From Clostridia bacterium (GTDB lineage: Bacteria; Bacillota; Clostridia; Oscillospirales; QAKW01), in NCBI GenBank assembly GCA_017937065.1, contig JAGBEI010000031.1, positions 124,001 to 188,000 on the forward strand: a DNA stretch of 64,000 nt, in the 5' to 3' direction. This document shows, piece after piece, positions 1 through 64,000 of the stretch. Position 1 is the stretch's first letter, and each line of letters opens with the position of its first letter. The notes beneath the pieces were generated by a model that saw only the letters and a program-made list of their open reading frames with translations, searched no databases and was not told where the DNA came from. The translations under genes and the position numbers were made by a program.

Positions 1-1
1 G

Positions 2-265
2 CCGGGTATTGTATTCGGGACAATAGGTATAATATTAGAGCTCATAACTGTATTTGTATGGCGTAAAATGGAAAATAAAGCACCGATCAAAGTAAGCGGC
101 AAAGGGGTCAGTGCAGTTGTTGTTGCCATTATCGGAGCATTAACACTCGGAGTGGGTATGTGTTTTTGTATGGTATGGGAAAATATCGTGACGGGTACAA
201 TTATAGGTCTTGTGGGAATTACAGCTCTTTTAATGCTTATACCAATAACAAAAGGCATTAAGTAA
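2..265 (+). CDS. small membrane protein, 5' end cut off by the window
   Basis: The reading frame is open from the first complete codon of the window through to TAA at 263-265, so this is the C-terminal part of a longer gene. An internal ATG at 68 exists, but the in-frame sequence before it is hydrophobic and looks coding. The visible 87 residues have three hydrophobic segments: one at the edge, one around the VVVAIIGALTLGVGM stretch, and one before the basic C-terminus. I do not recognise the family. The next gene starts directly after the stop, so the two are probably co-translated. The function is unknown. Confidence 0.6.
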   Translation, partial: PGIVFGTIGIILELITVFVWRKMENKAPIKVSGKGVSAVVVAIIGALTLGVGMCFCMVWENIVTGTIIGLVGITALLMLIPITKGIK

Positions 266-895
266 ATGAATATTAAAAATATGCTGAAAAGCAGCAGAAA
301 ACGCATATTGCATATTGCATTACTGAGTCTTGTACTTAACACTGTATATGCTTTAGGGAATTTCGCTCTCGGAATTTGGAGCAGATCATACTGGTTTTTA
401 ACGATGGGGGCATACAACCTGATTTTGGCAATAATGCGTTTTTCTGTTGTTATGTCTGACAGGAAAAACGATAAAAATGTTTCGGGGATTTTTGTTCAAA
501 GATTTATCGGAATAATGATTATTCTGTTAGGCTTTATATTAGGCGGCAGTGTGTATTTAAGTATCAATTTTGATGTTGCGCATAAGTATCATGAAATTAT
601 AATGATAACAATAGCAACATATACATTTACTAAAATTACACTTGCAATTATAAACTATATAAAAAGAAATAAATTCAATTCACATATCATATCAACGATT
701 AGATGTATAGCGTTATGCGATGCAACAGTATCTATGTATTCTATGCAAAAGTCGATGCTTGTTTCGTTTGAGGGAATGACGATAAATAAAATTTCTCTGA
801 TGAATACTTTAACGGGAGCAGGTATTGTTATCATAGTAATCGCGCTCGGTGTGTTATTGATTAAAAAATCAAAAAAGGAGATAAAAAATGGCTAA
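266..895 (+). CDS. multi-pass membrane protein of unknown function
   Basis: This 209-residue protein has a basic N-terminus followed by about five hydrophobic segments, near residues 17-35, 40-58, 78-100, 112-132 and 182-200, and a lysine-rich C-terminus. It is therefore probably an integral membrane protein. ATG immediately follows the stop of the upstream gene. The last 8 bases overlap the start of the small repeat protein downstream. The three genes thus look like one operon. I see no catalytic motif and cannot name a family. Confidence 0.7.
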   Translation: MNIKNMLKSSRKRILHIALLSLVLNTVYALGNFALGIWSRSYWFLTMGAYNLILAIMRFSVVMSDRKNDKNVSGIFVQRFIGIMIILLGFILGGSVYLSINFDVAHKYHEIIMITIATYTFTKITLAIINYIKRNKFNSHIISTIRCIALCDATVSMYSMQKSMLVSFEGMTINKISLMNTLTGAGIVIIVIALGVLLIKKSKKEIKNG

Positions 896-1109
896 ATCAA
901 AAATAGCGAAAGGCGTTCAGAAAATATCTGACGGAGTAGCCGACGGCTACAAAAAAATCGAAACCGGTGTTGTTAACGGATATAAGAAAATCGAAACAGG
1001 GGTAGTCGACGGTTATACAAAAATAGAGGATAAATTTGTAGATACATTTTTAACAAAAGACGGAGAGACAGTTGAAGAAGCAAAGCAAAGATTGAAGGGT
1101 AACAATTAA
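888..1109 (+). CDS. small amphipathic protein with 11-residue repeats
   Basis: This 73-residue soluble protein has an 11-residue unit of the form GVxxGYKKIET repeated three times in tandem (residues 16-26, 27-37 and 38-48, the last ending in KIED). A conserved-looking tail containing FVDTFL and a charged C-terminus follow. An 11-residue period is typical of amphipathic helices that lie on lipid surfaces; that is family-level knowledge, and membrane binding here is inference. The start ATG sits 8 bases inside the upstream membrane-protein gene, with a good SD (AAGGAG) before it, so expression is probably coupled. Similar small proteins occur in Firmicutes next to membrane proteins, but I know of no proven function. 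Confidence 0.75.
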   Translation: MAKSKIAKGVQKISDGVADGYKKIETGVVNGYKKIETGVVDGYTKIEDKFVDTFLTKDGETVEEAKQRLKGNN

Positions 1110-1215
1110 TCCCGTTTTTACAATGGATAATTTAATAAACGGATCTGTCGTACGGCTATGTGTGATTTTCGGCAGGTCTGTTTTTATTATACGAGCATAA
1201 AGAAATATATATAAA

Positions 1216-1242
1216 AAACGGCATAGAAAACCTATGCCGTTT
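1216..1242. terminator. bidirectional intrinsic terminator
   Basis: Perfect 11-bp arms, AAACGGCATAG and CTATGCCGTTT, enclose a 5-nt loop, with A-rich and T-rich flanks on the two sides. It lies between the rightward small-protein operon and the leftward TfoX-N gene and can end both transcripts. Confidence 0.85.
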
Positions 1243-1292
1243 CAACGAAATCAGTATACTTTTTCATCGAGTACTCTCAAAAAGCGTCATTA

Positions 1293-1616
1293 TTATTTTT
1301 TGCGTTTTTTCGGTTTCGGAACAAGAAGGTGCGGTTCAAGGCAGTTCATCACCTCATGCGCCAATTCGCGGTCTTCTATATCGAGTATATACCGCTCCTT
1401 TGCGCCGTCATACGGCACTCCGCGCTCGGCGTCCTGCATAAGATGTGCAATGCTGTCATGAACGGGGGCAAAAACGGTATCGTCGCATACAAGCAGAACC
1501 GGCTTGTCATTTATATATACCATATATTCGCCGAACATTTTTCGGTACCGTATTTCACCGCCGCAACCGTGAAGCTGTTCACGCACAAACTCGATATATT
1601 CCTTCGATGTAGCCAT
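1293..1616 (-). CDS. TfoX N-terminal domain family protein
   Basis: This 107-residue protein matches the TfoX N-terminal domain family: an early RKMFGEYMVYINDKPV block followed by a V-C-D-D-T-V-F strand, then a basic tail (KPKKRKK). It lacks the C-terminal helix-hairpin-helix domain of full TfoX/Sxy, the competence regulator of gammaproteobacteria. Stand-alone copies of this domain are common in Firmicutes and have no established role. The ATG lies 26 bases after the end of stnC on the same strand, so it may be the last gene of the transhydrogenase operon. The shared terminator follows downstream. Family assignment is fairly sure; function is unknown. Confidence 0.8.
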   Translation of the reverse strand: MATSKEYIEFVREQLHGCGGEIRYRKMFGEYMVYINDKPVLLVCDDTVFAPVHDSIAHLMQDAERGVPYDGAKERYILDIEDRELAHEVMNCLEPHLLVPKPKKRKK

Positions 1617-1642
1617 GTTACAGCCCTCCGACTGCCGTAGTC

Positions 1643-3682
1643 TTATTTATCATTACCGATAAATTTCAATGCCCCTGTCGGACACGCCTCAACGCATGCG
1701 CGGCAGTCTGCACAGCCGCGGATAATCTCATCATCCTGAAACTCAGGACGAATCACCGTCTTAAAGCCGCGGTCTACAAGACCCAAAATGCCTTTGCCTG
1801 CCACCTCGCGGCACTCGCGCACACAGAGATTGCAAAGTATGCACTTGCCCTGGTTACGTTCTATAACCTCAAGCCTTTGTTCCACAAAGCTCTCATGCTT
1901 TTGCCCCTCAAAGCGCTTTGCGTCCAGCTCATACATATTTGCATATTTTATAAGCTTGCAGTCATGGTAGTCGTGACATCCGCACTCAAGACAGCGCTTT
2001 GCCTCCTCACGAGCATCGGCATCAGAAAAGCCGAGATTTACCTCTTTGAAATCATTTCGGCGCTCATTTGCGGGACGTACCGGCATTTTCACTCGCGGAC
2101 ATTTTTCATGAACACTAAAGTCTATATCGTTCACATCGCGCTCCGACACAAACGGCTTTCTGTACGGTGTTTCCATACCGAGCAGATATCCGTCAATCAC
2201 CTTGGCAGCCTTATTCGCCTCTCCGATAGCGGCAATGGCGATGGAGGCGCCGCGGTTTGTTGCATCACCCACGGCAAACACTCCCGGCAGCGAGGTGGCA
2301 AAGGTGTATTCATCTGCGCTGATGATACCGCGGCTGTTAAGCTCCAGCTCCTCAAAGCCGCTTACATTTACCTTTTGCCCGATAGCGCATATTACGCTGT
2401 CCACCGGCAGTATTTCAAACTTACCCTCAACAGGCACCGGCGAGCGGCGACCCGAAGCGTCCGGCTCACCCAGCTCCATAACCTGAAGCTTCAGAGCACT
2501 GACTCTGCCGTTTTCACCGATAATTTCCGCGGGATTTGTCAGAAATTTAAAGGTTACACCCTCCTCGATTGCCTCCTCGATTTCAATCTCCTCGGCAGGC
2601 ATTTCGTCACGGGTGCGGCGATATATTACATACACATTTTCAGCACCCGCACGCACTGCTGTACGGCAGGCGTCCATTGCGGTGTTGCCGCCGCCTACAA
2701 CGGCGACGCTTTTACCGAGCCCTGTCGGCTCATTCAGTGCAATTTTGCGCAGAAATTCAATTCCGCCCATAACGCCCTCAAGCTCCTCGCCCTTACAGCG
2801 AAGACCCATATTGTTCCACGCGCCGACGGCAACCACAACGGCGTCATGCTTTTGCCTTATATCGTCAAGCGTCATATCGGCGCCGATTTTAACATTGTTT
2901 ATAAGCTTGATGCCCAAGGACTCAATTTCAGCTATCTCGCTGTCCAGCACGGCTTTGGGAAGCCTGTATTCGGGGATACCGTAACGCAGCATACCTCCCA
3001 TCTTCGGCATTGCGTCGTAAACCGTCACGGCATGACCGGAAAGCGCAAGATAGTAAGCCGCAGTAAGCCCTGCGGGGCCTCCGCCGATAATACCGACGGT
3101 TTTCCCGCTCGCAGGTTCTGCCTTTGCAATAACAGGCGACTGCGAATTGCGCACATTGTCAGCCGCGAAATATTTCAGAAACGCGATTGATATCGGCTCT
3201 TCAACATGTGCGCGGCGGCAGGCAGTCTCGCACGGGTGAGGACAAACTCTGCCGATAGACGACGGCAGCGGGATTTTTTCCTTTATTATTTCAACCGCGC
3301 GGCGGTCGTCACCCTGCGCGATGGCTTTTACATAACCCTGACAGTCAGTGCCTGCCGGACAGTTGAGCGAGCATGGTCCCTTGCAGTCACCCTCATGGTC
3401 GCTCATAAGCAGTTCCAGTGCTATTTTGCGAACCCTCACAACACGCTCCGACTCGGTAAAATACACGGCGCCGTCGGCAGCGACAGTCGAACAGGCGCGC
3501 ATAAGCTTGGGCGAGCCCTCCATCTCGACAATACAGATTCCGCATGCACCATAGCGTTTTACATTATAGTGATGGCAAAGCGTGGGAATGACAATTCCGT
3601 TGGCGGCGGCAATATTTAAAACAGTGTCACCGCGGCTGCCGCGGCAAACCCTGCCGTTTACAGTAATTGTGATTTTATCCAT
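1643..3682 (-). CDS. stnC: StnC-like subunit: [2Fe-2S] + GltD/NfnB-type FAD-NADPH module + C-terminal 2[4Fe-4S]
   Basis: This 679-residue redox subunit has three parts. Residues 1-70 are a plant-type [2Fe-2S] domain with Cys36, Cys47, Cys50 and Cys64. Next is a NuoG-like Cys-rich linker and a GltD/NfnB-like flavoprotein with an FAD loop GGGPAG at 200-205 and an NADPH loop GGGNTA at 330-335. From about residue 614 there are two ferredoxin-type [4Fe-4S] motifs (CILCNLC, CADCRAC). No [FeFe]-hydrogenase H-cluster motif is present. This layout matches StnC of the Sporomusa-type transhydrogenase, which couples NADH, NADPH and ferredoxin. ATG at 3682 is chosen over an upstream in-frame start because AAGGAG lies just before it. 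GltD-like or formate dehydrogenase-associated subunits are alternatives. Confidence 0.78.
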   Translation of the reverse strand: MDKITITVNGRVCRGSRGDTVLNIAAANGIVIPTLCHHYNVKRYGACGICIVEMEGSPKLMRACSTVAADGAVYFTESERVVRVRKIALELLMSDHEGDCKGPCSLNCPAGTDCQGYVKAIAQGDDRRAVEIIKEKIPLPSSIGRVCPHPCETACRRAHVEEPISIAFLKYFAADNVRNSQSPVIAKAEPASGKTVGIIGGGPAGLTAAYYLALSGHAVTVYDAMPKMGGMLRYGIPEYRLPKAVLDSEIAEIESLGIKLINNVKIGADMTLDDIRQKHDAVVVAVGAWNNMGLRCKGEELEGVMGGIEFLRKIALNEPTGLGKSVAVVGGGNTAMDACRTAVRAGAENVYVIYRRTRDEMPAEEIEIEEAIEEGVTFKFLTNPAEIIGENGRVSALKLQVMELGEPDASGRRSPVPVEGKFEILPVDSVICAIGQKVNVSGFEELELNSRGIISADEYTFATSLPGVFAVGDATNRGASIAIAAIGEANKAAKVIDGYLLGMETPYRKPFVSERDVNDIDFSVHEKCPRVKMPVRPANERRNDFKEVNLGFSDADAREEAKRCLECGCHDYHDCKLIKYANMYELDAKRFEGQKHESFVEQRLEVIERNQGKCILCNLCVRECREVAGKGILGLVDRGFKTVIRPEFQDDEIIRGCADCRACVEACPTGALKFIGNDK

Positions 3683-3693
3683 TATATATCTCC

Positions 3694-5433
3694 TTACCTG
3701 ACCGTTATCGCGCCAAAGCGGCAAAGCGTCACGCACTGACCGCATTTTATGCAAACATCACGGTCTATTTCATGCGGCAATTTAACAGCGCCGGAAATTG
3801 CGCCCGCAGGGCACTTTTTCGCACAGAGCGTACAGCCGCGGCACTTGTCCTTATCTATCGAATAGGTCAAAAGCTCACGGCATTCGCCGACAGGACAGCG
3901 CTTTTCGTTTATATGCGCTTCATATTCATCCCGAAAATAGCGGATAGTAGACAGTACGGGATTCGGCGCGGTTTGACCGAGACCGCACAGCGCGCCGTCC
4001 TTGACGCCGCCGCATAACTCCTCCAAAAGCTCGATATCGCCCGGTCTGCCCTTTCCTGCCGTTATGCGCGTAAGAATTTCAAGAAGACGCTTTGTACCTA
4101 TACGGCAGTGGACGCATTTGCCGCAGGATTCCTTTGCGGTAAAATCCAGAAAGAATTTTGCCATGCCAACCATACATGTAGTATCGTCCATGACAACCAT
4201 GCCTCCGGAGCCCATGATAGCGCCTGTTGCCGCAAGCTCTTTATAATCAATTACGGTATCGAATTTATCATACGGCACGCATCCGCCCGACGGCCCGCCC
4301 AGCTGCACTGCCTTGCACTGTCTGCCGCCGCGGATACCGCCGCCGATATCGTATATAATATCGCGGATTGTCATGCCCATAGGCACCTCCACAAGTCCGC
4401 CGCGCTTTATCTTGCCAGTAAGCGCAAATACCTTTGTACCCTTGCTGTTCTCGGTACCCATTGCGGCGAACTTTTCACCGCCGTTTAAAATTATCCACGC
4501 AACATTTGCAAATGTCTCGACGTTATTGATATTGGACGGCTGATCGTTATAACCGCACTGCGCGGGAAACGGAGGTTTCAGACGCGGCATACCGCGCTTG
4601 CCCTCAAGACTCTCAATAAGTGCTGTTTCCTCACCGCAGACAAACGCGCCCGCGCCCGCCTTTATGCGCATATCGCAGCTAAAGCCGCTGCCGAGAATGT
4701 TTTCACCCAGAAATCCGCTGCTGCGCGCCTGCTCAATAGCCGCCTCAAGACGCACTATTGCAAGCGGGTACTCCGCGCGCACATACACTATCATCTCCTG
4801 CGCGCCGATGGCATACGCGCCTATAAGCATACCTTCAATAAGGTTGTGCGGGTCGCTCTCGATAACGGCACGGTCCATAAACGCGCCGGGGTCGCCCTCG
4901 TCGGCGTTACAGATGAGATATTTGGGCGTGCTCTCGGACGCGCGCGCCGCGTTCCACTTAAACCAAGTCGGAAAGCCTGCGCCGCCCCGTCCTGCAAGAC
5001 CGGATTTTTTTATCTCATCAATAACAGCCTCCGGAGTCATACCGAGCGCGCGCTCTATTGCCTTATAGCCGTCACGCTTTATGTAATCATCAATATCTGT
5101 CGGGTCAATAACACCGCAGTTGCGCAGTGCAATGCGCGTCTGCTTATCGAGGAAGCTTTTGTCATCTTCCGTTATTTCAAGGCTGTCAAGCAAGGAAAGG
5201 TCACCGCTCTCAACAGCGGCAGCTATTGTCTGCGCGTCGCTCTCCCGAACCCTGACAAGCCGCTTTTGGAGATTATCGCCGTCGTAAATATCAACGATAG
5301 GCTCCAAAAAGCACATACCGATACAGCCCGTAATACCGAGTCTTTTACCGCATCCGCACTTTTCCAGTGCCTCATATACCTTATGAGCGCCCGCCGCAAT
5401 GCCGCAGCTGCCCTCACCAATAACTATTCTCAT
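3694..5433 (-). CDS. stnB: StnB-like NuoF/HydB-type flavin subunit
   Basis: This 579-residue protein is related to NuoF/HydB. The N-terminus is a thioredoxin-like [2Fe-2S] domain (SCGIA and TGCIGMC cysteines). The Nuo51 FMN/NADH domain follows, with GRGGAGFPTWFKW near residue 145, then an SLBB region, a [4Fe-4S] motif CGKCVHCRIG, and two C-terminal ferredoxin motifs (CRGCTLC, CIKCGQC). In this family the FMN site exchanges electrons with NADH and, in HydABC and Stn enzymes, is where flavin-based bifurcation is placed. Its ATG overlaps the upstream stnA stop as ATGA, and stnC starts 11 bases after its end, so the three subunits form one operon. A HydB of a hydrogenase is less likely because no catalytic hydrogenase subunit is nearby. 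Confidence 0.85.
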   Translation of the reverse strand: MRIVIGEGSCGIAAGAHKVYEALEKCGCGKRLGITGCIGMCFLEPIVDIYDGDNLQKRLVRVRESDAQTIAAAVESGDLSLLDSLEITEDDKSFLDKQTRIALRNCGVIDPTDIDDYIKRDGYKAIERALGMTPEAVIDEIKKSGLAGRGGAGFPTWFKWNAARASESTPKYLICNADEGDPGAFMDRAVIESDPHNLIEGMLIGAYAIGAQEMIVYVRAEYPLAIVRLEAAIEQARSSGFLGENILGSGFSCDMRIKAGAGAFVCGEETALIESLEGKRGMPRLKPPFPAQCGYNDQPSNINNVETFANVAWIILNGGEKFAAMGTENSKGTKVFALTGKIKRGGLVEVPMGMTIRDIIYDIGGGIRGGRQCKAVQLGGPSGGCVPYDKFDTVIDYKELAATGAIMGSGGMVVMDDTTCMVGMAKFFLDFTAKESCGKCVHCRIGTKRLLEILTRITAGKGRPGDIELLEELCGGVKDGALCGLGQTAPNPVLSTIRYFRDEYEAHINEKRCPVGECRELLTYSIDKDKCRGCTLCAKKCPAGAISGAVKLPHEIDRDVCIKCGQCVTLCRFGAITVR

Positions 5434-5930
5434 TCGTTTGCCTCCTTTGCATAAAGACCGTCGATAATCTCAACTGCCTTTTGAGGTGTGAGCGAACCGT
5501 AAGTTTCACCGTTTATCATCATGACAGGCGACAAACTGCAACAGCCAAGGCACGCCACATTTTTAAGAGAAAACATACCGTCGGCTGTAGTGTCTCCGTC
5601 CGAAATCTCAAGACGCTTACAAATGGCGCTTTCAATTCTCTCAGCGCCGTTTACATGGCACGCCGTGCCCTGGCAGAGCATTATGAGATACTTTCCGACG
5701 GGCTTGAGCCGAAACTGTGTATAAAAAGTCGCGACACCCATGACCTCTGCGGGGGTTGTGCCCATAACGTCGGCTATATGGTAAATGACATCTGTCGGAA
5801 GATAGCCGTAAATCTCCTGAGCTTTCTGCAGTACGGTTATAAGGCTCCCGGGCACGTCCTTATATTTATCAAGCACATTTTTCAAAAGCGAAAGGTCGCT
5901 TTTTGCGTGTGCACATTTACAGTTTTCCAT
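5430..5930 (-). CDS. stnA: StnA-like NuoE/HydC-type [2Fe-2S] subunit
   Basis: This 166-residue thioredoxin-fold protein has the NuoE pattern: helix-rich N-terminus with LLKNVLDKYK, the TFYTQF motif, then CQGTACHVNG and ACLGCCSLSP, which provide the four cysteines of the [2Fe-2S] cluster. It is the first gene of the operon, behind a TTGACA promoter at 5961-5990, with SD AAGGGG before ATG. In the complex this small subunit carries a [2Fe-2S] cluster close to the flavin subunit. The stop TGA overlaps the ATG of stnB. NuoE-like subunits are shared by several complexes, so the Stn assignment comes from the neighbours. Confidence 0.85.
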   Translation of the reverse strand: MENCKCAHAKSDLSLLKNVLDKYKDVPGSLITVLQKAQEIYGYLPTDVIYHIADVMGTTPAEVMGVATFYTQFRLKPVGKYLIMLCQGTACHVNGAERIESAICKRLEISDGDTTADGMFSLKNVACLGCCSLSPVMMINGETYGSLTPQKAVEIIDGLYAKEANE

Positions 5931-5960
5931 TTATATTCCCCTTCTTGCATTATTCATTTT

Positions 5961-5990
5961 ATTTTATCACAAATAAAAAAGGATTGTCAA
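5961..5990 (-). promoter_or_regulatory. sigma-A type promoter of the stnABC operon
   Basis: On the minus strand a perfect TTGACA (5985-5990) is followed after 18 bases by TAAAAT (5961-5966), about 30 bases before the stnA ATG. The surrounding AT-rich DNA supports promoter function. Confidence 0.65.
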
Positions 5991-6200
5991 TAAAAAGTGA
6001 CATCAAGCAGTAATTTCCTGTATCTATGATGCCGAATGCCCGTATTTTTTATAAATTTAAAGAATAAGATCATAAAATATTGTACAGCTGCAAATTTACA
6101 TTTTTGTGTAATATTTATAAGTTTTATATTATTTTGATTTTTATTGACATTATTTTTCTTTTTAAAATAATATACAAATAAAAAACAAACGTCTGCATAA

Positions 6201-6230
6201 ACAGCGCCGAAATTTATCGGCGCTGTTTTT
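6201..6230. terminator. terminator-like hairpin in the stnA-gdhA divergent region
   Basis: Perfect 10-bp arms ACAGCGCCGA and TCGGCGCTGT enclose a 6-base loop, followed by five or more T on the plus strand. No gene precedes it on that strand. A TTGACA-like element at about 6145-6150 could start a very short leader transcript that ends here. It may be an attenuator or a remnant. Confidence 0.6.
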
Positions 6231-6263
6231 TAAAATAAAATTTTAAAACCTGAAATAAAATTA

Positions 6264-6292
6264 TTGATTTTTCTTACATTTAATGCTAAAAT
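6264..6292 (+). promoter_or_regulatory. promoter of gdhA
   Basis: TTGATT (6264-6269), a 17-base spacer and TAAAAT (6287-6292) place the transcription start near 6300, about 70 bases before the gdhA ATG. Confidence 0.6.
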
Positions 6293-6296
6293 GTAA

Positions 6297-7715
<1,419 letters not shown>

Positions 7716-7756
7716 GCGTATTTTAAAAAAATAAAAACAAATATAGGCGGCAGAAT

Positions 7757-9334
7757 ATGATAGACATTTTAAGAACACCCGACGACATAAGAATATATTG
7801 CGACAGGGACAATGTCGACACTGTTGTTACGACAGAGATTGTCGGAAGGAAAATGCAGGTTAAAGTAACGGCGACTGAATCAAAGCCTAAAATGATATGC
7901 CTGAGATGGAAATGCAAGATAACAGAGCCGACACGTGTGATGGGTGACCGTTGGGAGCGCTCATACGGTGACATGTCGTGGAACTCTTTAAATGGCGAAA
8001 TCTTTATGCCGTGGTATTTTTTAGCGTCTAACGGTAAAACCACAGTAGGCTGCGGCGTCATGGTTCGTCCGTCATCCTATGTATGCTTTCAGTGTGATGC
8101 AAACGGTGTAAGCGCGTGGTTTGACGTGCGCTGCGGCGGTGTCGGCGTTGATCTCGGCGGCCGTGAGCTTTTGGCAGGTGAGATAGTCTGTGAAAAATAT
8201 GAGGGTATCAGCGAGATAGATGCAGCAACAAAATTCTGCTCTGTCATGTGTGAAGATCCGATATTTCCGCGCGAAGCCGTTTACGGCTCAAACAACTGGT
8301 ACTACGCCTACGGAAAGTCAAGCTATGAGGAGATAACAGAGGATGCCGCAGTCATTGCGCAGCTTGCAAAAGGCAACAGCACCCCTCCGTTTATGGTAAT
8401 AGATGACGGTTGGCAGAAAAACCCCGTGGAAGGTCCGTGGATACCCAACGAAAGATACGGCGATATGTCCGGGATCACCGCTGAATTTAAAAATATAGGC
8501 GTCCGTCCGGGTATATGGTTCAGACCGCTTCACAACACCGAGCTTGAAACAGCACATCCCGATTGGTGTATATGTCATAAAGAGGGTAAAAAAGCGTATC
8601 TTGACCCGTCACATCCCGATGTTAAAGAGTACATCAAAAAAACAATCGAGGATATCAAAGGTTGGGGCTTTGAACTTATAAAACATGACTATTCAACCTT
8701 TGATATGTTCGGTGACTACGGAAATAAGCTCAACGGCTGTATCACCAACTATAAGGGCTGGTCGTTCTACGATAAAACAAAGACAAGCGCGCAGATAACT
8801 CTTGATTTTTATAAGCTCATCCGTGAGGCAGCAGGGGAAATGTACATAATCGGCTGCAATACCGTAAGTCACCTCTGCGCAGGTCTTGTCGAGATAAACA
8901 GAATAGGCAATGACACAAGCGGAATGCAGTGGAACACAACCCGCGCAAACGGCGTTAATACACTTGCTTTCAGAATGTGCCAGAACAACACGTTTTACAA
9001 GATAGATGCAGATTGTGTCGGTCTTATGGAAAAAAATATCGATTGGCGGCTCAACCGTCAGTGGCTGGATCTTCTTGCAAGGAGCGGGTCACCGCTTTTT
9101 GTTTCAATGCAGCCGTCACAGATAACAGATGCCATAGCAGATGACCTGAAAAAAGCGTTTGAAATATCCTCGCGTCAGACGGATGTTGCAAAACCTATGG
9201 ACTGGCTTTATAACAACACTCCGCAGCTGTGGGAAATTAACGGTGAAACTGTTGTTTACGACTTTGTTATGGACGATTACCCGCTGCCTGCCAAGGAAAT
9301 TTATGCAACACTCTCACCATCGCTTATGTTTTAA
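7757..9334 (+). CDS. GH36-like alpha-galactosidase (clan GH-D)
   Basis: This 525-residue glycoside hydrolase has an N-terminal beta-rich domain (about 1-170) followed by a TIM barrel. The barrel shows DDGWQ at 216-220, the strand ending in ELIKHDYS with Asp311 in the nucleophile position, and NRIGNDTSG with Asp386 in the acid/base position. These are the landmarks of GH36/GH27 enzymes, which release alpha-linked galactose from raffinose-type or galactomannan substrates. There is no signal peptide, so it acts in the cytoplasm on imported sugars. It begins 41 bases after gdhA with only a weak SD and no terminator between, so co-transcription is possible. The exact sugar specificity cannot be read from the sequence. 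Confidence 0.82.
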   Translation: MIDILRTPDDIRIYCDRDNVDTVVTTEIVGRKMQVKVTATESKPKMICLRWKCKITEPTRVMGDRWERSYGDMSWNSLNGEIFMPWYFLASNGKTTVGCGVMVRPSSYVCFQCDANGVSAWFDVRCGGVGVDLGGRELLAGEIVCEKYEGISEIDAATKFCSVMCEDPIFPREAVYGSNNWYYAYGKSSYEEITEDAAVIAQLAKGNSTPPFMVIDDGWQKNPVEGPWIPNERYGDMSGITAEFKNIGVRPGIWFRPLHNTELETAHPDWCICHKEGKKAYLDPSHPDVKEYIKKTIEDIKGWGFELIKHDYSTFDMFGDYGNKLNGCITNYKGWSFYDKTKTSAQITLDFYKLIREAAGEMYIIGCNTVSHLCAGLVEINRIGNDTSGMQWNTTRANGVNTLAFRMCQNNTFYKIDADCVGLMEKNIDWRLNRQWLDLLARSGSPLFVSMQPSQITDAIADDLKKAFEISSRQTDVAKPMDWLYNNTPQLWEINGETVVYDFVMDDYPLPAKEIYATLSPSLMF

Positions 9335-9866
9335 TGCGCCGGCAGTTACCGAATAACCGAAGCTGATGATGCCGCGCCGGTTGTTGAAGAAAAGCTAAAC
9401 TCTCGGCAAAAACTTTTCAGATTGTTTGGACTTTTCCGATGAAGCTTAAAAGCAAGATTGCTTTTAATACGTAATTTTTCGGTTTACAGGTCTCAGAGTT
9501 CAATCATAACAATAATTTGCCATATGCAAAAAGTATATCCGCATATGGTTTGCCCGCTAAAATCAAAGGCACATTCAACGGAGTTATCTTCCGAAGGCTG
9601 TGCCTTTTTGTCATTTTATATATATTTTGATGCTTTTCTGTCTTGCAAGCAAGGCAGAAAAACATCGTCAACACTATCATATATTTGCCTGCCGATGCGG
9701 ACTTTTTTCCGGCAGTAAACGAATTGTAATATCGTATAAAATGATTGTTTTTAAGAAATTATCCGTATCGTTTCCCCCACATTCCGACGTGTTGGGTCGT
9801 TTAACGCCGGAAGCGCAACACAAGGTGATTTACAATCGCCCTGCACCGCTTTAAACAATCCTTATA
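9335..9866. other. 530-bp intergenic region with several hairpins and no convincing gene
   Basis: Short open frames here lack SD sites and protein-like composition. The region holds a 10-bp inverted repeat (TTAAAAGCAA, 9446-9467), probably the end of the galactosidase transcript. It also has a CCATATGC/GCATATGG pair near 9519-9548 and an AAAGGCACA/TGTGCCTTT hairpin ending in T-residues at 9565-9609. The last could terminate a small RNA, but no promoter or known RNA family is evident. Confidence 0.45.
9446..9467. terminator. possible terminator after the galactosidase gene
   Basis: TTAAAAGCAA and TTGCTTTTAA form a perfect 10-bp stem with a 2-base gap, followed a few bases later by a T-run. 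The arm is AT-rich, so its strength is doubtful. Confidence 0.4.
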
Positions 9867-9895
9867 TTGCCCGATAAAAAACCTTATGGTATAAT
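9867..9895 (+). promoter_or_regulatory. promoter of the bceRS genes
   Basis: TTGCCC (9867-9872), a 17-base spacer and a perfect TATAAT (9890-9895) lie just before the response regulator gene. Confidence 0.75.
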
Positions 9896-9915
9896 AGTAA
9901 AAAGAGGTGACAATA

Positions 9916-10587
9916 TTGTACAGACTGTTAATTGTAGAGGACGACCGCGGAATTGCAGAAGCTATCGCACAGCAGGCACACACATGGGAGCTTGAAACAA
10001 AGTGTGTTTCAAATTTCCGCGATGTTATGAAGGACTTTGCCGAGTTCGACCCGCATATCGTGCTTATGGATATCACCCTGCCGTTTTTCAACGGATATCA
10101 CTGGTGCAGTCAGATACGGCTTAATTCCTCCGTGCCTATTATTTTTATTTCTTCCGCCTCGGACAACATGAACATTGTAATGGCAATGAATATGGGCGCA
10201 GACGACTTTATTGCAAAGCCGTTTGACGGCAGTGTTCTCATGGCTAAGGTTCAGGCAATGCTGCGAAGAACCTATGATTATGCCGCGTCCGTTCCGGTAC
10301 TGGAACACCGCGGAGCAATACTTAATACAGGCGACAACACGCTAACCTTTGAAAATCAAAAAATATCACTAACCAAAAATGAATACCGCATACTTTTGGC
10401 ATTGATGGAGAATAAATGTCAGGTTGTCAGCCGTGAAAAGCTGATGGAGCGTCTTTGGGAAACAGACAGCTTTGTAGACGAAAATACGCTGACCGTCAAC
10501 ATTAACCGTCTGCGCAAAAAGCTTGAATCGGCGGGGCTTTGCGGTTTCATTTCCACCAAATTCGGCGTGGGATATATCATAGAGTAG
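9916..10587 (+). CDS. bceR: BceR/GraR-type OmpR-family response regulator
   Basis: This 223-residue regulator has a receiver domain with acidic pair Asp9/Asp10, phosphoacceptor Asp52 in VLMDITLP, and conserved lysine in the FIAKPF loop. A C-terminal OmpR winged helix contains VSREKLMERLWE and TVNINRLRKKL. TTG at 9916 is preferred because AGAGGTGA lies five to six bases upstream; the GTG at 9907 is part of that SD. The gene sits before a histidine kinase and a Bce-type ABC transporter, so it very probably activates that transporter in response to cell-wall-active peptides. Symbol is by analogy with Bacillus; the ligand is unknown. Confidence 0.88.
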   Translation: MYRLLIVEDDRGIAEAIAQQAHTWELETKCVSNFRDVMKDFAEFDPHIVLMDITLPFFNGYHWCSQIRLNSSVPIIFISSASDNMNIVMAMNMGADDFIAKPFDGSVLMAKVQAMLRRTYDYAASVPVLEHRGAILNTGDNTLTFENQKISLTKNEYRILLALMENKCQVVSREKLMERLWETDSFVDENTLTVNINRLRKKLESAGLCGFISTKFGVGYIIE

Positions 10588-10595
10588 GTGTAAAT

Positions 10596-11585
10596 ATGAA
10601 ATTATTTTTCAGATATCTGAAAAACAGACGTAAATTTATCCTTGTCTCCTGCTTTTTCACAGTGATATTTCTGGCAGCATTTATAATGTACCGCCTGCCT
10701 TTCGGCGCTGTACTGTATCCTGCGCTGCTGTGTTTATTTTTCGGTACGCTGATTGTCATGCTTGACTACAAAAGCGTTGCAAAAAAGCATGCGCTGCTGA
10801 CTGACATGAAAAAGCTGACCATAGACCTTATCAGCTTTCTTCCCGACTGTCAAAGCATCGAAGAGGAGGATTTCAAGGACATCATTGCCAATCTCCAGCT
10901 TGAACATGCGCAGCTTTTAACGCGCATGAATACACGCTACAACGACATGGTGGACTATTACACGGTCTGGGCGCATCAAATAAAGACGCCGATTTCCTCC
11001 ATGCGCCTTACCCTTCAAAGCGACGATTCGGAGCTGTCGCGCAAGCTGTCGGGTGAGCTTTTCAGAATAGAGCAGTACGTCGAAATGGTGCTGGCATTTT
11101 TAAGACTCGGCTCAGACAGCACGGATTACGTATTTAAGGAGTATGACCTTGATTCAATAATAAAATCCTGCGTCAAAAAATTTTCAAGCGAATTTATCGG
11201 CAGAAAAATACGCCTTGAGTACAAGCCGGTCGGCATCAAAATCGTAACGGACGAAAAATGGCTGTCCTTTGTAATTGAGCAGCTGCTGTCCAACGCACTT
11301 AAATATACTGAAAACGGCTCGGTCAAAATATATATTAAACCGAAAAATATTCTCTGCATAGAGGACACCGGCATCGGAATAGCGCCCGAGGATTTACCGC
11401 GCATCTTTGAAAACGGATTTACCGGCTATAACGGCAGAAGCGACAAAAAAGCCACGGGCATCGGACTTTACCTTTGCAAACGCATATGCAATAACCTTAA
11501 AATTAACATCAGCGCCGAATCAGCGCCTGACTGCGGAACGGTAATATCCCTGACTCTTGACCAAAAAAAGCTTACAACGGAATAA
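10596..11585 (+). CDS. bceS: BceS/GraS-type intramembrane-sensing histidine kinase
   Basis: This 329-residue kinase has two close transmembrane helices at about residues 13-32 and 37-55 with almost no extracellular loop, the hallmark of intramembrane-sensing kinases. These kinases do not bind the drug themselves but read the transporter. The phosphoacceptor region is WAHQIKTPISSM, followed by an HATPase domain with N-box EQLLSNALKY, G1 box EDTGIGIAPEDL and GIGLYLCK. ATG at 10596 has SD GTAGGTG, and it starts 8 bases after bceR. It would phosphorylate the adjacent BceR. Confidence 0.9.
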   Translation: MKLFFRYLKNRRKFILVSCFFTVIFLAAFIMYRLPFGAVLYPALLCLFFGTLIVMLDYKSVAKKHALLTDMKKLTIDLISFLPDCQSIEEEDFKDIIANLQLEHAQLLTRMNTRYNDMVDYYTVWAHQIKTPISSMRLTLQSDDSELSRKLSGELFRIEQYVEMVLAFLRLGSDSTDYVFKEYDLDSIIKSCVKKFSSEFIGRKIRLEYKPVGIKIVTDEKWLSFVIEQLLSNALKYTENGSVKIYIKPKNILCIEDTGIGIAPEDLPRIFENGFTGYNGRSDKKATGIGLYLCKRICNNLKINISAESAPDCGTVISLTLDQKKLTTE

Positions 11586-11589
11586 CTTC

Positions 11590-11603
11590 TTACAAAACCG
11601 TAA
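11590..11603. promoter_or_regulatory. candidate BceR operator upstream of bceAB
   Basis: TTACA-AAAC-CGTAA is an imperfect palindrome fitting the known Bce-type binding consensus TNACA-N4-TGTAA except for one base. It lies just after bceS and about 130 bases before bceA, where an activated promoter would be expected. The assignment is by pattern only. Confidence 0.5.
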
Positions 11604-11678
11604 GAAACAGGGCGGCAAATGTAAGTCTAATCTATGGCTTATATTCGCCGCCTTTGTTAAACTATATCCGTAAGCTGA

Positions 11679-11701
11679 TTCGGCGCACGAAAAACGCCGA
11701 A
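11679..11701. repeat. hairpin in the bceA leader
   Basis: TTCGGCG and CGCCGAA form a perfect 7-bp stem with a 9-base loop, 10 bases before the bceA SD. It could act as a weak attenuator or processing site. Confidence 0.5.
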
Positions 11702-11722
11702 ATAAAACAAGGAGGAATATAA

Positions 11723-12487
11723 GTGAGTATCTTAGAGGTAAGCGGACTGAAAAAAATATATACAACCCGCTTCGGTTCAAACAAGGTGGAGGCGCTGAGA
11801 AACGTAACATTCAGCGTCGAGGAGGGAGAGTATGTCTCTATAATGGGCGAATCGGGCTCGGGAAAGACTACCCTGCTGAACATTCTGGCTGCACTTGACA
11901 AGCCGACAGCCGGAAGTGTAAAGCTGTGCCAAATGGAGCTGACGCTTATCAAGGAAGCGGCAGTGGCTGCGTTTAGGCGGGATAATCTGGGATTTGTATT
12001 TCAGGATTTCAACCTTCTGGACACCTTTACACTGGAAGACAATATCTATCTCCCGCTCGTGCTTGCAGGAAAGTCCTATGACGAAATGCACAAAAGACTG
12101 CTGCCCATAGCAAAACAGCTGGGAATAGACGACCTTTTGAAAAAGTATCCTTACGAGGTATCGGGCGGTCAAAAGCAGCGAGCCGCCGTTGCACGCGCGC
12201 TTATTACAAACCCCGGCGTTATACTTGCCGACGAGCCGACAGGCGCGCTCGACTCGCGCTCTACCGACGAGCTTTTACAGCTTTTCAGCGAAATCAATAA
12301 AAACGGGCAGACCATACTGATGGTTACACATTCGGTAAAAGCCGCAAGCCATGCAAACAGAATACTTTTTATACGGGACGGAGAGGTATTTCACCAGATT
12401 TACCGCGGCGGCAGTACAAACGAGCAGCTGTATCAGAAAATTTCCGACACACTGACACTTCTTGCAACAGGCGGTGACAGACAATGA
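11723..12487 (+). CDS. bceA: BceA-type ABC transporter ATP-binding protein
   Basis: This 254-residue ATPase of the MacB/LolD-like group has Walker A GESGSGKTT, Q-loop FVFQDFNL, signature VSGGQKQRAAVARAL, Walker B VILADEPTGALDS and H-loop VTHS. It powers the adjacent permease, and the pair removes peptide antibiotics from their lipid II-cycle targets in this family. The start is GTG at 11723, after an AAGGAGG SD. The stop overlaps the ATG of bceB by 4 bases. Confidence 0.93.
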   Translation: MSILEVSGLKKIYTTRFGSNKVEALRNVTFSVEEGEYVSIMGESGSGKTTLLNILAALDKPTAGSVKLCQMELTLIKEAAVAAFRRDNLGFVFQDFNLLDTFTLEDNIYLPLVLAGKSYDEMHKRLLPIAKQLGIDDLLKKYPYEVSGGQKQRAAVARALITNPGVILADEPTGALDSRSTDELLQLFSEINKNGQTILMVTHSVKAASHANRILFIRDGEVFHQIYRGGSTNEQLYQKISDTLTLLATGGDRQ

Positions 12488-14535
12488 GCGCCGGATTTTA
12501 CCCCAAGCTTGCTCTGAGCGGAATTAAGAAAAACAGCAGGCTGTACACGCCGTATATACTCACCTGCACCGGAATGGTACTGATGTACTACATTATTTCG
12601 GCACTGTCAATGTCACCGACCGTTGCGGCGCTTCGCGGCGGCGACACAATCATGTCGTTTCTGCAATTCGGATGCGGAGTAATTGCAGTATTTTCTCTTA
12701 TATTTTTATTCTACACCAATTCATTTTTAAGCCGAAGAAGAAAAAAGGAATTCGGTCTTTATAACATACTGGGCATGGGGAAGCTGAACATTGCGCGGAT
12801 ACTGTTCTGGGAAACGGTGATTTCCGGCGGCGGTTCCATCATTGCAGGCGGCATTCTCGGCATTGCACTGTCTAAGTTTGCGGAGCTTGCACTCATAAAT
12901 ATAATGCATGAGGATATCAACTTCACTCTGTCCGTATCATGGCGTTCCCTGCTGAACGCCGCAGGATTGTATTGCATAATATTCCTGCTGATATTTTTAA
13001 ATACACTGCGGCATATCCACGCTTCAAAGCCCATTGAGCTGCTGCACAGCGAAAACACGGGTGAAAAGCCGCCCAAAGCAAACTGGATTGTCGGAATCCT
13101 CGGCGCCGTAATCCTCGGCATGGCATACTATATTGCAGTAACTATCGGCAATCCGCTGGAGGCTCTTGTTTGGTTTTTTATCGCGGTTATAATGGTCATT
13201 ATCGGAACCTACATGCTGTTTATCGCGGGCTCGGTGCTGTTTTGCCGTATTCTGCAAAAACGCCGCAGGTACTACTACAATCCGCGCCACTTTGTCTCCG
13301 TTTCCTCAATGGTTTACCGCATGAAACGCAACGGAGCCGGACTTGCATCAATATGTATTCTTGCAACTATGGTACTCGTAATGATTTCGGCAACGGCAAG
13401 TCTTTATTTCGGCGAAGAGGATGCGCTCAAAAGCAGATATCCCATGGATATAAACTTTGAAGCTCAGATGGAAAGCATCGAAGCGATGGACGAAGCAAAT
13501 ATTGAAAGCATGCGCAAAGAAGCGGAAAGCATCTGTTCGGATTACGGAGCAATACAGCAAAATCTCCATGATTACCGCCGCGCTTCCGTTGCCGGCATGA
13601 TAAAGGAGGGAATTCTCGAAACCGACGTCTCTGTCGTAAACGAATTTGAACTCATGTCCTTTAACAATGTGTATCAGGTATACTTTATACCGCTTTCCGA
13701 CTACAACCGCATGATGAACGAAAACGAAACGCTGGACGACGGGCAGGTACTCATTTATACGATACGCCGCGATTACGATGAAAATTTTCTCAACATCAGC
13801 GGTGGAAACAGCTTCACTGTAAAACGGCATCTTGACAGCTTTATAGGAAGCGGCAGCGCAGCGATGAATATTATTCCGTCAATGTTTGTTATAGTAAATA
13901 ATCTGCAAACAGACCTTGAGGGACTTATCGGACGCACGGCACCAAACGGAAACGATATGCTGAATTTAAGCTGGATATATGAATTTGACACACAGATCGA
14001 ACCTGAACAGCAGACGCTTTTAAACAATGAAATACACGAAAGATTCCGTCAAATACAAAAGTCGGAAGATACTCTCGGCATACGCTATTCATACTCAGAA
14101 AGTCTGGCGGAAAACCGCAGCAGCTTTTACGCGACCTTCGGCGGTCTGTTCTTTCTCGGAATACTGTTAAGTATCGTATTTATTTTTGCGGCGGTGCTTA
14201 TTATATATTACAAACAGGTATCAGAGGGCTATGAGGATGAATCACGTTTTGAAATAATGCAGAAAGTAGGCATGACAAGAAAAGAAATCCGCAAAAGCAT
14301 CAATTCTCAGCTACTCACGGTATTTTTCATGCCGCTTATTACAGCGGGTATTCATCTTTGCTTTGCATTTCCCATTATACAAAAGCTGCTTATGATGTTC
14401 AGCCTTAACAACACTGCCCTGTTTGCATGGACAACGGTGATAAGCTTTGCTCTGTTTGCGGTTCTGTACACAATAGTCTACAAAATAACCTCTAACGCTT
14501 ATTTTACGATTGTAAGCGGAGCTAAAGAGGAATAA
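12484..14535 (+). CDS. bceB: BceB-type FtsX-family ABC permease
   Basis: This 683-residue membrane protein has the Bce-type layout: about ten membrane helices, with four near the N-terminus, FtsX-like units, and one large extracellular domain between about residues 315 and 545. The motif KKEFGLYNILGM after the second helix is typical. The extracellular domain is thought to recognise the peptide and to signal to BceS. It closes the operon and is followed directly by a strong terminator. The drug specificity cannot be predicted. Confidence 0.92.
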   Translation: MSAGFYPKLALSGIKKNSRLYTPYILTCTGMVLMYYIISALSMSPTVAALRGGDTIMSFLQFGCGVIAVFSLIFLFYTNSFLSRRRKKEFGLYNILGMGKLNIARILFWETVISGGGSIIAGGILGIALSKFAELALINIMHEDINFTLSVSWRSLLNAAGLYCIIFLLIFLNTLRHIHASKPIELLHSENTGEKPPKANWIVGILGAVILGMAYYIAVTIGNPLEALVWFFIAVIMVIIGTYMLFIAGSVLFCRILQKRRRYYYNPRHFVSVSSMVYRMKRNGAGLASICILATMVLVMISATASLYFGEEDALKSRYPMDINFEAQMESIEAMDEANIESMRKEAESICSDYGAIQQNLHDYRRASVAGMIKEGILETDVSVVNEFELMSFNNVYQVYFIPLSDYNRMMNENETLDDGQVLIYTIRRDYDENFLNISGGNSFTVKRHLDSFIGSGSAAMNIIPSMFVIVNNLQTDLEGLIGRTAPNGNDMLNLSWIYEFDTQIEPEQQTLLNNEIHERFRQIQKSEDTLGIRYSYSESLAENRSSFYATFGGLFFLGILLSIVFIFAAVLIIYYKQVSEGYEDESRFEIMQKVGMTRKEIRKSINSQLLTVFFMPLITAGIHLCFAFPIIQKLLMMFSLNNTALFAWTTVISFALFAVLYTIVYKITSNAYFTIVSGAKEE

Positions 14536-14539
14536 ATAT

Positions 14540-14568
14540 AAACCGCGCGGTCTCAAGCCGCGCGGTTT
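14540..14568. terminator. strong bidirectional terminator
   Basis: AAACCGCGCGG and its reverse complement surround a 7-base loop between two convergent genes. It includes the last codons and stop of the minus-strand membrane protein gene. Confidence 0.9.
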
Positions 14569-16058
14569 GTTATTGCGTCATCATAGGGCCAAAACTGAAA
14601 AGTACCGCTTGTCTTATAAAATACATCCGGAGTAAAAAACACCTCCGTATTTTGCCTTGACTGAGCCGCCGTTACAACAGGGTAACAAAACCTGCTTGTC
14701 TGGTGTACGTATTCAATACTGTCGGCAAATGAAGAGCCTATCGTATTCTGCATAGCTGTATAGGATATGTAGCCGCGGTGATTTTCACCGCTGTCGGGCA
14801 TTGAAAACTCTGCGGTTATATTCCCTCTGCCGAGCATCGACGCGGTATCGCCGAGAAAATGATAGGGCGCGGCATACGATGTGCCGGCCTTGTCGTAAAG
14901 CATCTGCCCTAAAATATCATATGACTCCATTGTACGGGGATTATACGGTGTCATCCAGCTGCCGGTAAAAGAGTATGCCGTACAGACAATCACAGCATCC
15001 GTGCCGCAAAAGCCGGGATTTGACGTCCAGCTGAAATGATGAAAAATTCTCCACTGTCTGTTGTCCCGCGAAAGCTCGACGGCAACCGATGTGATATGCA
15101 GGTTTTCGGTATCGTAAATTACGGTTTCACGATATCCTGTTTCGGTTTTCTCCGTTACTTTCCTTCCTTTATTACCGGGATAATCGTCCTGCTTGACAAC
15201 AACACGCAAAGCACCTGCACAGTCTCTTAGGTCCTGCGCCTGAAGGTCGCCGAGCACATTCTCGGGAAAGCCCAAGCCCGCAAGATGGGTACTGATTTTT
15301 TCAAGTTCTGCGTCACCGCCGTTTGACGGCGGCTGCCATGTCTGCCAGTCGGCTTTGTAACCGTTCAAAAACAAATAACAGCACGCAACGCCGACAACAA
15401 CAGCTGCCGCAGCGAAAGATACTACCACAGCGTCGCTGATTCTGCTTTGAGATACCGTCAAATTAAAGTTCTTATCTGCAAGCTCCCGATACAGCTTATA
15501 CATACTGCGAATAACAAAGCCCAATAATATAATAAAAACAATCAGAAAAACAGAATTTATCACCGGATAAACCGCAAAAAACACCAGCAGCACATACCAG
15601 ATAACAAACGCCGCCGCACCGCCGGCGTGCTTCTCAATTCCCGCTTTTTCCTGAAGGTCATAAATGCCCGCCGTCTGACAGCATAATATAATAAATTTCA
15701 GCACAGCGGAAATGACCTTCAGCACCGTAAAGGCAGATGAGCTTTCAAATGCGGCTCTCAGTACCGAAGCGTTTATGATCACATAGAAAATCAAAAGAGC
15801 TGTCTGAGCTGCCGAAATGAAAAAGCAGATTTTAAACGCACGGCTTTCGTTTTTCAAAGCTCTGAAGCCGAGCATCATCAAAATGACGCCGATAAGCGGC
15901 AGAATAATATCAAAAATCCAAAAATTCAGAATAATTACAAACAGCACTTCGCCCGCCAAAATACGGCTGACAGCTTTTTTAAATCGCGTATCCTCCTTAT
16001 ACGAAGAACAATCTGACAGGCTGTTTTCCGGCATTAAATCAAATGTTTTGCCGCTCAC
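14553..16058 (-). CDS. membrane protein with large extracytoplasmic C-terminal domain, unknown family
   Basis: This 501-residue protein has about six hydrophobic segments in residues 30-240. From about residue 240 it is soluble and beta-like in composition with scattered cysteines and aromatic residues, so it is probably exposed outside. GTG at 16058 is preferred over TTG at 16073 because GGGGGTGA lies five bases upstream of the GTG. The first 25 residues are polar and cytoplasmic. The gene stands between the Bce module and the surface-glycosylation genes and shares a terminator with bceB. I recognise no family and no catalytic motif. The surface location and neighbour suggest an envelope role, which is only inference. 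Confidence 0.75.
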   Translation of the reverse strand: MSGKTFDLMPENSLSDCSSYKEDTRFKKAVSRILAGEVLFVIILNFWIFDIILPLIGVILMMLGFRALKNESRAFKICFFISAAQTALLIFYVIINASVLRAAFESSSAFTVLKVISAVLKFIILCCQTAGIYDLQEKAGIEKHAGGAAAFVIWYVLLVFFAVYPVINSVFLIVFIILLGFVIRSMYKLYRELADKNFNLTVSQSRISDAVVVSFAAAAVVVGVACCYLFLNGYKADWQTWQPPSNGGDAELEKISTHLAGLGFPENVLGDLQAQDLRDCAGALRVVVKQDDYPGNKGRKVTEKTETGYRETVIYDTENLHITSVAVELSRDNRQWRIFHHFSWTSNPGFCGTDAVIVCTAYSFTGSWMTPYNPRTMESYDILGQMLYDKAGTSYAAPYHFLGDTASMLGRGNITAEFSMPDSGENHRGYISYTAMQNTIGSSFADSIEYVHQTSRFCYPVVTAAQSRQNTEVFFTPDVFYKTSGTFQFWPYDDAITNRAA

Positions 16059-16117
16059 AAAAATCACCCCCAAATGATTTTGCAGCTTGACGCAATATTC
16101 TGCGTCGGCTTTCTCAG

Positions 16118-17074
16118 CTATTTTGCAGCGTCCTCAGATGTACCGTTATTTTCAAGCTTTTCCTTGATTATATAAACAGGTCTTGACTTTGATTCCGAAT
16201 AAATCTTTGCAAGATACTGACCGATGATTCCGATACACAAAAGCTGTATTCCCGACAGAAACAGAATAAGCGATGCAAGAGTCGGAAAGCCCGCAACGGG
16301 ATCGCCGAACAGCAGTGTTTTCACAATGACAAACATCATTATTATAATAGCAATAACAAACAGCAAAAGCCCTACAAAAGATGAAAGTATAAGCGGCTTG
16401 TCCGAAAATGCGACAATACCGTTTACGGCATACGCTGTCAGCTTCCAAAAGCTCCATTTCGAGCTGCCGCTGAGACGGAATTCTACATCATAGGGCATAT
16501 AATATACATTAAAGCCTATCCATGAAAATATGCCCTTGGAAAAGCGGCATTTTTCGGGCATTGCCAAAACTGCGTCCACCATTTTGCGGCTGAGAACACG
16601 AAAATCACTCGCGGAACGGTAAAATTCCACCTCTGTCATTTTATTAATCAGCTTATAAAAGCAGTTTTTGAAAAATGACAGGACTTTGCCCTCGTTACGC
16701 TCACGCTGGTACGCCGCAACTCCGTCATATTCGGGATTTTTCCTGATAATATCAAGCATTTCAAGTATATATTTCGGATTCTGCTGAAGGTCGGCATCTA
16801 TTATGGCGGTATATTCACCGTCTGCATTCTCAAGCCCCGCAAGCAGCGCAGCCTCTTTTCCGAAATTACGCGAAAAATTTACGACTTTTATTTTACAGAC
16901 TTTCTCCGCTGTCAGCTTTTTCAGCTCGCCGACAGTATTATCCTTACTGCCGTCGTTGACAAAAATAAGCTCAGTATCACCGATAATGTCGGAAAGCACC
17001 GAAACCGTCTTGTCAAAAAACGGGCGGATATTACTCTGCTCATTATAGCAAGGCACAACAACAGACAGAAACAT
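16118..17074 (-). CDS. GtrB/CsbB-like polyprenyl-phosphate sugar transferase (GT2)
   Basis: This 318-residue glycosyltransferase has a GT-A fold with VVPCYNEQSNI at the start, the metal-binding IIDADLQQNP (DxD-type) near residue 93, and two C-terminal transmembrane helices around residues 230-290. Members move a sugar from a nucleotide donor to undecaprenyl phosphate on the cytoplasmic face. ATG at 17074 starts 2 bases after the end of the upstream YfhO-GtrA gene and has SD AAAGGGGG inside that gene, so the two are coupled. Together they would make, flip and use a lipid-linked sugar. The sugar is unknown. Confidence 0.88.
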   Translation of the reverse strand: MFLSVVVPCYNEQSNIRPFFDKTVSVLSDIIGDTELIFVNDGSKDNTVGELKKLTAEKVCKIKVVNFSRNFGKEAALLAGLENADGEYTAIIDADLQQNPKYILEMLDIIRKNPEYDGVAAYQRERNEGKVLSFFKNCFYKLINKMTEVEFYRSASDFRVLSRKMVDAVLAMPEKCRFSKGIFSWIGFNVYYMPYDVEFRLSGSSKWSFWKLTAYAVNGIVAFSDKPLILSSFVGLLLFVIAIIIMMFVIVKTLLFGDPVAGFPTLASLILFLSGIQLLCIGIIGQYLAKIYSESKSRPVYIIKEKLENNGTSEDAAK

Positions 17075-17076
17075 GC

Positions 17077-20013
17077 CTAATCCCCCTTTGAATTTGCTTT
17101 ATTCTTAAATACAAGAAATTTACTTATTATATAGTTGGCAATAAGCACTATAACCTGCGTTTCCAGCTTTGCGGCAAGCTCATTCTGCCCGATAATATCA
17201 TATAGCAGAAATACTCCGCCTACCTCTATTATCATTGTCACGCCCCTTGCCCCGACAAACTTTAAAAACTCGGCAGACACCGCCGAAAACGACGGGCACT
17301 TGGAGCGGAAAACAAATATTTTGTTGACAACATATGCAAACAGAATAGCGCAGATGACCGAAATCACATTGCTGACATTTACATTGACATCAGCGACTTT
17401 GCAAAGCAAGGTAAATACAACAAGATTTACAAGAGTTGTGGCAACACCCGCCGCAAGATACCGCACGGCACGGCTGTTTAAAAAGACCGCAAGCCTGTCC
17501 CGCAGCTTTTTATTATAGGTCACGACTGCCGCCGCAGCTATCAAAAGCAGACCAAGCAGGGTGACAAGTATCCCGAATTTCAGAAACGGTATTGTATATT
17601 CGGCGCTGACTTCATTCAGTCCGGCAGAGAGCGGCAAAACGGTCAGCCCGTCGCCCAAAGACAACGGCGTAACCTCCCTGCCGTTAATTTCAAACGTCCA
17701 GTTATCCGAAACCGGCACCGGCAGCACGACAAAGCCGCCGTTTTCAGCCTCGATGCTGCCGTATATCCTGTCCCCGTCATATGTCAGTGTCTCCACCGCA
17801 TTTTCAGACAGCCTACCTGAAATATCAGAAAGCTTGTCAAGATTCAGCGCGTAAAAATGGGGATTTTGAAACTCTTCGGGGTTTTCCGTAATAGCTCTTA
17901 CAGTCTGATTTTTTCCGCTCTCGGTGGGCACGTAAAATATATTGGGTGTCAGCCACGCGGCATAATCGAAAGCCTCATTTTTTCCTATTTTTATTTTTGT
18001 ACCCGAATAAAACCCGTCTAATATAAAATCGCCGTAAACCGCAAAATTACCCTTGGGAACATTAATCGTATATATAACGCCGTCCTGCGTTTGCTTTTTT
18101 GTTGCGGAGAGCTTTGTATACAGCTCGGTTTTTTCTCCGATGAGCTGACTGTAAAGCTCGTTTTGAAATTCAAACTGGTTTTTCGCCTTATATTCGGTCT
18201 GTTTAAAGGAGTCTACAACATATGTCATAGGAAGACAATACGGATTTTCATACACGGTGTTTGAGTTATATCCCGAAATATCTTTGACAGGCTTTAAGCC
18301 GTTTATCGGCGTATCGGACAGTATATATTTCACGCCCAGAAGTGAATCGGCAGCAACAACAGACGTGTTCACAACCGTGATACACTCGCCCTCCGTACGG
18401 TAGCCGAGTCTGTCAATTAATTTCAGCTGCATATTATCGGGACATGAGGTATAGCTTGCATTTGAGGCAAAGCCGTAGGCAAGCGAATCGTTATAGGACG
18501 CATCTGTTCTTCGCGTAATATTTGAAATTCGGTAAAAGCCGCTGTCGTAATTTTTAATTTCGTCTATCTGCTTTTGCTGATTTATCATGTACTCGCGGTT
18601 ATATTCGTTGTAGTTTGAACCGCCCTGAAGCACAATCCAAATTTTTGCGTTAAATCCGAGCTCAACAAGCAAAAGACAAACTGCCGCTGCGGAAAAAATC
18701 CGCTTTTTCGGGACAAAGCACAGCACTGCCGCCGTGAGCAGAATAAAGAACACCGTATAATAAGTGTGCTTTAAATCGTTGGTCTGACGTATATATTCAG
18801 ACATCAGAAGAATTGATGAAAACGCTAATGCAGACACCGTTATATACTTTGTTCTGTCCGGCACCTGAACGGTAAAAAAGTACGCCGCAATAAAAATCAG
18901 AGTAAAGATAATCGTAAAGGCATGACGTATCCAATAGCTGCCGACATCACGCAAAAGAGAAAATACCATATAAAGCGGAAACCAGTAAACGCTCATAAGC
19001 ATAATAAGTAGTAATATTCCGAAAATAAGCTTATGCTTTCTTCCTACACCTTTGGCAGCAAAAAATGCTATTACTCCGATGAGAACAATACTTCCGCAAA
19101 AAAGCGCAACATTACCGTAGCTGCTGCCTGCACCGATTTGCCAGCCGCTTACAACATTGAAAACATTGCCTGAAAAGACATTTGTCAAAGAGGCGTTTGT
19201 CGTCTTGCCGCCGAGCATAGACACCACTGTCGGCAAAAACAGACCGGCACTCAAAAACAGTGCCAGCACCATTGAACTGCCGTACAGCACAAGCGACCAA
19301 AGCATGTCCTTAATGCAAAACTTACCGCCGTCCTTATCAACACATTTGAGGACATACTCAAACGCAAACCAAAGGATTGACAGAAGACAGCACATACCTG
19401 CACTGTACCAGTTGAAAATAATGGCAAGCCCTGCCGATACAGACAGAAGTATAATATTTTTGTTGTTTACAGCCTTATAAACGCCCAGAATAATCAGCGG
19501 CAGCATATATACCCCGTCAAGCCACATAACATTATCTGCCTGAGTGAGGTTGTACTGCATAAAGGCATAGCTCAGAGACAGCATCAGCGCATAAACGGGT
19601 TTCAGCTTATTTTCAAATCTGAAACGCAGAAAAATCCCCATTGTCAGCGCACACATGCTGATTTTCAGCGCCGCAATGAGATTAAAAAACGTGATTATAT
19701 TCGCCTTGGAGAAGAATACCAAAAGCAAATTAAACGGGGACGAAAGATAGTAGCTGAAAATAGCAAGCGTGTCTCCGCCGAGTGTGTCGGAAAACGTATA
19801 GCTTATGCTGTTTTTTCCCGCCATTACATCCTTCAGGTACGCAAAAAAGTCAAGATACTGAAGCTCGGCGTCATCGGTTGCAAGCGTTCCCGCACCGAAC
19901 GGCGCTATATCATATATATAATAAAACGTAAAAATACAGACAAATGTTATAAAAAATGCAAGAATCCCTACCGCATATCTGTTATTTTTAAACCCGTTTT
20001 TTATATAAATCAC
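17077..20013 (-). CDS. YfhO-like GT-C membrane glycosyltransferase fused to a GtrA-like flippase domain
   Basis: This 978-residue protein is multi-pass. The first part, to about residue 480, carries about twelve helices with early acidic motif LATDDAELQY, as in YfhO-type GT-C enzymes. An exposed domain follows to about residue 800. After one more helix, the last 140 residues form four helices of the GtrA family (RYLAAGVATTLVNLVVF, then NKIFVFRS and SKFLVFKN). In Bacillus and Listeria the GT2, GtrA and YfhO steps are separate proteins that glycosylate teichoic acids; here two are joined. The annotated start is GTG at 20013, which overlaps the SD; ATA at 20004 lies at ideal SD spacing and could be the true start. 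Confidence 0.85.
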   Translation of the reverse strand: MIYIKNGFKNNRYAVGILAFFITFVCIFTFYYIYDIAPFGAGTLATDDAELQYLDFFAYLKDVMAGKNSISYTFSDTLGGDTLAIFSYYLSSPFNLLLVFFSKANIITFFNLIAALKISMCALTMGIFLRFRFENKLKPVYALMLSLSYAFMQYNLTQADNVMWLDGVYMLPLIILGVYKAVNNKNIILLSVSAGLAIIFNWYSAGMCCLLSILWFAFEYVLKCVDKDGGKFCIKDMLWSLVLYGSSMVLALFLSAGLFLPTVVSMLGGKTTNASLTNVFSGNVFNVVSGWQIGAGSSYGNVALFCGSIVLIGVIAFFAAKGVGRKHKLIFGILLLIMLMSVYWFPLYMVFSLLRDVGSYWIRHAFTIIFTLIFIAAYFFTVQVPDRTKYITVSALAFSSILLMSEYIRQTNDLKHTYYTVFFILLTAAVLCFVPKKRIFSAAAVCLLLVELGFNAKIWIVLQGGSNYNEYNREYMINQQKQIDEIKNYDSGFYRISNITRRTDASYNDSLAYGFASNASYTSCPDNMQLKLIDRLGYRTEGECITVVNTSVVAADSLLGVKYILSDTPINGLKPVKDISGYNSNTVYENPYCLPMTYVVDSFKQTEYKAKNQFEFQNELYSQLIGEKTELYTKLSATKKQTQDGVIYTINVPKGNFAVYGDFILDGFYSGTKIKIGKNEAFDYAAWLTPNIFYVPTESGKNQTVRAITENPEEFQNPHFYALNLDKLSDISGRLSENAVETLTYDGDRIYGSIEAENGGFVVLPVPVSDNWTFEINGREVTPLSLGDGLTVLPLSAGLNEVSAEYTIPFLKFGILVTLLGLLLIAAAAVVTYNKKLRDRLAVFLNSRAVRYLAAGVATTLVNLVVFTLLCKVADVNVNVSNVISVICAILFAYVVNKIFVFRSKCPSFSAVSAEFLKFVGARGVTMIIEVGGVFLLYDIIGQNELAAKLETQVIVLIANYIISKFLVFKNKANSKGD

Positions 20014-20105
20014 CTCTTGGCTGCAAAATACAAATTTTTAATATTATATCACGCAATATCTTTTATAACAAGATATATATTTAAAAAAACGTATCAAAAC
20101 GCAGA

Positions 20106-20134
20106 TTGCACAATTCTTTATACTGTGATATAAT
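20106..20134 (+). promoter_or_regulatory. promoter of the glycerate kinase gene
   Basis: TTGCAC (20106-20111), a 17-base spacer and TATAAT (20129-20134) with an extended -10 TG are found 30 bases before the ATG. Confidence 0.75.
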
Positions 20135-20166
20135 CTTGAAAAATCAAGCAACAGGCGGTGATAAAA

Positions 20167-21300
20167 ATGAAGATAGTGGCTGCAATAGACTCTTTCAAAG
20201 GCTCTCTTTCCTCCGTACAGGCGGGAAATGCGGTAAAAGAAGCCGCCCTGAGGGTAAACGCCGCAGCTCAGGTTTTTGTACGTCCCGTCGCGGACGGCGG
20301 CGAGGGTACCGTGGAGGCGCTCGCATTGGAGTCGGACGGAGAAATAATAGAGGCAACCGTTAAAGGTCCGCTTGAAAAAGCCGTCAGCGCAAGATACTGC
20401 ATACTGAAAAACAGCAAAACCGCAGTTATCGAAATATCGGCTGCGGCAGGTCTTACGCTTGTGCCGCATGAAAGGCGCAATCCGTTATATACAACCACCT
20501 ACGGCGTCGGTGAACTGATAAAAAACGCAATAGAACACGGCTGCAGACATTTTATAATCGGTATAGGAGGCAGCGCAACAAACGACGGCGGTGCAGGTAT
20601 GCTGAGCGCTTTGGGATTTGAACTGACTGATAAAGACGGAAAACCTATTTGCCCGGGTGCAAAGGGACTGGAAAGCCTGAAATCCATTTCTGCAAAAAAC
20701 GTAATTTCCGAGCTTTGTGAATGTACATTCCGCATTGCGTGCGATGTGACAAATCCCTTATGCGGTCAAAACGGCTGCAGCGCCGTTTTTGCACCTCAAA
20801 AGGGCGCGTCCGCCGAAATAATACCGAGCATGGACAAATGGCTTTTTAATTATGCCGAAATTGCAAAAGGCGTATCGGACAAGGCGGATGCCGATTTGCC
20901 GGGAGCAGGCGCTGCCGGCGGTCTTGGATTTGCCTTTTCAGCATTTACAAACGCATCCCTAAAACCGGGGATACAAATAATTTCAGAGGAAACTCATCTT
21001 GAAGAGTATATAAAAAACGCCGACCTTGTAGTGACCGGCGAAGGGCGGCTTGACGCGCAGACAGTAATGGGAAAAACGCCGTCGGGAGTGGCGCGGCTTG
21101 CAAAAAAGTACGGCAAAAAAGTTATTGCATTTTCAGGCTGCGTGACAGATGACGCCGTTATCTGCAATGAACACGGCATAGACGCATTTTTCCCTATCCT
21201 GCGAACTATTACAACGTCTGATGATGCGTTGAATACGGAGACTGCATACAAAAATTTGGTTGAAACCGCCTGTCAGGTATTCAGGCTTATTGAAATATAA
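20167..21300 (+). CDS. glycerate kinase (GlxK/GarK family)
   Basis: This 377-residue enzyme phosphorylates glycerate with ATP, feeding serine, glyoxylate or sugar-acid breakdown into glycolysis. The family pattern is clear: N-terminal DSFKGSLSS, the PVADGGEGTVEAL motif near residue 42, GIGGSATNDGG, GAAGGLGFAF and TGEGRLDAQTVMGKTP. ATG at 20167 has SD AGGCGGTGAT upstream. It is followed by an ArsC/Spx-like gene 19 bases later on the same strand, then a terminator. Whether the product is 2- or 3-phosphoglycerate cannot be told here; the family is mostly 2-kinases. Confidence 0.93.
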   Translation: MKIVAAIDSFKGSLSSVQAGNAVKEAALRVNAAAQVFVRPVADGGEGTVEALALESDGEIIEATVKGPLEKAVSARYCILKNSKTAVIEISAAAGLTLVPHERRNPLYTTTYGVGELIKNAIEHGCRHFIIGIGGSATNDGGAGMLSALGFELTDKDGKPICPGAKGLESLKSISAKNVISELCECTFRIACDVTNPLCGQNGCSAVFAPQKGASAEIIPSMDKWLFNYAEIAKGVSDKADADLPGAGAAGGLGFAFSAFTNASLKPGIQIISEETHLEEYIKNADLVVTGEGRLDAQTVMGKTPSGVARLAKKYGKKVIAFSGCVTDDAVICNEHGIDAFFPILRTITTSDDALNTETAYKNLVETACQVFRLIEI

Positions 21301-21319
21301 CATTATAAAGGGGAATAAG

Positions 21320-21667
21320 ATGCTTTTTATAGAATATCCGAAATGCACCACCTGTCAGAAAGCAAAAAAATGGCTGGATGAGAACAACCTTACTTATGAG
21401 GACAGAAACATCAAAGAAGATAATCCGACGTATGACGAGCTGCGTAAATGGTACGGAAAAAGCGGACTTTCGCTTAAAAAGTTTTTCAACACAAGCGGAC
21501 TTTTATACAAGTCCATGAAGCTCAAGGACAAACTGCCGGAAATGTCCGAAGATGAAATGCTGATGCTGCTGGCAACCGACGGTATGCTTGTCAAACGCCC
21601 GATTGTTATAACCGATGATATCGTACTTACAGGCTTTAAGCCGTCCGAGTGGGAAAAACTGAAATAG
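21320..21667 (+). CDS. ArsC/Spx-family thioredoxin-like protein
   Basis: This 115-residue protein has the ArsC/Spx fold with a CTTCQKA (CxxC) site at residues 10-13 and the downstream RPIVITDD motif that carries the conserved arginine. Proteins of this type include arsenate reductases and the Spx/MgsR regulators that bind RNA polymerase. No arsenic genes are nearby and many clostridial copies are called Spx/MgsR-like, so the role is open. ATG at 21320 follows AAAGGGGAATAAG. It sits in the same transcript as glycerate kinase. Confidence 0.88.
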   Translation: MLFIEYPKCTTCQKAKKWLDENNLTYEDRNIKEDNPTYDELRKWYGKSGLSLKKFFNTSGLLYKSMKLKDKLPEMSEDEMLMLLATDGMLVKRPIVITDDIVLTGFKPSEWEKLK

Positions 21668-21696
21668 CCGAAAAAGTCCTTTAGACTTTTTCGGCT
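21666..21696. terminator. terminator after the ArsC/Spx-like gene
   Basis: AGCCGAAAAAGTC and GACTTTTTCGGCT make a perfect 13-bp stem with a 5-base loop, starting at the stop codon region. Confidence 0.85.
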
Positions 21697-21727
21697 TGCA
21701 GCACCGATTTGTATACCCGCCTGTTTT

Positions 21728-22227
21728 CACGGCATTTACGGTAACGGGAGTTTCCTGACCTGTTTTAAATAAAAACACCTGTTGACGCGCTTTCATGACC
21801 TTACAAATTCTGCAAAGCACGGCAACGGTACCCCTGAAATCCTTATCAAAATAGTTTTCGGGCAGAAAGCCGACATGTGTCGCAATTTGCTTAACACCGA
21901 TTTTTTGTGCAAAATCGGATGCTAAGAGAAGCTCCTTTTCGCGGGTACCCCTTAAAGCCTCGGGAATAAGCCCCGCAGTGAGAGATCCGTAGGTAAAGCT
22001 CCACTCGACAGGTCCCGAATATCCCGCCCACAGAGCAGTAACCTCAATGCCCGTTTCCGCAGATGTCCTGTTTACCGCGTCGTCAGTCTTTTCGTTATAC
22101 ATTTCCATCTTCCAAACGCTGAACTGACAGCTTTGAAGATTAAGGTGCGTACCTTTTTAAACTCTGCCGAAAAATCCGTATCCGTCTTCGCCGTAATCAT
22201 TACACCTATCTTTATACCATTACTCAT
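21728..22227 (-). pseudogene. broken sugar-phosphate isomerase/epimerase (TIM barrel)
   Basis: From ATG at 22227 the frame encodes a plausible N-terminus with IGVMI and TDFSAEFKKVRTL, then shifts. One missing base near 22140 puts the rest in another frame, where it continues as CQFSVWKMEMYNEK and then the family's middle section with ATHVGFLPE and GQETPVT. Similarity then stops near 21728, so the C-terminal third of the usual 270-280 residues is absent. Its ATG overlaps the stop of the upstream MFS gene (ATGA), showing it once was the second gene of that operon. Confidence 0.75.
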
Positions 22228-23474
22228 TTATTATCTGCATTGTACCTTATATTTTTCTTTTTTTCGGCTTTTCTCATAAACGCAGCTACGAGCGTTCCGA
22301 GCAGCGGGAAAACGGCGGCGACAAGCATACCGACCTTAAAACCGATTTGCTCGGACGTGAGCGAGCCTGCAAATGATGAAAACAAGCCGTTCTGGGAGAC
22401 AAAATCGGTAATGGTGCCGACAAGCTGAGGCGCGACGGAACCTCCCAAATCTCCTCCCGCCGCAAGCAGTGCATATATTGCAACGCTTGCATGGGGAATC
22501 ATATCAGCCATGTAAATAAGCGTGCCCGGCCACAGCATTGATACGCAAAATCCGGTAAACGCGCAGGCGATAAGACCGACAAACGCATTCTGCGATACGG
22601 CAGCCGTGACATAGCAAACTGCCGAGCCTGCAAAGCCCAGAAGCAAGAACTTTGAGATATTTTTACCGAATTTTGCATAAAGCGACCTGCCCATGCCGAG
22701 CATGACCGCAAAGACGGCAACGCCGAAAATATCGCCCCACAGCTTGGGAATACCGAGCGCCGCTTCCAAAAAACCGGAGCACCACTGCGTCATTGTATTT
22801 TCGGAGGCACCGCCCAGAAAGATGCACAAAATACACAAAATCAGAACGGGATTTTTAAAGCCCCGCAAGCCGCCGCCCGTGCTTTTGGGAGTTTCGAGCT
22901 CGGGGATATCGGAACACATAAACAGTATAAACGCTGTCAGAGGAATAACAGCCCACAAAAGCGCAAGTATATACCATGTCTCTCTGCCGAATACCTGAAG
23001 ATACAGTGTGCTGAGCAAAACAACCGCGGTGACGCCCCATGCATAGACGGAATGAGCACGACTCATATCACGCTCCGGATTATCGGACGGCAGCGCCGCG
23101 ATAACCGGGCTTGTCAGCACCTCGGCAAGACCTGCAGACGCCGAAAAAATTATAGTTCCGATAAGCAGAAATGTATATGTAAGACCCGGAAAAAACGCCG
23201 GCAGCAAAGAATAAATCACAAGTCCTGCCATTGTCAAAACCGGCATAAGACGAATGGTTTTGCTTATGTTAAATTTGTGCGAATAAAAGGAAAATATAAG
23301 ATCAACAGCAAGCTGGGTGCAGAAATTTACAAGTACCAGCAGCCCCAAAAGCGTATACGAAATACCGTAAAGCTGGTGAAAGGTAATAAACAGCAGCGGA
23401 GATATGTTCGCCGTAGCCGACATTGACGCGTTGGACATATAACACGCGTATTTTATAATCGCAGGATTTTTCAT
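22224..23474 (-). CDS. MFS transporter, probably for a sugar
   Basis: This 416-residue protein has twelve predicted membrane helices and the MFS arrangement, including a long middle loop near residue 195-210 and a basic C-terminus (RKAEKKKN). The overlapping downstream gene was a sugar-phosphate isomerase/epimerase, so a carbohydrate or polyol substrate is likely, but this is inference. ATG at 23474 lies at the inner end of a perfect 16-bp palindrome that includes both the -10 region and the SD (AAAGGAA). Transcription is therefore probably controlled by a repressor binding there. Confidence 0.85.
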   Translation of the reverse strand: MKNPAIIKYACYMSNASMSATANISPLLFITFHQLYGISYTLLGLLVLVNFCTQLAVDLIFSFYSHKFNISKTIRLMPVLTMAGLVIYSLLPAFFPGLTYTFLLIGTIIFSASAGLAEVLTSPVIAALPSDNPERDMSRAHSVYAWGVTAVVLLSTLYLQVFGRETWYILALLWAVIPLTAFILFMCSDIPELETPKSTGGGLRGFKNPVLILCILCIFLGGASENTMTQWCSGFLEAALGIPKLWGDIFGVAVFAVMLGMGRSLYAKFGKNISKFLLLGFAGSAVCYVTAAVSQNAFVGLIACAFTGFCVSMLWPGTLIYMADMIPHASVAIYALLAAGGDLGGSVAPQLVGTITDFVSQNGLFSSFAGSLTSEQIGFKVGMLVAAVFPLLGTLVAAFMRKAEKKKNIRYNADNK

Positions 23475-23518
23475 ATGCTATAATTCCTTTATAGTTTTTT
23501 GCAAAGGAATTATAGCAT
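23475..23518 (-). promoter_or_regulatory. promoter with overlapping 16-bp perfect palindrome
   Basis: ATGCTATAATTCCTTT (23475-23490) and its exact reverse complement (23503-23518) are separated by 12 bases. On the minus strand the distal arm contains an extended -10 TGCTATAAT with TTGCTC 17 bases upstream. The proximal arm contains the SD of the MFS gene. A dimeric repressor here would cover the promoter; the RNA could also fold over the SD. Confidence 0.75.
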
Positions 23519-23563
23519 ACAGCTCGCGTTTGAGCAACAATAACTTTAATATAATTTTAAAAA

Positions 23564-25636
23564 TTATCTGCGGCGCTTATAGATTAACGCAAACAAAATC
23601 CCCGCAGCAAGAACGCCTGCCGATATTACAAGATATATTAAAGATGAAAACGCGCTGTCAGCACTATTCTCGGGCTGTAACGTCTGCTCCGTTTTATCAG
23701 GATTTTGCATCGATCCGCCGGAATTTCCCGGCATTTGGGGAATTCCGTTGCCGTTTGTGCTGTTTTCATCGGTGATTTCAGACGGCACCTGCATTTGCCC
23801 GCCGCTATTCCCCGGCGTTTGGGGAATTCCGTTGCCGTTTGTGCCGTTTTCATCGGTGATTTCAGACGGCACCTGCATTTGCCCCGATAAAGAATCCGAT
23901 GAATCAGTTTCGTCTCCGTCTGCCTGAGCGCTATCGTTTAAAGCCTCCGAAGCTACCTCGCCGTTGATTTCCGTGTCCGGTATCTGCATATTCTCACCGG
24001 GCATTTTCATTCCCTGACCCATCGAATTATTCATCAAACCCATATCACTTATCTGTATATCTCCGGCATCAATCAGGGTACTGCTCTCCTGAGTGTCCCA
24101 AGTCGAGCCGATTGTGCCCTCAAGCTGTCCGCTGATGCTTTCGGCACGAAGAATACAGAATTTTTTCAGTGTTGATATGCCCGTTTCATATTCCTCGTAG
24201 GTGCAGAACTTGGTCGGGTCTTTTTCTATATAACCGGAAATCATTTCCGACACATTATCAATCATTTCCTCAAAATATCCGCTGTCGAAATACTGTGATA
24301 TAAACTCGGAAAAATACTGATGATACAGACTTGTATATTCCTCGTCTGCGAAAATCCACGCAATCATCGGTCTGTCTTCGACATTCCCGCCGGAAACGGG
24401 GGAATCAATCGGATAATTAACCAGATTTTCAGCGCCGACCGCCGACTCAAACCCTCCGAAGGCAAGGTTATAATCCCAAGGAATCATCTGCATCTGCCCG
24501 TCTTTTTCGTAGAGATAATAATTATGAATCATCGAGCCTGTATAGCTGTCAAAATTCAAAACAAAGTTATGCACCACAAAATATTGGATTACAGCTTCAA
24601 TATCTACGGTGTCATAAAGCTCTTCACCGTTTGACAATTTCTTCAGGGCTTCAATCAGGCGTGTTTTGTCACCGTCTGATATATCGGTCTTTGCATTATC
24701 AAAAATATTTGAATAGCTGTCAAATTCATCGTCAATATATTCGAGCAGCACATCGTCACTGCCGTTTGTCATACCGCCGCGACCGAAAGTATTGTCTGAA
24801 TTATCGGCAAAGCTATCACCGCTATTTTTACCGGGCGGTGTCATACCGCCGGGCATCTGTGCATCCGGTCTGCTGCCCTGCTGCATATCGCCGTTATTGA
24901 TATCCGGCATTTGCATAGGCATCGATTCGGCACTGCTGCCGTCGGTATTGTCCGAATCGGCTTCATTTAAGAAGTTATCCATATCAAAGCCTTTGCCGTT
25001 GCCGCGTCCGCCGCCCATGCTCTGGCTGTCGGGCTTATAAAGATTTCCGTAGTCATTCCCGTAATTTCTTTGCAAAAACGATTCCTCTACGCCTTCTACC
25101 GCAAGATAAAGTCCCCAATCCTCGCCGTTTACGGTAATATACACATAACTGCAAAGAGGAGAAGCAACGCCCATATCATCCATCATCCGATAGCAAAGAT
25201 AGTCTTTCATATAGGTGTTATCCTGAATAATGTTGTTAAGGCACAGCTTATCCAATCCGTAATAGGTAATTGCGCTGTCAAAATGATCAAATTCAATTTT
25301 AAAGCTGTATCGGTTATTTCCGTAAGACTCGACCTGCATCAAAGAGGTATTGCCTTTTCCGCGAATAGCAACATTTTTAAATGCGTCACTGTCTATCACA
25401 ACGGTGCAGGCATAATATTCCTCGTTTTTACAATTTGATATAAATTCGTCCCAGTCATCCATGATTATATCAATGGTATGCACCGCAGACGTATCAAACA
25501 GCTTGCCTTCATATCCCATTACTGCGGACGCCTTTTGAACACCAAGGCTCTCGGCATTCATGAAAAGAACCGTCAGAACAAGCGTGACGGCAAGAACAAC
25601 ACAGCAAATCCTATCAAAATGCTTATGTGTTGACAT
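23564..25636 (-). CDS. CotH-family protein, secreted or membrane anchored
   Basis: This 690-residue protein has an N-terminal signal/anchor helix (residues 10-28), a CotH domain with IRGKGNTSL and the DYLCYRMMDDMGVASP and GLYLAVEGVEESFLQ blocks, and the later MIPWDYNLAFGG motif (probable metal and ATP residues). A long Asn/Gly/Pro/Met-rich region follows, then a C-terminal transmembrane helix with an RRR stop-transfer end. CotH proteins are protein kinases on spore coats, but many non-spore relatives are extracellular and linked to VTC/DUF4956 genes as here. ATG at 25636 is chosen over GTG at 25639 by SD spacing (AGGAGG plus 6). It is the last gene of a three-gene cluster. Confidence 0.88.
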   Translation of the reverse strand: MSTHKHFDRICCVVLAVTLVLTVLFMNAESLGVQKASAVMGYEGKLFDTSAVHTIDIIMDDWDEFISNCKNEEYYACTVVIDSDAFKNVAIRGKGNTSLMQVESYGNNRYSFKIEFDHFDSAITYYGLDKLCLNNIIQDNTYMKDYLCYRMMDDMGVASPLCSYVYITVNGEDWGLYLAVEGVEESFLQRNYGNDYGNLYKPDSQSMGGGRGNGKGFDMDNFLNEADSDNTDGSSAESMPMQMPDINNGDMQQGSRPDAQMPGGMTPPGKNSGDSFADNSDNTFGRGGMTNGSDDVLLEYIDDEFDSYSNIFDNAKTDISDGDKTRLIEALKKLSNGEELYDTVDIEAVIQYFVVHNFVLNFDSYTGSMIHNYYLYEKDGQMQMIPWDYNLAFGGFESAVGAENLVNYPIDSPVSGGNVEDRPMIAWIFADEEYTSLYHQYFSEFISQYFDSGYFEEMIDNVSEMISGYIEKDPTKFCTYEEYETGISTLKKFCILRAESISGQLEGTIGSTWDTQESSTLIDAGDIQISDMGLMNNSMGQGMKMPGENMQIPDTEINGEVASEALNDSAQADGDETDSSDSLSGQMQVPSEITDENGTNGNGIPQTPGNSGGQMQVPSEITDENSTNGNGIPQMPGNSGGSMQNPDKTEQTLQPENSADSAFSSLIYLVISAGVLAAGILFALIYKRRR
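23715..23882 (-). repeat. two tandem 84-bp repeats inside the CotH gene
   Basis: A block encoding a 28-residue unit with QMQVPSEITDEN and GTNGNGIP occurs twice in tandem with few base changes. It lies in the low-complexity stalk before the C-terminal membrane helix. Such repeats change copy number easily and set stalk length. Confidence 0.85.
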
Positions 25637-25647
25637 CACGCACCTCC

Positions 25648-26319
25648 TTATCCCATATACTCGCCGTTATAGCTTACAAGCACAGCGCCGGTTATTCCTT
25701 CCATCTCGGACAGCGCGTTAATAAAATCGGTATTGTCATCTTTCATACGTATTTCACAGTTAAGTTCAATCAGACCTTTTGCAGCACTTTTGCTCTTGAC
25801 AACACATTTTTGTACATTGCATGCAAGATAGTCAACAGCTCTTTTTTCCGCTGCCGAAGTCTCACAGGAAAGAACTACGATATAGGGGTTGCAGTGTGAC
25901 TTTCTGTTTACGAATACGAGAAGAATAACACCTATTATAACGCTGCCGGTGACTGCAAGGAGAATCATTCCCGCGGCAAGCACAATACCGACTGCAATAG
26001 ACCAGAACAAAAACGCAATGTCAAGGGGTTCCTTAATTGCAGTACGAAAGCGGACGATGGAAAGTGCGCCGACCATACCGAGGGAAAGCACCACGTTAGA
26101 TGTTACAGCCAGGATTACAACGGTAGTAATCATCGTAAGTGCCACAAGCGTTGTGCCAAAGCTTGAGGAATACATAACGCCCTGATAGGTCTTTTTGTAA
26201 ACAAGGAAAATAAACATACCGATGCCGAAAGCCAGCACCAGTGCTACTGCCATATCGAGAATACTCACGCTTGCGATATTCTCCAGAAAGCTCGATTTGA
26301 AAATGTCGTTGAAAGTCAT
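25648..26319 (-). CDS. DUF4956 membrane protein
   Basis: This 223-residue protein has four hydrophobic segments in residues 20-130, with the conserved GMVGALSIVRFRTAIKEPLD stretch between them, and a soluble C-terminal domain of about 90 residues that looks like a small alpha/beta regulatory domain. This is the DUF4956 pattern. Such genes regularly lie between CotH-type and VTC-domain genes, as here, but the biochemical role is not known. It starts 29 bases after the VTC gene and ends 12 bases before the CotH start. Confidence 0.88.
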   Translation of the reverse strand: MTFNDIFKSSFLENIASVSILDMAVALVLAFGIGMFIFLVYKKTYQGVMYSSSFGTTLVALTMITTVVILAVTSNVVLSLGMVGALSIVRFRTAIKEPLDIAFLFWSIAVGIVLAAGMILLAVTGSVIIGVILLVFVNRKSHCNPYIVVLSCETSAAEKRAVDYLACNVQKCVVKSKSAAKGLIELNCEIRMKDDNTDFINALSEMEGITGAVLVSYNGEYMG

Positions 26320-26348
26320 AACAATCTCCTTATAAATTTAATTTATAA

Positions 26349-27020
26349 TCAGCCGTATATTCTACATGCGGCGTATTTTGAAAATGCGCCCGCTCGGCAA
26401 TCGGGAAGCTGCACTGCGTCCCTGATAATGTCGGGCAGAAATTCGTCCCATTTCACTTCAAAAATAATCGGGGCATTACACACCGGAACCGTAACGCAGC
26501 TCGGATTTAAAAAATCCGTACATCCCAATCCCGTGCGGATACCACTGTCAAGCGTTACCCGAACATTACCGGGCGCAAATACAAAAGGTTCCCTTATATA
26601 GTCAACTATTGTTTTCGGTTTCAGTCCCTGACTCATTATTTTGCTGTAAAGCTCATGCAGCAGCGGTACATCACCGTCAAGCATCCAGTCATAAACGCCG
26701 CCGACAATCAGCCCGGCTTGTTCCTCTGACAGCAAAGTGCTCACTTTGGAACACAGACCGTTAATTTTACTTTTCTTTTCCAGACGGATAAACGATGTAT
26801 CGTTGTTGTAGTATCGGATACGGAACTTTTCACGGACATTAACACCGTCGGTCTTTTCTCTCAGCGCCTTATCCGCAGCGTTGTCGAAATACAAGCTGCG
26901 AATCATATATTTTCCGTCAACTGTGTGAATATCCCGTTTTGCAACAGCGCAAAGACGACTGCGTAAGGTCAGCATATCTGCATAGCTTATCTCGTGTTTC
27001 CATTCATTGCGATATTTCAC
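26349..27020 (-). CDS. VTC-domain (polyphosphate polymerase-like) protein
   Basis: This 223-residue protein has the VTC/CYTH-like tunnel fold: N-terminal RNEWKHEIS, SLYFDN, FRIRYYN, IRLEKKSKINGLCSK with basic residues lining the tunnel, then RVTLDSGIRTG and IFEVKWDEFLPDII with the acidic metal site. In eukaryotic VTC4 this domain makes polyphosphate from ATP; bacterial members are assumed, not shown, to do something related. It starts with GTG at 27020 after AAAGGAG. A terminator separates it from the upstream two-component system, so it may be expressed by read-through. Confidence 0.87.
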   Translation of the reverse strand: MKYRNEWKHEISYADMLTLRSRLCAVAKRDIHTVDGKYMIRSLYFDNAADKALREKTDGVNVREKFRIRYYNNDTSFIRLEKKSKINGLCSKVSTLLSEEQAGLIVGGVYDWMLDGDVPLLHELYSKIMSQGLKPKTIVDYIREPFVFAPGNVRVTLDSGIRTGLGCTDFLNPSCVTVPVCNAPIIFEVKWDEFLPDIIRDAVQLPDCRAGAFSKYAACRIYG

Positions 27021-27049
27021 GCGCTTACTCCTTTCTCATTGGGCTGAAT

Positions 27050-27092
27050 AAAAAAAGCCTCCTGTACTTTGATTTTATCATTGTACAGGAGG
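27050..27092 (-). terminator. terminator between the two-component system and the VTC operon
   Basis: On the minus strand CCTCCTGTAC and GTACAGGAGG form a perfect 10-bp stem with a 15-base loop, followed by CTTTTTTT. It lies between the kinase stop and the VTC start. Confidence 0.85.
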
Positions 27093-27133
27093 AAGATTGA
27101 AGTTTTATTGAAAAGGCAAAATTTATTTTGATT

Positions 27134-28405
27134 TCAGTTTTTCGGGGAAGGAATCTGAATTCTGAATTCTACAAGTCCGCTGTCGCAGAAAACCTCGATA
27201 TGTCCCTTATGAGAATCCACAATCGCTTTTGCTATTGCAAGACCGAGACCGTAATGCTTATCTTCGCTGTTTCTTGCAGTGTCTGCACGGTAAAAACGCT
27301 CAAATATCCGTTCATGCTGTTCTTTTGGAATTTCCTCTCCTTTATTTACAACGGAAAGTATTGCAGCACCCTGCTTCCTTGTCAGATTCAGACATACCTC
27401 ATTTCCGCCGCTGCTGTGACGGATTGCATTATCAAGCAGTATTGATACAAGCTGTTTTAACTGGTCGCCGCTGCCCACAACCGATATTCCGCCCGTGATG
27501 TTACTGTGCAGCACAATTCCTTTCTCAAAAGCAATGCTTTCAAACGGCAGCGTTTCGCCGTTTACCAGATAACTGAAATCAATATGTTCCATTTTCGGGA
27601 CAACATTTTCAGTACGGGCAAGCTCAAGCAGCTGACTCACCAGCAGACCCATTCGCTCATTCTCATATTGAATATTGGCAAGCCACTGATTGTTTCCGAT
27701 TTCCCTTGACAAAAGCTCTGCATTGGCGCCGACGATGGAAACGGGCGTTTTAAGCTCATGCCCCGCATCGGAAATAAACTGTTTCTGCTTTTGATAGCTC
27801 ACTTCCAGCGGACGCACGATTTTTCGTGCAATAAATACAGAAAACAGGAAAAAGACAACCATTGCAAAGCCGCCGAAAATCAGCGTATAGCGAAGCAGAG
27901 TGGCGGCACTTTCATTGATTACGGTGTTATCCATAAAGGTTACAAGTATATATCCGCCCTTGTCGGTTTTGTAAAAAGCAAGGTTGTTTTTTGTTCCGCT
28001 TTCCCTTCCCTCTTCAATAATTTTTCGGGCAAGCATTTCCAAATCGTCATCGGTATGTACCGTAGGCGGTTCATTTTTTGTTTCAAGAATTTTTCCGTCA
28101 TAGGAAAATGCAACCGTATAAAACGTTGACAGGCGAAACATCGGAGAATCGGCAAACCCCTGTTCAATTCCGGGGCTTCTGCCGTTGGGAGCCGGCACTC
28201 CCGACGGGATTTCGTTTTTTGACATGTCAAGAACATACATACCTGCATGAGCTTTTAACATTCGTTTATTTTGATTTGACATTTCAAAATAACTGAAAAT
28301 ATAGATTATACCGAGAGTTGCGACCCACAAAAGCACAAGCACGAACATAATGGTTGCAACGATTTTCCGCCTTGACCTCTTAAACATCGCAGTACCTAAG
28401 CTCAT
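27134..28405 (-). CDS. sensor histidine kinase
   Basis: This 423-residue kinase has an N-terminal transmembrane helix (about 15-38), an extracytoplasmic sensor region to about residue 165, a second helix (about 168-190), then a dimerisation domain with phosphoacceptor DAGHELKTPVSIV. The HATPase domain follows with LLDNAIRHSS, VVNKGEEIPKEQ and GLGLAIAKAIV. The start overlaps the end of the response-regulator gene by 26 bases; SD GAGGA precedes ATG at 28405, and ATG at 28387 is an alternative. It probably controls the CotH/DUF4956/VTC genes downstream, by position. Confidence 0.92.
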   Translation of the reverse strand: MSLGTAMFKRSRRKIVATIMFVLVLLWVATLGIIYIFSYFEMSNQNKRMLKAHAGMYVLDMSKNEIPSGVPAPNGRSPGIEQGFADSPMFRLSTFYTVAFSYDGKILETKNEPPTVHTDDDLEMLARKIIEEGRESGTKNNLAFYKTDKGGYILVTFMDNTVINESAATLLRYTLIFGGFAMVVFFLFSVFIARKIVRPLEVSYQKQKQFISDAGHELKTPVSIVGANAELLSREIGNNQWLANIQYENERMGLLVSQLLELARTENVVPKMEHIDFSYLVNGETLPFESIAFEKGIVLHSNITGGISVVGSGDQLKQLVSILLDNAIRHSSGGNEVCLNLTRKQGAAILSVVNKGEEIPKEQHERIFERFYRADTARNSEDKHYGLGLAIAKAIVDSHKGHIEVFCDSGLVEFRIQIPSPKN

Positions 28406-29063
28406 AGCCTATTCCTCTTACAGCCTTAATTTCGGTTTTTGCTCCGATAAAGGCCAGTTTTTTGCGGGTAAAGGACATATATACCTCAACATTGTTATAT
28501 TCTGCATCGCTGTCATAGCCCCATACCTTGACAGCGAGCTGTTCGCGCGTTAATATCTGACCTGCGTTGGATATAAGATATTCCAGGATACGGTATTCCT
28601 TTTCGCCAAGACGTATGCCTTGTCCGTTTTTTGTGCAAAAAAGCATGGATACATTTGTATCAAGCGAAATATCGCCAAAGGTCAGCGTCCCGTCAGGCGT
28701 GTTGATATTCCGCCTGCCCAGAGCGCGGAGTCTTGCCAGAAGCTCCTTTGTCATAAACGGTTTTGTCAGATAATCGTCGGCACCGCTGTCAAGACCTGTC
28801 ACTTTATCGTCAAGCTCCGCCTTTGCAGTCAGCATCAGGATAGGTGTGCGGATACCTGACTGTCTTGCACGCCCTGCGACCTCACAGCCGTTCATGCCCG
28901 GCAGCATGACATCTAAAATTATAATATCGTAAATGCCGCTCTCCATGGCAGCCAAACCGTCGCAACCGTCGGCGCAGTGGTCAACTTCATATTTTTCAAG
29001 CCGAAGGATTTCACACAAAGCCTGAGCCATACGTTTTTCGTCTTCTACAAGTAAAATACGCAT
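28380..29063 (-). CDS. OmpR-family response regulator
   Basis: This 227-residue regulator has a receiver domain with phosphoacceptor Asp51 in IIILDVMLPGMNG and conserved Lys in LTKPF. A C-terminal winged helix carries LGEKEYRILEYL and ILTREQLAVKVWG. ATG at 29063 gives the canonical MRILLVEDE start; upstream in-frame ATG at 29102 is rejected since it lies after the -10 element in the leader. It is the first gene of a unit with the kinase. Confidence 0.93.
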   Translation of the reverse strand: MRILLVEDEKRMAQALCEILRLEKYEVDHCADGCDGLAAMESGIYDIIILDVMLPGMNGCEVAGRARQSGIRTPILMLTAKAELDDKVTGLDSGADDYLTKPFMTKELLARLRALGRRNINTPDGTLTFGDISLDTNVSMLFCTKNGQGIRLGEKEYRILEYLISNAGQILTREQLAVKVWGYDSDAEYNNVEVYMSFTRKKLAFIGAKTEIKAVRGIGYELRYCDV

Positions 29064-29084
29064 AAGGACACCCCATTTGCTTTC

Positions 29085-29113
29085 ATTATAGCATAAAAAC
29101 AAAACAGCCGCAA
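29085..29113 (-). promoter_or_regulatory. promoter of the response regulator-kinase operon
   Basis: TTGCGG (29108-29113), a 17-base spacer and TATAAT (29085-29090) with an extended -10 TGC lie on the minus strand just before the regulator gene. Confidence 0.75.
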
Positions 29114-29186
29114 TGCTGAGTTTGCAGGCAAATTTATGATATGATGAAACAAAGGGTGCCGAAGGGCGGGCGAAAAAAATTTTCTG

Positions 29187-29744
29187 CTATTTCGCCTTTT
29201 CAAGCGTCGCGGAAAAATCCCCGCTCATACCGCTGATCTTATCCATACCCGAATCAACGTGACCCAGCTTGATTAATGATTCGGAATACCCGTAATCCCG
29301 ATAAAATACCGAGAGGTTGCCCCACGGTGCATAAAGACATAAATCACCCTCATCGGGATCACAGCCGTCCGGCTCACCCTCGGTCGGAAGCTTTTCGGTA
29401 AGATAACTGATTTTTTCCACGCCGTTAAAATCCTCAAAGGTAAGCTCAAGCGGAAGCATATCATAAAGAGCGTTTGCCGCAGGCGTGTCGTACAGCGTGA
29501 TACTGATTTTTTGCCCGTTTGTTGTCAAAGTTAATTTTCTCTGCGCATCTTCTTCATTCGTCTTTTCAAAAGCAGCTTCGTTTTCCGCCGTATCTGCCCC
29601 GTTATCCGAACTGCCGACATCATCGGCTGCCATATCGGGCTGTTTCTGATTGATACCTGACTGTGATGTTCTCTGAACGGAGCATGCAAATAAGCACAGA
29701 CACAAAATAAGTCCGAAAATTATTGCCGGGCTTTTTTTCATCAT
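29187..29744 (-). CDS. lipoprotein with cyclophilin-like fold domain
   Basis: This 185-residue protein has a lipoprotein signal peptide ending in LFAC, so Cys21 would be lipid-modified. A disordered acidic stretch follows to about residue 70. Then comes a domain resembling the bacterial cyclophilin-like family (ALYDMLPLELTFEDFNGVEKISYL, later DLCLYAPWGNLSVFY). This family lacks proven peptidyl-prolyl isomerase activity and is usually beside flavodoxin or aldo-keto reductase genes. ATG at 29744 overlaps the stop of the DUF4405 gene as ATGA. It is the last gene of the redox-like cluster. Confidence 0.82.
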   Translation of the reverse strand: MMKKSPAIIFGLILCLCLFACSVQRTSQSGINQKQPDMAADDVGSSDNGADTAENEAAFEKTNEEDAQRKLTLTTNGQKISITLYDTPAANALYDMLPLELTFEDFNGVEKISYLTEKLPTEGEPDGCDPDEGDLCLYAPWGNLSVFYRDYGYSESLIKLGHVDSGMDKISGMSGDFSATLEKAK

Positions 29745-30430
29745 TTCCTTTTCCTCCTTCCTTCTATATATCTGCACAGTTTCAAACCGTAATGGGCAAT
29801 AAAGATACAAAGTCCCGTTATGGCAAGGTAATCTGAATAAAACAGTATTTTCGGCTCGCTGTAATCCAAAAATACAAACTCGCTTTTTAAAAACAGATAA
29901 TCAAGAAAGTCCCTTTTGACAAACGACACCGTGCCGCATACAGCGATAATTATTCCGATTACGGGCGAAAGCCGTTTGATGATTTCAGATACTTTGGCAA
30001 GCGGAAAATTTTTTCGTACCGTACCGATTATCATGTTCCAATGCAGACCCAAATGCAGACTCATCAGAATAAATCCCCAATACGAGCCGAGAATATGTAA
30101 TCTGCGGGCAAAGGACATACCGCCGTCTGCCTGCAGAAAGGCAAACACGTGACGGGACATTACGATACCGCTGTACATCTGTGCCAGCATAACGGCAAAT
30201 ATAAGTATATCGACGCACAGCGTCAGAATACGCGCCGACTTATATTTTCCCCTGAAAATATTTTTATGCCAGTTCAAATTAAGCAGATGATGAGCTATAA
30301 AAAGAACAAGCATACCGACGCCTATCCACTCATGCGCCGCTCTGCCCCAAAACTGATAACCCATTAAAAGTAAAAGCAAGACTGTCATCAGAATATCAAC
30401 CGTCAATTTTACAATAAATTTCGGTTTCAT
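29741..30430 (-). CDS. DUF4405 membrane protein, cytochrome b561-like
   Basis: This 229-residue protein has about five to six membrane helices. Histidines lie in helices at HEWIGVGMLVLFIAHHLLNLNWHKN, and later in MSLHLGLHWNMI and FIAHYGLKL, spaced as in heme-binding four-helix cytochromes. The DUF4405 family is thought to carry heme and pass electrons across the membrane; here that is inference. Its ATG overlaps the upstream stop (ATGA) and its stop overlaps the downstream lipoprotein start, so the three genes form a tightly coupled unit. Confidence 0.82.
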   Translation of the reverse strand: MKPKFIVKLTVDILMTVLLLLLMGYQFWGRAAHEWIGVGMLVLFIAHHLLNLNWHKNIFRGKYKSARILTLCVDILIFAVMLAQMYSGIVMSRHVFAFLQADGGMSFARRLHILGSYWGFILMSLHLGLHWNMIIGTVRKNFPLAKVSEIIKRLSPVIGIIIAVCGTVSFVKRDFLDYLFLKSEFVFLDYSEPKILFYSDYLAITGLCIFIAHYGLKLCRYIEGRRKRK

Positions 30431-31113
30431 TCCTCTACCGCCTTATTGATACACGAGATGGCATTCAGACTGCGGGGATAACCGATATACGGCAGACACT
30501 GCGAAACCACACGAATTAAAAAATCCTTGTCGTTTCCGATATTCATATTCCCCTTTGCATGGGCGGTAAGCTGCGCCTCACATCCGCCCTGCGCCATAAG
30601 AAAGCAAAAGGTGATAAGCTCCCGCTCGGCAAGGGTAAGTCCTTTTCTGGTATAGTAATCGCCGAAGCAGTCGGCGGCAAGCCATCTGTTGATATGTCCG
30701 GCTTTCCACGCTTCTTTCATGTGCCCGCCGAATATTTCAGACTGTATTTCCACACCCTTTTCAAGCCGATTTTCAAGTGAAGCGGTTGCCTGTCCGTCAA
30801 GCGGCAGAAAAATCTCTTTTTCCTCAAATATTTCATTCGTACACTTCAGAAACGGCAGCATTCTGCCATAGCCCAAGTATGCGGTCGCCTGATAGACAAT
30901 TTCTTTTACGGCGACAGGTGTGATACCGCCTTCCAGCGCCGTCGGGAGCATTTGCCTGTATACGTCCTCACCTCCGCATCCGATCAGCGCCGCCAAAACA
31001 GCCGTATACCGAATCTTTTCGGGTAGCTGCTGATTTTTTTCGTTCGGTACTTCCCGAAATGCAAAATACTCAAAGCGTTCTGTAAATTCCGGGTCGGTTG
31101 TATGTAAATCCAT
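30427..31113 (-). CDS. carboxymuconolactone decarboxylase family protein (two-domain)
   Basis: This 228-residue protein has two copies of the carboxymuconolactone decarboxylase fold: the first around residues 30-100 (AALIGCGGEDVYRQ, AVKEIVYQATAYLGYGR) and the second from about residue 120 (GLTLAERELITFCFLMAQGGCEAQL). Many family members are AhpD-like redox proteins with a CxxC; no CxxC is visible here, so the exact chemistry is open. ATG at 31113 is preferred over ATG at 31122, which touches the AAGGAG SD. It lies between flavodoxin and DUF4405 genes. Confidence 0.85.
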   Translation of the reverse strand: MDLHTTDPEFTERFEYFAFREVPNEKNQQLPEKIRYTAVLAALIGCGGEDVYRQMLPTALEGGITPVAVKEIVYQATAYLGYGRMLPFLKCTNEIFEEKEIFLPLDGQATASLENRLEKGVEIQSEIFGGHMKEAWKAGHINRWLAADCFGDYYTRKGLTLAERELITFCFLMAQGGCEAQLTAHAKGNMNIGNDKDFLIRVVSQCLPYIGYPRSLNAISCINKAVEE

Positions 31114-31170
31114 TTTCGGCATCTCCTTACACTCTGAAAAGACAAACTTTTTTCATGACATTTGTTTTTT

Positions 31171-31644
31171 CTAAAATTGCTCTGCCCAGTTTTTTAAATC
31201 CTGCTTAGAAATACGGTTGAGCATTTTTCCGCTGTCCCACTTTGCCGCAGGAGAGCAAAGCGGCTTTAACACCTCAACGGTTTTGCCAAGCCCGCTGCCG
31301 CCGCTGGTAGCAAACGGAATAACAGTCTTTCCCGAAAAGTCATAGCTTTCAACAAAGGTATTGATAATTGAAGGCGCTACATACCACCAAATCGGAAAAC
31401 CGATAAAGACAATATCGTAGTCCGCCATATTTGATATTCTCTCCGCAATTTCAGGGCGAGAATCGGGACTGCCCATTTCAACGGAGCTGCGGCTGTTTTT
31501 ATCAGTCCAGTCAAGATCTGCGCGGGTATAAGGTATTTTCGGTCTGATTTCAAACAGGTCTGCATCCGCCGCCTTTGCCAGGCGCTCGGCGGCAGCTTTT
31601 GTGACTCCGCTTGCCGAAAAATATGCAACAAGTTTTCTGCTCAT
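31171..31644 (-). CDS. flavodoxin
   Basis: This 157-residue flavodoxin has an FMN phosphate loop YFSASGVTKAAAERLA at the N-terminus, the VFIGFPIWWYVAP segment that stacks on the isoalloxazine ring, and TSGGSGLGKT. It carries one or two electrons in the cytoplasm. ATG at 31644 follows GAGGAAAA and starts one base after the cupin gene's stop. A lipoprotein paralogue lies 540 bases upstream, so the cluster has an inside and an outside flavodoxin. Confidence 0.9.
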   Translation of the reverse strand: MSRKLVAYFSASGVTKAAAERLAKAADADLFEIRPKIPYTRADLDWTDKNSRSSVEMGSPDSRPEIAERISNMADYDIVFIGFPIWWYVAPSIINTFVESYDFSGKTVIPFATSGGSGLGKTVEVLKPLCSPAAKWDSGKMLNRISKQDLKNWAEQF

Positions 31645-31645
31645 T

Positions 31646-32089
31646 TTATTTTTCCTCCAGTCTGTCATATTCTTTGTCACTTACAGGCTCGCACCATTCA
31701 TTAAAGGTATCCTCTCCCGGCACCTCTGCCGCAATATGAGAAAACCAGCTGTCTTTCTTTGCGCCGTGCCAGTGCTTAACACCGGGCAAAATGGTGACAA
31801 CCGTTCCCGCAGACAGAGATACCGGCGGCTTGTTTTCTTCCTGATACCACCCTTCGCCGGCGGTACAGATCAAAAGCTGTCCGCCGCCGCTTTTTGCATG
31901 ATGGATATGCCAGTTGTTTCGGCAGCCAGGCTCAAAGGTGACATTCGCCAGAAATACTGCCGTCTCTTTCGGATCGGTAAGAGGGTTTAAAAACGAATTT
32001 CCGATAAAATACTGCGCATACGCCTCGTTTAAATCTCCTTTTCCGAACACATTTACCTTTTCAAATTCTTTATAAGATAAATATTTCAT
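31646..32089 (-). CDS. cupin-domain protein
   Basis: This 147-residue protein has the two cupin motifs. WHIHHAKSGGGQLLI holds metal-binding histidines and the glutamate position is replaced (GGGQ), and the second is GVKHWHGAKKDSWF. The pattern fits small single-domain cupins found next to flavodoxins and carboxymuconolactone decarboxylases. Substrate and metal are unknown. It starts 95 bases after the flavodoxin-lipoprotein gene. Confidence 0.88.
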   Translation of the reverse strand: MKYLSYKEFEKVNVFGKGDLNEAYAQYFIGNSFLNPLTDPKETAVFLANVTFEPGCRNNWHIHHAKSGGGQLLICTAGEGWYQEENKPPVSLSAGTVVTILPGVKHWHGAKKDSWFSHIAAEVPGEDTFNEWCEPVSDKEYDRLEEK

Positions 32090-32184
32090 TACTGTAACCT
32101 CTCCCAGAATTTCCGTTGTCTAAGCTCTGGCGCTTGCAGAAGCACCGCCCAAAGCAAAAATAAGATTTTTATACGGATCGGATA

Positions 32185-32862
32185 CTATTTTGCAAGCCCG
32201 ATTTCAGACAGCCATTTTCCGACTGTATCATCAGGGTCGGAAGACGCGGAGCTGCCTATATGCAGTCCGTCCGTCACTGTCGCACCCGGCTCCAGCTCTT
32301 TCATTTCGTTTACGGTATTTGAAAGTCCGCTGCCGCCGCTTGTGCAGAACGGAGCAATCGTTTTTCCCGACAGATCATAGCTGTCAAAGAAGGTATAGAG
32401 AATCATCGGCATATCACCCCACCAGTTCGGAAAGCCCACATAGACAACATCATATTCCGCAAAGTTTTCAATGCTGTCTGCGATTTCGGGACGGGCATTA
32501 TTCCTTTGCTCTTGCTGTGCCAAATCCACAACCGTATCATAATCGTCGCTGTACGGTGTCGCGGGAACAATCTCAAAAATGTCGGAGTCAGTTTGCTCCT
32601 TAATCGCATTGGCAACATTTTCGGTATTCCCTGACCAGGAAAAGTAAACTACCAACGATTTTAAAGCTGTTTCAGCAGTCTCAGATGTTTCCTCCGTATC
32701 GTCGGGATCGCTCTGTTCCTCATTTTGCTTATCACTCGGCGCGAAGCTCAGCTCTCCGCCCTGTGATACGGGTGAGGAAGAATCCCCGCCGCTCTGACTT
32801 TCACTGCACGCTGTCAAAGTGAACAGCAATACAACCAAAATAACTGACATTAATTTTTTCAT
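32185..32862 (-). CDS. lipid-anchored flavodoxin-domain protein
   Basis: This 225-residue protein has a lipoprotein signal ending in LTAC (Cys19), a Ser/Gly/Glu-rich linker to about residue 68, then a flavodoxin domain: VYFSWSGNTENVANAI, VYVGFPNWWGDMPMILY and TSGGSGLSNTV. It therefore places an FMN domain on the outer membrane face of the cell. An extracytoplasmic flavodoxin next to a DUF4405 membrane protein suggests electrons leaving the cell membrane; this is inference. SD AAAGGAG lies 7 bases before ATG. Confidence 0.9.
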   Translation of the reverse strand: MKKLMSVILVVLLFTLTACSESQSGGDSSSPVSQGGELSFAPSDKQNEEQSDPDDTEETSETAETALKSLVVYFSWSGNTENVANAIKEQTDSDIFEIVPATPYSDDYDTVVDLAQQEQRNNARPEIADSIENFAEYDVVYVGFPNWWGDMPMILYTFFDSYDLSGKTIAPFCTSGGSGLSNTVNEMKELEPGATVTDGLHIGSSASSDPDDTVGKWLSEIGLAK

Positions 32863-32899
32863 CTGTAAATCTCCTTTGCTGATACTCTTTGTATTTTTT

Positions 32900-33235
32900 C
32901 TATCCCCGTTTCAGTTGAAACCGAAGATAATCCAAACGATCTAATTGTTTCTCCTTAAAATGGATTTCATCAAGCGTACCGTCACGTTTATCGTTCAGCA
33001 TTTTCAACCGCTGCTGACTTGTGGATTTTCCTTGCATAAGAAGTTTCATATATTCTTCTGTTTCGCTGTCGGAAAAGCCTGTATCATAAAGCGTCATTAT
33101 AATACTTAACCGCTCAATGTCGCTGTCATCATAGTACCGCGTACCCTCAGCCTCACCGCACAGCTCCCACCGCTCATATTCCCGTAAAATTTTAAGCGGA
33201 ATATTATATTTCTCGCTCACCTCGCGTATCGTCAT
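32900..33235 (-). CDS. MerR-family regulator
   Basis: This 111-residue protein starts with the MerR helix-turn-helix and wing (TIREVSEKYNIPLKILREYERWELC, then RYYDDSDIERLSII) and a coiled-coil dimerisation helix. It lacks a long effector domain. Its own promoter with a dyad just downstream lies in the gap to LysR. It is the first gene in front of the flavodoxin lipoprotein, so it likely controls the cluster. Confidence 0.9.
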   Translation of the reverse strand: MTIREVSEKYNIPLKILREYERWELCGEAEGTRYYDDSDIERLSIIMTLYDTGFSDSETEEYMKLLMQGKSTSQQRLKMLNDKRDGTLDEIHFKEKQLDRLDYLRFQLKRG

Positions 33236-33268
33236 CTTGTACTCCTTCTACCGACATCAATAAAAATG

Positions 33269-33323
33269 AAGGTGCTCCGTATCGGAACACCTTTATTATA
33301 GACCCGCTTCAGTGAAATGTCTA
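33269..33323 (-). promoter_or_regulatory. promoter and dyad operator of the merR gene
   Basis: On the minus strand TAGACA (33318-33323) and TATAAT (33295-33300) are 17 bases apart. An imperfect dyad, AAGGTGxTCCG against CGGAxCACCTT (33269-33293), covers the transcription start. MerR autoregulation is possible, but the dyad is downstream of the -10, not in the spacer as in classic MerR promoters. Confidence 0.65.
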
Positions 33324-33327
33324 ATAC

Positions 33328-34218
33328 TTATATTTTATCATAAGTAATGCCTTTAAGGTATTTCTTCGCAAAGTCTATAAAAGCAGAAGTTGCAGCAGAG
33401 AAAATCTGCTCTTTTTTCCACGCCAGGGCTGTGCTGCTTTCAAGGGCGGGAGACAGAGGAACAAAGCGGAGATTATTGTAATTGTAATTCAGGCGAATGC
33501 CTATAACAGCCCCGATGCCGCTTTCCGCCAGCATAGCTTCGTTATAAAGCAAATTTCCTTTTGCAACGATATCGACTTTTTCGGCATAGTTACCCAACCA
33601 CTTGAAAATATCACTCTCCGTAAATTCACCCAATGCAGAAATAACGGGAGTGCCAACTAAATCCTGCGGCGTTATAACCTTTTTATCTGCCAAGTGTGAA
33701 TCCTTGCGTACCAGGGCACCCCAATTTTCCTTAACAGGCATAGACACGAAATCATATTTTCTTATATTAATCGGTTCGGACATTAACCCTATATCCAAAA
33801 GACCCCTTTCAATATAATCACGGACATTTGCGGCGTTTCCGCTGTAAAATTCATAACGCACAAGCGGGTGCTTTTTCCGAAACTCTGCAATACAGTCAGT
33901 CAAGCACCGTGTTGACAAAAATTCTCCGCTGCCGATTGAAACAACGCCCTCAAGGTTTTCGTCCCTGTGCAGAAAATCACGTTTTGTTTTATCTGCCAAA
34001 GACAGCATTTCCTGAGCGCGGCGTTTAAGAATCATTCCGTCTTCTGTCAAAATAATATTGTGATTGCTGCGCACAAAAAGATTAACACCCAGCTCTTTTT
34101 CAAGCTGTGCAATCTGTCTTGACAGTGTAGGTTGCGTCACATGAAGCTGCTCCGCCGCCCTTGTAAAGTTTTCTTCCCGTGCTATCGCCAAAAAATAATT
34201 GAGTACCCGAAGCTCCAT
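33328..34218 (-). CDS. LysR-family regulator
   Basis: This 296-residue regulator has the LysR winged helix (residues 1-60: LNYFLAIAREENFTRAAEQLHVTQPTLSRQI) and a periplasmic-binding-like effector domain with VSIGSGE at about 93. ATG at 34218 has SD GGAGGTG. It is the first gene on this strand before the redox-like cluster and the merR gene has its own promoter, so the LysR gene may be separately transcribed. The effector is unknown. Confidence 0.93.
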   Translation of the reverse strand: MELRVLNYFLAIAREENFTRAAEQLHVTQPTLSRQIAQLEKELGVNLFVRSNHNIILTEDGMILKRRAQEMLSLADKTKRDFLHRDENLEGVVSIGSGEFLSTRCLTDCIAEFRKKHPLVRYEFYSGNAANVRDYIERGLLDIGLMSEPINIRKYDFVSMPVKENWGALVRKDSHLADKKVITPQDLVGTPVISALGEFTESDIFKWLGNYAEKVDIVAKGNLLYNEAMLAESGIGAVIGIRLNYNYNNLRFVPLSPALESSTALAWKKEQIFSAATSAFIDFAKKYLKGITYDKI

Positions 34219-34827
34219 AACTTGTCACCTCCGAAAAACAGTATAGCAGAAACAATAATGCAAATCAATAAGCCTATTCTTAACAGGCAAAAACTGCACG
34301 GCGTCAGCAGCAGAGCCGTGCAGTATATTAAATTACATCATAGCAGGGTAAAGCATATAAGCAAATCATTGTTTCACTGCTAAAACTTTTCAGGGAAAAT
34401 CCGACTTATAATGACACACCCCATAATTTACTCAGAAAAATCACTTTAGCTACGGTCAACGGTTGTATATTCGGCATTTTCAATGCTCTCCTGAAAATTA
34501 TAAAAACGTTGATACTTCCATTTCTTTGTGAACAATTCACAAAACTGACCTTGGGAAACAAAAAGTATCTCTGTTGCAAGCGGCGCCGTGTATAATACAA
34601 ATGACGGGGCGGAACCGGTTATATCGCGTTTCCGACACATCGTCCGTCCCCGCCATGCTCTTTCCCGAAATTATAAGCGCACTCTCTGAAATTGATAAAA
34701 CCGCCTTTATAATTGATGCCGCGCATATTGATATCACAAAGGCTTTATCCGTAATACAGACATAATCCGAACAGTCGACTGTTATTTCTTCAAATGACTC
34801 ATGCGGCTTTGCCCGTACCGTTTAAAC
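34219..34827. other. 600-bp region without a clear gene
   Basis: A hairpin with perfect 9-bp arms CTGCACGGC/GCCGTGCAG lies at 34294-34323. Between 34440 and 34765 several short frames on both strands look weakly protein-like and frame-shifted against each other, including a plus-strand stretch with PEIISALSEIDKTAFIIDAAH. They may be gene remains, but I cannot name a family. Confidence 0.4.
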
Positions 34828-35012
34828 TTAAATCTTATGAAAAACGCAAGCTCCCGCAGCCACTTACAAAACAGTGTCCTGTCTGCTTGAAAAAACACAT
34901 GAAAATGTATGGTTTAAATATTCTCCTTTTGTAATATTAAGAGTTTTGTTTTCAAATTCGGGTGCCTGCATCTCAAATGAACGGTTGATATCCTCTAAAT
35001 TGCGGGTTTCAT
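34828..35012 (-). pseudogene. remnant of a class I SAM-dependent methyltransferase (UbiE-like)
   Basis: From ATG at 35012, which overlaps the stop of the methylguanine transferase gene as ATGA, one base is missing after four codons. The following frame reads NLEDINRSFEMQAPEFENKT and then KGEYLNHTF. This matches the N-terminus of small UbiE-like methyltransferases. It continues as DTVL, a TAA in place of the expected acidic codon, then VAAGACVF, the SAM-binding motif I region. The rest of the roughly 200-residue protein is gone. A frameshift plus a stop plus truncation show a dead gene. Confidence 0.6.
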
Positions 35013-35542
35013 AATGCAGTCCCCTTCTTTGGAATGAAAAATTGTTTCATATCTGCTTTTTCTAAAGTTAAAAGCTTTATTTTTTTATCAATGCCCCCTG
35101 CATATCCGGTCAAACTGCCATTTGTTCCGACTACCCGATGGCAGGGAACAATAATTGAAATTTCATTGCGTCCGACAGCGCCCCCTACTGCTTGGGCAGA
35201 CATGCGCAGCACACCTCTTTTTTCTGCAAGCCGTTTTGCGATCTCGCCGTAGGTTATCGTATGACCGTATGGAACAGAGTAAAGAATTTTCCATACTTCT
35301 TTTTGAAATTCTGTTCCGATAAAATGAAGCGGAACAGAAAAATCCGGCTCTTTGCCGGAAAAGTAAATATCAAGCCAGTCTTTTACTTTTTCAAAAATGG
35401 GAATTTCCTTTTCTTCATGTTCTTTATCCAAATACAGGGCAAAATATTTTTGACCTTCAAACCATAAGCCGGTTAATCCGATATTGTCTGCGGCTAAAAG
35501 AATATCTCCGATAGGAGAACTATAATGACTGATGTACTGCAT
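35009..35542 (-). CDS. ogt: methylated-DNA--protein-cysteine methyltransferase
   Basis: This 177-residue protein transfers alkyl groups from O6-alkylguanine in DNA to its own cysteine and is used once. It has the family core with GTEFQKEVWKILYSVPYGHTITYGEIA, the active site VPCHRVVG with Cys134, and GSLTGYAGG, without an Ada regulatory domain. ATG at 35542 follows GGAGGGATAGT. It overlaps the start of the dead methyltransferase, and the small gene upstream ends two bases before it, so they form an operon. Confidence 0.93.
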   Translation of the reverse strand: MQYISHYSSPIGDILLAADNIGLTGLWFEGQKYFALYLDKEHEEKEIPIFEKVKDWLDIYFSGKEPDFSVPLHFIGTEFQKEVWKILYSVPYGHTITYGEIAKRLAEKRGVLRMSAQAVGGAVGRNEISIIVPCHRVVGTNGSLTGYAGGIDKKIKLLTLEKADMKQFFIPKKGTAL

Positions 35543-35543
35543 A

Positions 35544-35846
35544 CTATCCCTCCAAACCAAAATAATAATTATCAGAGTCCCTTGAAGCTTGTGCGCGCTC
35601 TGTATCCGTATAGAAACGGATTTCGGAGCAAACGGTAATTTTATAGCTTTCAAACAGATTTTTCCGACCTTCTTCCCGCCTCATGCGGTGCTGCATAATA
35701 TTGCTCCGGCGCTTTACGGCGGCTACATCCGTCCACACATTCACAGAAAGCAATTTTTCCTCTTCATTTAAAACTAAACAAGCAAAGCCTTCAAAACCGA
35801 CTAACATCGGTTTTAGCATATCTGCAAGGTCAAGATATTTTTTCAT
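35544..35846 (-). CDS. small conserved-looking protein of unknown function
   Basis: This 100-residue protein has an alternating pattern of beta-like (MLVGFEGFACLVLN, KLLSVNVWTD) and helical charged stretches (NIMQHRMRREEGRKNLFES), resembling a small alpha-beta sandwich. I cannot confirm a family. The stop TAG lies immediately before the ogt start, so the two are translationally linked. SD is weak (AAAGACGT). The link with alkylation repair is only positional. Confidence 0.6.
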   Translation of the reverse strand: MKKYLDLADMLKPMLVGFEGFACLVLNEEEKLLSVNVWTDVAAVKRRSNIMQHRMRREEGRKNLFESYKITVCSEIRFYTDTERAQASRDSDNYYFGLEG

Positions 35847-36718
35847 TACGTCTTTTGCAGGCTTTACTTCAAATAAAATAAATAATATTTACCGTTTTTA
35901 TTTTCAAACGGTCTGCGGCTTACACCGTTTATATAAACGTCTTATGCTTTTCCGATTACCGCCATATTGAAAGCACAAACTGTTCAGCTCCTGTTTACTT
36001 GACTTCTATCAAAAACCTATTATGATTTTATCACAGAATTCTGTAAAATACCATCATAAAGTTTCCGAATATTATCGTAATATTCCCAAACGAGAAAGGC
36101 AGAGATTATAAAATATATCAGCTCAATCAATTTGAATACAACAGGATTTCTCAAATCTTGCCCTTGATATACAGAAAATAATTTCCATACAAAGAATCCG
36201 GGATTTCAAGTCATGCACTGACATGAAGATTTACAATCTGCTGATTTCATAAAAGCGCGGAAATCTACTCTTTGTAATATCCTTTTTCAGTAATACAAAA
36301 AGTATTTAACGAAGCGGCGCAGAGCGTGTGCAGGGAGCATTTCTGCCACAGCTTATTTCGGATATGGCTTTTCCCTTATAATGAATTTTTTACAACATCA
36401 GCAACGGTATCATTAGTTTTCTATACAGAAATTCAATACTAAACCATTGATTGCATCGGAATGTGGTACAAGCTCGGAAATTGCCGGCAAAGTTTCAGCG
36501 GCAAATTAATCATTATTGCAAGAATAAGGGCGTAGACTTGCCTTAATTGCCTGTAATGTTCAATATAAAATTTTTATAATAATCAAGTCATTGTTACGGT
36601 TTTCAAAGCTTCGGTAAAAAACGAATAAAAGTGTAAAAAACTTTGATAACAGTACTCCTAAGATAACAAAACGTCAGACATTTTTGCCCCTGTCGCAAGA
36701 GTATTTGGATATAGAAAA
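35847..36718. other. 870-bp AT-rich region without a recognisable gene
   Basis: Nothing here has both an SD and protein-like composition. One short plus-strand open stretch near 36055-36180 is coding-like but starts and ends without signals. It lies just outside the integrated element and could hold decayed sequence. Confidence 0.4.
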
Positions 36719-36745
36719 GCCGCATAAACGTTTTGTTTATGCAGC
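36719..36745 (-). terminator. terminator of the interrupted host tRNA-Ser gene
   Basis: GCxGCATAAAC and GTTTATGCxGC arms (one wobble position) with TTTTC following on the minus strand lie 8 bases after the tRNA 3' half. The hairpin is nearly the same as the terminator of the complete tRNA-Ser at 44461-44495. Confidence 0.8.
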
Positions 36746-36752
36746 TTTTCAA

Positions 36753-36808
36753 TGGCGGAAGCGGTGGGATTCGAACCCACGAGCCCGTGAAGGCTACCTG
36801 ATTTCGAG
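36753..36808 (-). pseudogene. 3' half of a split tRNA-Ser(CGA), attL of the element
   Basis: On the minus strand the sequence holds half of the anticodon loop, an AGCC/GGCT variable arm, a perfect T-arm (GTGGG/CCCAC around TTCGAAT), the acceptor 3' strand CGCTTCC, discriminator G and encoded CCA. The 5' half is missing; upstream of the loop the sequence changes into element DNA. The missing partner, with acceptor strand GGAAGCG, is at 44625-44667. The core shared by both ends is TGATTTCGAG at 36799-36808. Confidence 0.85.
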
Positions 36809-36913
36809 GGGTAATACTGTAAGCAAATCGCTTCATATCTCTACACAATGCTTTGTATCGCAATCGGGACTTTCCTTTATATATCAAGGCTTGCGGCGTT
36901 TTGTTTTATTTCT

Positions 36914-36977
36914 CGTTATTTTTTGTTATTGCGTGTTATCGTTCGGTTTGATAACAAATTTATAGCATTGATAACAT
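36914..36977. repeat. TGATAACA-like repeats at the left end (probable integrase arm sites)
   Basis: Five copies of a GTTAT/ATAAC-type motif, two as TTGATAACA and one as GTGTTATC, lie 105-170 bases inside the left core. The same motif recurs at the right end (44297-44417). Paired arm-type sites are expected for a Tn916/lambda-type integrase. Confidence 0.55.
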
Positions 36978-37023
36978 ACATTTGCAATATGTACGCCACG
37001 GTAAACACCGTGGCAATGCACCG

Positions 37024-38301
37024 CTATCTTTCATCGCGTGTTCTGTCTGCCATTCTTTTTGCGGCAATCCGTTCCGCTTCACGGGGGAACATAGCGTTGT
37101 GATAGGCTTCTAATACCGTTCTTTTGCGGTCCAGCCGCACATCAACATATCGGGCGGTAACATCAGCCATATTCGTTGATATGCCCAGCGAAAGACCGAT
37201 TCCCTTTAAGGTGTGTCCTAAAATTTCACCGACCGTATAAAAATCGCCAGTCAGTTCGTGCATATTGGTCGCCGCCGAATGGCGCAGGTCGTGAAAACGA
37301 ATATGGGGCATATTTTGGTGGCGCAGGAATTGTCCGAAACTATTGGTTACTCTGTCGGCACGGGCGGGCGAACCGTCTGCCTTTGCTACGACAAGGTGAT
37401 TGTCATAATACGGCTGTCCCGATAGTTCCGCAAGCTCTCTTTGTTTTTGCTGTAACTGCTGTTGCCGAACAAAGAACGGCAAGGTAACATCGGTAATCGG
37501 CAGTATGCGATCCTGTGATTTGGTCGGCGCCATTTCGGTAATCTCGGTCGTACCGGGTGGGACTTTGAAAGGCAGTTGCTCTACAACGGCAAACCGCTTA
37601 TTTCTCAAATCCACATTGCTCCAACGCAGGCCGAGAACCTCATTTCTCCGCAAGCCATAAAGACCGCTTAAAACGAAAATCATTTCCCATTCATTTCCCG
37701 AACCCAATGCCATAAGGTGCTGCATTTGCTCCACGGTGTAGGGGTCGGGCGTTTTTGCCTCCTTGCCGAACTTGGTTAGAATATCCCGTGCCGGGTTTGT
37801 TTCAATATAGCGGTATTTCCTCGCCGCTTCAAAGGCAACGCTCAATATTCGCTGTGCATAGCGGCAGGTGCTGGTTGATAACCCCTTGTCGGCAAGCTGT
37901 TTCAGCATATTGTCAATCATTGCAGGGGTTAATTTTTTCAGAGGGACATTCCCGATGTACGGCACAATATGGTTCTTGATGTGGCACTTATACCCCGCAA
38001 AGGTGCTTGGGCGCAGATTGGCTTTGCCGTGAATCTCCACCCATTCCTCTAAATATTCCTGCACGGTTTGCTTGGTCTCCGCTGCCTTAATCGGTTCAAA
38101 CCCCGGATTGGACAATTTGACGCGCATTTCCGCTTCGTGGGCTAACGCCTCTTTCTTGGTTAAAAAGCCTCGTTTGCCGTAGGTTTTATAGCCGTCTGCC
38201 GTTTTATAGCGGATAAATACATCGTAAACCGTTCCGGCACGGGCGGTGCTCCCTCCGTCTGCGGTACGCTTATTTTTTACTTGGCGTGTGGTAACGGACA
38301 T
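37024..38301 (-). CDS. int: tyrosine recombinase (Tn916-type integrase)
   Basis: This 425-residue integrase has an N-terminal arm-binding domain (VYDVFIRYK), a SAM-like core-binding domain (about 78-165) and a catalytic domain with Arg218 in GLRRNE, His337 and Arg340 in HDLRHS, His363 in LGHT and Tyr385 in ARYVDV. All catalytic residues are present, so it should be active. It lies next to attL, facing the end, as in many genomic elements. Its ATG follows the xis stop directly, with the SD GGAGGTGAT inside the end of xis. Confidence 0.96.
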   Translation of the reverse strand: MSVTTRQVKNKRTADGGSTARAGTVYDVFIRYKTADGYKTYGKRGFLTKKEALAHEAEMRVKLSNPGFEPIKAAETKQTVQEYLEEWVEIHGKANLRPSTFAGYKCHIKNHIVPYIGNVPLKKLTPAMIDNMLKQLADKGLSTSTCRYAQRILSVAFEAARKYRYIETNPARDILTKFGKEAKTPDPYTVEQMQHLMALGSGNEWEMIFVLSGLYGLRRNEVLGLRWSNVDLRNKRFAVVEQLPFKVPPGTTEITEMAPTKSQDRILPITDVTLPFFVRQQQLQQKQRELAELSGQPYYDNHLVVAKADGSPARADRVTNSFGQFLRHQNMPHIRFHDLRHSAATNMHELTGDFYTVGEILGHTLKGIGLSLGISTNMADVTARYVDVRLDRKRTVLEAYHNAMFPREAERIAAKRMADRTRDER

Positions 38302-38535
38302 TTAATCACCTCCCGTATCAGATTGTGGGCGAATACAATATCGGTTGTACCAATCCCATATTGCCCTGTCTGCGAGCAAACAGCGATTCCCGTTTTGGAT
38401 ATACTCGATTTCGCCGCTGTTTATCATTTCTCGCAGTTTGTTAATGCCGATTCCGCTGTATCTGCTCATCTGCTCTACGGTCTTTAGCATCGGCACAATT
38501 TCAGTTGCCGGAGCAGATATTTTTGTGCGTGCCAT
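38302..38535 (-). CDS. xis: excisionase-type helix-turn-helix protein
   Basis: This 77-residue protein has a MerR/excisionase-type helix-turn-helix, with MLKTVEQMSRYSGIGINKLREMI followed by the wing residues IEYIQNGNRCLLADRAIWDWY. Proteins like this bend DNA at the attachment sites and favour excision. Its position directly before int and its size match Tn916-like xis genes. Its ATG overlaps the stop of the 33-codon gene upstream (TAATG). Confidence 0.85.
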   Translation of the reverse strand: MARTKISAPATEIVPMLKTVEQMSRYSGIGINKLREMINSGEIEYIQNGNRCLLADRAIWDWYNRYCIRPQSDTGGD

Positions 38536-38636
38536 TATATCTCCTCCAAACTGACGGAGGGGATACTAGCCTGCTTTTGCAAACGGATTGGCTGCCCCGA
38601 AAATTCATAGTCTTTATCTAAATATGTGCAGTTCAT
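38535..38636 (-). CDS. 33-residue protein coupled to xis
   Basis: A short gene starts at ATG 38636 with a perfect AAGGAGGT SD nine bases upstream and ends in TAA that overlaps the xis ATG. The peptide begins MNCTYLDKDYEFSGQP and ends SVSLEEI. It is acidic and soluble. The strong SD and the overlap argue that it is translated. I do not recognise it; it could be a small regulator or only a coupling leader for xis. Confidence 0.6.
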   Translation of the reverse strand: MNCTYLDKDYEFSGQPIRLQKQASIPSVSLEEI

Positions 38637-38688
38637 TGTGTTATGACCTCCTTAAACGATTTGGCGGTAAATCGCCTATGTAGAGGTC

Positions 38689-38720
38689 AAGGGCAGTACG
38701 GCAGAACCGTCCTGCCCCTT
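38689..38720. repeat. hairpin upstream of the xis-int operon
   Basis: AAGGGCAG-ACGG and CCGT-CTGCCC arms form an imperfect stem around a 5-base loop. No T-run follows. It might be a regulatory or binding site near the integration genes. Confidence 0.45.
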
Positions 38721-38726
38721 ATATTT

Positions 38727-38879
38727 TCAATCCACCAAACGGCTGACGGCTATCAGCACCACGGGAGTTTCACCCTTGCGAGGTTCTCTCGCAACCGTCC
38801 CATTGCCTACGACGGTTTTATCACGCTCGGACTGTGGCTGGACAGGAGTATCATTGTGCCTATCGCCTGTCATCGCCAT
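38727..38879 (-). CDS. possible 50-residue small gene
   Basis: An open frame from ATG 38879 to TGA 38727 encodes a hydrophilic peptide with NDTPVQPQSERDKTVVG and ending VLIAVSRLVD. The open frame extends further upstream to about 38957 without an alternative SD. Composition is protein-like, but SD support is lacking. It may be the tail of a lost gene between the sigma-like gene and xis. Confidence 0.3.
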   Translation of the reverse strand: MAMTGDRHNDTPVQPQSERDKTVVGNGTVAREPRKGETPVVLIAVSRLVD

Positions 38880-39121
38880 ATCGGGAGCCGCCCGATACTT
38901 GCAGCCGACTGTTGATCGCTCCCTGCCGAGCAGTTTGTTTGGCAGATCGTGGCGCAGCCGCTACTGTGGCTTGTTGCTTATAGCAACAGCAATAGGAATG
39001 TATTTGGTGAACGGTTATTCGGTTGTCAAGGAACTCCGCCTATTCTCCGCACAAAGCAGGAAACAGGCAGAGAATTTGCCTCTCCACCTGTTTCCTCACT
39101 TAATTCTGATTCTTCAACCTC

Positions 39122-39592
39122 CTATTCCAGAAATTTTTTGATATTTTCTATCGCTGCATAAATCGAGCCGCCAACAGCTGAAACGGAACAGCCTTCCCTA
39201 TCAGCAATCTGCCGATAGGTCAAATCTCTGAAATAGTAGAGTTTCAGCCTCCGTTGCTGTGTTTCGGTTAGTGCTGCGATTGCCCGATATAGTTCTTCAC
39301 ACTCGATGTTATGCAAAGCAACCTCTTCAACCGATTCGGCTTTGTTAGAAGCACGTCGGTTTAACGATTGTTCCGTTTGCTCGAAATGCTCGATATGTCT
39401 GTCCCACTCGTTAAGTATGGAAAGGTCGTCCAGTTCAAAGCGGTTGAACGCATCGAACAATTCTTTTTCAATCTCCATATCGTGCCGCACTTCTTGTCCG
39501 TCTTTGAATGACAAATAATATCTTCCGTTATTTTCACAAATTTTGTATGGATTGTACTTGTCTTTTCTTCTTTTAGGATGATTTCCTATCAT
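39122..39592 (-). CDS. sigma-70-like regulator of the element
   Basis: This 156-residue protein has a C-terminal sigma region 4-type helix-turn-helix: LTETQQRRLKLYYFRDLTYRQIADREGCSVSAVGGSIYAAIENIKKFL. The N-terminal half is hydrophilic with no sigma region 2 motif, as in the small sigma-like proteins of Tn916/Tn1549-type elements. It probably controls element genes. A 14-bp perfect palindrome lies directly upstream and ends in the SD GGAGGT, so its expression is likely controlled there. Confidence 0.82.
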   Translation of the reverse strand: MIGNHPKRRKDKYNPYKICENNGRYYLSFKDGQEVRHDMEIEKELFDAFNRFELDDLSILNEWDRHIEHFEQTEQSLNRRASNKAESVEEVALHNIECEELYRAIAALTETQQRRLKLYYFRDLTYRQIADREGCSVSAVGGSIYAAIENIKKFLE

Positions 39593-39603
39593 CGCCTTTA
39601 CCT

Positions 39604-39641
39604 CCGATCAATCTGAAATTTGAAAAATTCAGATTGATCGG
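39604..39641 (-). promoter_or_regulatory. 14-bp perfect inverted repeat at the SD of the sigma-like gene
   Basis: CCGATCAATCTGAA and its exact reverse complement flank a 10-base loop. On the minus strand the second arm runs into the SD, so an RNA hairpin would hide part of GGAGGT 12 bases before the ATG. A repressor operator is the other reading. Confidence 0.75.
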
Positions 39642-39972
39642 GGCGGTGAACGACACCCTACGCCAAAAGCGGTTTTATTCTGTGTTCCGCTAAATAACGA
39701 CAAACAAAAAGCCGCAAAGGTTGTCAGATCTTTACGGCTATAAGAGAAATAAACTCCTTTCGATAGAAATATGACATCTACAAAGAGGGTGCAATAGGGT
39801 CATACAAGAACAAGGATTTTTTTAACAGGTTATCCTTACTCCTGTACGGCGGCATGTAAATAGCTGCCGCTTCTAATCAACAGCGGCGTGGTGGTATCAG
39901 ACCAACACAAAAATATCCCTCCAAACTCAAAACGGGTTTAGAGGGAAACTGTTTATTTGGGCATGGCAAAAC

Positions 39973-40008
39973 AGCCCACCAAAGCTCCGTTTTTTTATTC
40001 GGTGGGCT
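39973..40008 (-). terminator. possible terminator downstream of the cargo operon
   Basis: AGCCCACC and GGTGGGCT arms enclose a 20-base loop; GTTTTG follows on the minus strand. It lies after the stronger hairpin at 40030-40072. Confidence 0.5.
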
Positions 40009-40029
40009 TACCCTGTTTATTGAAAAGAA

Positions 40030-40072
40030 AGAGCCGATGATTTGCGAGTTACCTCGCAAGTTCATCGGCTCT
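40030..40072 (-). terminator. terminator of the cargo operon
   Basis: AGAGCCGATGA and TCATCGGCTCT are the outer arms, and TTGCGAG/TCGCAA extend the stem inside. A T-rich run follows on the minus strand. It covers the end of the KTR gene. Confidence 0.8.
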
Positions 40073-40247
40073 GCGTCTGTGCGTCCGGCTCTTTGATAAC
40101 TGTTATCTTGAAATTTTTTAGATTGATTAAATTTTCTTGTTTACACTTTGGACAAAACAACGGAAACAGTTTTAATTCAGTTCCACTTCTTACTTTAACC
40201 CGTGTTTTGCTATGGCAGACGGGACACAATAAAAACGATTCGCTCAT
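40062..40247 (-). CDS. cysteine-rich KTR-domain protein
   Basis: This 61-residue protein has two CPxC-type pairs (LLCPVCHSKTRVKVR and LFCPKCKQEN), typical of the small zinc-ribbon KTR proteins common on Firmicute conjugative and mobilisable elements. Zinc binding is likely from the cysteines; no function is established. SD AAGGAG precedes ATG. It is the last gene of the cargo operon, 3 bases after EamA. Confidence 0.85.
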   Translation of the reverse strand: MSESFLLCPVCHSKTRVKVRSGTELKLFPLFCPKCKQENLINLKNFKITVIKEPDAQTQSR

Positions 40248-40250
40248 ATC

Positions 40251-41105
40251 TTATCTCCTTTTTATGCACTCGCTGATGATTGCGCCGCTTACAATTAAAA
40301 CTGCACCTGCAATCTGTATAGGCAACATCGTTTCTCCGAGCAGCACAGCAGAAAATAACACCGCAGAAAGTGGTTCGATATATCCACAAATTGCTACTGT
40401 TTGAACGGGCAACTTTCCAATAGATGTAAAATAGAAATAACACCCAACACCCGTATTAACAATTCCAAGAATTATAAGCGGTAAAATATCACTTTCTGAA
40501 ATGTCAATAATAAACCTTTGCTTAAATCCTACGAATACAGCAACCGTCAAAAAACTAATGACGAGCTGTAATGTGGCGTTTTCAAGTCCTGTTATGTCGT
40601 GAGCTTTCTTGTTGAAAATTACCATAAAGGAATACATAACCGCCGATAATACCCCGCATAAAATTCCAAAAGCGTCTGCGCTACCGTTTAAGACATTGCC
40701 ATTTACAAAGAATATTCCAACAAAAACTACTATAAATCCGACAACTTTTAATGCGGTCGGTCTTTCCTTAAACAGAAATGGGGACAACATCATAACGATT
40801 ACAGGGCCGCAATAATAAAGCAAAGAAGAAATACTTACACCGATTCGTGCGTATGCTTCATATAACAGCATCCAGCTTAATCCCATTGCTATTCCTGATA
40901 TGAAAAGAAATGAAAAATGCTTTTTATTTTTATAGAAAGTGAATTTGTTACGACCTAAAAGAAATAAAAAGACAAGCAGTGCGCTGCCAATTAGGGTACG
41001 AAATAAAACGATTTCATAACTGTTCAGGTCAATAAAACTCGCCACAATACCATTTGTACCGAACAGTAGTAAAGCAAAAAAATATTTTAGATAAGAAATT
41101 TTCAC
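40251..41105 (-). CDS. EamA/DMT-family transporter
   Basis: This 284-residue transporter has ten predicted helices in two EamA repeats, with the motifs LFGTNGIVA and LYEAYARIGVSISSLLYYCGPVIV and later GVGCYFYFTSIGKLPVQTVAICGYIEPLSAVL. DMT proteins export amino acids and other small metabolites. Its GTG start overlaps the proB stop (GTGA). With proB and the editing-like gene before it, proline or a proline analogue is a possible substrate; this is inference. Confidence 0.88.
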   Translation of the reverse strand: MKISYLKYFFALLLFGTNGIVASFIDLNSYEIVLFRTLIGSALLVFLFLLGRNKFTFYKNKKHFSFLFISGIAMGLSWMLLYEAYARIGVSISSLLYYCGPVIVMMLSPFLFKERPTALKVVGFIVVFVGIFFVNGNVLNGSADAFGILCGVLSAVMYSFMVIFNKKAHDITGLENATLQLVISFLTVAVFVGFKQRFIIDISESDILPLIILGIVNTGVGCYFYFTSIGKLPVQTVAICGYIEPLSAVLFSAVLLGETMLPIQIAGAVLIVSGAIISECIKRR

Positions 41106-41908
41106 TTTTTGCTTCTCCCTGTAAATAAAGTTCCTGCACCGTTGCCTTTAATTATTTCATAAAGAGCTTCGGGATTATTACCATTGGTAATAATTGTATC
41201 AATGCCGTTTGCTGTTGCAAGTTCCGCAGCTTGCAGCTTTGTTTTCATACCGCCTGTTCCTCTCCGTGAACCTGCGCCACCCGCCAGCGAATAAACAGTA
41301 TCGTCAATTTTTTCAATTCTTGCAATAAGATTAGCATTAGGGTGTAAACGAGGATCGCTGTCATACAAACCGTTAATATCAGATAGTATAACGAGGCGAT
41401 TTGCTTTACACAGCACCGCAACAACGGCAGAAAGCATATCATTATCGCCAAATAATCGTTCCTCTGATTCAATTTCTGTATAACTCACGGAATCGTTTTC
41501 ATTGACAACAGGGATAATTCCCATTTCAAGCAAAGCGTCAAATGTATTTGTGAGATTTTCTTTCTTTTCCTCCTGTTCAATATCTTCGGCATTTAAGAGA
41601 ATTTGCGCAATCGTTTTATCATAGTCACCAAAAAACTTGTCATACAAAAACATTATGCTGCATTGGCCTACTGCTGCCGCAGCTTGTTTCATTCGCATAC
41701 TCGTAGGGCGTTGTTTTAGTTTCATTTTATTTGAGCCGACTGCGATTGCCCCCGAAGAAACAAGGATAACCTGATACCCCAGATTTTGTATATCTGATAG
41801 AACGCAGGCAAGGCGGTCAAAAGACCGCAAATCGCTTTGGCCAATTTCATTTGTCAAGGTAGATGTACCTACTTTGACGACAATTCTGTTTTGATATAGT
41901 CCCATCAT
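41102..41908 (-). CDS. proB: glutamate 5-kinase (without PUA domain)
   Basis: This 268-residue kinase is the amino-acid-kinase fold: VVKVGTSTL, ILVSSGAIAVG, IPVVNENDSVS, FGDNDMLSA, ILSDINGLYDSDPR and GTGGMKTKLQAA. It phosphorylates glutamate to start proline synthesis. It lacks the C-terminal PUA domain of many bacterial ProB enzymes, and there is no proA here. The start overlaps the upstream stop (TAATG). It sits on the mobile element, so it may change proline supply rather than be the only copy. Confidence 0.9.
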   Translation of the reverse strand: MMGLYQNRIVVKVGTSTLTNEIGQSDLRSFDRLACVLSDIQNLGYQVILVSSGAIAVGSNKMKLKQRPTSMRMKQAAAAVGQCSIMFLYDKFFGDYDKTIAQILLNAEDIEQEEKKENLTNTFDALLEMGIIPVVNENDSVSYTEIESEERLFGDNDMLSAVVAVLCKANRLVILSDINGLYDSDPRLHPNANLIARIEKIDDTVYSLAGGAGSRRGTGGMKTKLQAAELATANGIDTIITNGNNPEALYEIIKGNGAGTLFTGRSKK

Positions 41909-42447
41909 TACACCTCAATTACAGCAGGCTTATGCTTCGCATAGCTTAAGAATTTGCGAACAATATCTTCCGTTCGTATTTTCATATATCCAGTTGTCGT
42001 TCCGTCGCTGCACCCATAATATTCTTCGGATAATACATCTTTATCAAAAACGATCTGCACTTTGTTTTCACAATCTAAAAGGCTGCTGAAAACGGTTGCA
42101 GCACCGATTTTTGTACCGAGCATTGTTTCCATAAGTTCTGCCGGGGCAAAAGATACACGAGAAACTGCAAACGCATTACTGAAATCTTTTGAACGAAACG
42201 GCTTGTCCCCGCAGGTAATGAACAGATAAAATTCTGTCTGCTGACGGTTGCAAAGAAAAAGTGTTTTTACCATTTTCATATTCAGCTTTTCGTTGACAGC
42301 AATGCAATCTTCCATTGTAATCACTTCGTCCGTATCAACACGTTCAAACGGTATCTGCAAATCTTCTAATGTACAGTAAACCTTTTCCTGCAAATTTGTT
42401 TTGAATATCTGCGGAGCAGATGTTTGAATGTCACTAACAGTAATCAT
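41908..42447 (-). CDS. YbaK/ProX-type aminoacyl-tRNA editing domain protein
   Basis: This 179-residue protein resembles the stand-alone prolyl-tRNA editing family (YbaK/ProX/PrdX): MVKTLFLCNRQQTEFYLFITCGDKPFRSKDF, then LGTKIGAATVFSSLLD and the strand VQIVFDKDVL. The family removes wrongly charged alanine or cysteine from tRNA-Pro. ATG at 42447 follows GAGGACGATCC and gives the usual size; an earlier start is in the regulatory region. With proB downstream it points to proline metabolism or a proline analogue. Confidence 0.82.
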   Translation of the reverse strand: MITVSDIQTSAPQIFKTNLQEKVYCTLEDLQIPFERVDTDEVITMEDCIAVNEKLNMKMVKTLFLCNRQQTEFYLFITCGDKPFRSKDFSNAFAVSRVSFAPAELMETMLGTKIGAATVFSSLLDCENKVQIVFDKDVLSEEYYGCSDGTTTGYMKIRTEDIVRKFLSYAKHKPAVIEV

Positions 42448-42480
42448 TTGGATCGTCCTCACATACTTGATTTTTCTACG

Positions 42481-42532
42481 ATTATAGTGTATCATAAAGG
42501 CGTATATTTGAAAAGCGAATGTTTATCATACA
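42481..42532. promoter_or_regulatory. divergent promoter region of the cargo genes with an inverted repeat
   Basis: TATAAT on the minus strand (42481-42486) has no good -35, as expected for an activated promoter. TGTATCATAAA (42488-42498) and TTTATCATACA (42522-42532) form an inverted repeat with one mismatched centre base, a possible LysR site. A TTGAAA near 42509 may serve the LysR gene. Confidence 0.55.
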
Positions 42533-42571
42533 ATCTATTATAAAAACAGATATTAAAAGGACGATACAATT

Positions 42572-43438
42572 ATGGATATGAATATTCAAAAATATATGTC
42601 GTTTGTAAAAACGATTGAATACGGCAGTTTCACAAAAGCTGCGGAAATACTGAACTATTCTCAATCAGGTATCAGTCGTATGATCGGCGATCTTGAAAAA
42701 GAATGGAAAGTGGTGTTGCTGGAACGGGGAAAAGGCGGCGTTAGGCTGACTTCGGATGGTTTGAAATTATTGCCCTATGCGAAAAGCCTCGTCGCAGAAT
42801 ATGAGAAACTGCAAATGCAGGTTGATGAATTAAACGGACTGCAATCAGGGCTGATCCGTATCGGTACATTTTCAAGCGTTGCTACTCATTGGCTACCGAA
42901 TATTATCAAAGAATTTCAAAAGGATTATCCGCATATTGATTACGAGCTTTTGCTTGGCGATTATACGGAAATAGAGGAATGGATTATGGAGGGACGGGTT
43001 GATTGCGGTTTTCTACGCTTACCGACACATTCTGATTTTGAAACAATCTTTTTGGAACAGGATCAGTTAATGGCAATTATCCCGGAAAATCATCGGCTTG
43101 CTGAATGTGAAAAATTCCCTGTTTCAGCACTTTGTGACGATCCGTTCATGCTTCTTGAAAAGGGAGCAAAAGCCGAGGTTTCTGAGATTTTTGAACGCTG
43201 CGGTTTAACGCCGAAAGTACATTTTACAACTTGGGACGATTACGCCATTATGTCAATGGTAGAAAGCGGACTTGGAATCAGCATTTTGCCGCAGCTTATA
43301 TTAAAGCGTGTTCCCTATAAGATAATCGCAAAAGAGCTTGATGTTCCGGCATACCGCAATATCGGTCTTGCGCTGAAAGACAAAAAAAGCGCTTCTCTTG
43401 CTGTGAAAAGATTTATGGAGTATTTGCAATACAGATAA
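42572..43438 (+). CDS. LysR-family regulator of the element cargo
   Basis: This 288-residue LysR protein has the N-terminal winged helix (YMSFVKTIEYGSFTKAAEILNYSQSGISRMI) and an effector domain with IRIGTFSSVATHWLPNII. It is transcribed away from the editing-ProB-EamA operon, the standard LysR arrangement, and probably activates that operon. SD AAAAGGA is ten bases from ATG. Confidence 0.93.
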   Translation: MDMNIQKYMSFVKTIEYGSFTKAAEILNYSQSGISRMIGDLEKEWKVVLLERGKGGVRLTSDGLKLLPYAKSLVAEYEKLQMQVDELNGLQSGLIRIGTFSSVATHWLPNIIKEFQKDYPHIDYELLLGDYTEIEEWIMEGRVDCGFLRLPTHSDFETIFLEQDQLMAIIPENHRLAECEKFPVSALCDDPFMLLEKGAKAEVSEIFERCGLTPKVHFTTWDDYAIMSMVESGLGISILPQLILKRVPYKIIAKELDVPAYRNIGLALKDKKSASLAVKRFMEYLQYR

Positions 43439-43885
43439 CGATATGTTTATGTAACAGCCGCCCAAACAAGGTGGCTGATTTTTTATGTTGCGGCTCAGCA
43501 TACTCAAATCTTCTCATAAGTTTTTTATAGAGAGCAAGGGTTTCAGGGGCTACCCCTGACAAGTTGCCTTTGTGGTATCACAAAGGCGATGCTTGCTGGT
43601 ATATTGCATAGCGGTTTCCTATTGGTTGTATTTTCACAACCCGAAAAGAAAAAGCCTGTTGATTTCTGCAAAGTTGTGGAAACTGTCGCCCTGTAATATC
43701 TCTTTTTTCGGATAGTAACAGGTAGTTTTGAGGGGGAGAGGTGTGGAGAGGGGGAACAACCGAGCAACCCTATTTCATACAAAAGGGTATAGTTATCCCT
43801 TGGCAGTGGCTTTCTCTTTTTTGAACGACCTGCCAACGCAGCAAGCAATTCTGTACGGGCGTCCCCAATTCAGAGTTGCTGTTTT
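43439..43885. other. 450-bp region with paired palindromes and no convincing gene
   Basis: The open frames have no SD and overlap palindromes. A GC-rich palindrome pair is found at 43543-43587 (separate entry). The rest shows no clear feature. Confidence 0.45.
43543..43587. repeat. two adjacent perfect palindromes, possible transfer origin
   Basis: TCAGGGG/CCCCTGA with a 3-base gap (43543-43559) is followed 6 bases later by GCCTTTGTG/CACAAAGGC with a 4-base gap (43566-43587). Tight pairs of hairpins in an otherwise empty stretch of a mobile element are typical near oriT sites. There is no relaxase to confirm it. Confidence 0.4.
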
Positions 43886-44221
43886 TTATTCCTCGCTTTC
43901 GTAGTCGATCAGCAGGTCGTTGGTGTCAAGCAAAAATTCAATGATAAATCGCTTGATTGCTTCTGGATATGGTTCAAGTCCGATAACATCAAGCGGAGTT
44001 TCAATGGCAATCAAATCGTATACCGCCAAAATCAAGTTATAGGCTTCCAACTCGTTGCCCATGGAGCAGAGTGTTTCAAGGACAACCTTTATTTTTCGGA
44101 CAGTATCCAACGTGCCGGTAACTTCGTGCATTCCGTCCCAAAAGGGAGAAGAGTATGCGCCTGCTACATTGCTGAGCAGTTCGATTTCTGCGGGGCTTAG
44201 AGTGTTGTTTTCGTTATACAT
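43886..44221 (-). CDS. unknown element protein
   Basis: This 111-residue acidic helical protein begins MYNENNTLSPAEIELLSNVAGAY and ends LLIDYESEE. It is soluble, and many Leu/Ile heptad-like positions suggest helix pairing. SD AGGTA is weak. It is the gene closest to the element's right end. I do not recognise the family. Confidence 0.6.
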   Translation of the reverse strand: MYNENNTLSPAEIELLSNVAGAYSSPFWDGMHEVTGTLDTVRKIKVVLETLCSMGNELEAYNLILAVYDLIAIETPLDVIGLEPYPEAIKRFIIEFLLDTNDLLIDYESEE

Positions 44222-44296
44222 TTTAGTACCTCCAAATTATTATGGTTATGTATCGCCCCGCTTTTCATTTATATCGCCTTATATGCTTTTATTCGT

Positions 44297-44417
44297 TTTG
44301 ATAACATTTTTACAACAATTCGGCTGTTTGCCACGGATTTACCCTTTGCTTCTCTTGCCTGTTCTACGAGCGTGTTATCCTGAAACCCATGATAACAATG
44401 CGGAAAAAATAACAAAA
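44297..44417. repeat. TGATAACA-like repeats at the right end
   Basis: TTGATAACA, GTGTTATC, ATGATAACA and AATAACAAA occur in this stretch. They match the motif repeated next to attL and are probable integrase arm sites. Confidence 0.5.
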
Positions 44418-44460
44418 CAGCAGGAATTTTAATCCCTGCTGTTCCTGTATTCAGATATGG

Positions 44461-44495
44461 AAAATCCGCATAAACGCTTGGTTTATGCGGATTTT
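44461..44495 (-). terminator. terminator of the complete tRNA-Ser
   Basis: Perfect 15-bp arms AAAATCCGCATAAAC and GTTTATGCGGATTTT enclose GCTTG. It starts 3 bases after the tRNA CCA. Its sequence is almost that of the host terminator at 36719-36745. Confidence 0.9.
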
Positions 44496-44498
44496 CAA

Positions 44499-44587
44499 TG
44501 GCGGAGTGGGTGGGATTCGAACCCACGGTACCGTGAGGTACAACTGATTTCGAGTCAGTCCCGTTATGACCACTTCGATACCACTCC
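44499..44587 (-). tRNA. tRNA-Ser(CGA), complete, carried by the element
   Basis: This is a full class II tRNA of 89 bases: acceptor GGAGTGG paired with CCACTCC, D-arm, anticodon stem ACTGA/TCAGT with loop CTCGAAA (anticodon CGA, reads UCG), long variable arm GTACC/GGTAC, T-arm with TTCGAAT, discriminator G and encoded CCA. It lies inside the element's core-to-core span. Its strand and position fit the host promoter upstream of the split tRNA, with the 5' half 37 bases before it. Confidence 0.95.
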
Positions 44588-44624
44588 GTATTCAATTTTG
44601 GTGCAGGAGAGTATCGAAAAAATG

Positions 44625-44667
44625 TGATTTCGAGTCAGTCCCGTTATGACCACTTCGATACGCTTCC
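44625..44667 (-). pseudogene. 5' half of the split tRNA-Ser(CGA), attR of the element
   Basis: On the minus strand it reads acceptor GGAAGCG, then the D-arm and the 5' side of the anticodon stem, ending in CTCGAAATCA, after which element DNA begins. GGAAGCG pairs perfectly with CGCTTCC at attL, 7.8 kb away. The body is the same as that of the complete tRNA except in the acceptor strand. Joining the halves gives a tRNA with one A-G mismatch in the anticodon stem. Confidence 0.85.
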
Positions 44668-44887
44668 GTATATATTAACTCAGTATTCAGTTTTTCTTGA
44701 AATTCCGCTTCAGCTCAAGCTGATATGCCGGAAAAACCCATAATGGCATAAAACTTTTGAGATAATATCTTCTTTAAATGCTTAATGTGTTTTTAAACAA
44801 TTAAACAGCTTAGTTATTTTAACACATACATACAATAAAATCAATACCAAAATACATTATACTTCATTTATTTTCTGTTTAATCAGA

Positions 44888-45763
44888 TTATTCTCCCGTC
44901 ATGGAACAATCTGTTTCTCCGTCAAAAAACATCTGCGCATATTTCCGCGCCTGCGTATTTTTCAGGTATACGATATTAAATTCATGCGTTTTTCCGAAGT
45001 CCTCAACCTCGAAGGTACCGAAGCTGCTGTCATCTCCTACAACAGATTTGTATACAAAGCTTATTCCGAGTCCGTCCGCCACAAGCTCTCGTATAAGCTT
45101 AAAACTGCTGATATACACAGTTTTTGCAAAAAGATTAAGGTCAAAGCCAAGGCTTTTCAGCTCATGCTCCAAAATTCTGCGCGTTCCGGAGCCCTCTTCC
45201 CGTACAATTACCGTTTCTTCCTGCAGCTGTTTGACTGTTACCGACTGACCGTCAAACGGGTGCCCTCGTTTGCAAATTCCGACAAACGGCTCATCACATA
45301 ACAGCCTGTAATCATATTTTATCTTGTTAAACAACCCCTCAATAACGGCAAAATCCAGCTCGCCGCAATCAAGCATAGACAGGAGACGTTCGGTATTATC
45401 AACAACAAGAGACAGTGACCTGCCGGTATATTTCAGCTGCTTTTTTATGTTGTCACCTATGACATAATCGCCTATTGTTTTGGTAGCACCCAGGCGTATG
45501 AATGTCGTTTTGTCCCCTGCAAGCTTTTTAATAACTTCATTATAATTATAATTTAACGACTGCGCGTATTCCTCCAAAATAATACAATCACGTGTTTTTT
45601 GCAGACTGTGTCCGTTATATATAAACAGCTTTGTGCCATACTGCTGCTCAAGCCCCTGTATCTGTTTTGTAACAGCAGGCTGAGTCAAATGCAGCTCCTG
45701 TGCCGTCTTGCGATAATTCATTTTACGGCAAAGCGTCAAAAATGTCAGCATTTTAGTGTCCAT
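44888..45763 (-). CDS. LysR-family regulator of yeiH
   Basis: This 291-residue LysR protein has the N-terminal winged helix (LTFLTLCRKMNYRKTAQELHLTQPAVTKQIQ) and an effector-binding domain with EGLFNKIKYDY and VREEGSGTRRILE. It is divergent from the YeiH-type gene 116 bases away and so probably controls it. In other bacteria LysR/YeiH pairs respond to sulfur compounds, but the ligand here is unknown. Confidence 0.93.
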   Translation of the reverse strand: MDTKMLTFLTLCRKMNYRKTAQELHLTQPAVTKQIQGLEQQYGTKLFIYNGHSLQKTRDCIILEEYAQSLNYNYNEVIKKLAGDKTTFIRLGATKTIGDYVIGDNIKKQLKYTGRSLSLVVDNTERLLSMLDCGELDFAVIEGLFNKIKYDYRLLCDEPFVGICKRGHPFDGQSVTVKQLQEETVIVREEGSGTRRILEHELKSLGFDLNLFAKTVYISSFKLIRELVADGLGISFVYKSVVGDDSSFGTFEVEDFGKTHEFNIVYLKNTQARKYAQMFFDGETDCSMTGE

Positions 45764-45879
45764 TTGTCAGTCTCCCGGATAATAAAAATAAGTTATCATT
45801 ATATTCTAAACAATTACTTTATTTTATCATTTCATTGTATTATAATCAATAAGAAAATAAAATACGGGGGAAATTAAAT

Positions 45880-46923
45880 ATGATAAAAAAGTACATAGGA
45901 TATCTGCCGGGGCTGCTGCTTGCGTCGTTCATTGCGCTGATTGCCAAATTAGCTGCGGACAGCCTGCCCATTCATTTTATAAGCGCGTCTGTCATTGCGC
46001 TTTTTATCGGAATGATAATAAACTCGATTAAAAAGCCCGGCCGCATTGTGGAACCGGGAATTAAATTCACCTCAAAAAAGGTACTGAAATTTGCAATTAT
46101 TCTACTCGGTGCAAGCCTTAACATTACAACAATCATGCATGTAGGCAGTATGTCGCTTATTGTTATGGTGTTCACACTGCTCACCTGCTTCGGAGGAGGC
46201 TATCTCGTGGGCAGGGCACTCGGACTTAACTGGAAACTTTCCAATCTGATATCCGCCGGCACCGGTATCTGCGGCGGGTCTGCAATCGCCGCAATTGCGC
46301 CTGTTATTGATGCCGAGGACAGAGATATTGCTTACGCCATGTCTGCTACATTTTTGTTTGATATGGTCATGATACTTCTGTTTCCAGTTATGGGGCATGC
46401 AATGGGTCTCAGCGATGCGGCATACGGACTGTGGTCAGGCACGGCGGTGAACGATACCTCAAGCGTTGTTGCCGCCGGATATGCTTTCAGTGAGGCTGCG
46501 GGCGACTTTGCCGTTATGGTAAAGCTGACAAGAACTCTTGCTATTATCCCCACCGTCATCACATTTACATTTGTAAATTTACGGCTTAAGCGTCGGGAGC
46601 TTGCCGCAGCACAGGAGCATAATACCGACGGCGTAAAACTGAATATAACAAAGGTTTTTCCGTGGTTTATCCTCGGCTTTCTTGCACTTGCAGGCGTAAA
46701 CAGTCTCGGTGTAATCCCGGTATCCGTATCATCGGCAATGAAAGATATCAGTAAATTCCTGATGATAGCGGCGCTTGCGGCAATCGGACTTAACACCAGC
46801 TTCAAGGACATGAAAAAGTCAGGCGCGGCGCCTATGCTGCACGGATTTATAATTTCCGCTCTTGTTGTAATCGTTGCAATTCTTGCCATTTATCTTGAAA
46901 TGGGTCTCGGACTTTTGAAATAA
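45880..46923 (+). CDS. YeiH family (UPF0324) membrane protein
   Basis: This 347-residue protein has about ten membrane helices with family motifs GICGGSAIAAIAPVI and SGTAVNDTSSVVAAGYAFSE. The family is called putative sulfate exporter, without firm evidence. SD GGGGGA precedes ATG. It ends at a strong hairpin at 46940-46962. Confidence 0.92.
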   Translation: MIKKYIGYLPGLLLASFIALIAKLAADSLPIHFISASVIALFIGMIINSIKKPGRIVEPGIKFTSKKVLKFAIILLGASLNITTIMHVGSMSLIVMVFTLLTCFGGGYLVGRALGLNWKLSNLISAGTGICGGSAIAAIAPVIDAEDRDIAYAMSATFLFDMVMILLFPVMGHAMGLSDAAYGLWSGTAVNDTSSVVAAGYAFSEAAGDFAVMVKLTRTLAIIPTVITFTFVNLRLKRRELAAAQEHNTDGVKLNITKVFPWFILGFLALAGVNSLGVIPVSVSSAMKDISKFLMIAALAAIGLNTSFKDMKKSGAAPMLHGFIISALVVIVAILAIYLEMGLGLLK

Positions 46924-46939
46924 TGAATATATGAAAAAA

Positions 46940-46962
46940 ATCCCGGTGCAACGCACCGGGAT
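46940..46962. terminator. bidirectional terminator
   Basis: ATCCCGGTGC and GCACCGGGAT form a 10-bp stem with a 3-base loop between the convergent yeiH and rpmB genes. Confidence 0.85.
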
Positions 46963-46983
46963 AACATATCGGATTGACCTTGA

Positions 46984-47172
46984 TTACACCGCTCTCTGAA
47001 CTTTGCCGGAACGGAGGCATCTTGTGCAAACATAAATATGCTTGGGTGTTCCGTTTACTACGGCTTTAACACGCATAACGTTTGGTTTAAAAGGTCTGTT
47101 GCTTCTTCTGTGTGAGTGGGACACTTTATTTCCGAACACAACGCCCTTGCCGCAAACATCACATTTTGCCAT
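46984..47172 (-). CDS. rpmB: 50S ribosomal protein L28
   Basis: This 62-residue ribosomal protein starts MAKCDVCGKGVVFGNKVSHS and has two CxxC pairs (CDVC, CTRC), so it is the zinc-ribbon form. It has the usual KPNVMRVKAV motif. ATG at 47172 has SD GGGAGGTG; an in-frame ATG further upstream lies in the promoter. It has its own promoter, as in many Firmicutes. Confidence 0.97.
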   Translation of the reverse strand: MAKCDVCGKGVVFGNKVSHSHRRSNRPFKPNVMRVKAVVNGTPKHIYVCTRCLRSGKVQRAV

Positions 47173-47206
47173 AATTGACACACCTCCCAAAATTTTTACG
47201 AGCTTT

Positions 47207-47235
47207 ATTGTATCATACAGGTTTACAAAAAGCAA
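47207..47235 (-). promoter_or_regulatory. promoter of rpmB
   Basis: TTGCTT (47230-47235), 17 bases and TACAAT (47207-47212) with an extended -10 TGA lie on the minus strand before the rpmB SD. Confidence 0.7.
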
Positions 47236-47263
47236 GTGTTTTTTATTTTAAATTTGATTTTTA

Positions 47264-47292
47264 TTGAATATACTGATATTATCTGCTATAAT
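47264..47292 (+). promoter_or_regulatory. promoter of hprK
   Basis: TTGAAT (47264-47269), 17 bases and TATAAT (47287-47292) lie 30 bases before the hprK start. Confidence 0.75.
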
Positions 47293-47322
47293 TTAGTGAA
47301 GTAAGTCACGGAGGTCAATTTT

Positions 47323-48264
47323 ATGGACAAATGCGAGCTCAGCTTATCCACACTGGCGCATGATCTGAAGCTGGAAATTATATATATGCCGGAAAGCAAA
47401 AAGAACCTCATGATACGAAATACGGATATAAACCGCCCGGCGTTGCAGATAGCAGGCTACTTTAATCATTTTGACGAAACACGGATACAAATATTCGGCA
47501 TGGTCGAACACGATTATCTCATGGAAATGAACATCGAAACGCGCCGCTCTAACATCGATAAATTCTTTTCATTTAACTTTCCGTGTCTGATAATAACAAG
47601 AAACTTCGACCTGCCGGAGGAATGCATAGAGCTTGCCAAAAAGCACGAGATACCTCTTCTGCGGACGGACAAGCACACCTCTGCGTTTACAAGCCGAATT
47701 ATCTACTATATGAACGCCAGGCTCGGCCCTCAGATAACGCGGCACGGCGTGCTTGTTGAAGTATACGGCGAGGGTATACTGCTTTTAGGCGAAAGCGGAG
47801 TCGGTAAAAGCGAAACGGCAATCGAGCTTGTAAAGCGCGGACACCAGCTTGTCGCAGACGACGCCGTAATCATTAAAAAAACAACCTCTACAAACCTTGT
47901 CGGAACGGCGCCGGAGCTTATACGGCATTTTATCGAGCTGCGTGGCATAGGTATTATAAATGTTCGCAGAATATTCGGCGTCGGTGCGGTTTTGGAAAAC
48001 GCGGATATAGACATGGTTGTCAATATCGAGAACTGGGACACCAGCAAAACGTATGACAGGCTGGGGCTTGACACACAGTACACCGATATTCTCGGCGTAA
48101 AGCTGCCGTCGCTTACAATCCCCGTAAAGCCGGGGCGCAATCTGGCGGTAATTTTGGAGGTTGCGGCAATGAACAACCGGCAGCAGCGCATGGGCTACAA
48201 CGCGGCTGAGGAGCTAAACAAAAAAATCATGGACGATATGGAAAATCAGCTCAAAAAGCAATAA
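47323..48264 (+). CDS. hprK: HPr kinase/phosphorylase
   Basis: This 313-residue enzyme phosphorylates Ser46 of HPr, and removes the phosphate, to set carbon catabolite control. It has an N-terminal MurF-like domain (1-130) and a kinase domain with Walker A GESGVGKS (156-163) and the family block LRGIGIINVRRIFGVGA. SD GGAGGT precedes ATG. glcK follows 48 bases later, so the two carbon-sensing genes may share a transcript. Confidence 0.97.
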   Translation: MDKCELSLSTLAHDLKLEIIYMPESKKNLMIRNTDINRPALQIAGYFNHFDETRIQIFGMVEHDYLMEMNIETRRSNIDKFFSFNFPCLIITRNFDLPEECIELAKKHEIPLLRTDKHTSAFTSRIIYYMNARLGPQITRHGVLVEVYGEGILLLGESGVGKSETAIELVKRGHQLVADDAVIIKKTTSTNLVGTAPELIRHFIELRGIGIINVRRIFGVGAVLENADIDMVVNIENWDTSKTYDRLGLDTQYTDILGVKLPSLTIPVKPGRNLAVILEVAAMNNRQQRMGYNAAEELNKKIMDDMENQLKKQ

Positions 48265-48312
48265 AATTCATAACACGGATAACAACCGAATGTAAATACA
48301 AAGGAGAAAAAT

Positions 48313-49263
48313 ATGTACTATCTCGGAATTGATTTGGGCGGAACAAATGCCGCAGCGGGCATTGTAAACGAAAAATATGAAATAATTTCAAAAGCGTCCG
48401 TTCCGACAAACGCAAAAAACGGCGTGGACGCGATTGTGGCAAACATTGCAAAGGCGGCACAGCAAGCCATCACCGAAGCCAGGCTCACGGCGAAGGATAT
48501 TGAAAGCATCGGCATCGGTTCCCCCGGCGCTGTCGACCCGGAAAACGGCGTTGTCGATTTTGCGGGAAATCTCGGCTTTGACCATACGCCGCTGGCAAAG
48601 CTTGTCGGCGCATATTTCCCCGGCAAAAAGATACTGCTCGAAAACGACGCGAATGTCGCGGCATACGCAGAATATATGGCGGGTGCGGCAAAAGGTACTC
48701 GTGACAGTGTGACAATCACACTCGGAACGGGTGTCGGAGGCGGAATGATCATAAACGGCAGAATATACTCCGGATTCAATAACAAGGGCGGAGAATTCGG
48801 ACACATTGTAATTGAGCGCGACGGCTGGGAATGCAGCTGCGGCAGGCGCGGATGCTGGGAGGCATATGCCTCCGTTTCCGGACTTATACGGCTTACAAAG
48901 CAGGAAATGCTGAGAAATTCGAAGTCAGCTATGTGGGAGATTGCAAAGAACGACCTTAACAATGTAAACGGACTGACCTCGTTTGACGCAATGAGGCGCG
49001 GCGATCATACGGCAATTTATGTTGTGGAAAGGTATCTTCGTTCTGTTGCGTCCGGTCTTATAAATGTAATAAATATACTTCAGCCTGAGGTTATCTGCAT
49101 CGGCGGAGGCATTTCAAAAGAGGGTGATTATCTGCTAAAGCCCATAGAAGAAATAGTTTACAGCGAGATGTTTACAAAACGCAGCGGAAGCTCAACCGAG
49201 GTGAGAATTGCCAAGCTGGGAAATGACGCGGGAATTATCGGCGCAGCGCTCCTCAATGCATAA
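48313..49263 (+). CDS. glcK: ROK-family glucokinase
   Basis: This 316-residue kinase has the ROK layout: phosphate loop DLGGTNAAAG, GTGVGGGMIING, HIVIERDGWECSCGRRGCWEAYAS with the zinc cysteines and the ROK signature. It phosphorylates glucose, entering glycolysis. SD AAAGGAG lies before ATG. A terminator follows. Confidence 0.95.
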   Translation: MYYLGIDLGGTNAAAGIVNEKYEIISKASVPTNAKNGVDAIVANIAKAAQQAITEARLTAKDIESIGIGSPGAVDPENGVVDFAGNLGFDHTPLAKLVGAYFPGKKILLENDANVAAYAEYMAGAAKGTRDSVTITLGTGVGGGMIINGRIYSGFNNKGGEFGHIVIERDGWECSCGRRGCWEAYASVSGLIRLTKQEMLRNSKSAMWEIAKNDLNNVNGLTSFDAMRRGDHTAIYVVERYLRSVASGLINVINILQPEVICIGGGISKEGDYLLKPIEEIVYSEMFTKRSGSSTEVRIAKLGNDAGIIGAALLNA

Positions 49264-49282
49264 CCACCTGATATCATCATAC

Positions 49283-49310
49283 AGCGGCTGAAATTATTCA
49301 GCCGCTTTTT
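49283..49310 (+). terminator. terminator after glcK
   Basis: AGCGGCTGAA and TTCAGCCGCT with a 4-base loop are followed by TTTTT. The T-run ends only one base before the SD of the next gene. Confidence 0.9.
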
Positions 49311-49320
49311 CGGAGGGATT

Positions 49321-50493
49321 ATTACGGTTACCGATTTCATAATAAAAAAATTCATAGAAAAAAAGGGGCTCGATGCCAAACAAAAACGGCTGCGCTTCGG
49401 TACCGTCGGCGGTGCATGCGGAATTGCAGTCAATGTTTTACTCGCACTCAGCAAGGCGGCAGCGGGACTTGTATTTCACAGCATAGCCTTAGTTGCCGAC
49501 GCCGCAAATAATATGACCGACGCCGCATCAAGCGTAATAACCCTTATAGGCTTTAAGCTGTCGGGAAAAAAGCCTGACAGCGGACATCCTTACGGTCACG
49601 GGAGAGTTGAATACATAAGCGGACTTATAATGTCGTTTATCGTACTGCTCTTAGGTCTGTCACTCCTGAAATCATCCGTAAACCGGATACTGACCCCAAA
49701 GCCGTCGGAGTTTTCATGGCTGACAGTGGCGGTGCTTATCGTATCCATTTTTGCAAAGCTGTGGTTGTCTCTCTTTTACAAGAAATTTCAAAAGCTTACC
49801 GGATCGGCTACCTTTTCAGCCGCCTCGGCAGACAGCCGCAACGATGTTATCACGACATTTGCCGTTCTGCTGTCCACCGTTATTTATGCCGTCAGCGGCT
49901 TTGACATTGACGGATATACGGGAGCGCTTGTCTCTGTATTTATTATTATCTCCGGAATCGGACTTATCCGCGAAACCCTCGACCCTTTACTCGGTCAGCC
50001 GCCGGAAAAAGAGCTTGTCGAGGAAATTTACAACCGCACGATGGCGCACAGAGGGGTTATCGGCATTCACGACCTTGTCGTACACAATTACGGACCGGGC
50101 AGAATATTTGCGTCGCTTCATGCAGAGGTTCCGGCAAATGCAGACATGCTGGAAAGTCACGACATGATTGACAACATTGAACATGAATTCAAAAATGAAA
50201 TGGGGCTTGAAATGGTAATACACATTGACCCGGTAATTACCGACGATCCTTATGTTTCACACTTAAAATCGCAAATGATTTCGGTTATAAACAGGATTGA
50301 CGAACGTCTTACGCTGCATGACTTTCGTGTAGTAAAGGGCCCTACGCATACAAACGTCATATTTGACGTTGTTGTGCCGCGCGACATCGGTTTTGGCGAC
50401 AAGGAGCTTAAAGAAAAAATTGATGAACTGTTTTCTGAAAAAAACGAAAACTGCAACACGGTAATTACCTTTGACAGAAGCTATATAGATTAA
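49321..50493 (+). CDS. cation diffusion facilitator (CDF) metal transporter
   Basis: This 390-residue transporter exchanges Zn, Mn or a like metal for protons. It has six helices, with the metal site VADAANNMTD in helix 2 and HPYGHGRVEYISG in the loop after it, and a C-terminal cytoplasmic domain of about 110 residues with HDLVVHNYGPG. ATG at 49513 would delete the first helix and part of the metal site. The frame is open to 49321, where ATT lies at SD spacing after GGAGGG. A noncanonical ATT start is the best reading. The terminator just before the SD suggests read-through or a promoter in the hairpin. Confidence 0.88.
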   Translation: MTVTDFIIKKFIEKKGLDAKQKRLRFGTVGGACGIAVNVLLALSKAAAGLVFHSIALVADAANNMTDAASSVITLIGFKLSGKKPDSGHPYGHGRVEYISGLIMSFIVLLLGLSLLKSSVNRILTPKPSEFSWLTVAVLIVSIFAKLWLSLFYKKFQKLTGSATFSAASADSRNDVITTFAVLLSTVIYAVSGFDIDGYTGALVSVFIIISGIGLIRETLDPLLGQPPEKELVEEIYNRTMAHRGVIGIHDLVVHNYGPGRIFASLHAEVPANADMLESHDMIDNIEHEFKNEMGLEMVIHIDPVITDDPYVSHLKSQMISVINRIDERLTLHDFRVVKGPTHTNVIFDVVVPRDIGFGDKELKEKIDELFSEKNENCNTVITFDRSYID

Positions 50494-50495
50494 TA

Positions 50496-50529
50496 AATCC
50501 CCTGTATGCAAAAAAGCACACAGGGGATT
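50496..50529. terminator. bidirectional terminator
   Basis: AATCCCCTGT and ACAGGGGATT arms, with further pairing inside, lie between the convergent CDF and XRE genes. Confidence 0.88.
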
Positions 50530-50532
50530 TTA

Positions 50533-51339
50533 TTACTTTTTAAAAATATCACAGACAAAATAATAAAGCGGTACGGTCAGAAATACTATCCACGACGGAT
50601 GCCAGTTGGAATATACAAGACCGAAAATCATGTAAATCATCGCGGCAAGCACGGGATATGCAAAATGAGCCGCGTTCTTTTTATATACTGCATCAATAAG
50701 AGTATAATAAAGCGGGATCGTCATAAAAATAATCCAGCCCGTACTCCATCCTCCGAAGATGTCGCAAAAGCCAAAGATTATATATAAAAGCGCGCACACT
50801 ACGGGAAACGGAAATTTTTTTAATCCGCGGACAATATCAGGGCATTCTTCATCCTCTTTAGCGTGTGAGAAGATATGATCTTCTTTCAAATTATTTTTCC
50901 CGTCACGAACAAAAACTCCGTCGCCATCTATATGTACATGCGTATCGTCAGCCGCTGAATCGACATGGATACCGTTAAATCCTATATCTACGCTGTCGCC
51001 GTTTTTTGCTCTAACATGTATTCCGTGTTTAAATGAAACGCTGTCTGAACGCTTTTGATTGTCAGGATTCTCATCACCCGACAAGCTGCAATTATTTTCT
51101 TCCTCATAAGAGTTTTTTCCGTACTGACCGCCAAGCGGCGCACCGTTAATAAGCTCGTCAAGGGTCACCCCGTAAATTTTAGAAAGCATAATCAGATTAT
51201 CGGTGTCCGGAGACGCCTCGGCACGCTCCCATTTTGAAACAGCCTGACGTGAAACACCTATCCGCTCCGCAAGCTCCTCCTGGGAAAGACCGTTTTTCTT
51301 CCGATATTCCAGCAGTCTTTGACCTATCTCGATATTCAT
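50533..51339 (-). CDS. XRE-type regulator with membrane domain
   Basis: This 268-residue protein starts with an XRE helix-turn-helix (residues 5-62: QRLLEYRKKNGLSQEELAERIGVSRQAVSKWERAE), then a hydrophilic middle, and four hydrophobic segments in the last 90 residues (about 176-262). The membrane part is a repeated motif with YMIFGLVYSNWHPSWIVFLTVPLYYF. This membrane-anchored layout suggests a regulator that senses the envelope. The target is unknown. Confidence 0.88.
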   Translation of the reverse strand: MNIEIGQRLLEYRKKNGLSQEELAERIGVSRQAVSKWERAEASPDTDNLIMLSKIYGVTLDELINGAPLGGQYGKNSYEEENNCSLSGDENPDNQKRSDSVSFKHGIHVRAKNGDSVDIGFNGIHVDSAADDTHVHIDGDGVFVRDGKNNLKEDHIFSHAKEDEECPDIVRGLKKFPFPVVCALLYIIFGFCDIFGGWSTGWIIFMTIPLYYTLIDAVYKKNAAHFAYPVLAAMIYMIFGLVYSNWHPSWIVFLTVPLYYFVCDIFKK

Positions 51340-51457
51340 GAATTTATCTGCCTTTCGTTTTTGAGTACATTATAACCGCAAGGCGCAGTTTTTACAATAT
51401 ATTCGGCTTTACATACACGCAACCTGCGGTTGCGGCGATGACAAGATATAAAATAAA

Positions 51458-51482
51458 GCCGCGGCGCAAAAAGCGCCGCGGC
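51458..51482 (-). terminator. terminator of the ferredoxin gene
   Basis: GCCGCGGCGC and GCGCCGCGGC make a perfect stem with a 5-base loop, followed by T-rich DNA on the minus strand. Confidence 0.88.
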
Positions 51483-51506
51483 ATGCAGTTTATATGTAAA
51501 CTGTAA

Positions 51507-51797
<291 letters not shown>

Positions 51798-51887
51798 TCA
51801 GACTGTGCTGTACTGTCTTTTACCGCAAGCCCTGCGTAGCCCGTCAAAAAACTTCATTTGTACGCATACTCGGTTTTTTACCGACAA

Positions 51888-52760
51888 TTATTCGTCCTCA
51901 AGCTCGTGCAGAAGCTCTTGTTCCTCCCTTGACACGGTATTTTTCCCGCCTTTTAACACCTTTATAGCATCCGCATTATAGGTGTTATAAATAACGGCGC
52001 CGTCCTTTTGAGTGATTGCCGCACGAACCGTCTGCTTTAGAGTATTTACCTCCGCCACGGTCGCGTTGCCGTCCGGTGTCTTAATAAGCGCGCCTACGCG
52101 CGGCAGTCTGCGGTTAAGCTCCTCATATGCCTCCTGCTCATAGTTTAGACAGCACATAAGCCGCCCGCAGGTTCCCGATATCTTAACGGGATTTAACGAC
52201 AGTCCCTGTTCCTTTGCCATTTTTATTGATACAGGGTGAAAATCGCCCATAAAGCTGTGACAGCAAAACGGTCTGCCGCACATGCCCAGTCCGCCTTTCA
52301 TCTTGCATTCGTCACGCACGCCTATCTGCCGCAGTTCAATTCTTGTTTTGAAAACAGTTGCCAGCTCCTTGACAAGCTCTCTGAAGTCAACCCTGCCCTC
52401 TGCGGTAAAGTAAAAAAGGATTTTACTCTCGTCAAAGGTATACTCCACCTCCACGACAGTCATATCAAGCTTTAGCTTTTCTATTTTCTTTGTGCAGATA
52501 TCAAACGCCTTTTCCTCTTTGCGGCGCAGTGCCTGCATCTTTTTGATATCGGCGGAATCCGCAATTCGGATTACCGGCTTGAGCGGCGAAACGACCTCCC
52601 GCTCCTCCGCCTCGCGGTTGCCCTGAACGACCTCGCCGCATTCCTTGCCGCGCGCCGTTTCGACAATACACCACTGACCCTCCGAAAGCTCAAGCTTACC
52701 CGGATCGAAATAGTACATCTTACCGCCGTTTTTAAATCTGACTCCAACTATATTAATCAA
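51888..52760 (-). CDS. ricT: PSP1/RicT (YaaT)-family protein
   Basis: This 290-residue protein has the PSP1 domain with conserved cysteines (CKMKGGLGMCGRPFCC and SGTCGRLMCCLNYE), which in Bacillus RicT help bind iron-sulfur clusters in the RicAFT complex acting on RNase Y and phosphorelay. The start is TTG at 52760 with SD GGAGG eight bases before it; the earlier frame overlaps holB. It overlaps the holB stop by 8 bases, so it is translationally coupled. Confidence 0.93.
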   Translation of the reverse strand: MINIVGVRFKNGGKMYYFDPGKLELSEGQWCIVETARGKECGEVVQGNREAEEREVVSPLKPVIRIADSADIKKMQALRRKEEKAFDICTKKIEKLKLDMTVVEVEYTFDESKILFYFTAEGRVDFRELVKELATVFKTRIELRQIGVRDECKMKGGLGMCGRPFCCHSFMGDFHPVSIKMAKEQGLSLNPVKISGTCGRLMCCLNYEQEAYEELNRRLPRVGALIKTPDGNATVAEVNTLKQTVRAAITQKDGAVIYNTYNADAIKVLKGGKNTVSREEQELLHELEDE

Positions 52761-53718
52761 TATTTTTTCCTCCGCAAAGAAGTATGACAATACGCGCCGC
52801 GGCAAGCGCGGGATTTACATTCGCGTTAATAAGCTCAAGCGTATCCTGACACGTCAGAGCAGCGTCATACAATATATTTAAATCTATTTTATCAAACTGC
52901 GCGCTGTTTTTCAATATGCTGTCCCGAAAAACAAGAGTGTCAATATTTGCCCTGCCGACCGTGCGGTATACAGCCGTATCGCGCAGATACATGGTGAGAA
53001 CGGGAAGAAATTCAAGCAATTCTTCCTTGCTCATCTTCGACATTACCGATGCTGCCGAATACTCGTTTTTTACAGCACAGCAGAGCATAAGCTTTTCACA
53101 CTTTGCAGCATGTGCGTCAAAGTCAACAGACTCTGCCAGCGTCATAGCAAGACCTACGTTTCCGGACGCGGCATACATTGCCGTTTCAAGACGCATCACG
53201 GAAATATCGGGATATATGTTTTTCAGGTACCGCGCGCCCTCCTTCGCCTCCACGTATTCCATATCGTACACACAGCAGCGCGAGATTACAGTAGGCAGCA
53301 CTCTGCCCCGGCTTTCACTTAAAAGAATAAAAACGGCAAAAGACGGCGGCTGCTCCAAAACGGTCAGAAGTGCGTTCTGACCCGCGTCGTTCATAAGCTG
53401 CACTCCGTCTATTATGTAAATCTTACGTTTGCCCTCACTCGGCTTTACAAAAGCGTCTGCACGCATCTGCCTTATCTGTTCAACGGAAATCAGCTTTTTG
53501 CCGTCGGGCGGTGAAACAGTGATAACATCCGGATGTGTGCCGCGGCATACTTTCTGTCCGTTTTTACCCACAAGCTGCTGCGCCAGCAGATAAGCCGCAG
53601 TCTTTTTGCCTGTGCCGACTGCTCCGCAGAAAAGATATGCGTGCATAGGTCTGTCCGACGAAACAGCGCTTGTCAGCTGCTCCTTCATTCGGTTGTTTGA
53701 CAAGAGCGCCTCAAACAT
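52753..53718 (-). CDS. holB: DNA polymerase III delta' subunit
   Basis: This 321-residue clamp-loader subunit has the AAA+ fold with Walker A-like GAVGTGKKTAA, ISVEQIRQMRADAF, the IIDGVQLMNDAGQNALLTVLEQPP block and the SRC sensor region. It is part of the machine that loads the beta clamp. ATG at 53718 overlaps the alr stop by 8 bases, as does its own end with ricT. The operon order with ricT is typical of Firmicutes. Confidence 0.93.
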   Translation of the reverse strand: MFEALLSNNRMKEQLTSAVSSDRPMHAYLFCGAVGTGKKTAAYLLAQQLVGKNGQKVCRGTHPDVITVSPPDGKKLISVEQIRQMRADAFVKPSEGKRKIYIIDGVQLMNDAGQNALLTVLEQPPSFAVFILLSESRGRVLPTVISRCCVYDMEYVEAKEGARYLKNIYPDISVMRLETAMYAASGNVGLAMTLAESVDFDAHAAKCEKLMLCCAVKNEYSAASVMSKMSKEELLEFLPVLTMYLRDTAVYRTVGRANIDTLVFRDSILKNSAQFDKIDLNILYDAALTCQDTLELINANVNPALAAARIVILLCGGKNID

Positions 53719-54802
53719 TTTCGTATTCCCGCTTAACATTTGGCGACACATACAGCGGCGAAATATCAATCACCGCTCGGTCTCCGCACTTACATTCGAT
53801 ATCTGTAACGTCCACCATTGTATGAGTCAGCGCGATTCTGCCAACGGCGCGCGTTCTTTTACCGTTTACCGTAACAGGCAGACGGTTGTCGGAAAAAAGC
53901 ATTTTAAATACGTTAAAGCCGTATCGCGCAATATCAATTAAGCGATACGTATCATAGCCCTTGCCGACAAGCACGCCGTCACCCGAGCCTGTGCACAGCA
54001 CTGCAACGCGGGTGTCACGCTTTAGTTTAAACACACCGCCGTAACCGATATTGGAGCCCTTTTTCAGCATGCGTATATCCGCAATTTCCGTTTCAAATCT
54101 TCCTACCCGTTTAAGGTCGGCGTCCGTGTTCATGGGCAGTCTGCCCAAGAGGGCAGAGCCGACTCTCACGGCATCAAGATGGTACTTACCGTCGCGCAGA
54201 GCGGCGCACGAGTTTGCAATATGCCTTATTCCCGCTTTAATACCGCTGTCCCGCAGCTTTTCGATAACCTCATTGAATTTTTCCAGCTGGATATCAGCTG
54301 ATTTTGAATTAATATTAAAGGACTCGTAAAAATGAGAAAATATCCCGCGCACGCTGAGTCCCTCCAGCCCGTATACCGCTTTTATTTCCGATATATTTCC
54401 GGGCATAAATCCAAACCTGCCGAAGCCGGTATCGATTTTAACATGTACTCTCACAGTCACGCCCTTTTGGGCGGCATAATCCGCAATACGGCGAGCCTGA
54501 CCGAGAGAATCAACCGCAATTATAAGTCCTGCATCCACAGCCGCCCTGACGGACATATCGTCATGATAGCAGGACAGCAGTAAAATATCAGACCCCTGCC
54601 CCGCAAGCGGCAGCGCCTCTTCCAGACGCGACACGGCAAAAAGCGACACGCCGCAGCAGCCGGACAGAAGCTCCATCACCTTTGCTGCGCCCAAACCGTA
54701 GCAATCCGACTTCAGAGTGGGTATTACAAGCGCGTGAGTATGACGGGCAAGCTCATTATAGTTATGAATTATATCGTTTGTATTTATTACAAACCTTGTC
54801 AT
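53711..54802 (-). CDS. alr: alanine racemase
   Basis: This 363-residue PLP enzyme makes D-alanine for cell wall. It has Lys31 in LKSDCYG as the PLP lysine, VKIDTGFGRFG, HIANSCA, and Tyr254 in NIGYGGVF as the second base. The lysine motif is altered from the usual AVVKADAYGHG. It overlaps femX by ATGA and holB by 8 bases. Its partner femX makes peptidoglycan bridges. Confidence 0.92.
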   Translation of the reverse strand: MTRFVINTNDIIHNYNELARHTHALVIPTLKSDCYGLGAAKVMELLSGCCGVSLFAVSRLEEALPLAGQGSDILLLSCYHDDMSVRAAVDAGLIIAVDSLGQARRIADYAAQKGVTVRVHVKIDTGFGRFGFMPGNISEIKAVYGLEGLSVRGIFSHFYESFNINSKSADIQLEKFNEVIEKLRDSGIKAGIRHIANSCAALRDGKYHLDAVRVGSALLGRLPMNTDADLKRVGRFETEIADIRMLKKGSNIGYGGVFKLKRDTRVAVLCTGSGDGVLVGKGYDTYRLIDIARYGFNVFKMLFSDNRLPVTVNGKRTRAVGRIALTHTMVDVTDIECKCGDRAVIDISPLYVSPNVKREYENV

Positions 54803-55875
54803 TTCGCGCCTCTGTTTTTCAGCTTGAATTTTATCATATTGAGATGTCGGTAATTCTTTTCCGCAAATTTGAGAAACCTATTGAGCAGCGGACGGTAGAC
54901 GATACTCATTTCACCCACAAACTCGGTAAACTCGCCGTTAAAGCCCTTTTTAAAGCGGTATAGCCCGTAGAGCGGGTTGTCCTCGCTGATATCGCCCGAA
55001 ACTCCGCGGAAATCGTAAATATCCGCGCCGACCTCAACCGCCCATTTTATCATCTCGAACTGAAGAAGATAATTGGGCATGACATTGCGGTAGGAATCAC
55101 TTGACGCACCGTACAGATACCAAACCTTGTTGCCGTACCAAATCGCAATGGTGCCCGCTATCGGCTTTCCGTCAAGATACGCCATATACAGACGCGCGTG
55201 CTCGCCCATCGCATCGAGCAGACGACGGAAGTACGCCGCGTTTCTGATGACGAAATTGTCGCGTATACCCGTTTCCAGCATGATTTTATAAAAGTCGTCC
55301 ACATGGGACTTGTCCTCGATTTTTACCGTAACGCCCTTTTTAACCGCAACGCGGATATTATACCGGGTTTTCTGATGAAAGGACGCCAAAAGCTCCTCGT
55401 CGTTTCTGCCGTTAAGATAAAGCCTGAAAACATATCTCGGCTGAACGCCCTCGAAATTTTTAGACTGGTCGGGCAGAGTAAAGTTGAGCTCACGGCAAAT
55501 TTTCACAAACTCGCCGTCGCTGCTTTTAACGTCGGGATCGATTTTAAGTATATACGCGCCGTATTTTTTTGCAAGAGCGTTCACGCCGTCCATAAGCGCG
55601 CGCATAACCGACATATCGTGTATATCGCAGACGGGACCGCGCGGACTGTACATCATATTTGCGCGAAAGAGCGGCACGCGGCGCACCAGGACGCCCATAC
55701 TGCCCGTAATCTCGCCGTTTTCCCCGCGAACGATAACTGCCTCAAACTTCCAGTCGGTTTTGATTTTTGCCCACATGACAGACTGGGCAAAATGACCCTT
55801 GTCACAGCTTTTGACAAAGCGCTCATATTCTTCAACCTGAGATTTATTGTTTAAATCCAGATACTCCAATGCCAT
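54799..55875 (-). CDS. FemX/FemAB-family peptidoglycan bridge aminoacyltransferase
   Basis: This 358-residue protein has the two-GNAT FemABX fold: KGHFAQSVMWAKIK at the start, YSPRGPV, and later SFHQKTRYNIRVAVKKGV, NYLLQFEMIKWAVEVGADIYDFRGVSG and YRFKKGFNGEFTEFVGE. It uses aminoacyl-tRNA to add amino acids to lipid II or the wall. The ATG at 55875 is close to the AGGAG; TTG two codons on has better spacing. It overlaps alr, so both serve wall building. Confidence 0.9.
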   Translation of the reverse strand: MALEYLDLNNKSQVEEYERFVKSCDKGHFAQSVMWAKIKTDWKFEAVIVRGENGEITGSMGVLVRRVPLFRANMMYSPRGPVCDIHDMSVMRALMDGVNALAKKYGAYILKIDPDVKSSDGEFVKICRELNFTLPDQSKNFEGVQPRYVFRLYLNGRNDEELLASFHQKTRYNIRVAVKKGVTVKIEDKSHVDDFYKIMLETGIRDNFVIRNAAYFRRLLDAMGEHARLYMAYLDGKPIAGTIAIWYGNKVWYLYGASSDSYRNVMPNYLLQFEMIKWAVEVGADIYDFRGVSGDISEDNPLYGLYRFKKGFNGEFTEFVGEMSIVYRPLLNRFLKFAEKNYRHLNMIKFKLKNRGAK

Positions 55876-55942
55876 TCTCCTCTCAGAAAACTCTTCTAAG
55901 TTAATATTATAACCAAAAAACACACGTTTGTAAATAAAGTAT

Positions 55943-55970
55943 TTGATTTTCCGTCAAAATAGTGTATACT
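55943..55970 (+). promoter_or_regulatory. promoter of the DUF1858 gene
   Basis: TTGATT (55943-55948), a 16-base spacer and TATACT (55965-55970) lie 35 bases before the gene. Confidence 0.6.
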
Positions 55971-56004
55971 ATATCTATAAAATATTTGAAAGGATGTATC
56001 GGAA

Positions 56005-56196
56005 ATGGTAACAAAGGATTCCGTAATAGGCGATATTCTCGACAAATACCCCGAGACCGCGCAGTTCTTTCTTGAGATAGGAATGCACTGTCTGGGCTGT
56101 CCCTCTGCAAGAGGAGAGACAATCGAACAGGCCTGCGCCGTTCACGGTGAAGATTGCGACGCGCTGATTGAGCGCATAAACGAAGCGATTGCGTAA
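56005..56196 (+). CDS. DUF1858 domain protein
   Basis: This 63-residue protein is the DUF1858 domain, found also at the N-terminus of ScdA/YtfE: SVIGDILDKYPETAQFFLEIGMHCLGCPSA with a CxxC. It may act in iron-sulfur or nitrosative-stress repair, or metal binding; it is alone here. SD AAAGGATG precedes ATG. Confidence 0.92.
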   Translation: MVTKDSVIGDILDKYPETAQFFLEIGMHCLGCPSARGETIEQACAVHGEDCDALIERINEAIA

Positions 56197-56265
56197 CGCA
56201 TAGGCATCAGACGGCGTGCGGGTTTTACTATCCGCATGCCGTAATTTTTTTCAAAGGAAGGTATC

Positions 56266-56982
56266 ATGCCCAACATCATTCTTTTTGACCTTGACGACAC
56301 AATACTGGACTTTCACAAGTCGGAAAAAGCAGCGATTACAGAGACGATGTCACAGCTGGGCGCGCCCGTATCGGAGCAGAATATTGCTCTGTACAGCAAA
56401 ATCAACGACAGCATGTGGAAGAAATTAGAGCGCGGAGAGCTGACCCGCGCACAGGTGCTTTTAAACAGGTTTGAGGAGTTTTTCGGCGCCGTAGGCATCG
56501 AATGCAGCCCGTTATCGGCAAAAAAGCTGTACGAACACTATCTGTCCGAGCAGTGCTTTTTCATAGACGGCGCACAGGAAATTTTAAAGCGGCTGTATTT
56601 AGAATACGAGCTGTACATAATTTCAAACGGCACGGCACATGTTCAGGACGGCAGAATTGCAGCGGCGGGAATTGCAAAATACTTTAAAGATATTTTCATT
56701 TCGGATAAAATAGGCGTGAACAAGCCCTCAAGGGAGTTTTTTGAGTACTGTGAAAAACAGATTCCGGACTTTGACAAAAGGCGTGCTCTGATTGTGGGCG
56801 ACAGTCCGTCATCCGATATTTTAGGCGGCATTAACGCGGGCATTGCGACCTGCCGCTTCAATCCGCATAAAAAGCCGAATCCCGAAGATATACAGCCGGA
56901 CTATGAGATTAATTCTCTGTCTCAGCTGCCCGCGGTGCTGGACAATTTTTTCGGCAAGGCTGACAAACAGACAGGAAACTAA
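56266..56982 (+). CDS. YjjG-family HAD phosphatase (nucleotidase-like)
   Basis: This 238-residue enzyme has the HAD motifs: FDLDDTILDF with Asp8 and Asp10, SNGTAHVQ, K in NKPSREFFEY and VGDSPSSDILGG. The family YjjG/YfnB removes phosphate from pyrimidine nucleotides including unusual ones. SD AAAGGAAGG precedes ATG. addB follows 11 bases later, so they may be co-transcribed. Confidence 0.9.
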   Translation: MPNIILFDLDDTILDFHKSEKAAITETMSQLGAPVSEQNIALYSKINDSMWKKLERGELTRAQVLLNRFEEFFGAVGIECSPLSAKKLYEHYLSEQCFFIDGAQEILKRLYLEYELYIISNGTAHVQDGRIAAAGIAKYFKDIFISDKIGVNKPSREFFEYCEKQIPDFDKRRALIVGDSPSSDILGGINAGIATCRFNPHKKPNPEDIQPDYEINSLSQLPAVLDNFFGKADKQTGN

Positions 56983-56993
56983 GCGGTGAGCAA

Positions 56994-59900
56994 ATGGTAA
57001 ATATTTATTACGGCCGCGCGGGCACAGGCAAAACGCACGCGCTTGAAAACGAGGCGCGCCGCCTTTTAAAAGAGGGTATGCGCGTCTTTTTCGTTGTGCC
57101 CGAACAGCTCACGATATCGCGCGAATACTCTTTTAACGAAACAGAATTACAAGGGGTACAGGTGCAAAGCTTCAGCCGTCTATCCAACACCGTTTTCCGC
57201 CTGCTGGGAGGCACGGCGAAAAAGCTGCCTGACAGCGCGATGAATACTGCCGCACTGTACAGAGCGGTAAAGGAAGTATATCAGAGCCTATCCTTCTATA
57301 AAAGCACGGCGTTAAGCCACGGGTTTATTTCAAAGCTGTCGTCCGCCTTTGCAGAGTTTGACACCTGCCGCATCAGTCTTGAAAGCATAGAGGCAATACC
57401 GCAGGACAGCATACCGCCGTCCACGCTCTTGAAATACCGCGATATGTTTTTGATTTACAGACGCTTCAAGCAGCTGTGGGAGGGCGAGTACAAAGCGCCG
57501 GGAGACGACATAACGCTTGCCGCAGCCATGCTGGAAAACAACGACATTTTTAATGACGCCGTATTTATGTTTGACGGCTTTTACGGCTTTACCGCGCAGC
57601 AGCTGGAACTTATCTCTCAGCTGATGTCACAGGCATCGGGCTGTTTCTTTGCGTTTACAACCGACCTTGAAAGCGAGCTGTTCCAAACCGTCTCCAAAGA
57701 GGTACGCCGCATTGAGGCAATGTGCAAAAGGCAGGATATTCCGTGCACGCATATAAAGACAGACGGCGTTCAAAGGCGGCTGACTGCGCCGGCGCTGCGC
57801 TTTATTGAAAGCAGTGCCGCTCAAGCTCCGACACTCACCCACCCGAATGAAAAATACGCAAACGACCCCGGTCTTACGGTTTATTGCGCAAAAAATTCAG
57901 GCGAGGAGCTTAACTTTATTGCATGCAAAATAAAAAACGACGTATTAAACGGCAAATACCGTTACCGCGACATTGCGGTGCTCTCGCCCGACAGCGAAAG
58001 CCTCAGCCCGCTCGCCGCCGCCGTTTTTGCAAAGCACGGCGTGCCCGCCTTTACCGATATCAAAAAAAGTCTCTTGTCAATGCCGCTGACCGCAATGGTG
58101 CTGAGCGCCGCGGAGGCGGCATGCGACGGTTTGAATTACGAAAATGTTTTTTCATTTCTCAAAACAGGGCTTGCAGGGCTTTCCTTTGACGACATAAGCA
58201 TACTCGAAAACTACGTGCGTATGTGGAAAATAAAGGGCGGCGGCTGGCTGCGTGAGAAATGGACGCAAAGCCCGTCCGGCATTTCGTCCGGCATCCGCGA
58301 CTGCGCCGATAACGACAGTCGGCTGTTACATATAAACGAGCTTAAAAACAAAGCGACAGCTCCGCTCATTCGATTTTCGGAAAATATAAAAAAAGCACAC
58401 GGATGCGAGGACATGCTGCGTGCGGTATGCGGGCTTTTTGATGATTTGAACGTATCAGACGCACTGTTGTCCCGCGCACGGTATTTTGAGAGCACGGGGG
58501 AACTGCATTTAAGCGACGAGTACACACGTATATACGAAATATTCATTCAAATGCTGGACAGCATAAACGAAATTTTCGGCAACATGAAAATATCTCCCGA
58601 TGAATTTTACGATATACTCAGCGTCTGTGCCGGCAGCGTCACTGTCTCGTCCCGCCCTGCATGTACCGACGAAATTATTTTTTCGGGGCTGGGCAGAGTG
58701 CGCACAGAGAATGTAAAGTGCATATATATCTGCCGTATGAATGACGGGTTTATACCCAAAACTCCTTCCGACAACGACCTTATCACCGACGCGGACAAGC
58801 GTCTTTTTGCAAAATACGGCATAACCACGTCTATGGATTTTTTACAGAGCGCCGCGCGTGAAAAATTCGACTTTTACAGTGCGCTTACTTCAGCCTCAAA
58901 AGAGCTTGTACTATCATATTCCACCTTTGAAATAACAGGCGAGGAGCTTTTAAAATCGGAATTTCTGGAAAGCATTCAGCGGCTGACGGGCACAGAGGAA
59001 CTGATTTATGAAAAACTGCCGCCCGAATTTCACCTTGTCAGCATCGCGGGGGCATCCGATCTTGCCGCAAGGCTTAAAAACCCGCGTCTTACAAAAGAGG
59101 TGTACAAGGCGGGGGGGATTGCGCAAATTCAAAAAACGGAAAACGACAGGCTGAGCGACGACATCGTATACGGACTCTACTCTAAAAATCTTCGGCTCAG
59201 CTTTTCGGGCATTGAGGAGTTTATCGGCTGTCCGTTCAGATTTTTCATAGACAGAGGGCTAAAAGCCCGAAAAAACGAAACGGTGGAAATGAACCCGGCA
59301 AATATAGGCACGTTTATACACCACGGACTGGAGCGGCTGCTGTCGGGAGAATTTGACCTTGAAGGAGATATAAGCGCTCACATCGACACAATATCAGACG
59401 ATTATAAAAACAGTGTTTTAAAGGACTGCACAGGCAGCTCAAAACGCTGGGACAAATTATTTTTAAGGGCAAAGGGTGCGCTCAGCGGCGCGGCAAACAG
59501 CGTTGTAAAGGAAATACACGGCTCGGATTACAAGCCCTTTGATTTTGAAATCGATATATCACGGTACACGCCGCCCGCACAGCTTCCCGGCGGGTGCACC
59601 CTTACCCTTGTCGGCAGCATAGACCGCGTCGATATACTTGAGCGTCAAGACGGGCGGTTTGCCAAGATAATCGACTACAAAAGCGGCAGTCAGGACTTTT
59701 CGCTCAAAAAGATATACAACGGGCTTTCCATGCAGCTGCCTATTTATGCAGGAGCTGTCAAAAGCAGGTTCCCGGATATAAAAATTGCCGCCATGTACTA
59801 TCTCAAAGTCGGAGTACCCGACATTAATCTTACCGACAAAAACGGTATCGACAGTGAGCAGTACCTTGAAAAAACGGAGCAATACTACAAGCGCGACGGA

Positions 59901-60218
59901 ATTTTCAGCGCTAAAGCAGCAGCAGGCACAAGGCTTGGCGACGGAATTAAGACACTCGGCAAAATAAGAAAGGAAAGACTTGTCAGCGACAGCGAGCTTG
60001 ACAGACTTATAGACTTTACGCGGCGGAAAATATACGATACGGGGGTATCGGTTATGTCGGGAAACGTCACTGTATCGCCTATTGACGACAACAGCGTCAG
60101 CGCATGCGCTTACTGCGATTACGGCGATATCTGCAAAGTAAGCAGAAATCCCGAATGCAGACGGAAGTTAGAGCCGCTTCCGGACGGATTTTTGGAAAAG
60201 GAGGATTTACGGTCATGA
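56994..60218 (+). CDS. addB: AddB subunit of the AddAB helicase-nuclease
   Basis: This 1074-residue subunit has Walker A GRAGTGKTH at the N-terminus, a UvrD-like inactive helicase region and a C-terminal RecB-type nuclease with IIDYKSGSQ. Cysteine Cys in FIGCPFRFF plus CAYCDYGDIC at the end form the known [4Fe-4S] site. With AddA it unwinds and trims broken DNA ends up to a Chi site to load RecA. The end overlaps addA as ATGA. Confidence 0.96.
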   Translation: MVNIYYGRAGTGKTHALENEARRLLKEGMRVFFVVPEQLTISREYSFNETELQGVQVQSFSRLSNTVFRLLGGTAKKLPDSAMNTAALYRAVKEVYQSLSFYKSTALSHGFISKLSSAFAEFDTCRISLESIEAIPQDSIPPSTLLKYRDMFLIYRRFKQLWEGEYKAPGDDITLAAAMLENNDIFNDAVFMFDGFYGFTAQQLELISQLMSQASGCFFAFTTDLESELFQTVSKEVRRIEAMCKRQDIPCTHIKTDGVQRRLTAPALRFIESSAAQAPTLTHPNEKYANDPGLTVYCAKNSGEELNFIACKIKNDVLNGKYRYRDIAVLSPDSESLSPLAAAVFAKHGVPAFTDIKKSLLSMPLTAMVLSAAEAACDGLNYENVFSFLKTGLAGLSFDDISILENYVRMWKIKGGGWLREKWTQSPSGISSGIRDCADNDSRLLHINELKNKATAPLIRFSENIKKAHGCEDMLRAVCGLFDDLNVSDALLSRARYFESTGELHLSDEYTRIYEIFIQMLDSINEIFGNMKISPDEFYDILSVCAGSVTVSSRPACTDEIIFSGLGRVRTENVKCIYICRMNDGFIPKTPSDNDLITDADKRLFAKYGITTSMDFLQSAAREKFDFYSALTSASKELVLSYSTFEITGEELLKSEFLESIQRLTGTEELIYEKLPPEFHLVSIAGASDLAARLKNPRLTKEVYKAGGIAQIQKTENDRLSDDIVYGLYSKNLRLSFSGIEEFIGCPFRFFIDRGLKARKNETVEMNPANIGTFIHHGLERLLSGEFDLEGDISAHIDTISDDYKNSVLKDCTGSSKRWDKLFLRAKGALSGAANSVVKEIHGSDYKPFDFEIDISRYTPPAQLPGGCTLTLVGSIDRVDILERQDGRFAKIIDYKSGSQDFSLKKIYNGLSMQLPIYAGAVKSRFPDIKIAAMYYLKVGVPDINLTDKNGIDSEQYLEKTEQYYKRDGIFSAKAAAGTRLGDGIKTLGKIRKERLVSDSELDRLIDFTRRKIYDTGVSVMSGNVTVSPIDDNSVSACAYCDYGDICKVSRNPECRRKLEPLPDGFLEKEDLRS

Positions 60219-63200
60219 AGTTTACACCCTCGCAGAAGCTTGCCTCAGAGCTCACGGGAAACAGTCTGACGGTAAGCGCCGCCGCAGGCTCGGGCAAAAC
60301 CGCGGTTCTGGTTGCCCGCGTTGTCTCACGGCTGTGCGGCAAAGAGAAGCAATGCAGTGCCGACCGGCTTTTAATCCTCACCTATACAAACGCCGCAGCC
60401 GCACAAATGCGGCGCAGAATTGCGGGCGCGCTCAGGGATAAGCTTTCGGAAAATCCCGACAGCGATTATATCAGACGGCAGCTTTTACTGCTGCCTGCCG
60501 CAAAAATCTGCACGATACACGCGGCATGTTTTGACCTTATCCGTCAGAATTTTGACAAGCTCGGACTTGATCCCCGGTTTTCAATAGCGGAGGAAACAAG
60601 ACTGGAGCTTATGCGCTCAGAGCTTACGGACGAATTTATCGAAGACCTGTATGAACGCGCGGAAAACGACGAAAATGCACAAGCCGTCATAAGCTATTTT
60701 ACCCGCGGCAGAGACGACAGCGCGCTTTACGACGCACTGCAAAACGGCTGTGCGTTTTTGCAAAACGAGCCATATCCCGAAGACTTTATTGAATTTGCCT
60801 GCCGAACAAATGACAGCGTGTTTGATTTGCTGCCCGACGGATTTATATACAAATATATACATAAAACCCTGTCCGACATAGTACGGCAATATGATGCGCT
60901 TACATCGCGGGCACAGTTCGCCGGCTTTGAAAAGCTGTGTGAATTTTACGGCGATGAACGCAACGGCATACAGCAGGTTTTAAAATTTATTACAGAGCGT
61001 GATTTCAATAAAGCGCAAAAGGCAGCCGAAACAAAGCTTAAAAACCATCCTCCGCGCAAAAAAGACACGGACGAAGAACTGTGGAACAGCCTTAAGGAAG
61101 AGCATGGACGTCAGAAGGAACGGTTTTCAAATCTATGCGACGACTTTCTGTATTCAGACGAAAGCGCTGTACTCAATGACAGAAAAAGCGAGCTTTTAAT
61201 AATAAAGCAGTTTTTCACGCTTTGCCTTGAGCTGGAAAACAAGCTGAAAGCACAGCGAAGGCGTTTGAAGCTTGTCAGCTTTAACGACGCGGAAAAATAC
61301 GCGCTAAAGCTTTTAATAGCAAGCCACAGCGGCAAAAGCATTGTCAAAACGGAGCTTGCAAAACAACTGTCTGCTTTTTACGACGAGATAATAGTTGATG
61401 AATTTCAGGACTGCAGTAAAATACAGGACTATATATTCCGTTCGCTTTCAAAAGATGAAAAAAATATTTTCACGGTGGGCGATGTAAAGCAGAGCATTTA
61501 CCGCTTCAGAAATGCTTTTCCTCAGTTATTTATAAAAAAGCTGGAGCATGCGGCGCTGCCGCAGGCAGATGAGACGGCGCTCACATACCCGGCAAAGCTG
61601 AACCTTGAGCATAACTTTCGTTCACATCCGAAAATTCTGAATTTTGTCAACCGTGTTTTTGACACTCTGATGACAAAAGAGCGCGGCGGTATTGACTACT
61701 GCAGCGGACACAGACTGTCAAACGGAGGTCTGTACGACCAAGACGCGCCCGCGTCCGTTACGCTGTCGCTGCTGGTTTCAAACGGTCAGGAAAAACAAAC
61801 CGCACTTTCGCGGCTGGAGGGTGAAGCAAACTTTATAGCAGGCAAAATAAAAGAGATTGTCGGTACGCTGTCATTTTACGACACAGACAAAAATATACAG
61901 CGCGCCGTAACATACGGGGACATTGCAATACTTATGCGCGCTCCGGCGACAACCGGTGCCGTTATAGAAAAGACGCTGGAGGCGGCGGGAATCGGATGCA
62001 TCAATAACAATCCGAGCGAAAAATACCTTGATACACCGCACGTGCGCGATGTGCTGGCATATCTTCAGTCCATAGACAATCCGTATAATGACATACCTCT
62101 TATAACGCTCATGTATTCCGACTACTTCGGCTTTACTGTAAACGAGCTGGGAAAAATACGTGCCCGGAATAAGAATATGCTGTTTTTTGACGCGGTGAAA
62201 AGCTACGCTGAAAAGGACGAAAAGACAAAGAACTTTGTCAATACGCTGGAAAACCTGCGTCAAAAGAGCACCGTCACCGACGTTTACGGACTTTTAAATA
62301 TAATATACGAGCAAAGCGGGATTTTGCTGCGCGTGCTCAGTGAGCCCGACGGTGAAGCCGCACGGGCAAACCTCATGCTGCTTCTGGATTTTGCGGCACA
62401 GTTTGAAAGCATGCGATACCGCGGACTGTTTTCGTTTATAAACTACGTCTTAAAGCTGATTGAAAGAGATCAGACGGTACCTGCGGCAAGACTGAGAAAA
62501 TCGTACAGCTGCGTACATCTGCTGTCAATACACCGTTCAAAAGGACTGGAGTTTCCCGTCGTATTTCTTGTAAACGCCGGCAACGACATAACGCTGAACA
62601 TCAGCGGCGACATTCTCGCCGACAGCGAGCTGGGAGCCGGCGCATATCTGCGCGACAGTGTAAAGCACCGTGATTTCAGTACTCTTTGCAGAACGGCAAT
62701 AAAGGAAAAAATCAAAGAGGATGAAATTTACGAGTATATAAGGCTTTTGTACGTTGCGCTTACACGCGCAAAAAGTCACCTGTTTATCAGCGCCGCCATG
62801 AACGCCGACGACGCGGAAAAGGCGATACTGCGCGCCGAACGTTCGGGCGGTATGCCGTCAGACTGCGATATCTGCGATAAAAAGAACTTTTTCATGTGGA
62901 TACTCTATTCGGTAATCGGGTGCGCCGACGCCGCGCCGTTTGCAGCCTTTGCAGGAGCTCAGGCAATGCCCCGAAAGGAGGGAAGCGGTCTTTTCAAGGC
63001 GGAAATTTTTACACTCGGCAGTGAAAGTGAAAGCCCGTTATCGGAGGACGCCTGCAACGAGAGTGACGAAAGCGTATTTTCGGCAAAATATATAGAAGAA
63101 ATGATTTCGCGTAAGTACGCCTTTGAAGAAAGCACGAAAATCCCGTCAAAGCTCTCGGTATCTGAAATAAAAAGCATGAAAAATGCCGATACGGAGGTCA

Positions 63201-63742
63201 AAAAAAGCGTGCCGCAGCCGCGGTTTCTTCAAAACGGCGTAACGGGCGCCGACCGCGGCAATGCAACGCACAGATTTTTGCAGTTCTGCGATTTTGACGC
63301 CGTCTGTGACATGGCTTCACTTGAACGCGAGGCTAAGCGCCTGACTGAAAACGAATTTATTTCAAAACGCGACGGAGAGCTTATCGAAAGGGAAAAGATA
63401 CTCGCCTTTTTACAAAGCGATACAATGCGCCGCCTCAGTACGCTCGGCACCTGCAGTAAAGAACAGCGTTTCTTGTTTACTCTGCCCGCAAACGAGGTTA
63501 TGGATACAGACAGTGACGAACAGATAATAATACAGGGCGTCATTGACTGCTGGTATGTCGAAAACGGAAAAGCCGTAATCGTAGACTATAAAACAGACAG
63601 CGTAAAGTGCGCCGCAGAGCTTGTGCGCCGATATGAAGTCCAGCTTCAGATGTATGAGAAGGCGCTTTTGAAGCTAAATGGAATAGAAACCGCGCACAAA
63701 TATATATACAGCTTTGCGCTGTCCGAGTTTATCGAGGTCTGA
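60215..63742 (+). CDS. addA: AddA helicase-nuclease subunit
   Basis: This 1175-residue subunit has UvrD-type helicase motifs: Walker A AAAGSGKTAVL, TYTNAAAAQMR, DEFQDCS with Walker B, VGDVKQSIYRFRNA, LLSIHRSKGLEFPVVFL, and LYVALTRAKSHLF. The C-terminal nuclease has NATHRFLQF and VDYKTDS. ATG at 60215 is chosen because AAGGAGG lies close and it overlaps the addB stop. It is the motor for 3'-5' unwinding. Confidence 0.97.
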   Translation: MKFTPSQKLASELTGNSLTVSAAAGSGKTAVLVARVVSRLCGKEKQCSADRLLILTYTNAAAAQMRRRIAGALRDKLSENPDSDYIRRQLLLLPAAKICTIHAACFDLIRQNFDKLGLDPRFSIAEETRLELMRSELTDEFIEDLYERAENDENAQAVISYFTRGRDDSALYDALQNGCAFLQNEPYPEDFIEFACRTNDSVFDLLPDGFIYKYIHKTLSDIVRQYDALTSRAQFAGFEKLCEFYGDERNGIQQVLKFITERDFNKAQKAAETKLKNHPPRKKDTDEELWNSLKEEHGRQKERFSNLCDDFLYSDESAVLNDRKSELLIIKQFFTLCLELENKLKAQRRRLKLVSFNDAEKYALKLLIASHSGKSIVKTELAKQLSAFYDEIIVDEFQDCSKIQDYIFRSLSKDEKNIFTVGDVKQSIYRFRNAFPQLFIKKLEHAALPQADETALTYPAKLNLEHNFRSHPKILNFVNRVFDTLMTKERGGIDYCSGHRLSNGGLYDQDAPASVTLSLLVSNGQEKQTALSRLEGEANFIAGKIKEIVGTLSFYDTDKNIQRAVTYGDIAILMRAPATTGAVIEKTLEAAGIGCINNNPSEKYLDTPHVRDVLAYLQSIDNPYNDIPLITLMYSDYFGFTVNELGKIRARNKNMLFFDAVKSYAEKDEKTKNFVNTLENLRQKSTVTDVYGLLNIIYEQSGILLRVLSEPDGEAARANLMLLLDFAAQFESMRYRGLFSFINYVLKLIERDQTVPAARLRKSYSCVHLLSIHRSKGLEFPVVFLVNAGNDITLNISGDILADSELGAGAYLRDSVKHRDFSTLCRTAIKEKIKEDEIYEYIRLLYVALTRAKSHLFISAAMNADDAEKAILRAERSGGMPSDCDICDKKNFFMWILYSVIGCADAAPFAAFAGAQAMPRKEGSGLFKAEIFTLGSESESPLSEDACNESDESVFSAKYIEEMISRKYAFEESTKIPSKLSVSEIKSMKNADTEVKKSVPQPRFLQNGVTGADRGNATHRFLQFCDFDAVCDMASLEREAKRLTENEFISKRDGELIEREKILAFLQSDTMRRLSTLGTCSKEQRFLFTLPANEVMDTDSDEQIIIQGVIDCWYVENGKAVIVDYKTDSVKCAAELVRRYEVQLQMYEKALLKLNGIETAHKYIYSFALSEFIEV

Positions 63743-63856
63743 CAGACGCCACCGCAGTCTGCTTCAATCGGATTTTTCTTTTTATATACGCTGCGTTTTA
63801 ATTTGCGGCAAAGCAATTAAAACAGTACGTGAGAATTTTATAAAATAAAAATAAAA

Positions 63857-63899
63857 GACATGGCATATATTTTTCTGTAAGGAGAAATAAAGCCATGTC
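63857..63899 (+). promoter_or_regulatory. inverted repeat around the SD and start of the last gene
   Basis: GACATGGC (63857-63864) and its reverse complement GCCATGTC (63892-63899) flank 27 bases that include the AAGGAG SD; the second arm contains the ATG. The mRNA could hide its own start. This may be regulation or chance. Confidence 0.5.
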
Positions 63900-64000
63900 A
63901 TTTTTATTACCATGTGATATCAAATACAATCCTCACGGAATACGCTCGAAAGATGCCGAACAGCTTAGACGGCAGCACGGCGACAACAGCTTTACAAAGC
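63895..64000 (+). CDS. probable P-type cation ATPase, N-terminus only
   Basis: From ATG at 63895, with SD AAGGAG 10 bases upstream, 35 codons run to the window edge. The peptide has the form RSKDAEQLRRQHGDNSFT, which is like the N-terminal actuator region of P-type Ca/Mg ATPases (xAxxLRxxYGxNxL). The rest is outside the window, so the call is tentative. Confidence 0.55.
   Translation, partial: MSFLLPCDIKYNPHGIRSKDAEQLRRQHGDNSFTK

Follow-up and report, generated by a model that had tools for sequence, protein, structure and literature searches.

The DNA analysed here encodes a protein in which a YfhO-type transferase and a GtrA domain are joined in a single chain, and the gene of this protein is followed directly by that of a GT2 glycosyltransferase. 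The two genes span positions 16118-20013 of the window, the 64,000-nucleotide stretch of a Clostridia bacterium (Oscillospirales; GCA_017937065.1) that was analysed (Table 1). The fusion is genuine. Judging from the family assignments, the locus is quite probably a two-protein form of the known three-component transmembrane glycosylation system.

The fused protein and its GT2 neighbour

The preliminary description of this DNA had placed YfhO and GtrA in one polypeptide and a GtrB-like transferase coupled 2 bases downstream, and both points are borne out. Indeed, the two halves lie inside one stop-free open frame of 986 codons (genome-level search), and both Pfam profiles are matched above their cut-offs in this single frame. 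The listed start of the fusion gene is a GTG sitting inside the Shine-Dalgarno-like AAGAGGTGA, its stop TAG occupies positions 17077-17079, and the ATG of the GT2 gene, at 17074, is found 2 bases past this stop. At the locus, no third gene follows this two-gene unit and no epimerase gene lies beside it. The promoter-like site upstream is a consensus match only, in a region where 16 such sites were found versus 9.5 expected in shuffles.

Table 1. Positions of the features of the two-gene unit in the window.
Feature	Position	Strand	Description or basis
Promoter-like TTGTTA-N17-TATAAT	20043..20071	-	Consensus match; TG ahead of the second hexamer
YfhO-GtrA fusion gene	17077..20013	-	978 aa, one unbroken ORF
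YfhO part, about residues 17-837	17503..19965	-	Pfam PF09586, fold model, structural neighbours
Asp48, just past the first membrane helix	19870..19872	-	Conserved in 98% of 57 YfhO rows
Last YfhO membrane helix, residues 811-833	17515..17583	-	Fold model
Basic linker, residues 834-850, probably cytosolic	17464..17514	-	Fold model and sequence
GtrA domain, residues 851-969, four helices	17107..17463	-	Pfam PF04138, fold model, alignment
GtrB/CsbB/PgfS-type polyprenyl-phosphate glycosyltransferase (GT2)	16118..17074	-	318 aa; family and PDB matches

The only YfhO recovered by the genome search in the source genome is the one described here. Its profile (PF09586) matched residues 19-645 with 393.3 bits against a cut-off of 28.5, with a profile coverage of 1-640, plus 714-835 in the genome search, this second stretch being the profile end. 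In the fold model, which is modest (mean pLDDT 61.5, pTM 0.44, 9 alignment rows), a GT-C membrane bundle is followed by an outer alpha/beta domain, the membrane helix 811-833 and then the four helices of the GtrA domain. The structural neighbours of residues 1-391 are OST/STT3, AftD and PglB (VIA-align, Z 13-16) as well as ArnT, and the fused sequence, searched against the PDB, gave a single match, at E 0.086, which we took as chance. By analogy with GT-C enzymes, Asp48 is a candidate catalytic aspartate. The family model and the fold model together support a GT-C-type transferase.

The YfhO and GtrA profile matches are separated by about 19 residues. The helices that follow could, according to the preliminary description, have turned out not to be GtrA, but they group with this family both by the Pfam match (GtrA_DPMS_TM, PF04138; 77.5 bits versus a cut-off of 26.1, whole profile 1-117 of 117) and by their residues. 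Indeed, all eight residues probed by mutation in Listeria GtcA (A65, N69, V73, F74, F91, R95, K121 and N132) are kept, at 893, 897, 901, 902, 919, 923, 949 and 960 of the fused protein, with identical spacing (constant offset 828), the mapping being by motif and spacing alone. In the alignment, F74, F91, R95, K121 and N132 are retained in 26/26 fused GtrA rows; among 31 free GtrA rows, R95 is present in 22, K121 in 24 and F91 in 26. The dN/dS of the domain between G003 and G001, two congeneric genomes, is about 0.12 (dS 1.13), a sign of purifying selection. The source genome contains a second GtrA, which has a Cys where R95 is expected. The GtrA part also matched the dolichyl-phosphate mannose synthase 5mlz/5mm1, presumably that of P. 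furiosus, with Z 7.9 and rmsd 9.8, a range where helical bundles may match by chance. The whole 978-aa protein departs from the usual GtrA form, a small stand-alone protein of 3-4 helices, GtrA being its end domain; the domain is filed as GtrA, and the whole protein is not, because the PF04138 model requires no separate chain. Family model, fold model and retained GtcA residues support a flippase assignment for the domain.

The GT2 protein (Pfam match 99.2 bits) aligns end to end with the solved GtrB sll0501 (5ekp; E 9.9e-75, residues 3-305), carries its own hydrophobic C-terminal stretches, and is the one full-length CsbB-type GT2 found by the genome search in the source genome. Its family models support a role as lipid-sugar maker. 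The proposal that this locus combines a lipid-sugar maker, a flippase and a final transferase is thus supported by the family models, the fold model and the GtcA residues.

Recurrence of the join in both orders

A survey of fusions, proposed in the preliminary description, found the join in further genomes; it is not peculiar to the window, and both orders occur. The same YfhO-GtrA join is present in the congeneric G003 and G001 (58% identity; query 8-972 and 24-972), in a Lachnospiraceae MAG (L050, 39% identity) and in L094/G874, from a genome of another family and with another YfhO subfamily. A joining of two genes by frameshift, which the preliminary description had left open, is excluded because these four other loci carry the identical join. 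Among the four genomes of the genus that were compared, the window's included, G002 (86% complete) gave no match to the fused protein, and among the matches listed in 394 genomes of the window's own order the join is restricted to its own genus. The opposite order, GtrA-YfhO, was found at 21 or more further loci, and in one family at least 21/299 genomes carry a fusion.

AU tests rejected a single origin of all fusions (p 3e-5), of the YfhO-GtrA order (p 2e-5) and of the GtrA-YfhO order (p 9e-4); one origin is compatible for the window genus and L050 (p 0.63). The YfhO tree was built without six divergent rows (L033, L099, L042, L014, L039 and L101), and the AU tests additionally omit two unfused tandem copies. 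By this tree, the carriers of the join fall into at least four groups placed apart from one another, and the join arose repeatedly in either order.

Several other candidates were rejected as YfhO fusions. The long GtrA frames of G026 (769), G354 (513) and G109 (493) are without YfhO and look spurious; long frames overlap them on the other strand. G374 (901 aa) combines GtrA with a part that has no Pfam match, G794 is an acyltransferase-GtrA, and in G984 one stop separates the genes.

Proposed coupling of flipping and transfer

In the proposed mechanism, the GT2 would act as its family does, using a nucleotide sugar to load undecaprenyl phosphate with one sugar at the cytoplasmic face. The four-helix GtrA domain, to judge by family and conserved residues, would then carry the lipid-sugar to the outer face, where the GT-C part of YfhO, by family and fold, would move the sugar from the lipid to an envelope acceptor. 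The preliminary description had further held that flipping and transfer are physically linked. A short linker does connect the flippase-family and transferase-family parts in one chain, an arrangement that is both conserved and recurrent; the functional coupling of the two activities is our inference. The single chain hints that flipping and transfer act as one machine, in which GtrA may hand the lipid-sugar directly to YfhO. The most likely gain would be a flippase held at 1:1 and dedicated to one transferase, so that the carrier lipid would not be trapped as unligated lipid-sugar. B. subtilis devoid of YfhO is described as trapping UndP-GlcNAc (PMC11081497), which gives a reason for coupling flipping to transfer. 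However, G003 and G874 carry, beside the fused copy, an extra unfused YfhO without GtrA, so the flippase on the fused chain may supply further transferases besides its own, and flipping would not have to be dedicated to the attached one.

Could the fusion be an error, or be without consequence? The source genome is a draft of 31 contigs, and the tandem copies of G003 are identical over about 2.2 kb, a type of repeat that can mislead assemblers. Nevertheless, the G003 junction falls outside this stretch, and G001, L050 and L094 have the join as well as G003, with identities of 39-58% or a different YfhO subfamily, which makes an assembly or sequencing error fusing two separate genes extremely improbable. 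The loss of a stop codon may instead have merged two proteins that still fold on their own and act just as they would unjoined. L051 and L052, where YfhO and GtrA share one frame interrupted by one TGA, and L096, where GtrA and YfhO are one TAG apart, are each one stop codon from fusion; related YfhO/GtrA systems with separate genes are common, as well as extra unfused YfhO copies. We nonetheless find a fusion without functional gain rather unlikely, given that both orders recur in separately placed groups, that the join is retained across 39-58% identity and that at least 21/299 genomes of one family carry a fusion.

The role of the GtrA domain and the nature of the acceptor also admit other readings. 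The flippase role of GtrA is itself unsettled, since PMC7389260 describes conflicting evidence for Rv3789, the GtrA of mycobacteria, and the domain could, as debated for that protein, be a membrane anchor or docking part tying GT2 to YfhO. An adjacent GT2 always lies at the GtrA end, directly downstream in 5/5 YfhO-GtrA loci and directly upstream in 4/21 GtrA-YfhO loci. However, in the other 17/21 GtrA-YfhO loci GT2 is absent from the stretch examined, and the GT2 of the window, matching GtrB throughout, has hydrophobic stretches of its own. Moreover, in the mutants of GtcA residues tested in Listeria, as reported in the same text, loss of R95 or N132 abolishes LTA and WTA glycosylation, and both residues are invariant in the fused rows; a purely anchoring GtrA therefore seems improbable. 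As for the acceptor, among NCBIfam models the GT2 comes closest to PgfS (277.2 bits, equivalog cut-off 500) and the YfhO part to PgfM2 (126.7 bits, cut-off 1500), and in G874 a single GT2 accompanies a pair of YfhO proteins, much as the S. mutans pgf operon has PgfM1 and PgfM2 (PMC5856776). A surface protein, as in a Pgf-like system, is thus a possible though doubtful acceptor in place of a teichoic acid-type polymer: both scores are far below cut-off and the unit has no third gene. Furthermore, four sulfatase-family proteins of the source genome show weak LtaS equivalog matches (26-105 bits, cut-off 970), so that an LTA-like polymer is possible.

Beyond the two-protein form that we favour, we offer tentatively, as conceivable rather than probable, a self-contained flip-and-transfer enzyme, in which the lipid-sugar would reach the YfhO active site without entering an outer-leaflet pool. 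Such an enzyme would have been built several times, in both orders, keeping undecaprenyl phosphate untrapped, with a conserved donor side (GT2 and GtrA) and an acceptor-facing YfhO core that would be the fastest to diverge and be swapped between species.

Known systems and significance

The dolichyl-phosphate mannose synthase resembles the window's protein in that a four-helix domain of GtrA type is joined to a glycosyltransferase, with the weak structural match given above, but there the partner of GtrA is a GT2 lipid-sugar maker, whereas here it is a GT-C lipid-sugar user. The CsbB-GtcA-YfhO system, acting on LTA or WTA in B. subtilis, S. aureus and L. monocytogenes, shares the three families, the presumed order of steps and the GtcA functional residues with their spacing. 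It consists of three separate proteins, in which one GtcA can serve several pairs (PMC8035078), whereas the window's flippase sits within the transferase. The S. mutans Pgf system (PgfS, PgfM1, PgfE, PgfM2) likewise combines a GT2 with YfhO-like membrane proteins and provides the closest NCBIfam models to both genes, but the two genes score far below the equivalog cut-offs and have no adjoining epimerase gene; GtrA or flippase has 0 occurrences in the available text of PMC5856776. The YfhO-annotated 'component 27' proteins of Durairaj 2023 (median 665 aa), likened here by description, have a GT-C relation to STT3/PglB, and GtrA has 0 occurrences in the portion of that paper at hand (PMC10584680). 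Our literature search of open-licence PMC text found no paper describing the YfhO-GtrA join and no study of YfhO/GtrA systems in Clostridia.

The finding bears on how GtrA-family proteins act, as flippase or scaffold, and on how trapping of the shared carrier lipid is avoided. That nature has put the flippase and the GT-C transferase on a single chain, at a fixed 1:1 ratio and in either order, is direct evidence from genomes that they belong together, and such a chain offers one purifiable protein for reconstitution and cryo-EM. Finally, fusions that recur in groups placed apart from one another are a help in assigning those GtrA and YfhO genes of Clostridia that lack a partner.

Authenticity and architecture of the fused gene

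The preliminary description held that YfhO and GtrA are joined in one polypeptide beside a GtrB-like transferase. This join is genuine and not an error, as it recurs in other genomes. Indeed, two other genomes of the window's genus, G003 and G001, share this fused frame (58% identical), with the GtrB/CsbB-type polyprenyl-phosphate glycosyltransferase (GT2) next downstream. A more distant version, 39% identical and likewise with GT2 downstream, is present in a Lachnospiraceae MAG (locus L050), and G874, from another family (locus L094), has the same join but with a YfhO of a different subfamily. The public records matching the fused protein (L048, L049) are from uncultured Clostridia, and the fused frame was not matched in G002 (same genus, 86% complete).

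The window protein matches the Pfam YfhO profile with 393.3 bits and, at residues 851-969, the entire GtrA_DPMS_TM profile with 77.5 bits (cut-off 26.1). The GT2 gene starts 2 bases past its stop, and the top relative of GT2 with a solved structure is GtrB sll0501 (5ekp; E 9.9e-75, residues 3-305). In the source genome (1.91 Mb draft, 99.7% complete), the genome search gave one YfhO, two GtrA and one full-length CsbB-type GT2, with four other, all partial, GT2 matches. The 506-aa protein beyond GT2 had no Pfam match, and no counterpart was found beside the G003 fused gene.

The fold model of the fused protein (mean pLDDT 61.5, pTM 0.44, 9 alignment rows) has a helix-rich membrane region that ends near residue 460; next come an alpha/beta domain at about 495-806, a helix at 811-833 and, after a short helix, four helices at 848-968. 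In this model residues 1-391 resemble the GT-C structures of oligosaccharyltransferase and arabinosyltransferase (Z up to 16), and the GtrA part is weakly similar to the dolichyl-phosphate mannose synthase membrane domain (Z 7.9, rmsd 9.8). The linker between YfhO and GtrA is basic, which by the positive-inside rule makes it probably cytosolic. Both termini of Shigella GtrA reportedly lie on the cytosolic side, so that joining at either end, as observed, is compatible with this topology.

Residues mutated in Listeria GtcA include A65, N69, V73, F74, F91, R95, K121 and N132; losing R95 or N132 removes glycosylation of LTA as well as of WTA (PMC7389260). The window GtrA has identical residues at 893, 897, 901, 902, 919, 923, 949 and 960 (constant offset 828). 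F74, F91, R95, K121 and N132 are retained in 26/26 fused GtrA rows; among 31 free rows, distant subfamilies included, R95 is found in 22, K121 in 24 and F91 in 26. The fused domain is a better candidate flippase for this pathway than the genome's second GtrA, because the latter has Tyr at F91 and Cys at R95. GtrA plus linker gives dN 0.13 and dS 1.13 between G003 and G001; as judged from sequence, the GtrA part is under purifying selection.

Features of the window and of the compared loci
Feature	Locus	Position	Strand	Remarks
YfhO-GtrA fused frame	window	17077-20013	-	978 aa
GT2 gene downstream of fusion	window	16118-17074	-	318 aa
Protein immediately downstream of GT2	window	14553-16073	-	506 aa; N-terminal half hydrophobic
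Possible non-canonical start codon	window	20013		neighbouring GTG falls within Shine-Dalgarno-like sequence
CotH kinase domain protein near fusion locus	window	23564-25639	-	691 aa
Overlap of two large listed ORFs	window	60104-60218	+	115 bases; ORFs of 1074 and 1212 aa
Tandem YfhO genes	L035 (G003)	4898-10569		one with GtrA, one without
Possible non-canonical YfhO start codons	L035 (G003)	7815-7862, 10540-10600		no ATG/GTG/TTG at expected position; Shine-Dalgarno-like sequence precedes ATT/ATA
Compared DNA, G003	L035	4898-7849
Compared DNA, G001	L036	1736-4591
YfhO and GtrA in one frame, single TGA between	L051 (Lacrimispora)	7878-10901
YfhO and GtrA in one frame, single TGA between	L052	1109-4132
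YfhO and GtrA in one frame, single TAG between	L096	3922-7449
GtrA N-terminal, followed by GtrB-type GT2	L056 (G374)	5223-7925		901 aa
GNAT + Acyl_transf_3 + GtrA	L100 (G794)	2251-4299		683 aa; GtrA fused to acyltransferase

Distribution and origins of the join

In the family to which G614 belongs, at least 22 of 299 genomes have GtrA in open frames of 968-1176 aa, and the long-frame loci of all 22 were fetched and inspected. Twenty proved to be GtrA-YfhO and one (G874) YfhO-GtrA; G984 was rejected as a fusion, both genes lying in one frame with a TAG between them. The fusion thus occurs in at least 21 of the 299 genomes. The L050 MAG has both orders, one gene apiece, and the full set, counting this MAG and the window genus, comprises 21 GtrA-YfhO and five YfhO-GtrA loci, with 14-31 residues between the two profile matches throughout. 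Across 394 genomes of the window's own order, the YfhO-GtrA arrangement was found in the window's own genus only, among the matches listed. The G374 frame was rejected as a YfhO fusion, since the part beside GtrA has no Pfam match; it may represent another type of GtrA fusion.

The existence of two orders requires at least two joins. On a 51-row YfhO tree, seven changes between the fused and free states are needed; for the free label, well-supported branches make at least six unavoidable. Trees constrained to unite all fused rows (AU p 3.0e-5), all YfhO-GtrA rows (1.8e-5) or all GtrA-YfhO rows (9.2e-4) were rejected, and a single origin for the window genus and L050 is compatible with the data (p 0.63). 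Since any change could be either a gain or a loss, the tree does not fix the count of independent joins. The single-stop loci (L051, L052 and L096) stand one step short of fusion, or are possibly read through; with one TGA separating the genes in L051 and L052, little would be needed to make a join. The GtrA of these two falls in a distant clade, without R95 and K121.

We found no paper describing a YfhO/GtrA join in open-licence PMC text. All parts of the join belong to known families.

Proposed mechanism and the acceptor side

In the family scheme, as outlined in PMC8035078, GT2 forms C55-P-sugar inside, GtrA moves it and a GT-C enzyme transfers the sugar outside. Here, GT2 would produce C55-P-sugar on the inner side, the GtrA domain would translocate it and the GT-C part of YfhO would pass the sugar on outside. 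In B. subtilis that lacks YfhO, UndP-GlcNAc becomes trapped (PMC11081497). A flippase within the transferase could limit trapping of the carrier as unligated lipid-sugar, and would be set aside for a single pathway, whereas Listeria GtcA and L. lactis CflA are described as serving several (PMC8035078). However, G003 has an additional YfhO without GtrA immediately upstream of the fused gene, and the G874 gene row reads YfhO-GtrA, GT2, YfhO; these extra YfhO count against strict channelling.

The G003 tandem YfhO genes are identical for about 2.2 kb and diverge only at both ends; the cause may be gene conversion, a recent duplication or the way the assembler handled the repeat. Between G003 and G001, YfhO DNA is 99% identical and GtrA and GT2 78%, which points to a swap of the YfhO core between species or to its misassembly.

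The closest NCBIfam models are S. mutans PgfS and PgfM2, both under cut-off, and the window's genome encodes four sulfatase-family proteins, weakly LtaS-like. Between the window and G003, dN is 0.09 for GT2, 0.22 for linker plus GtrA and 0.36 for YfhO, with dS (nearly) saturated. This pattern of divergence suggests that the lipid-sugar may have stayed constant while the acceptor changed.
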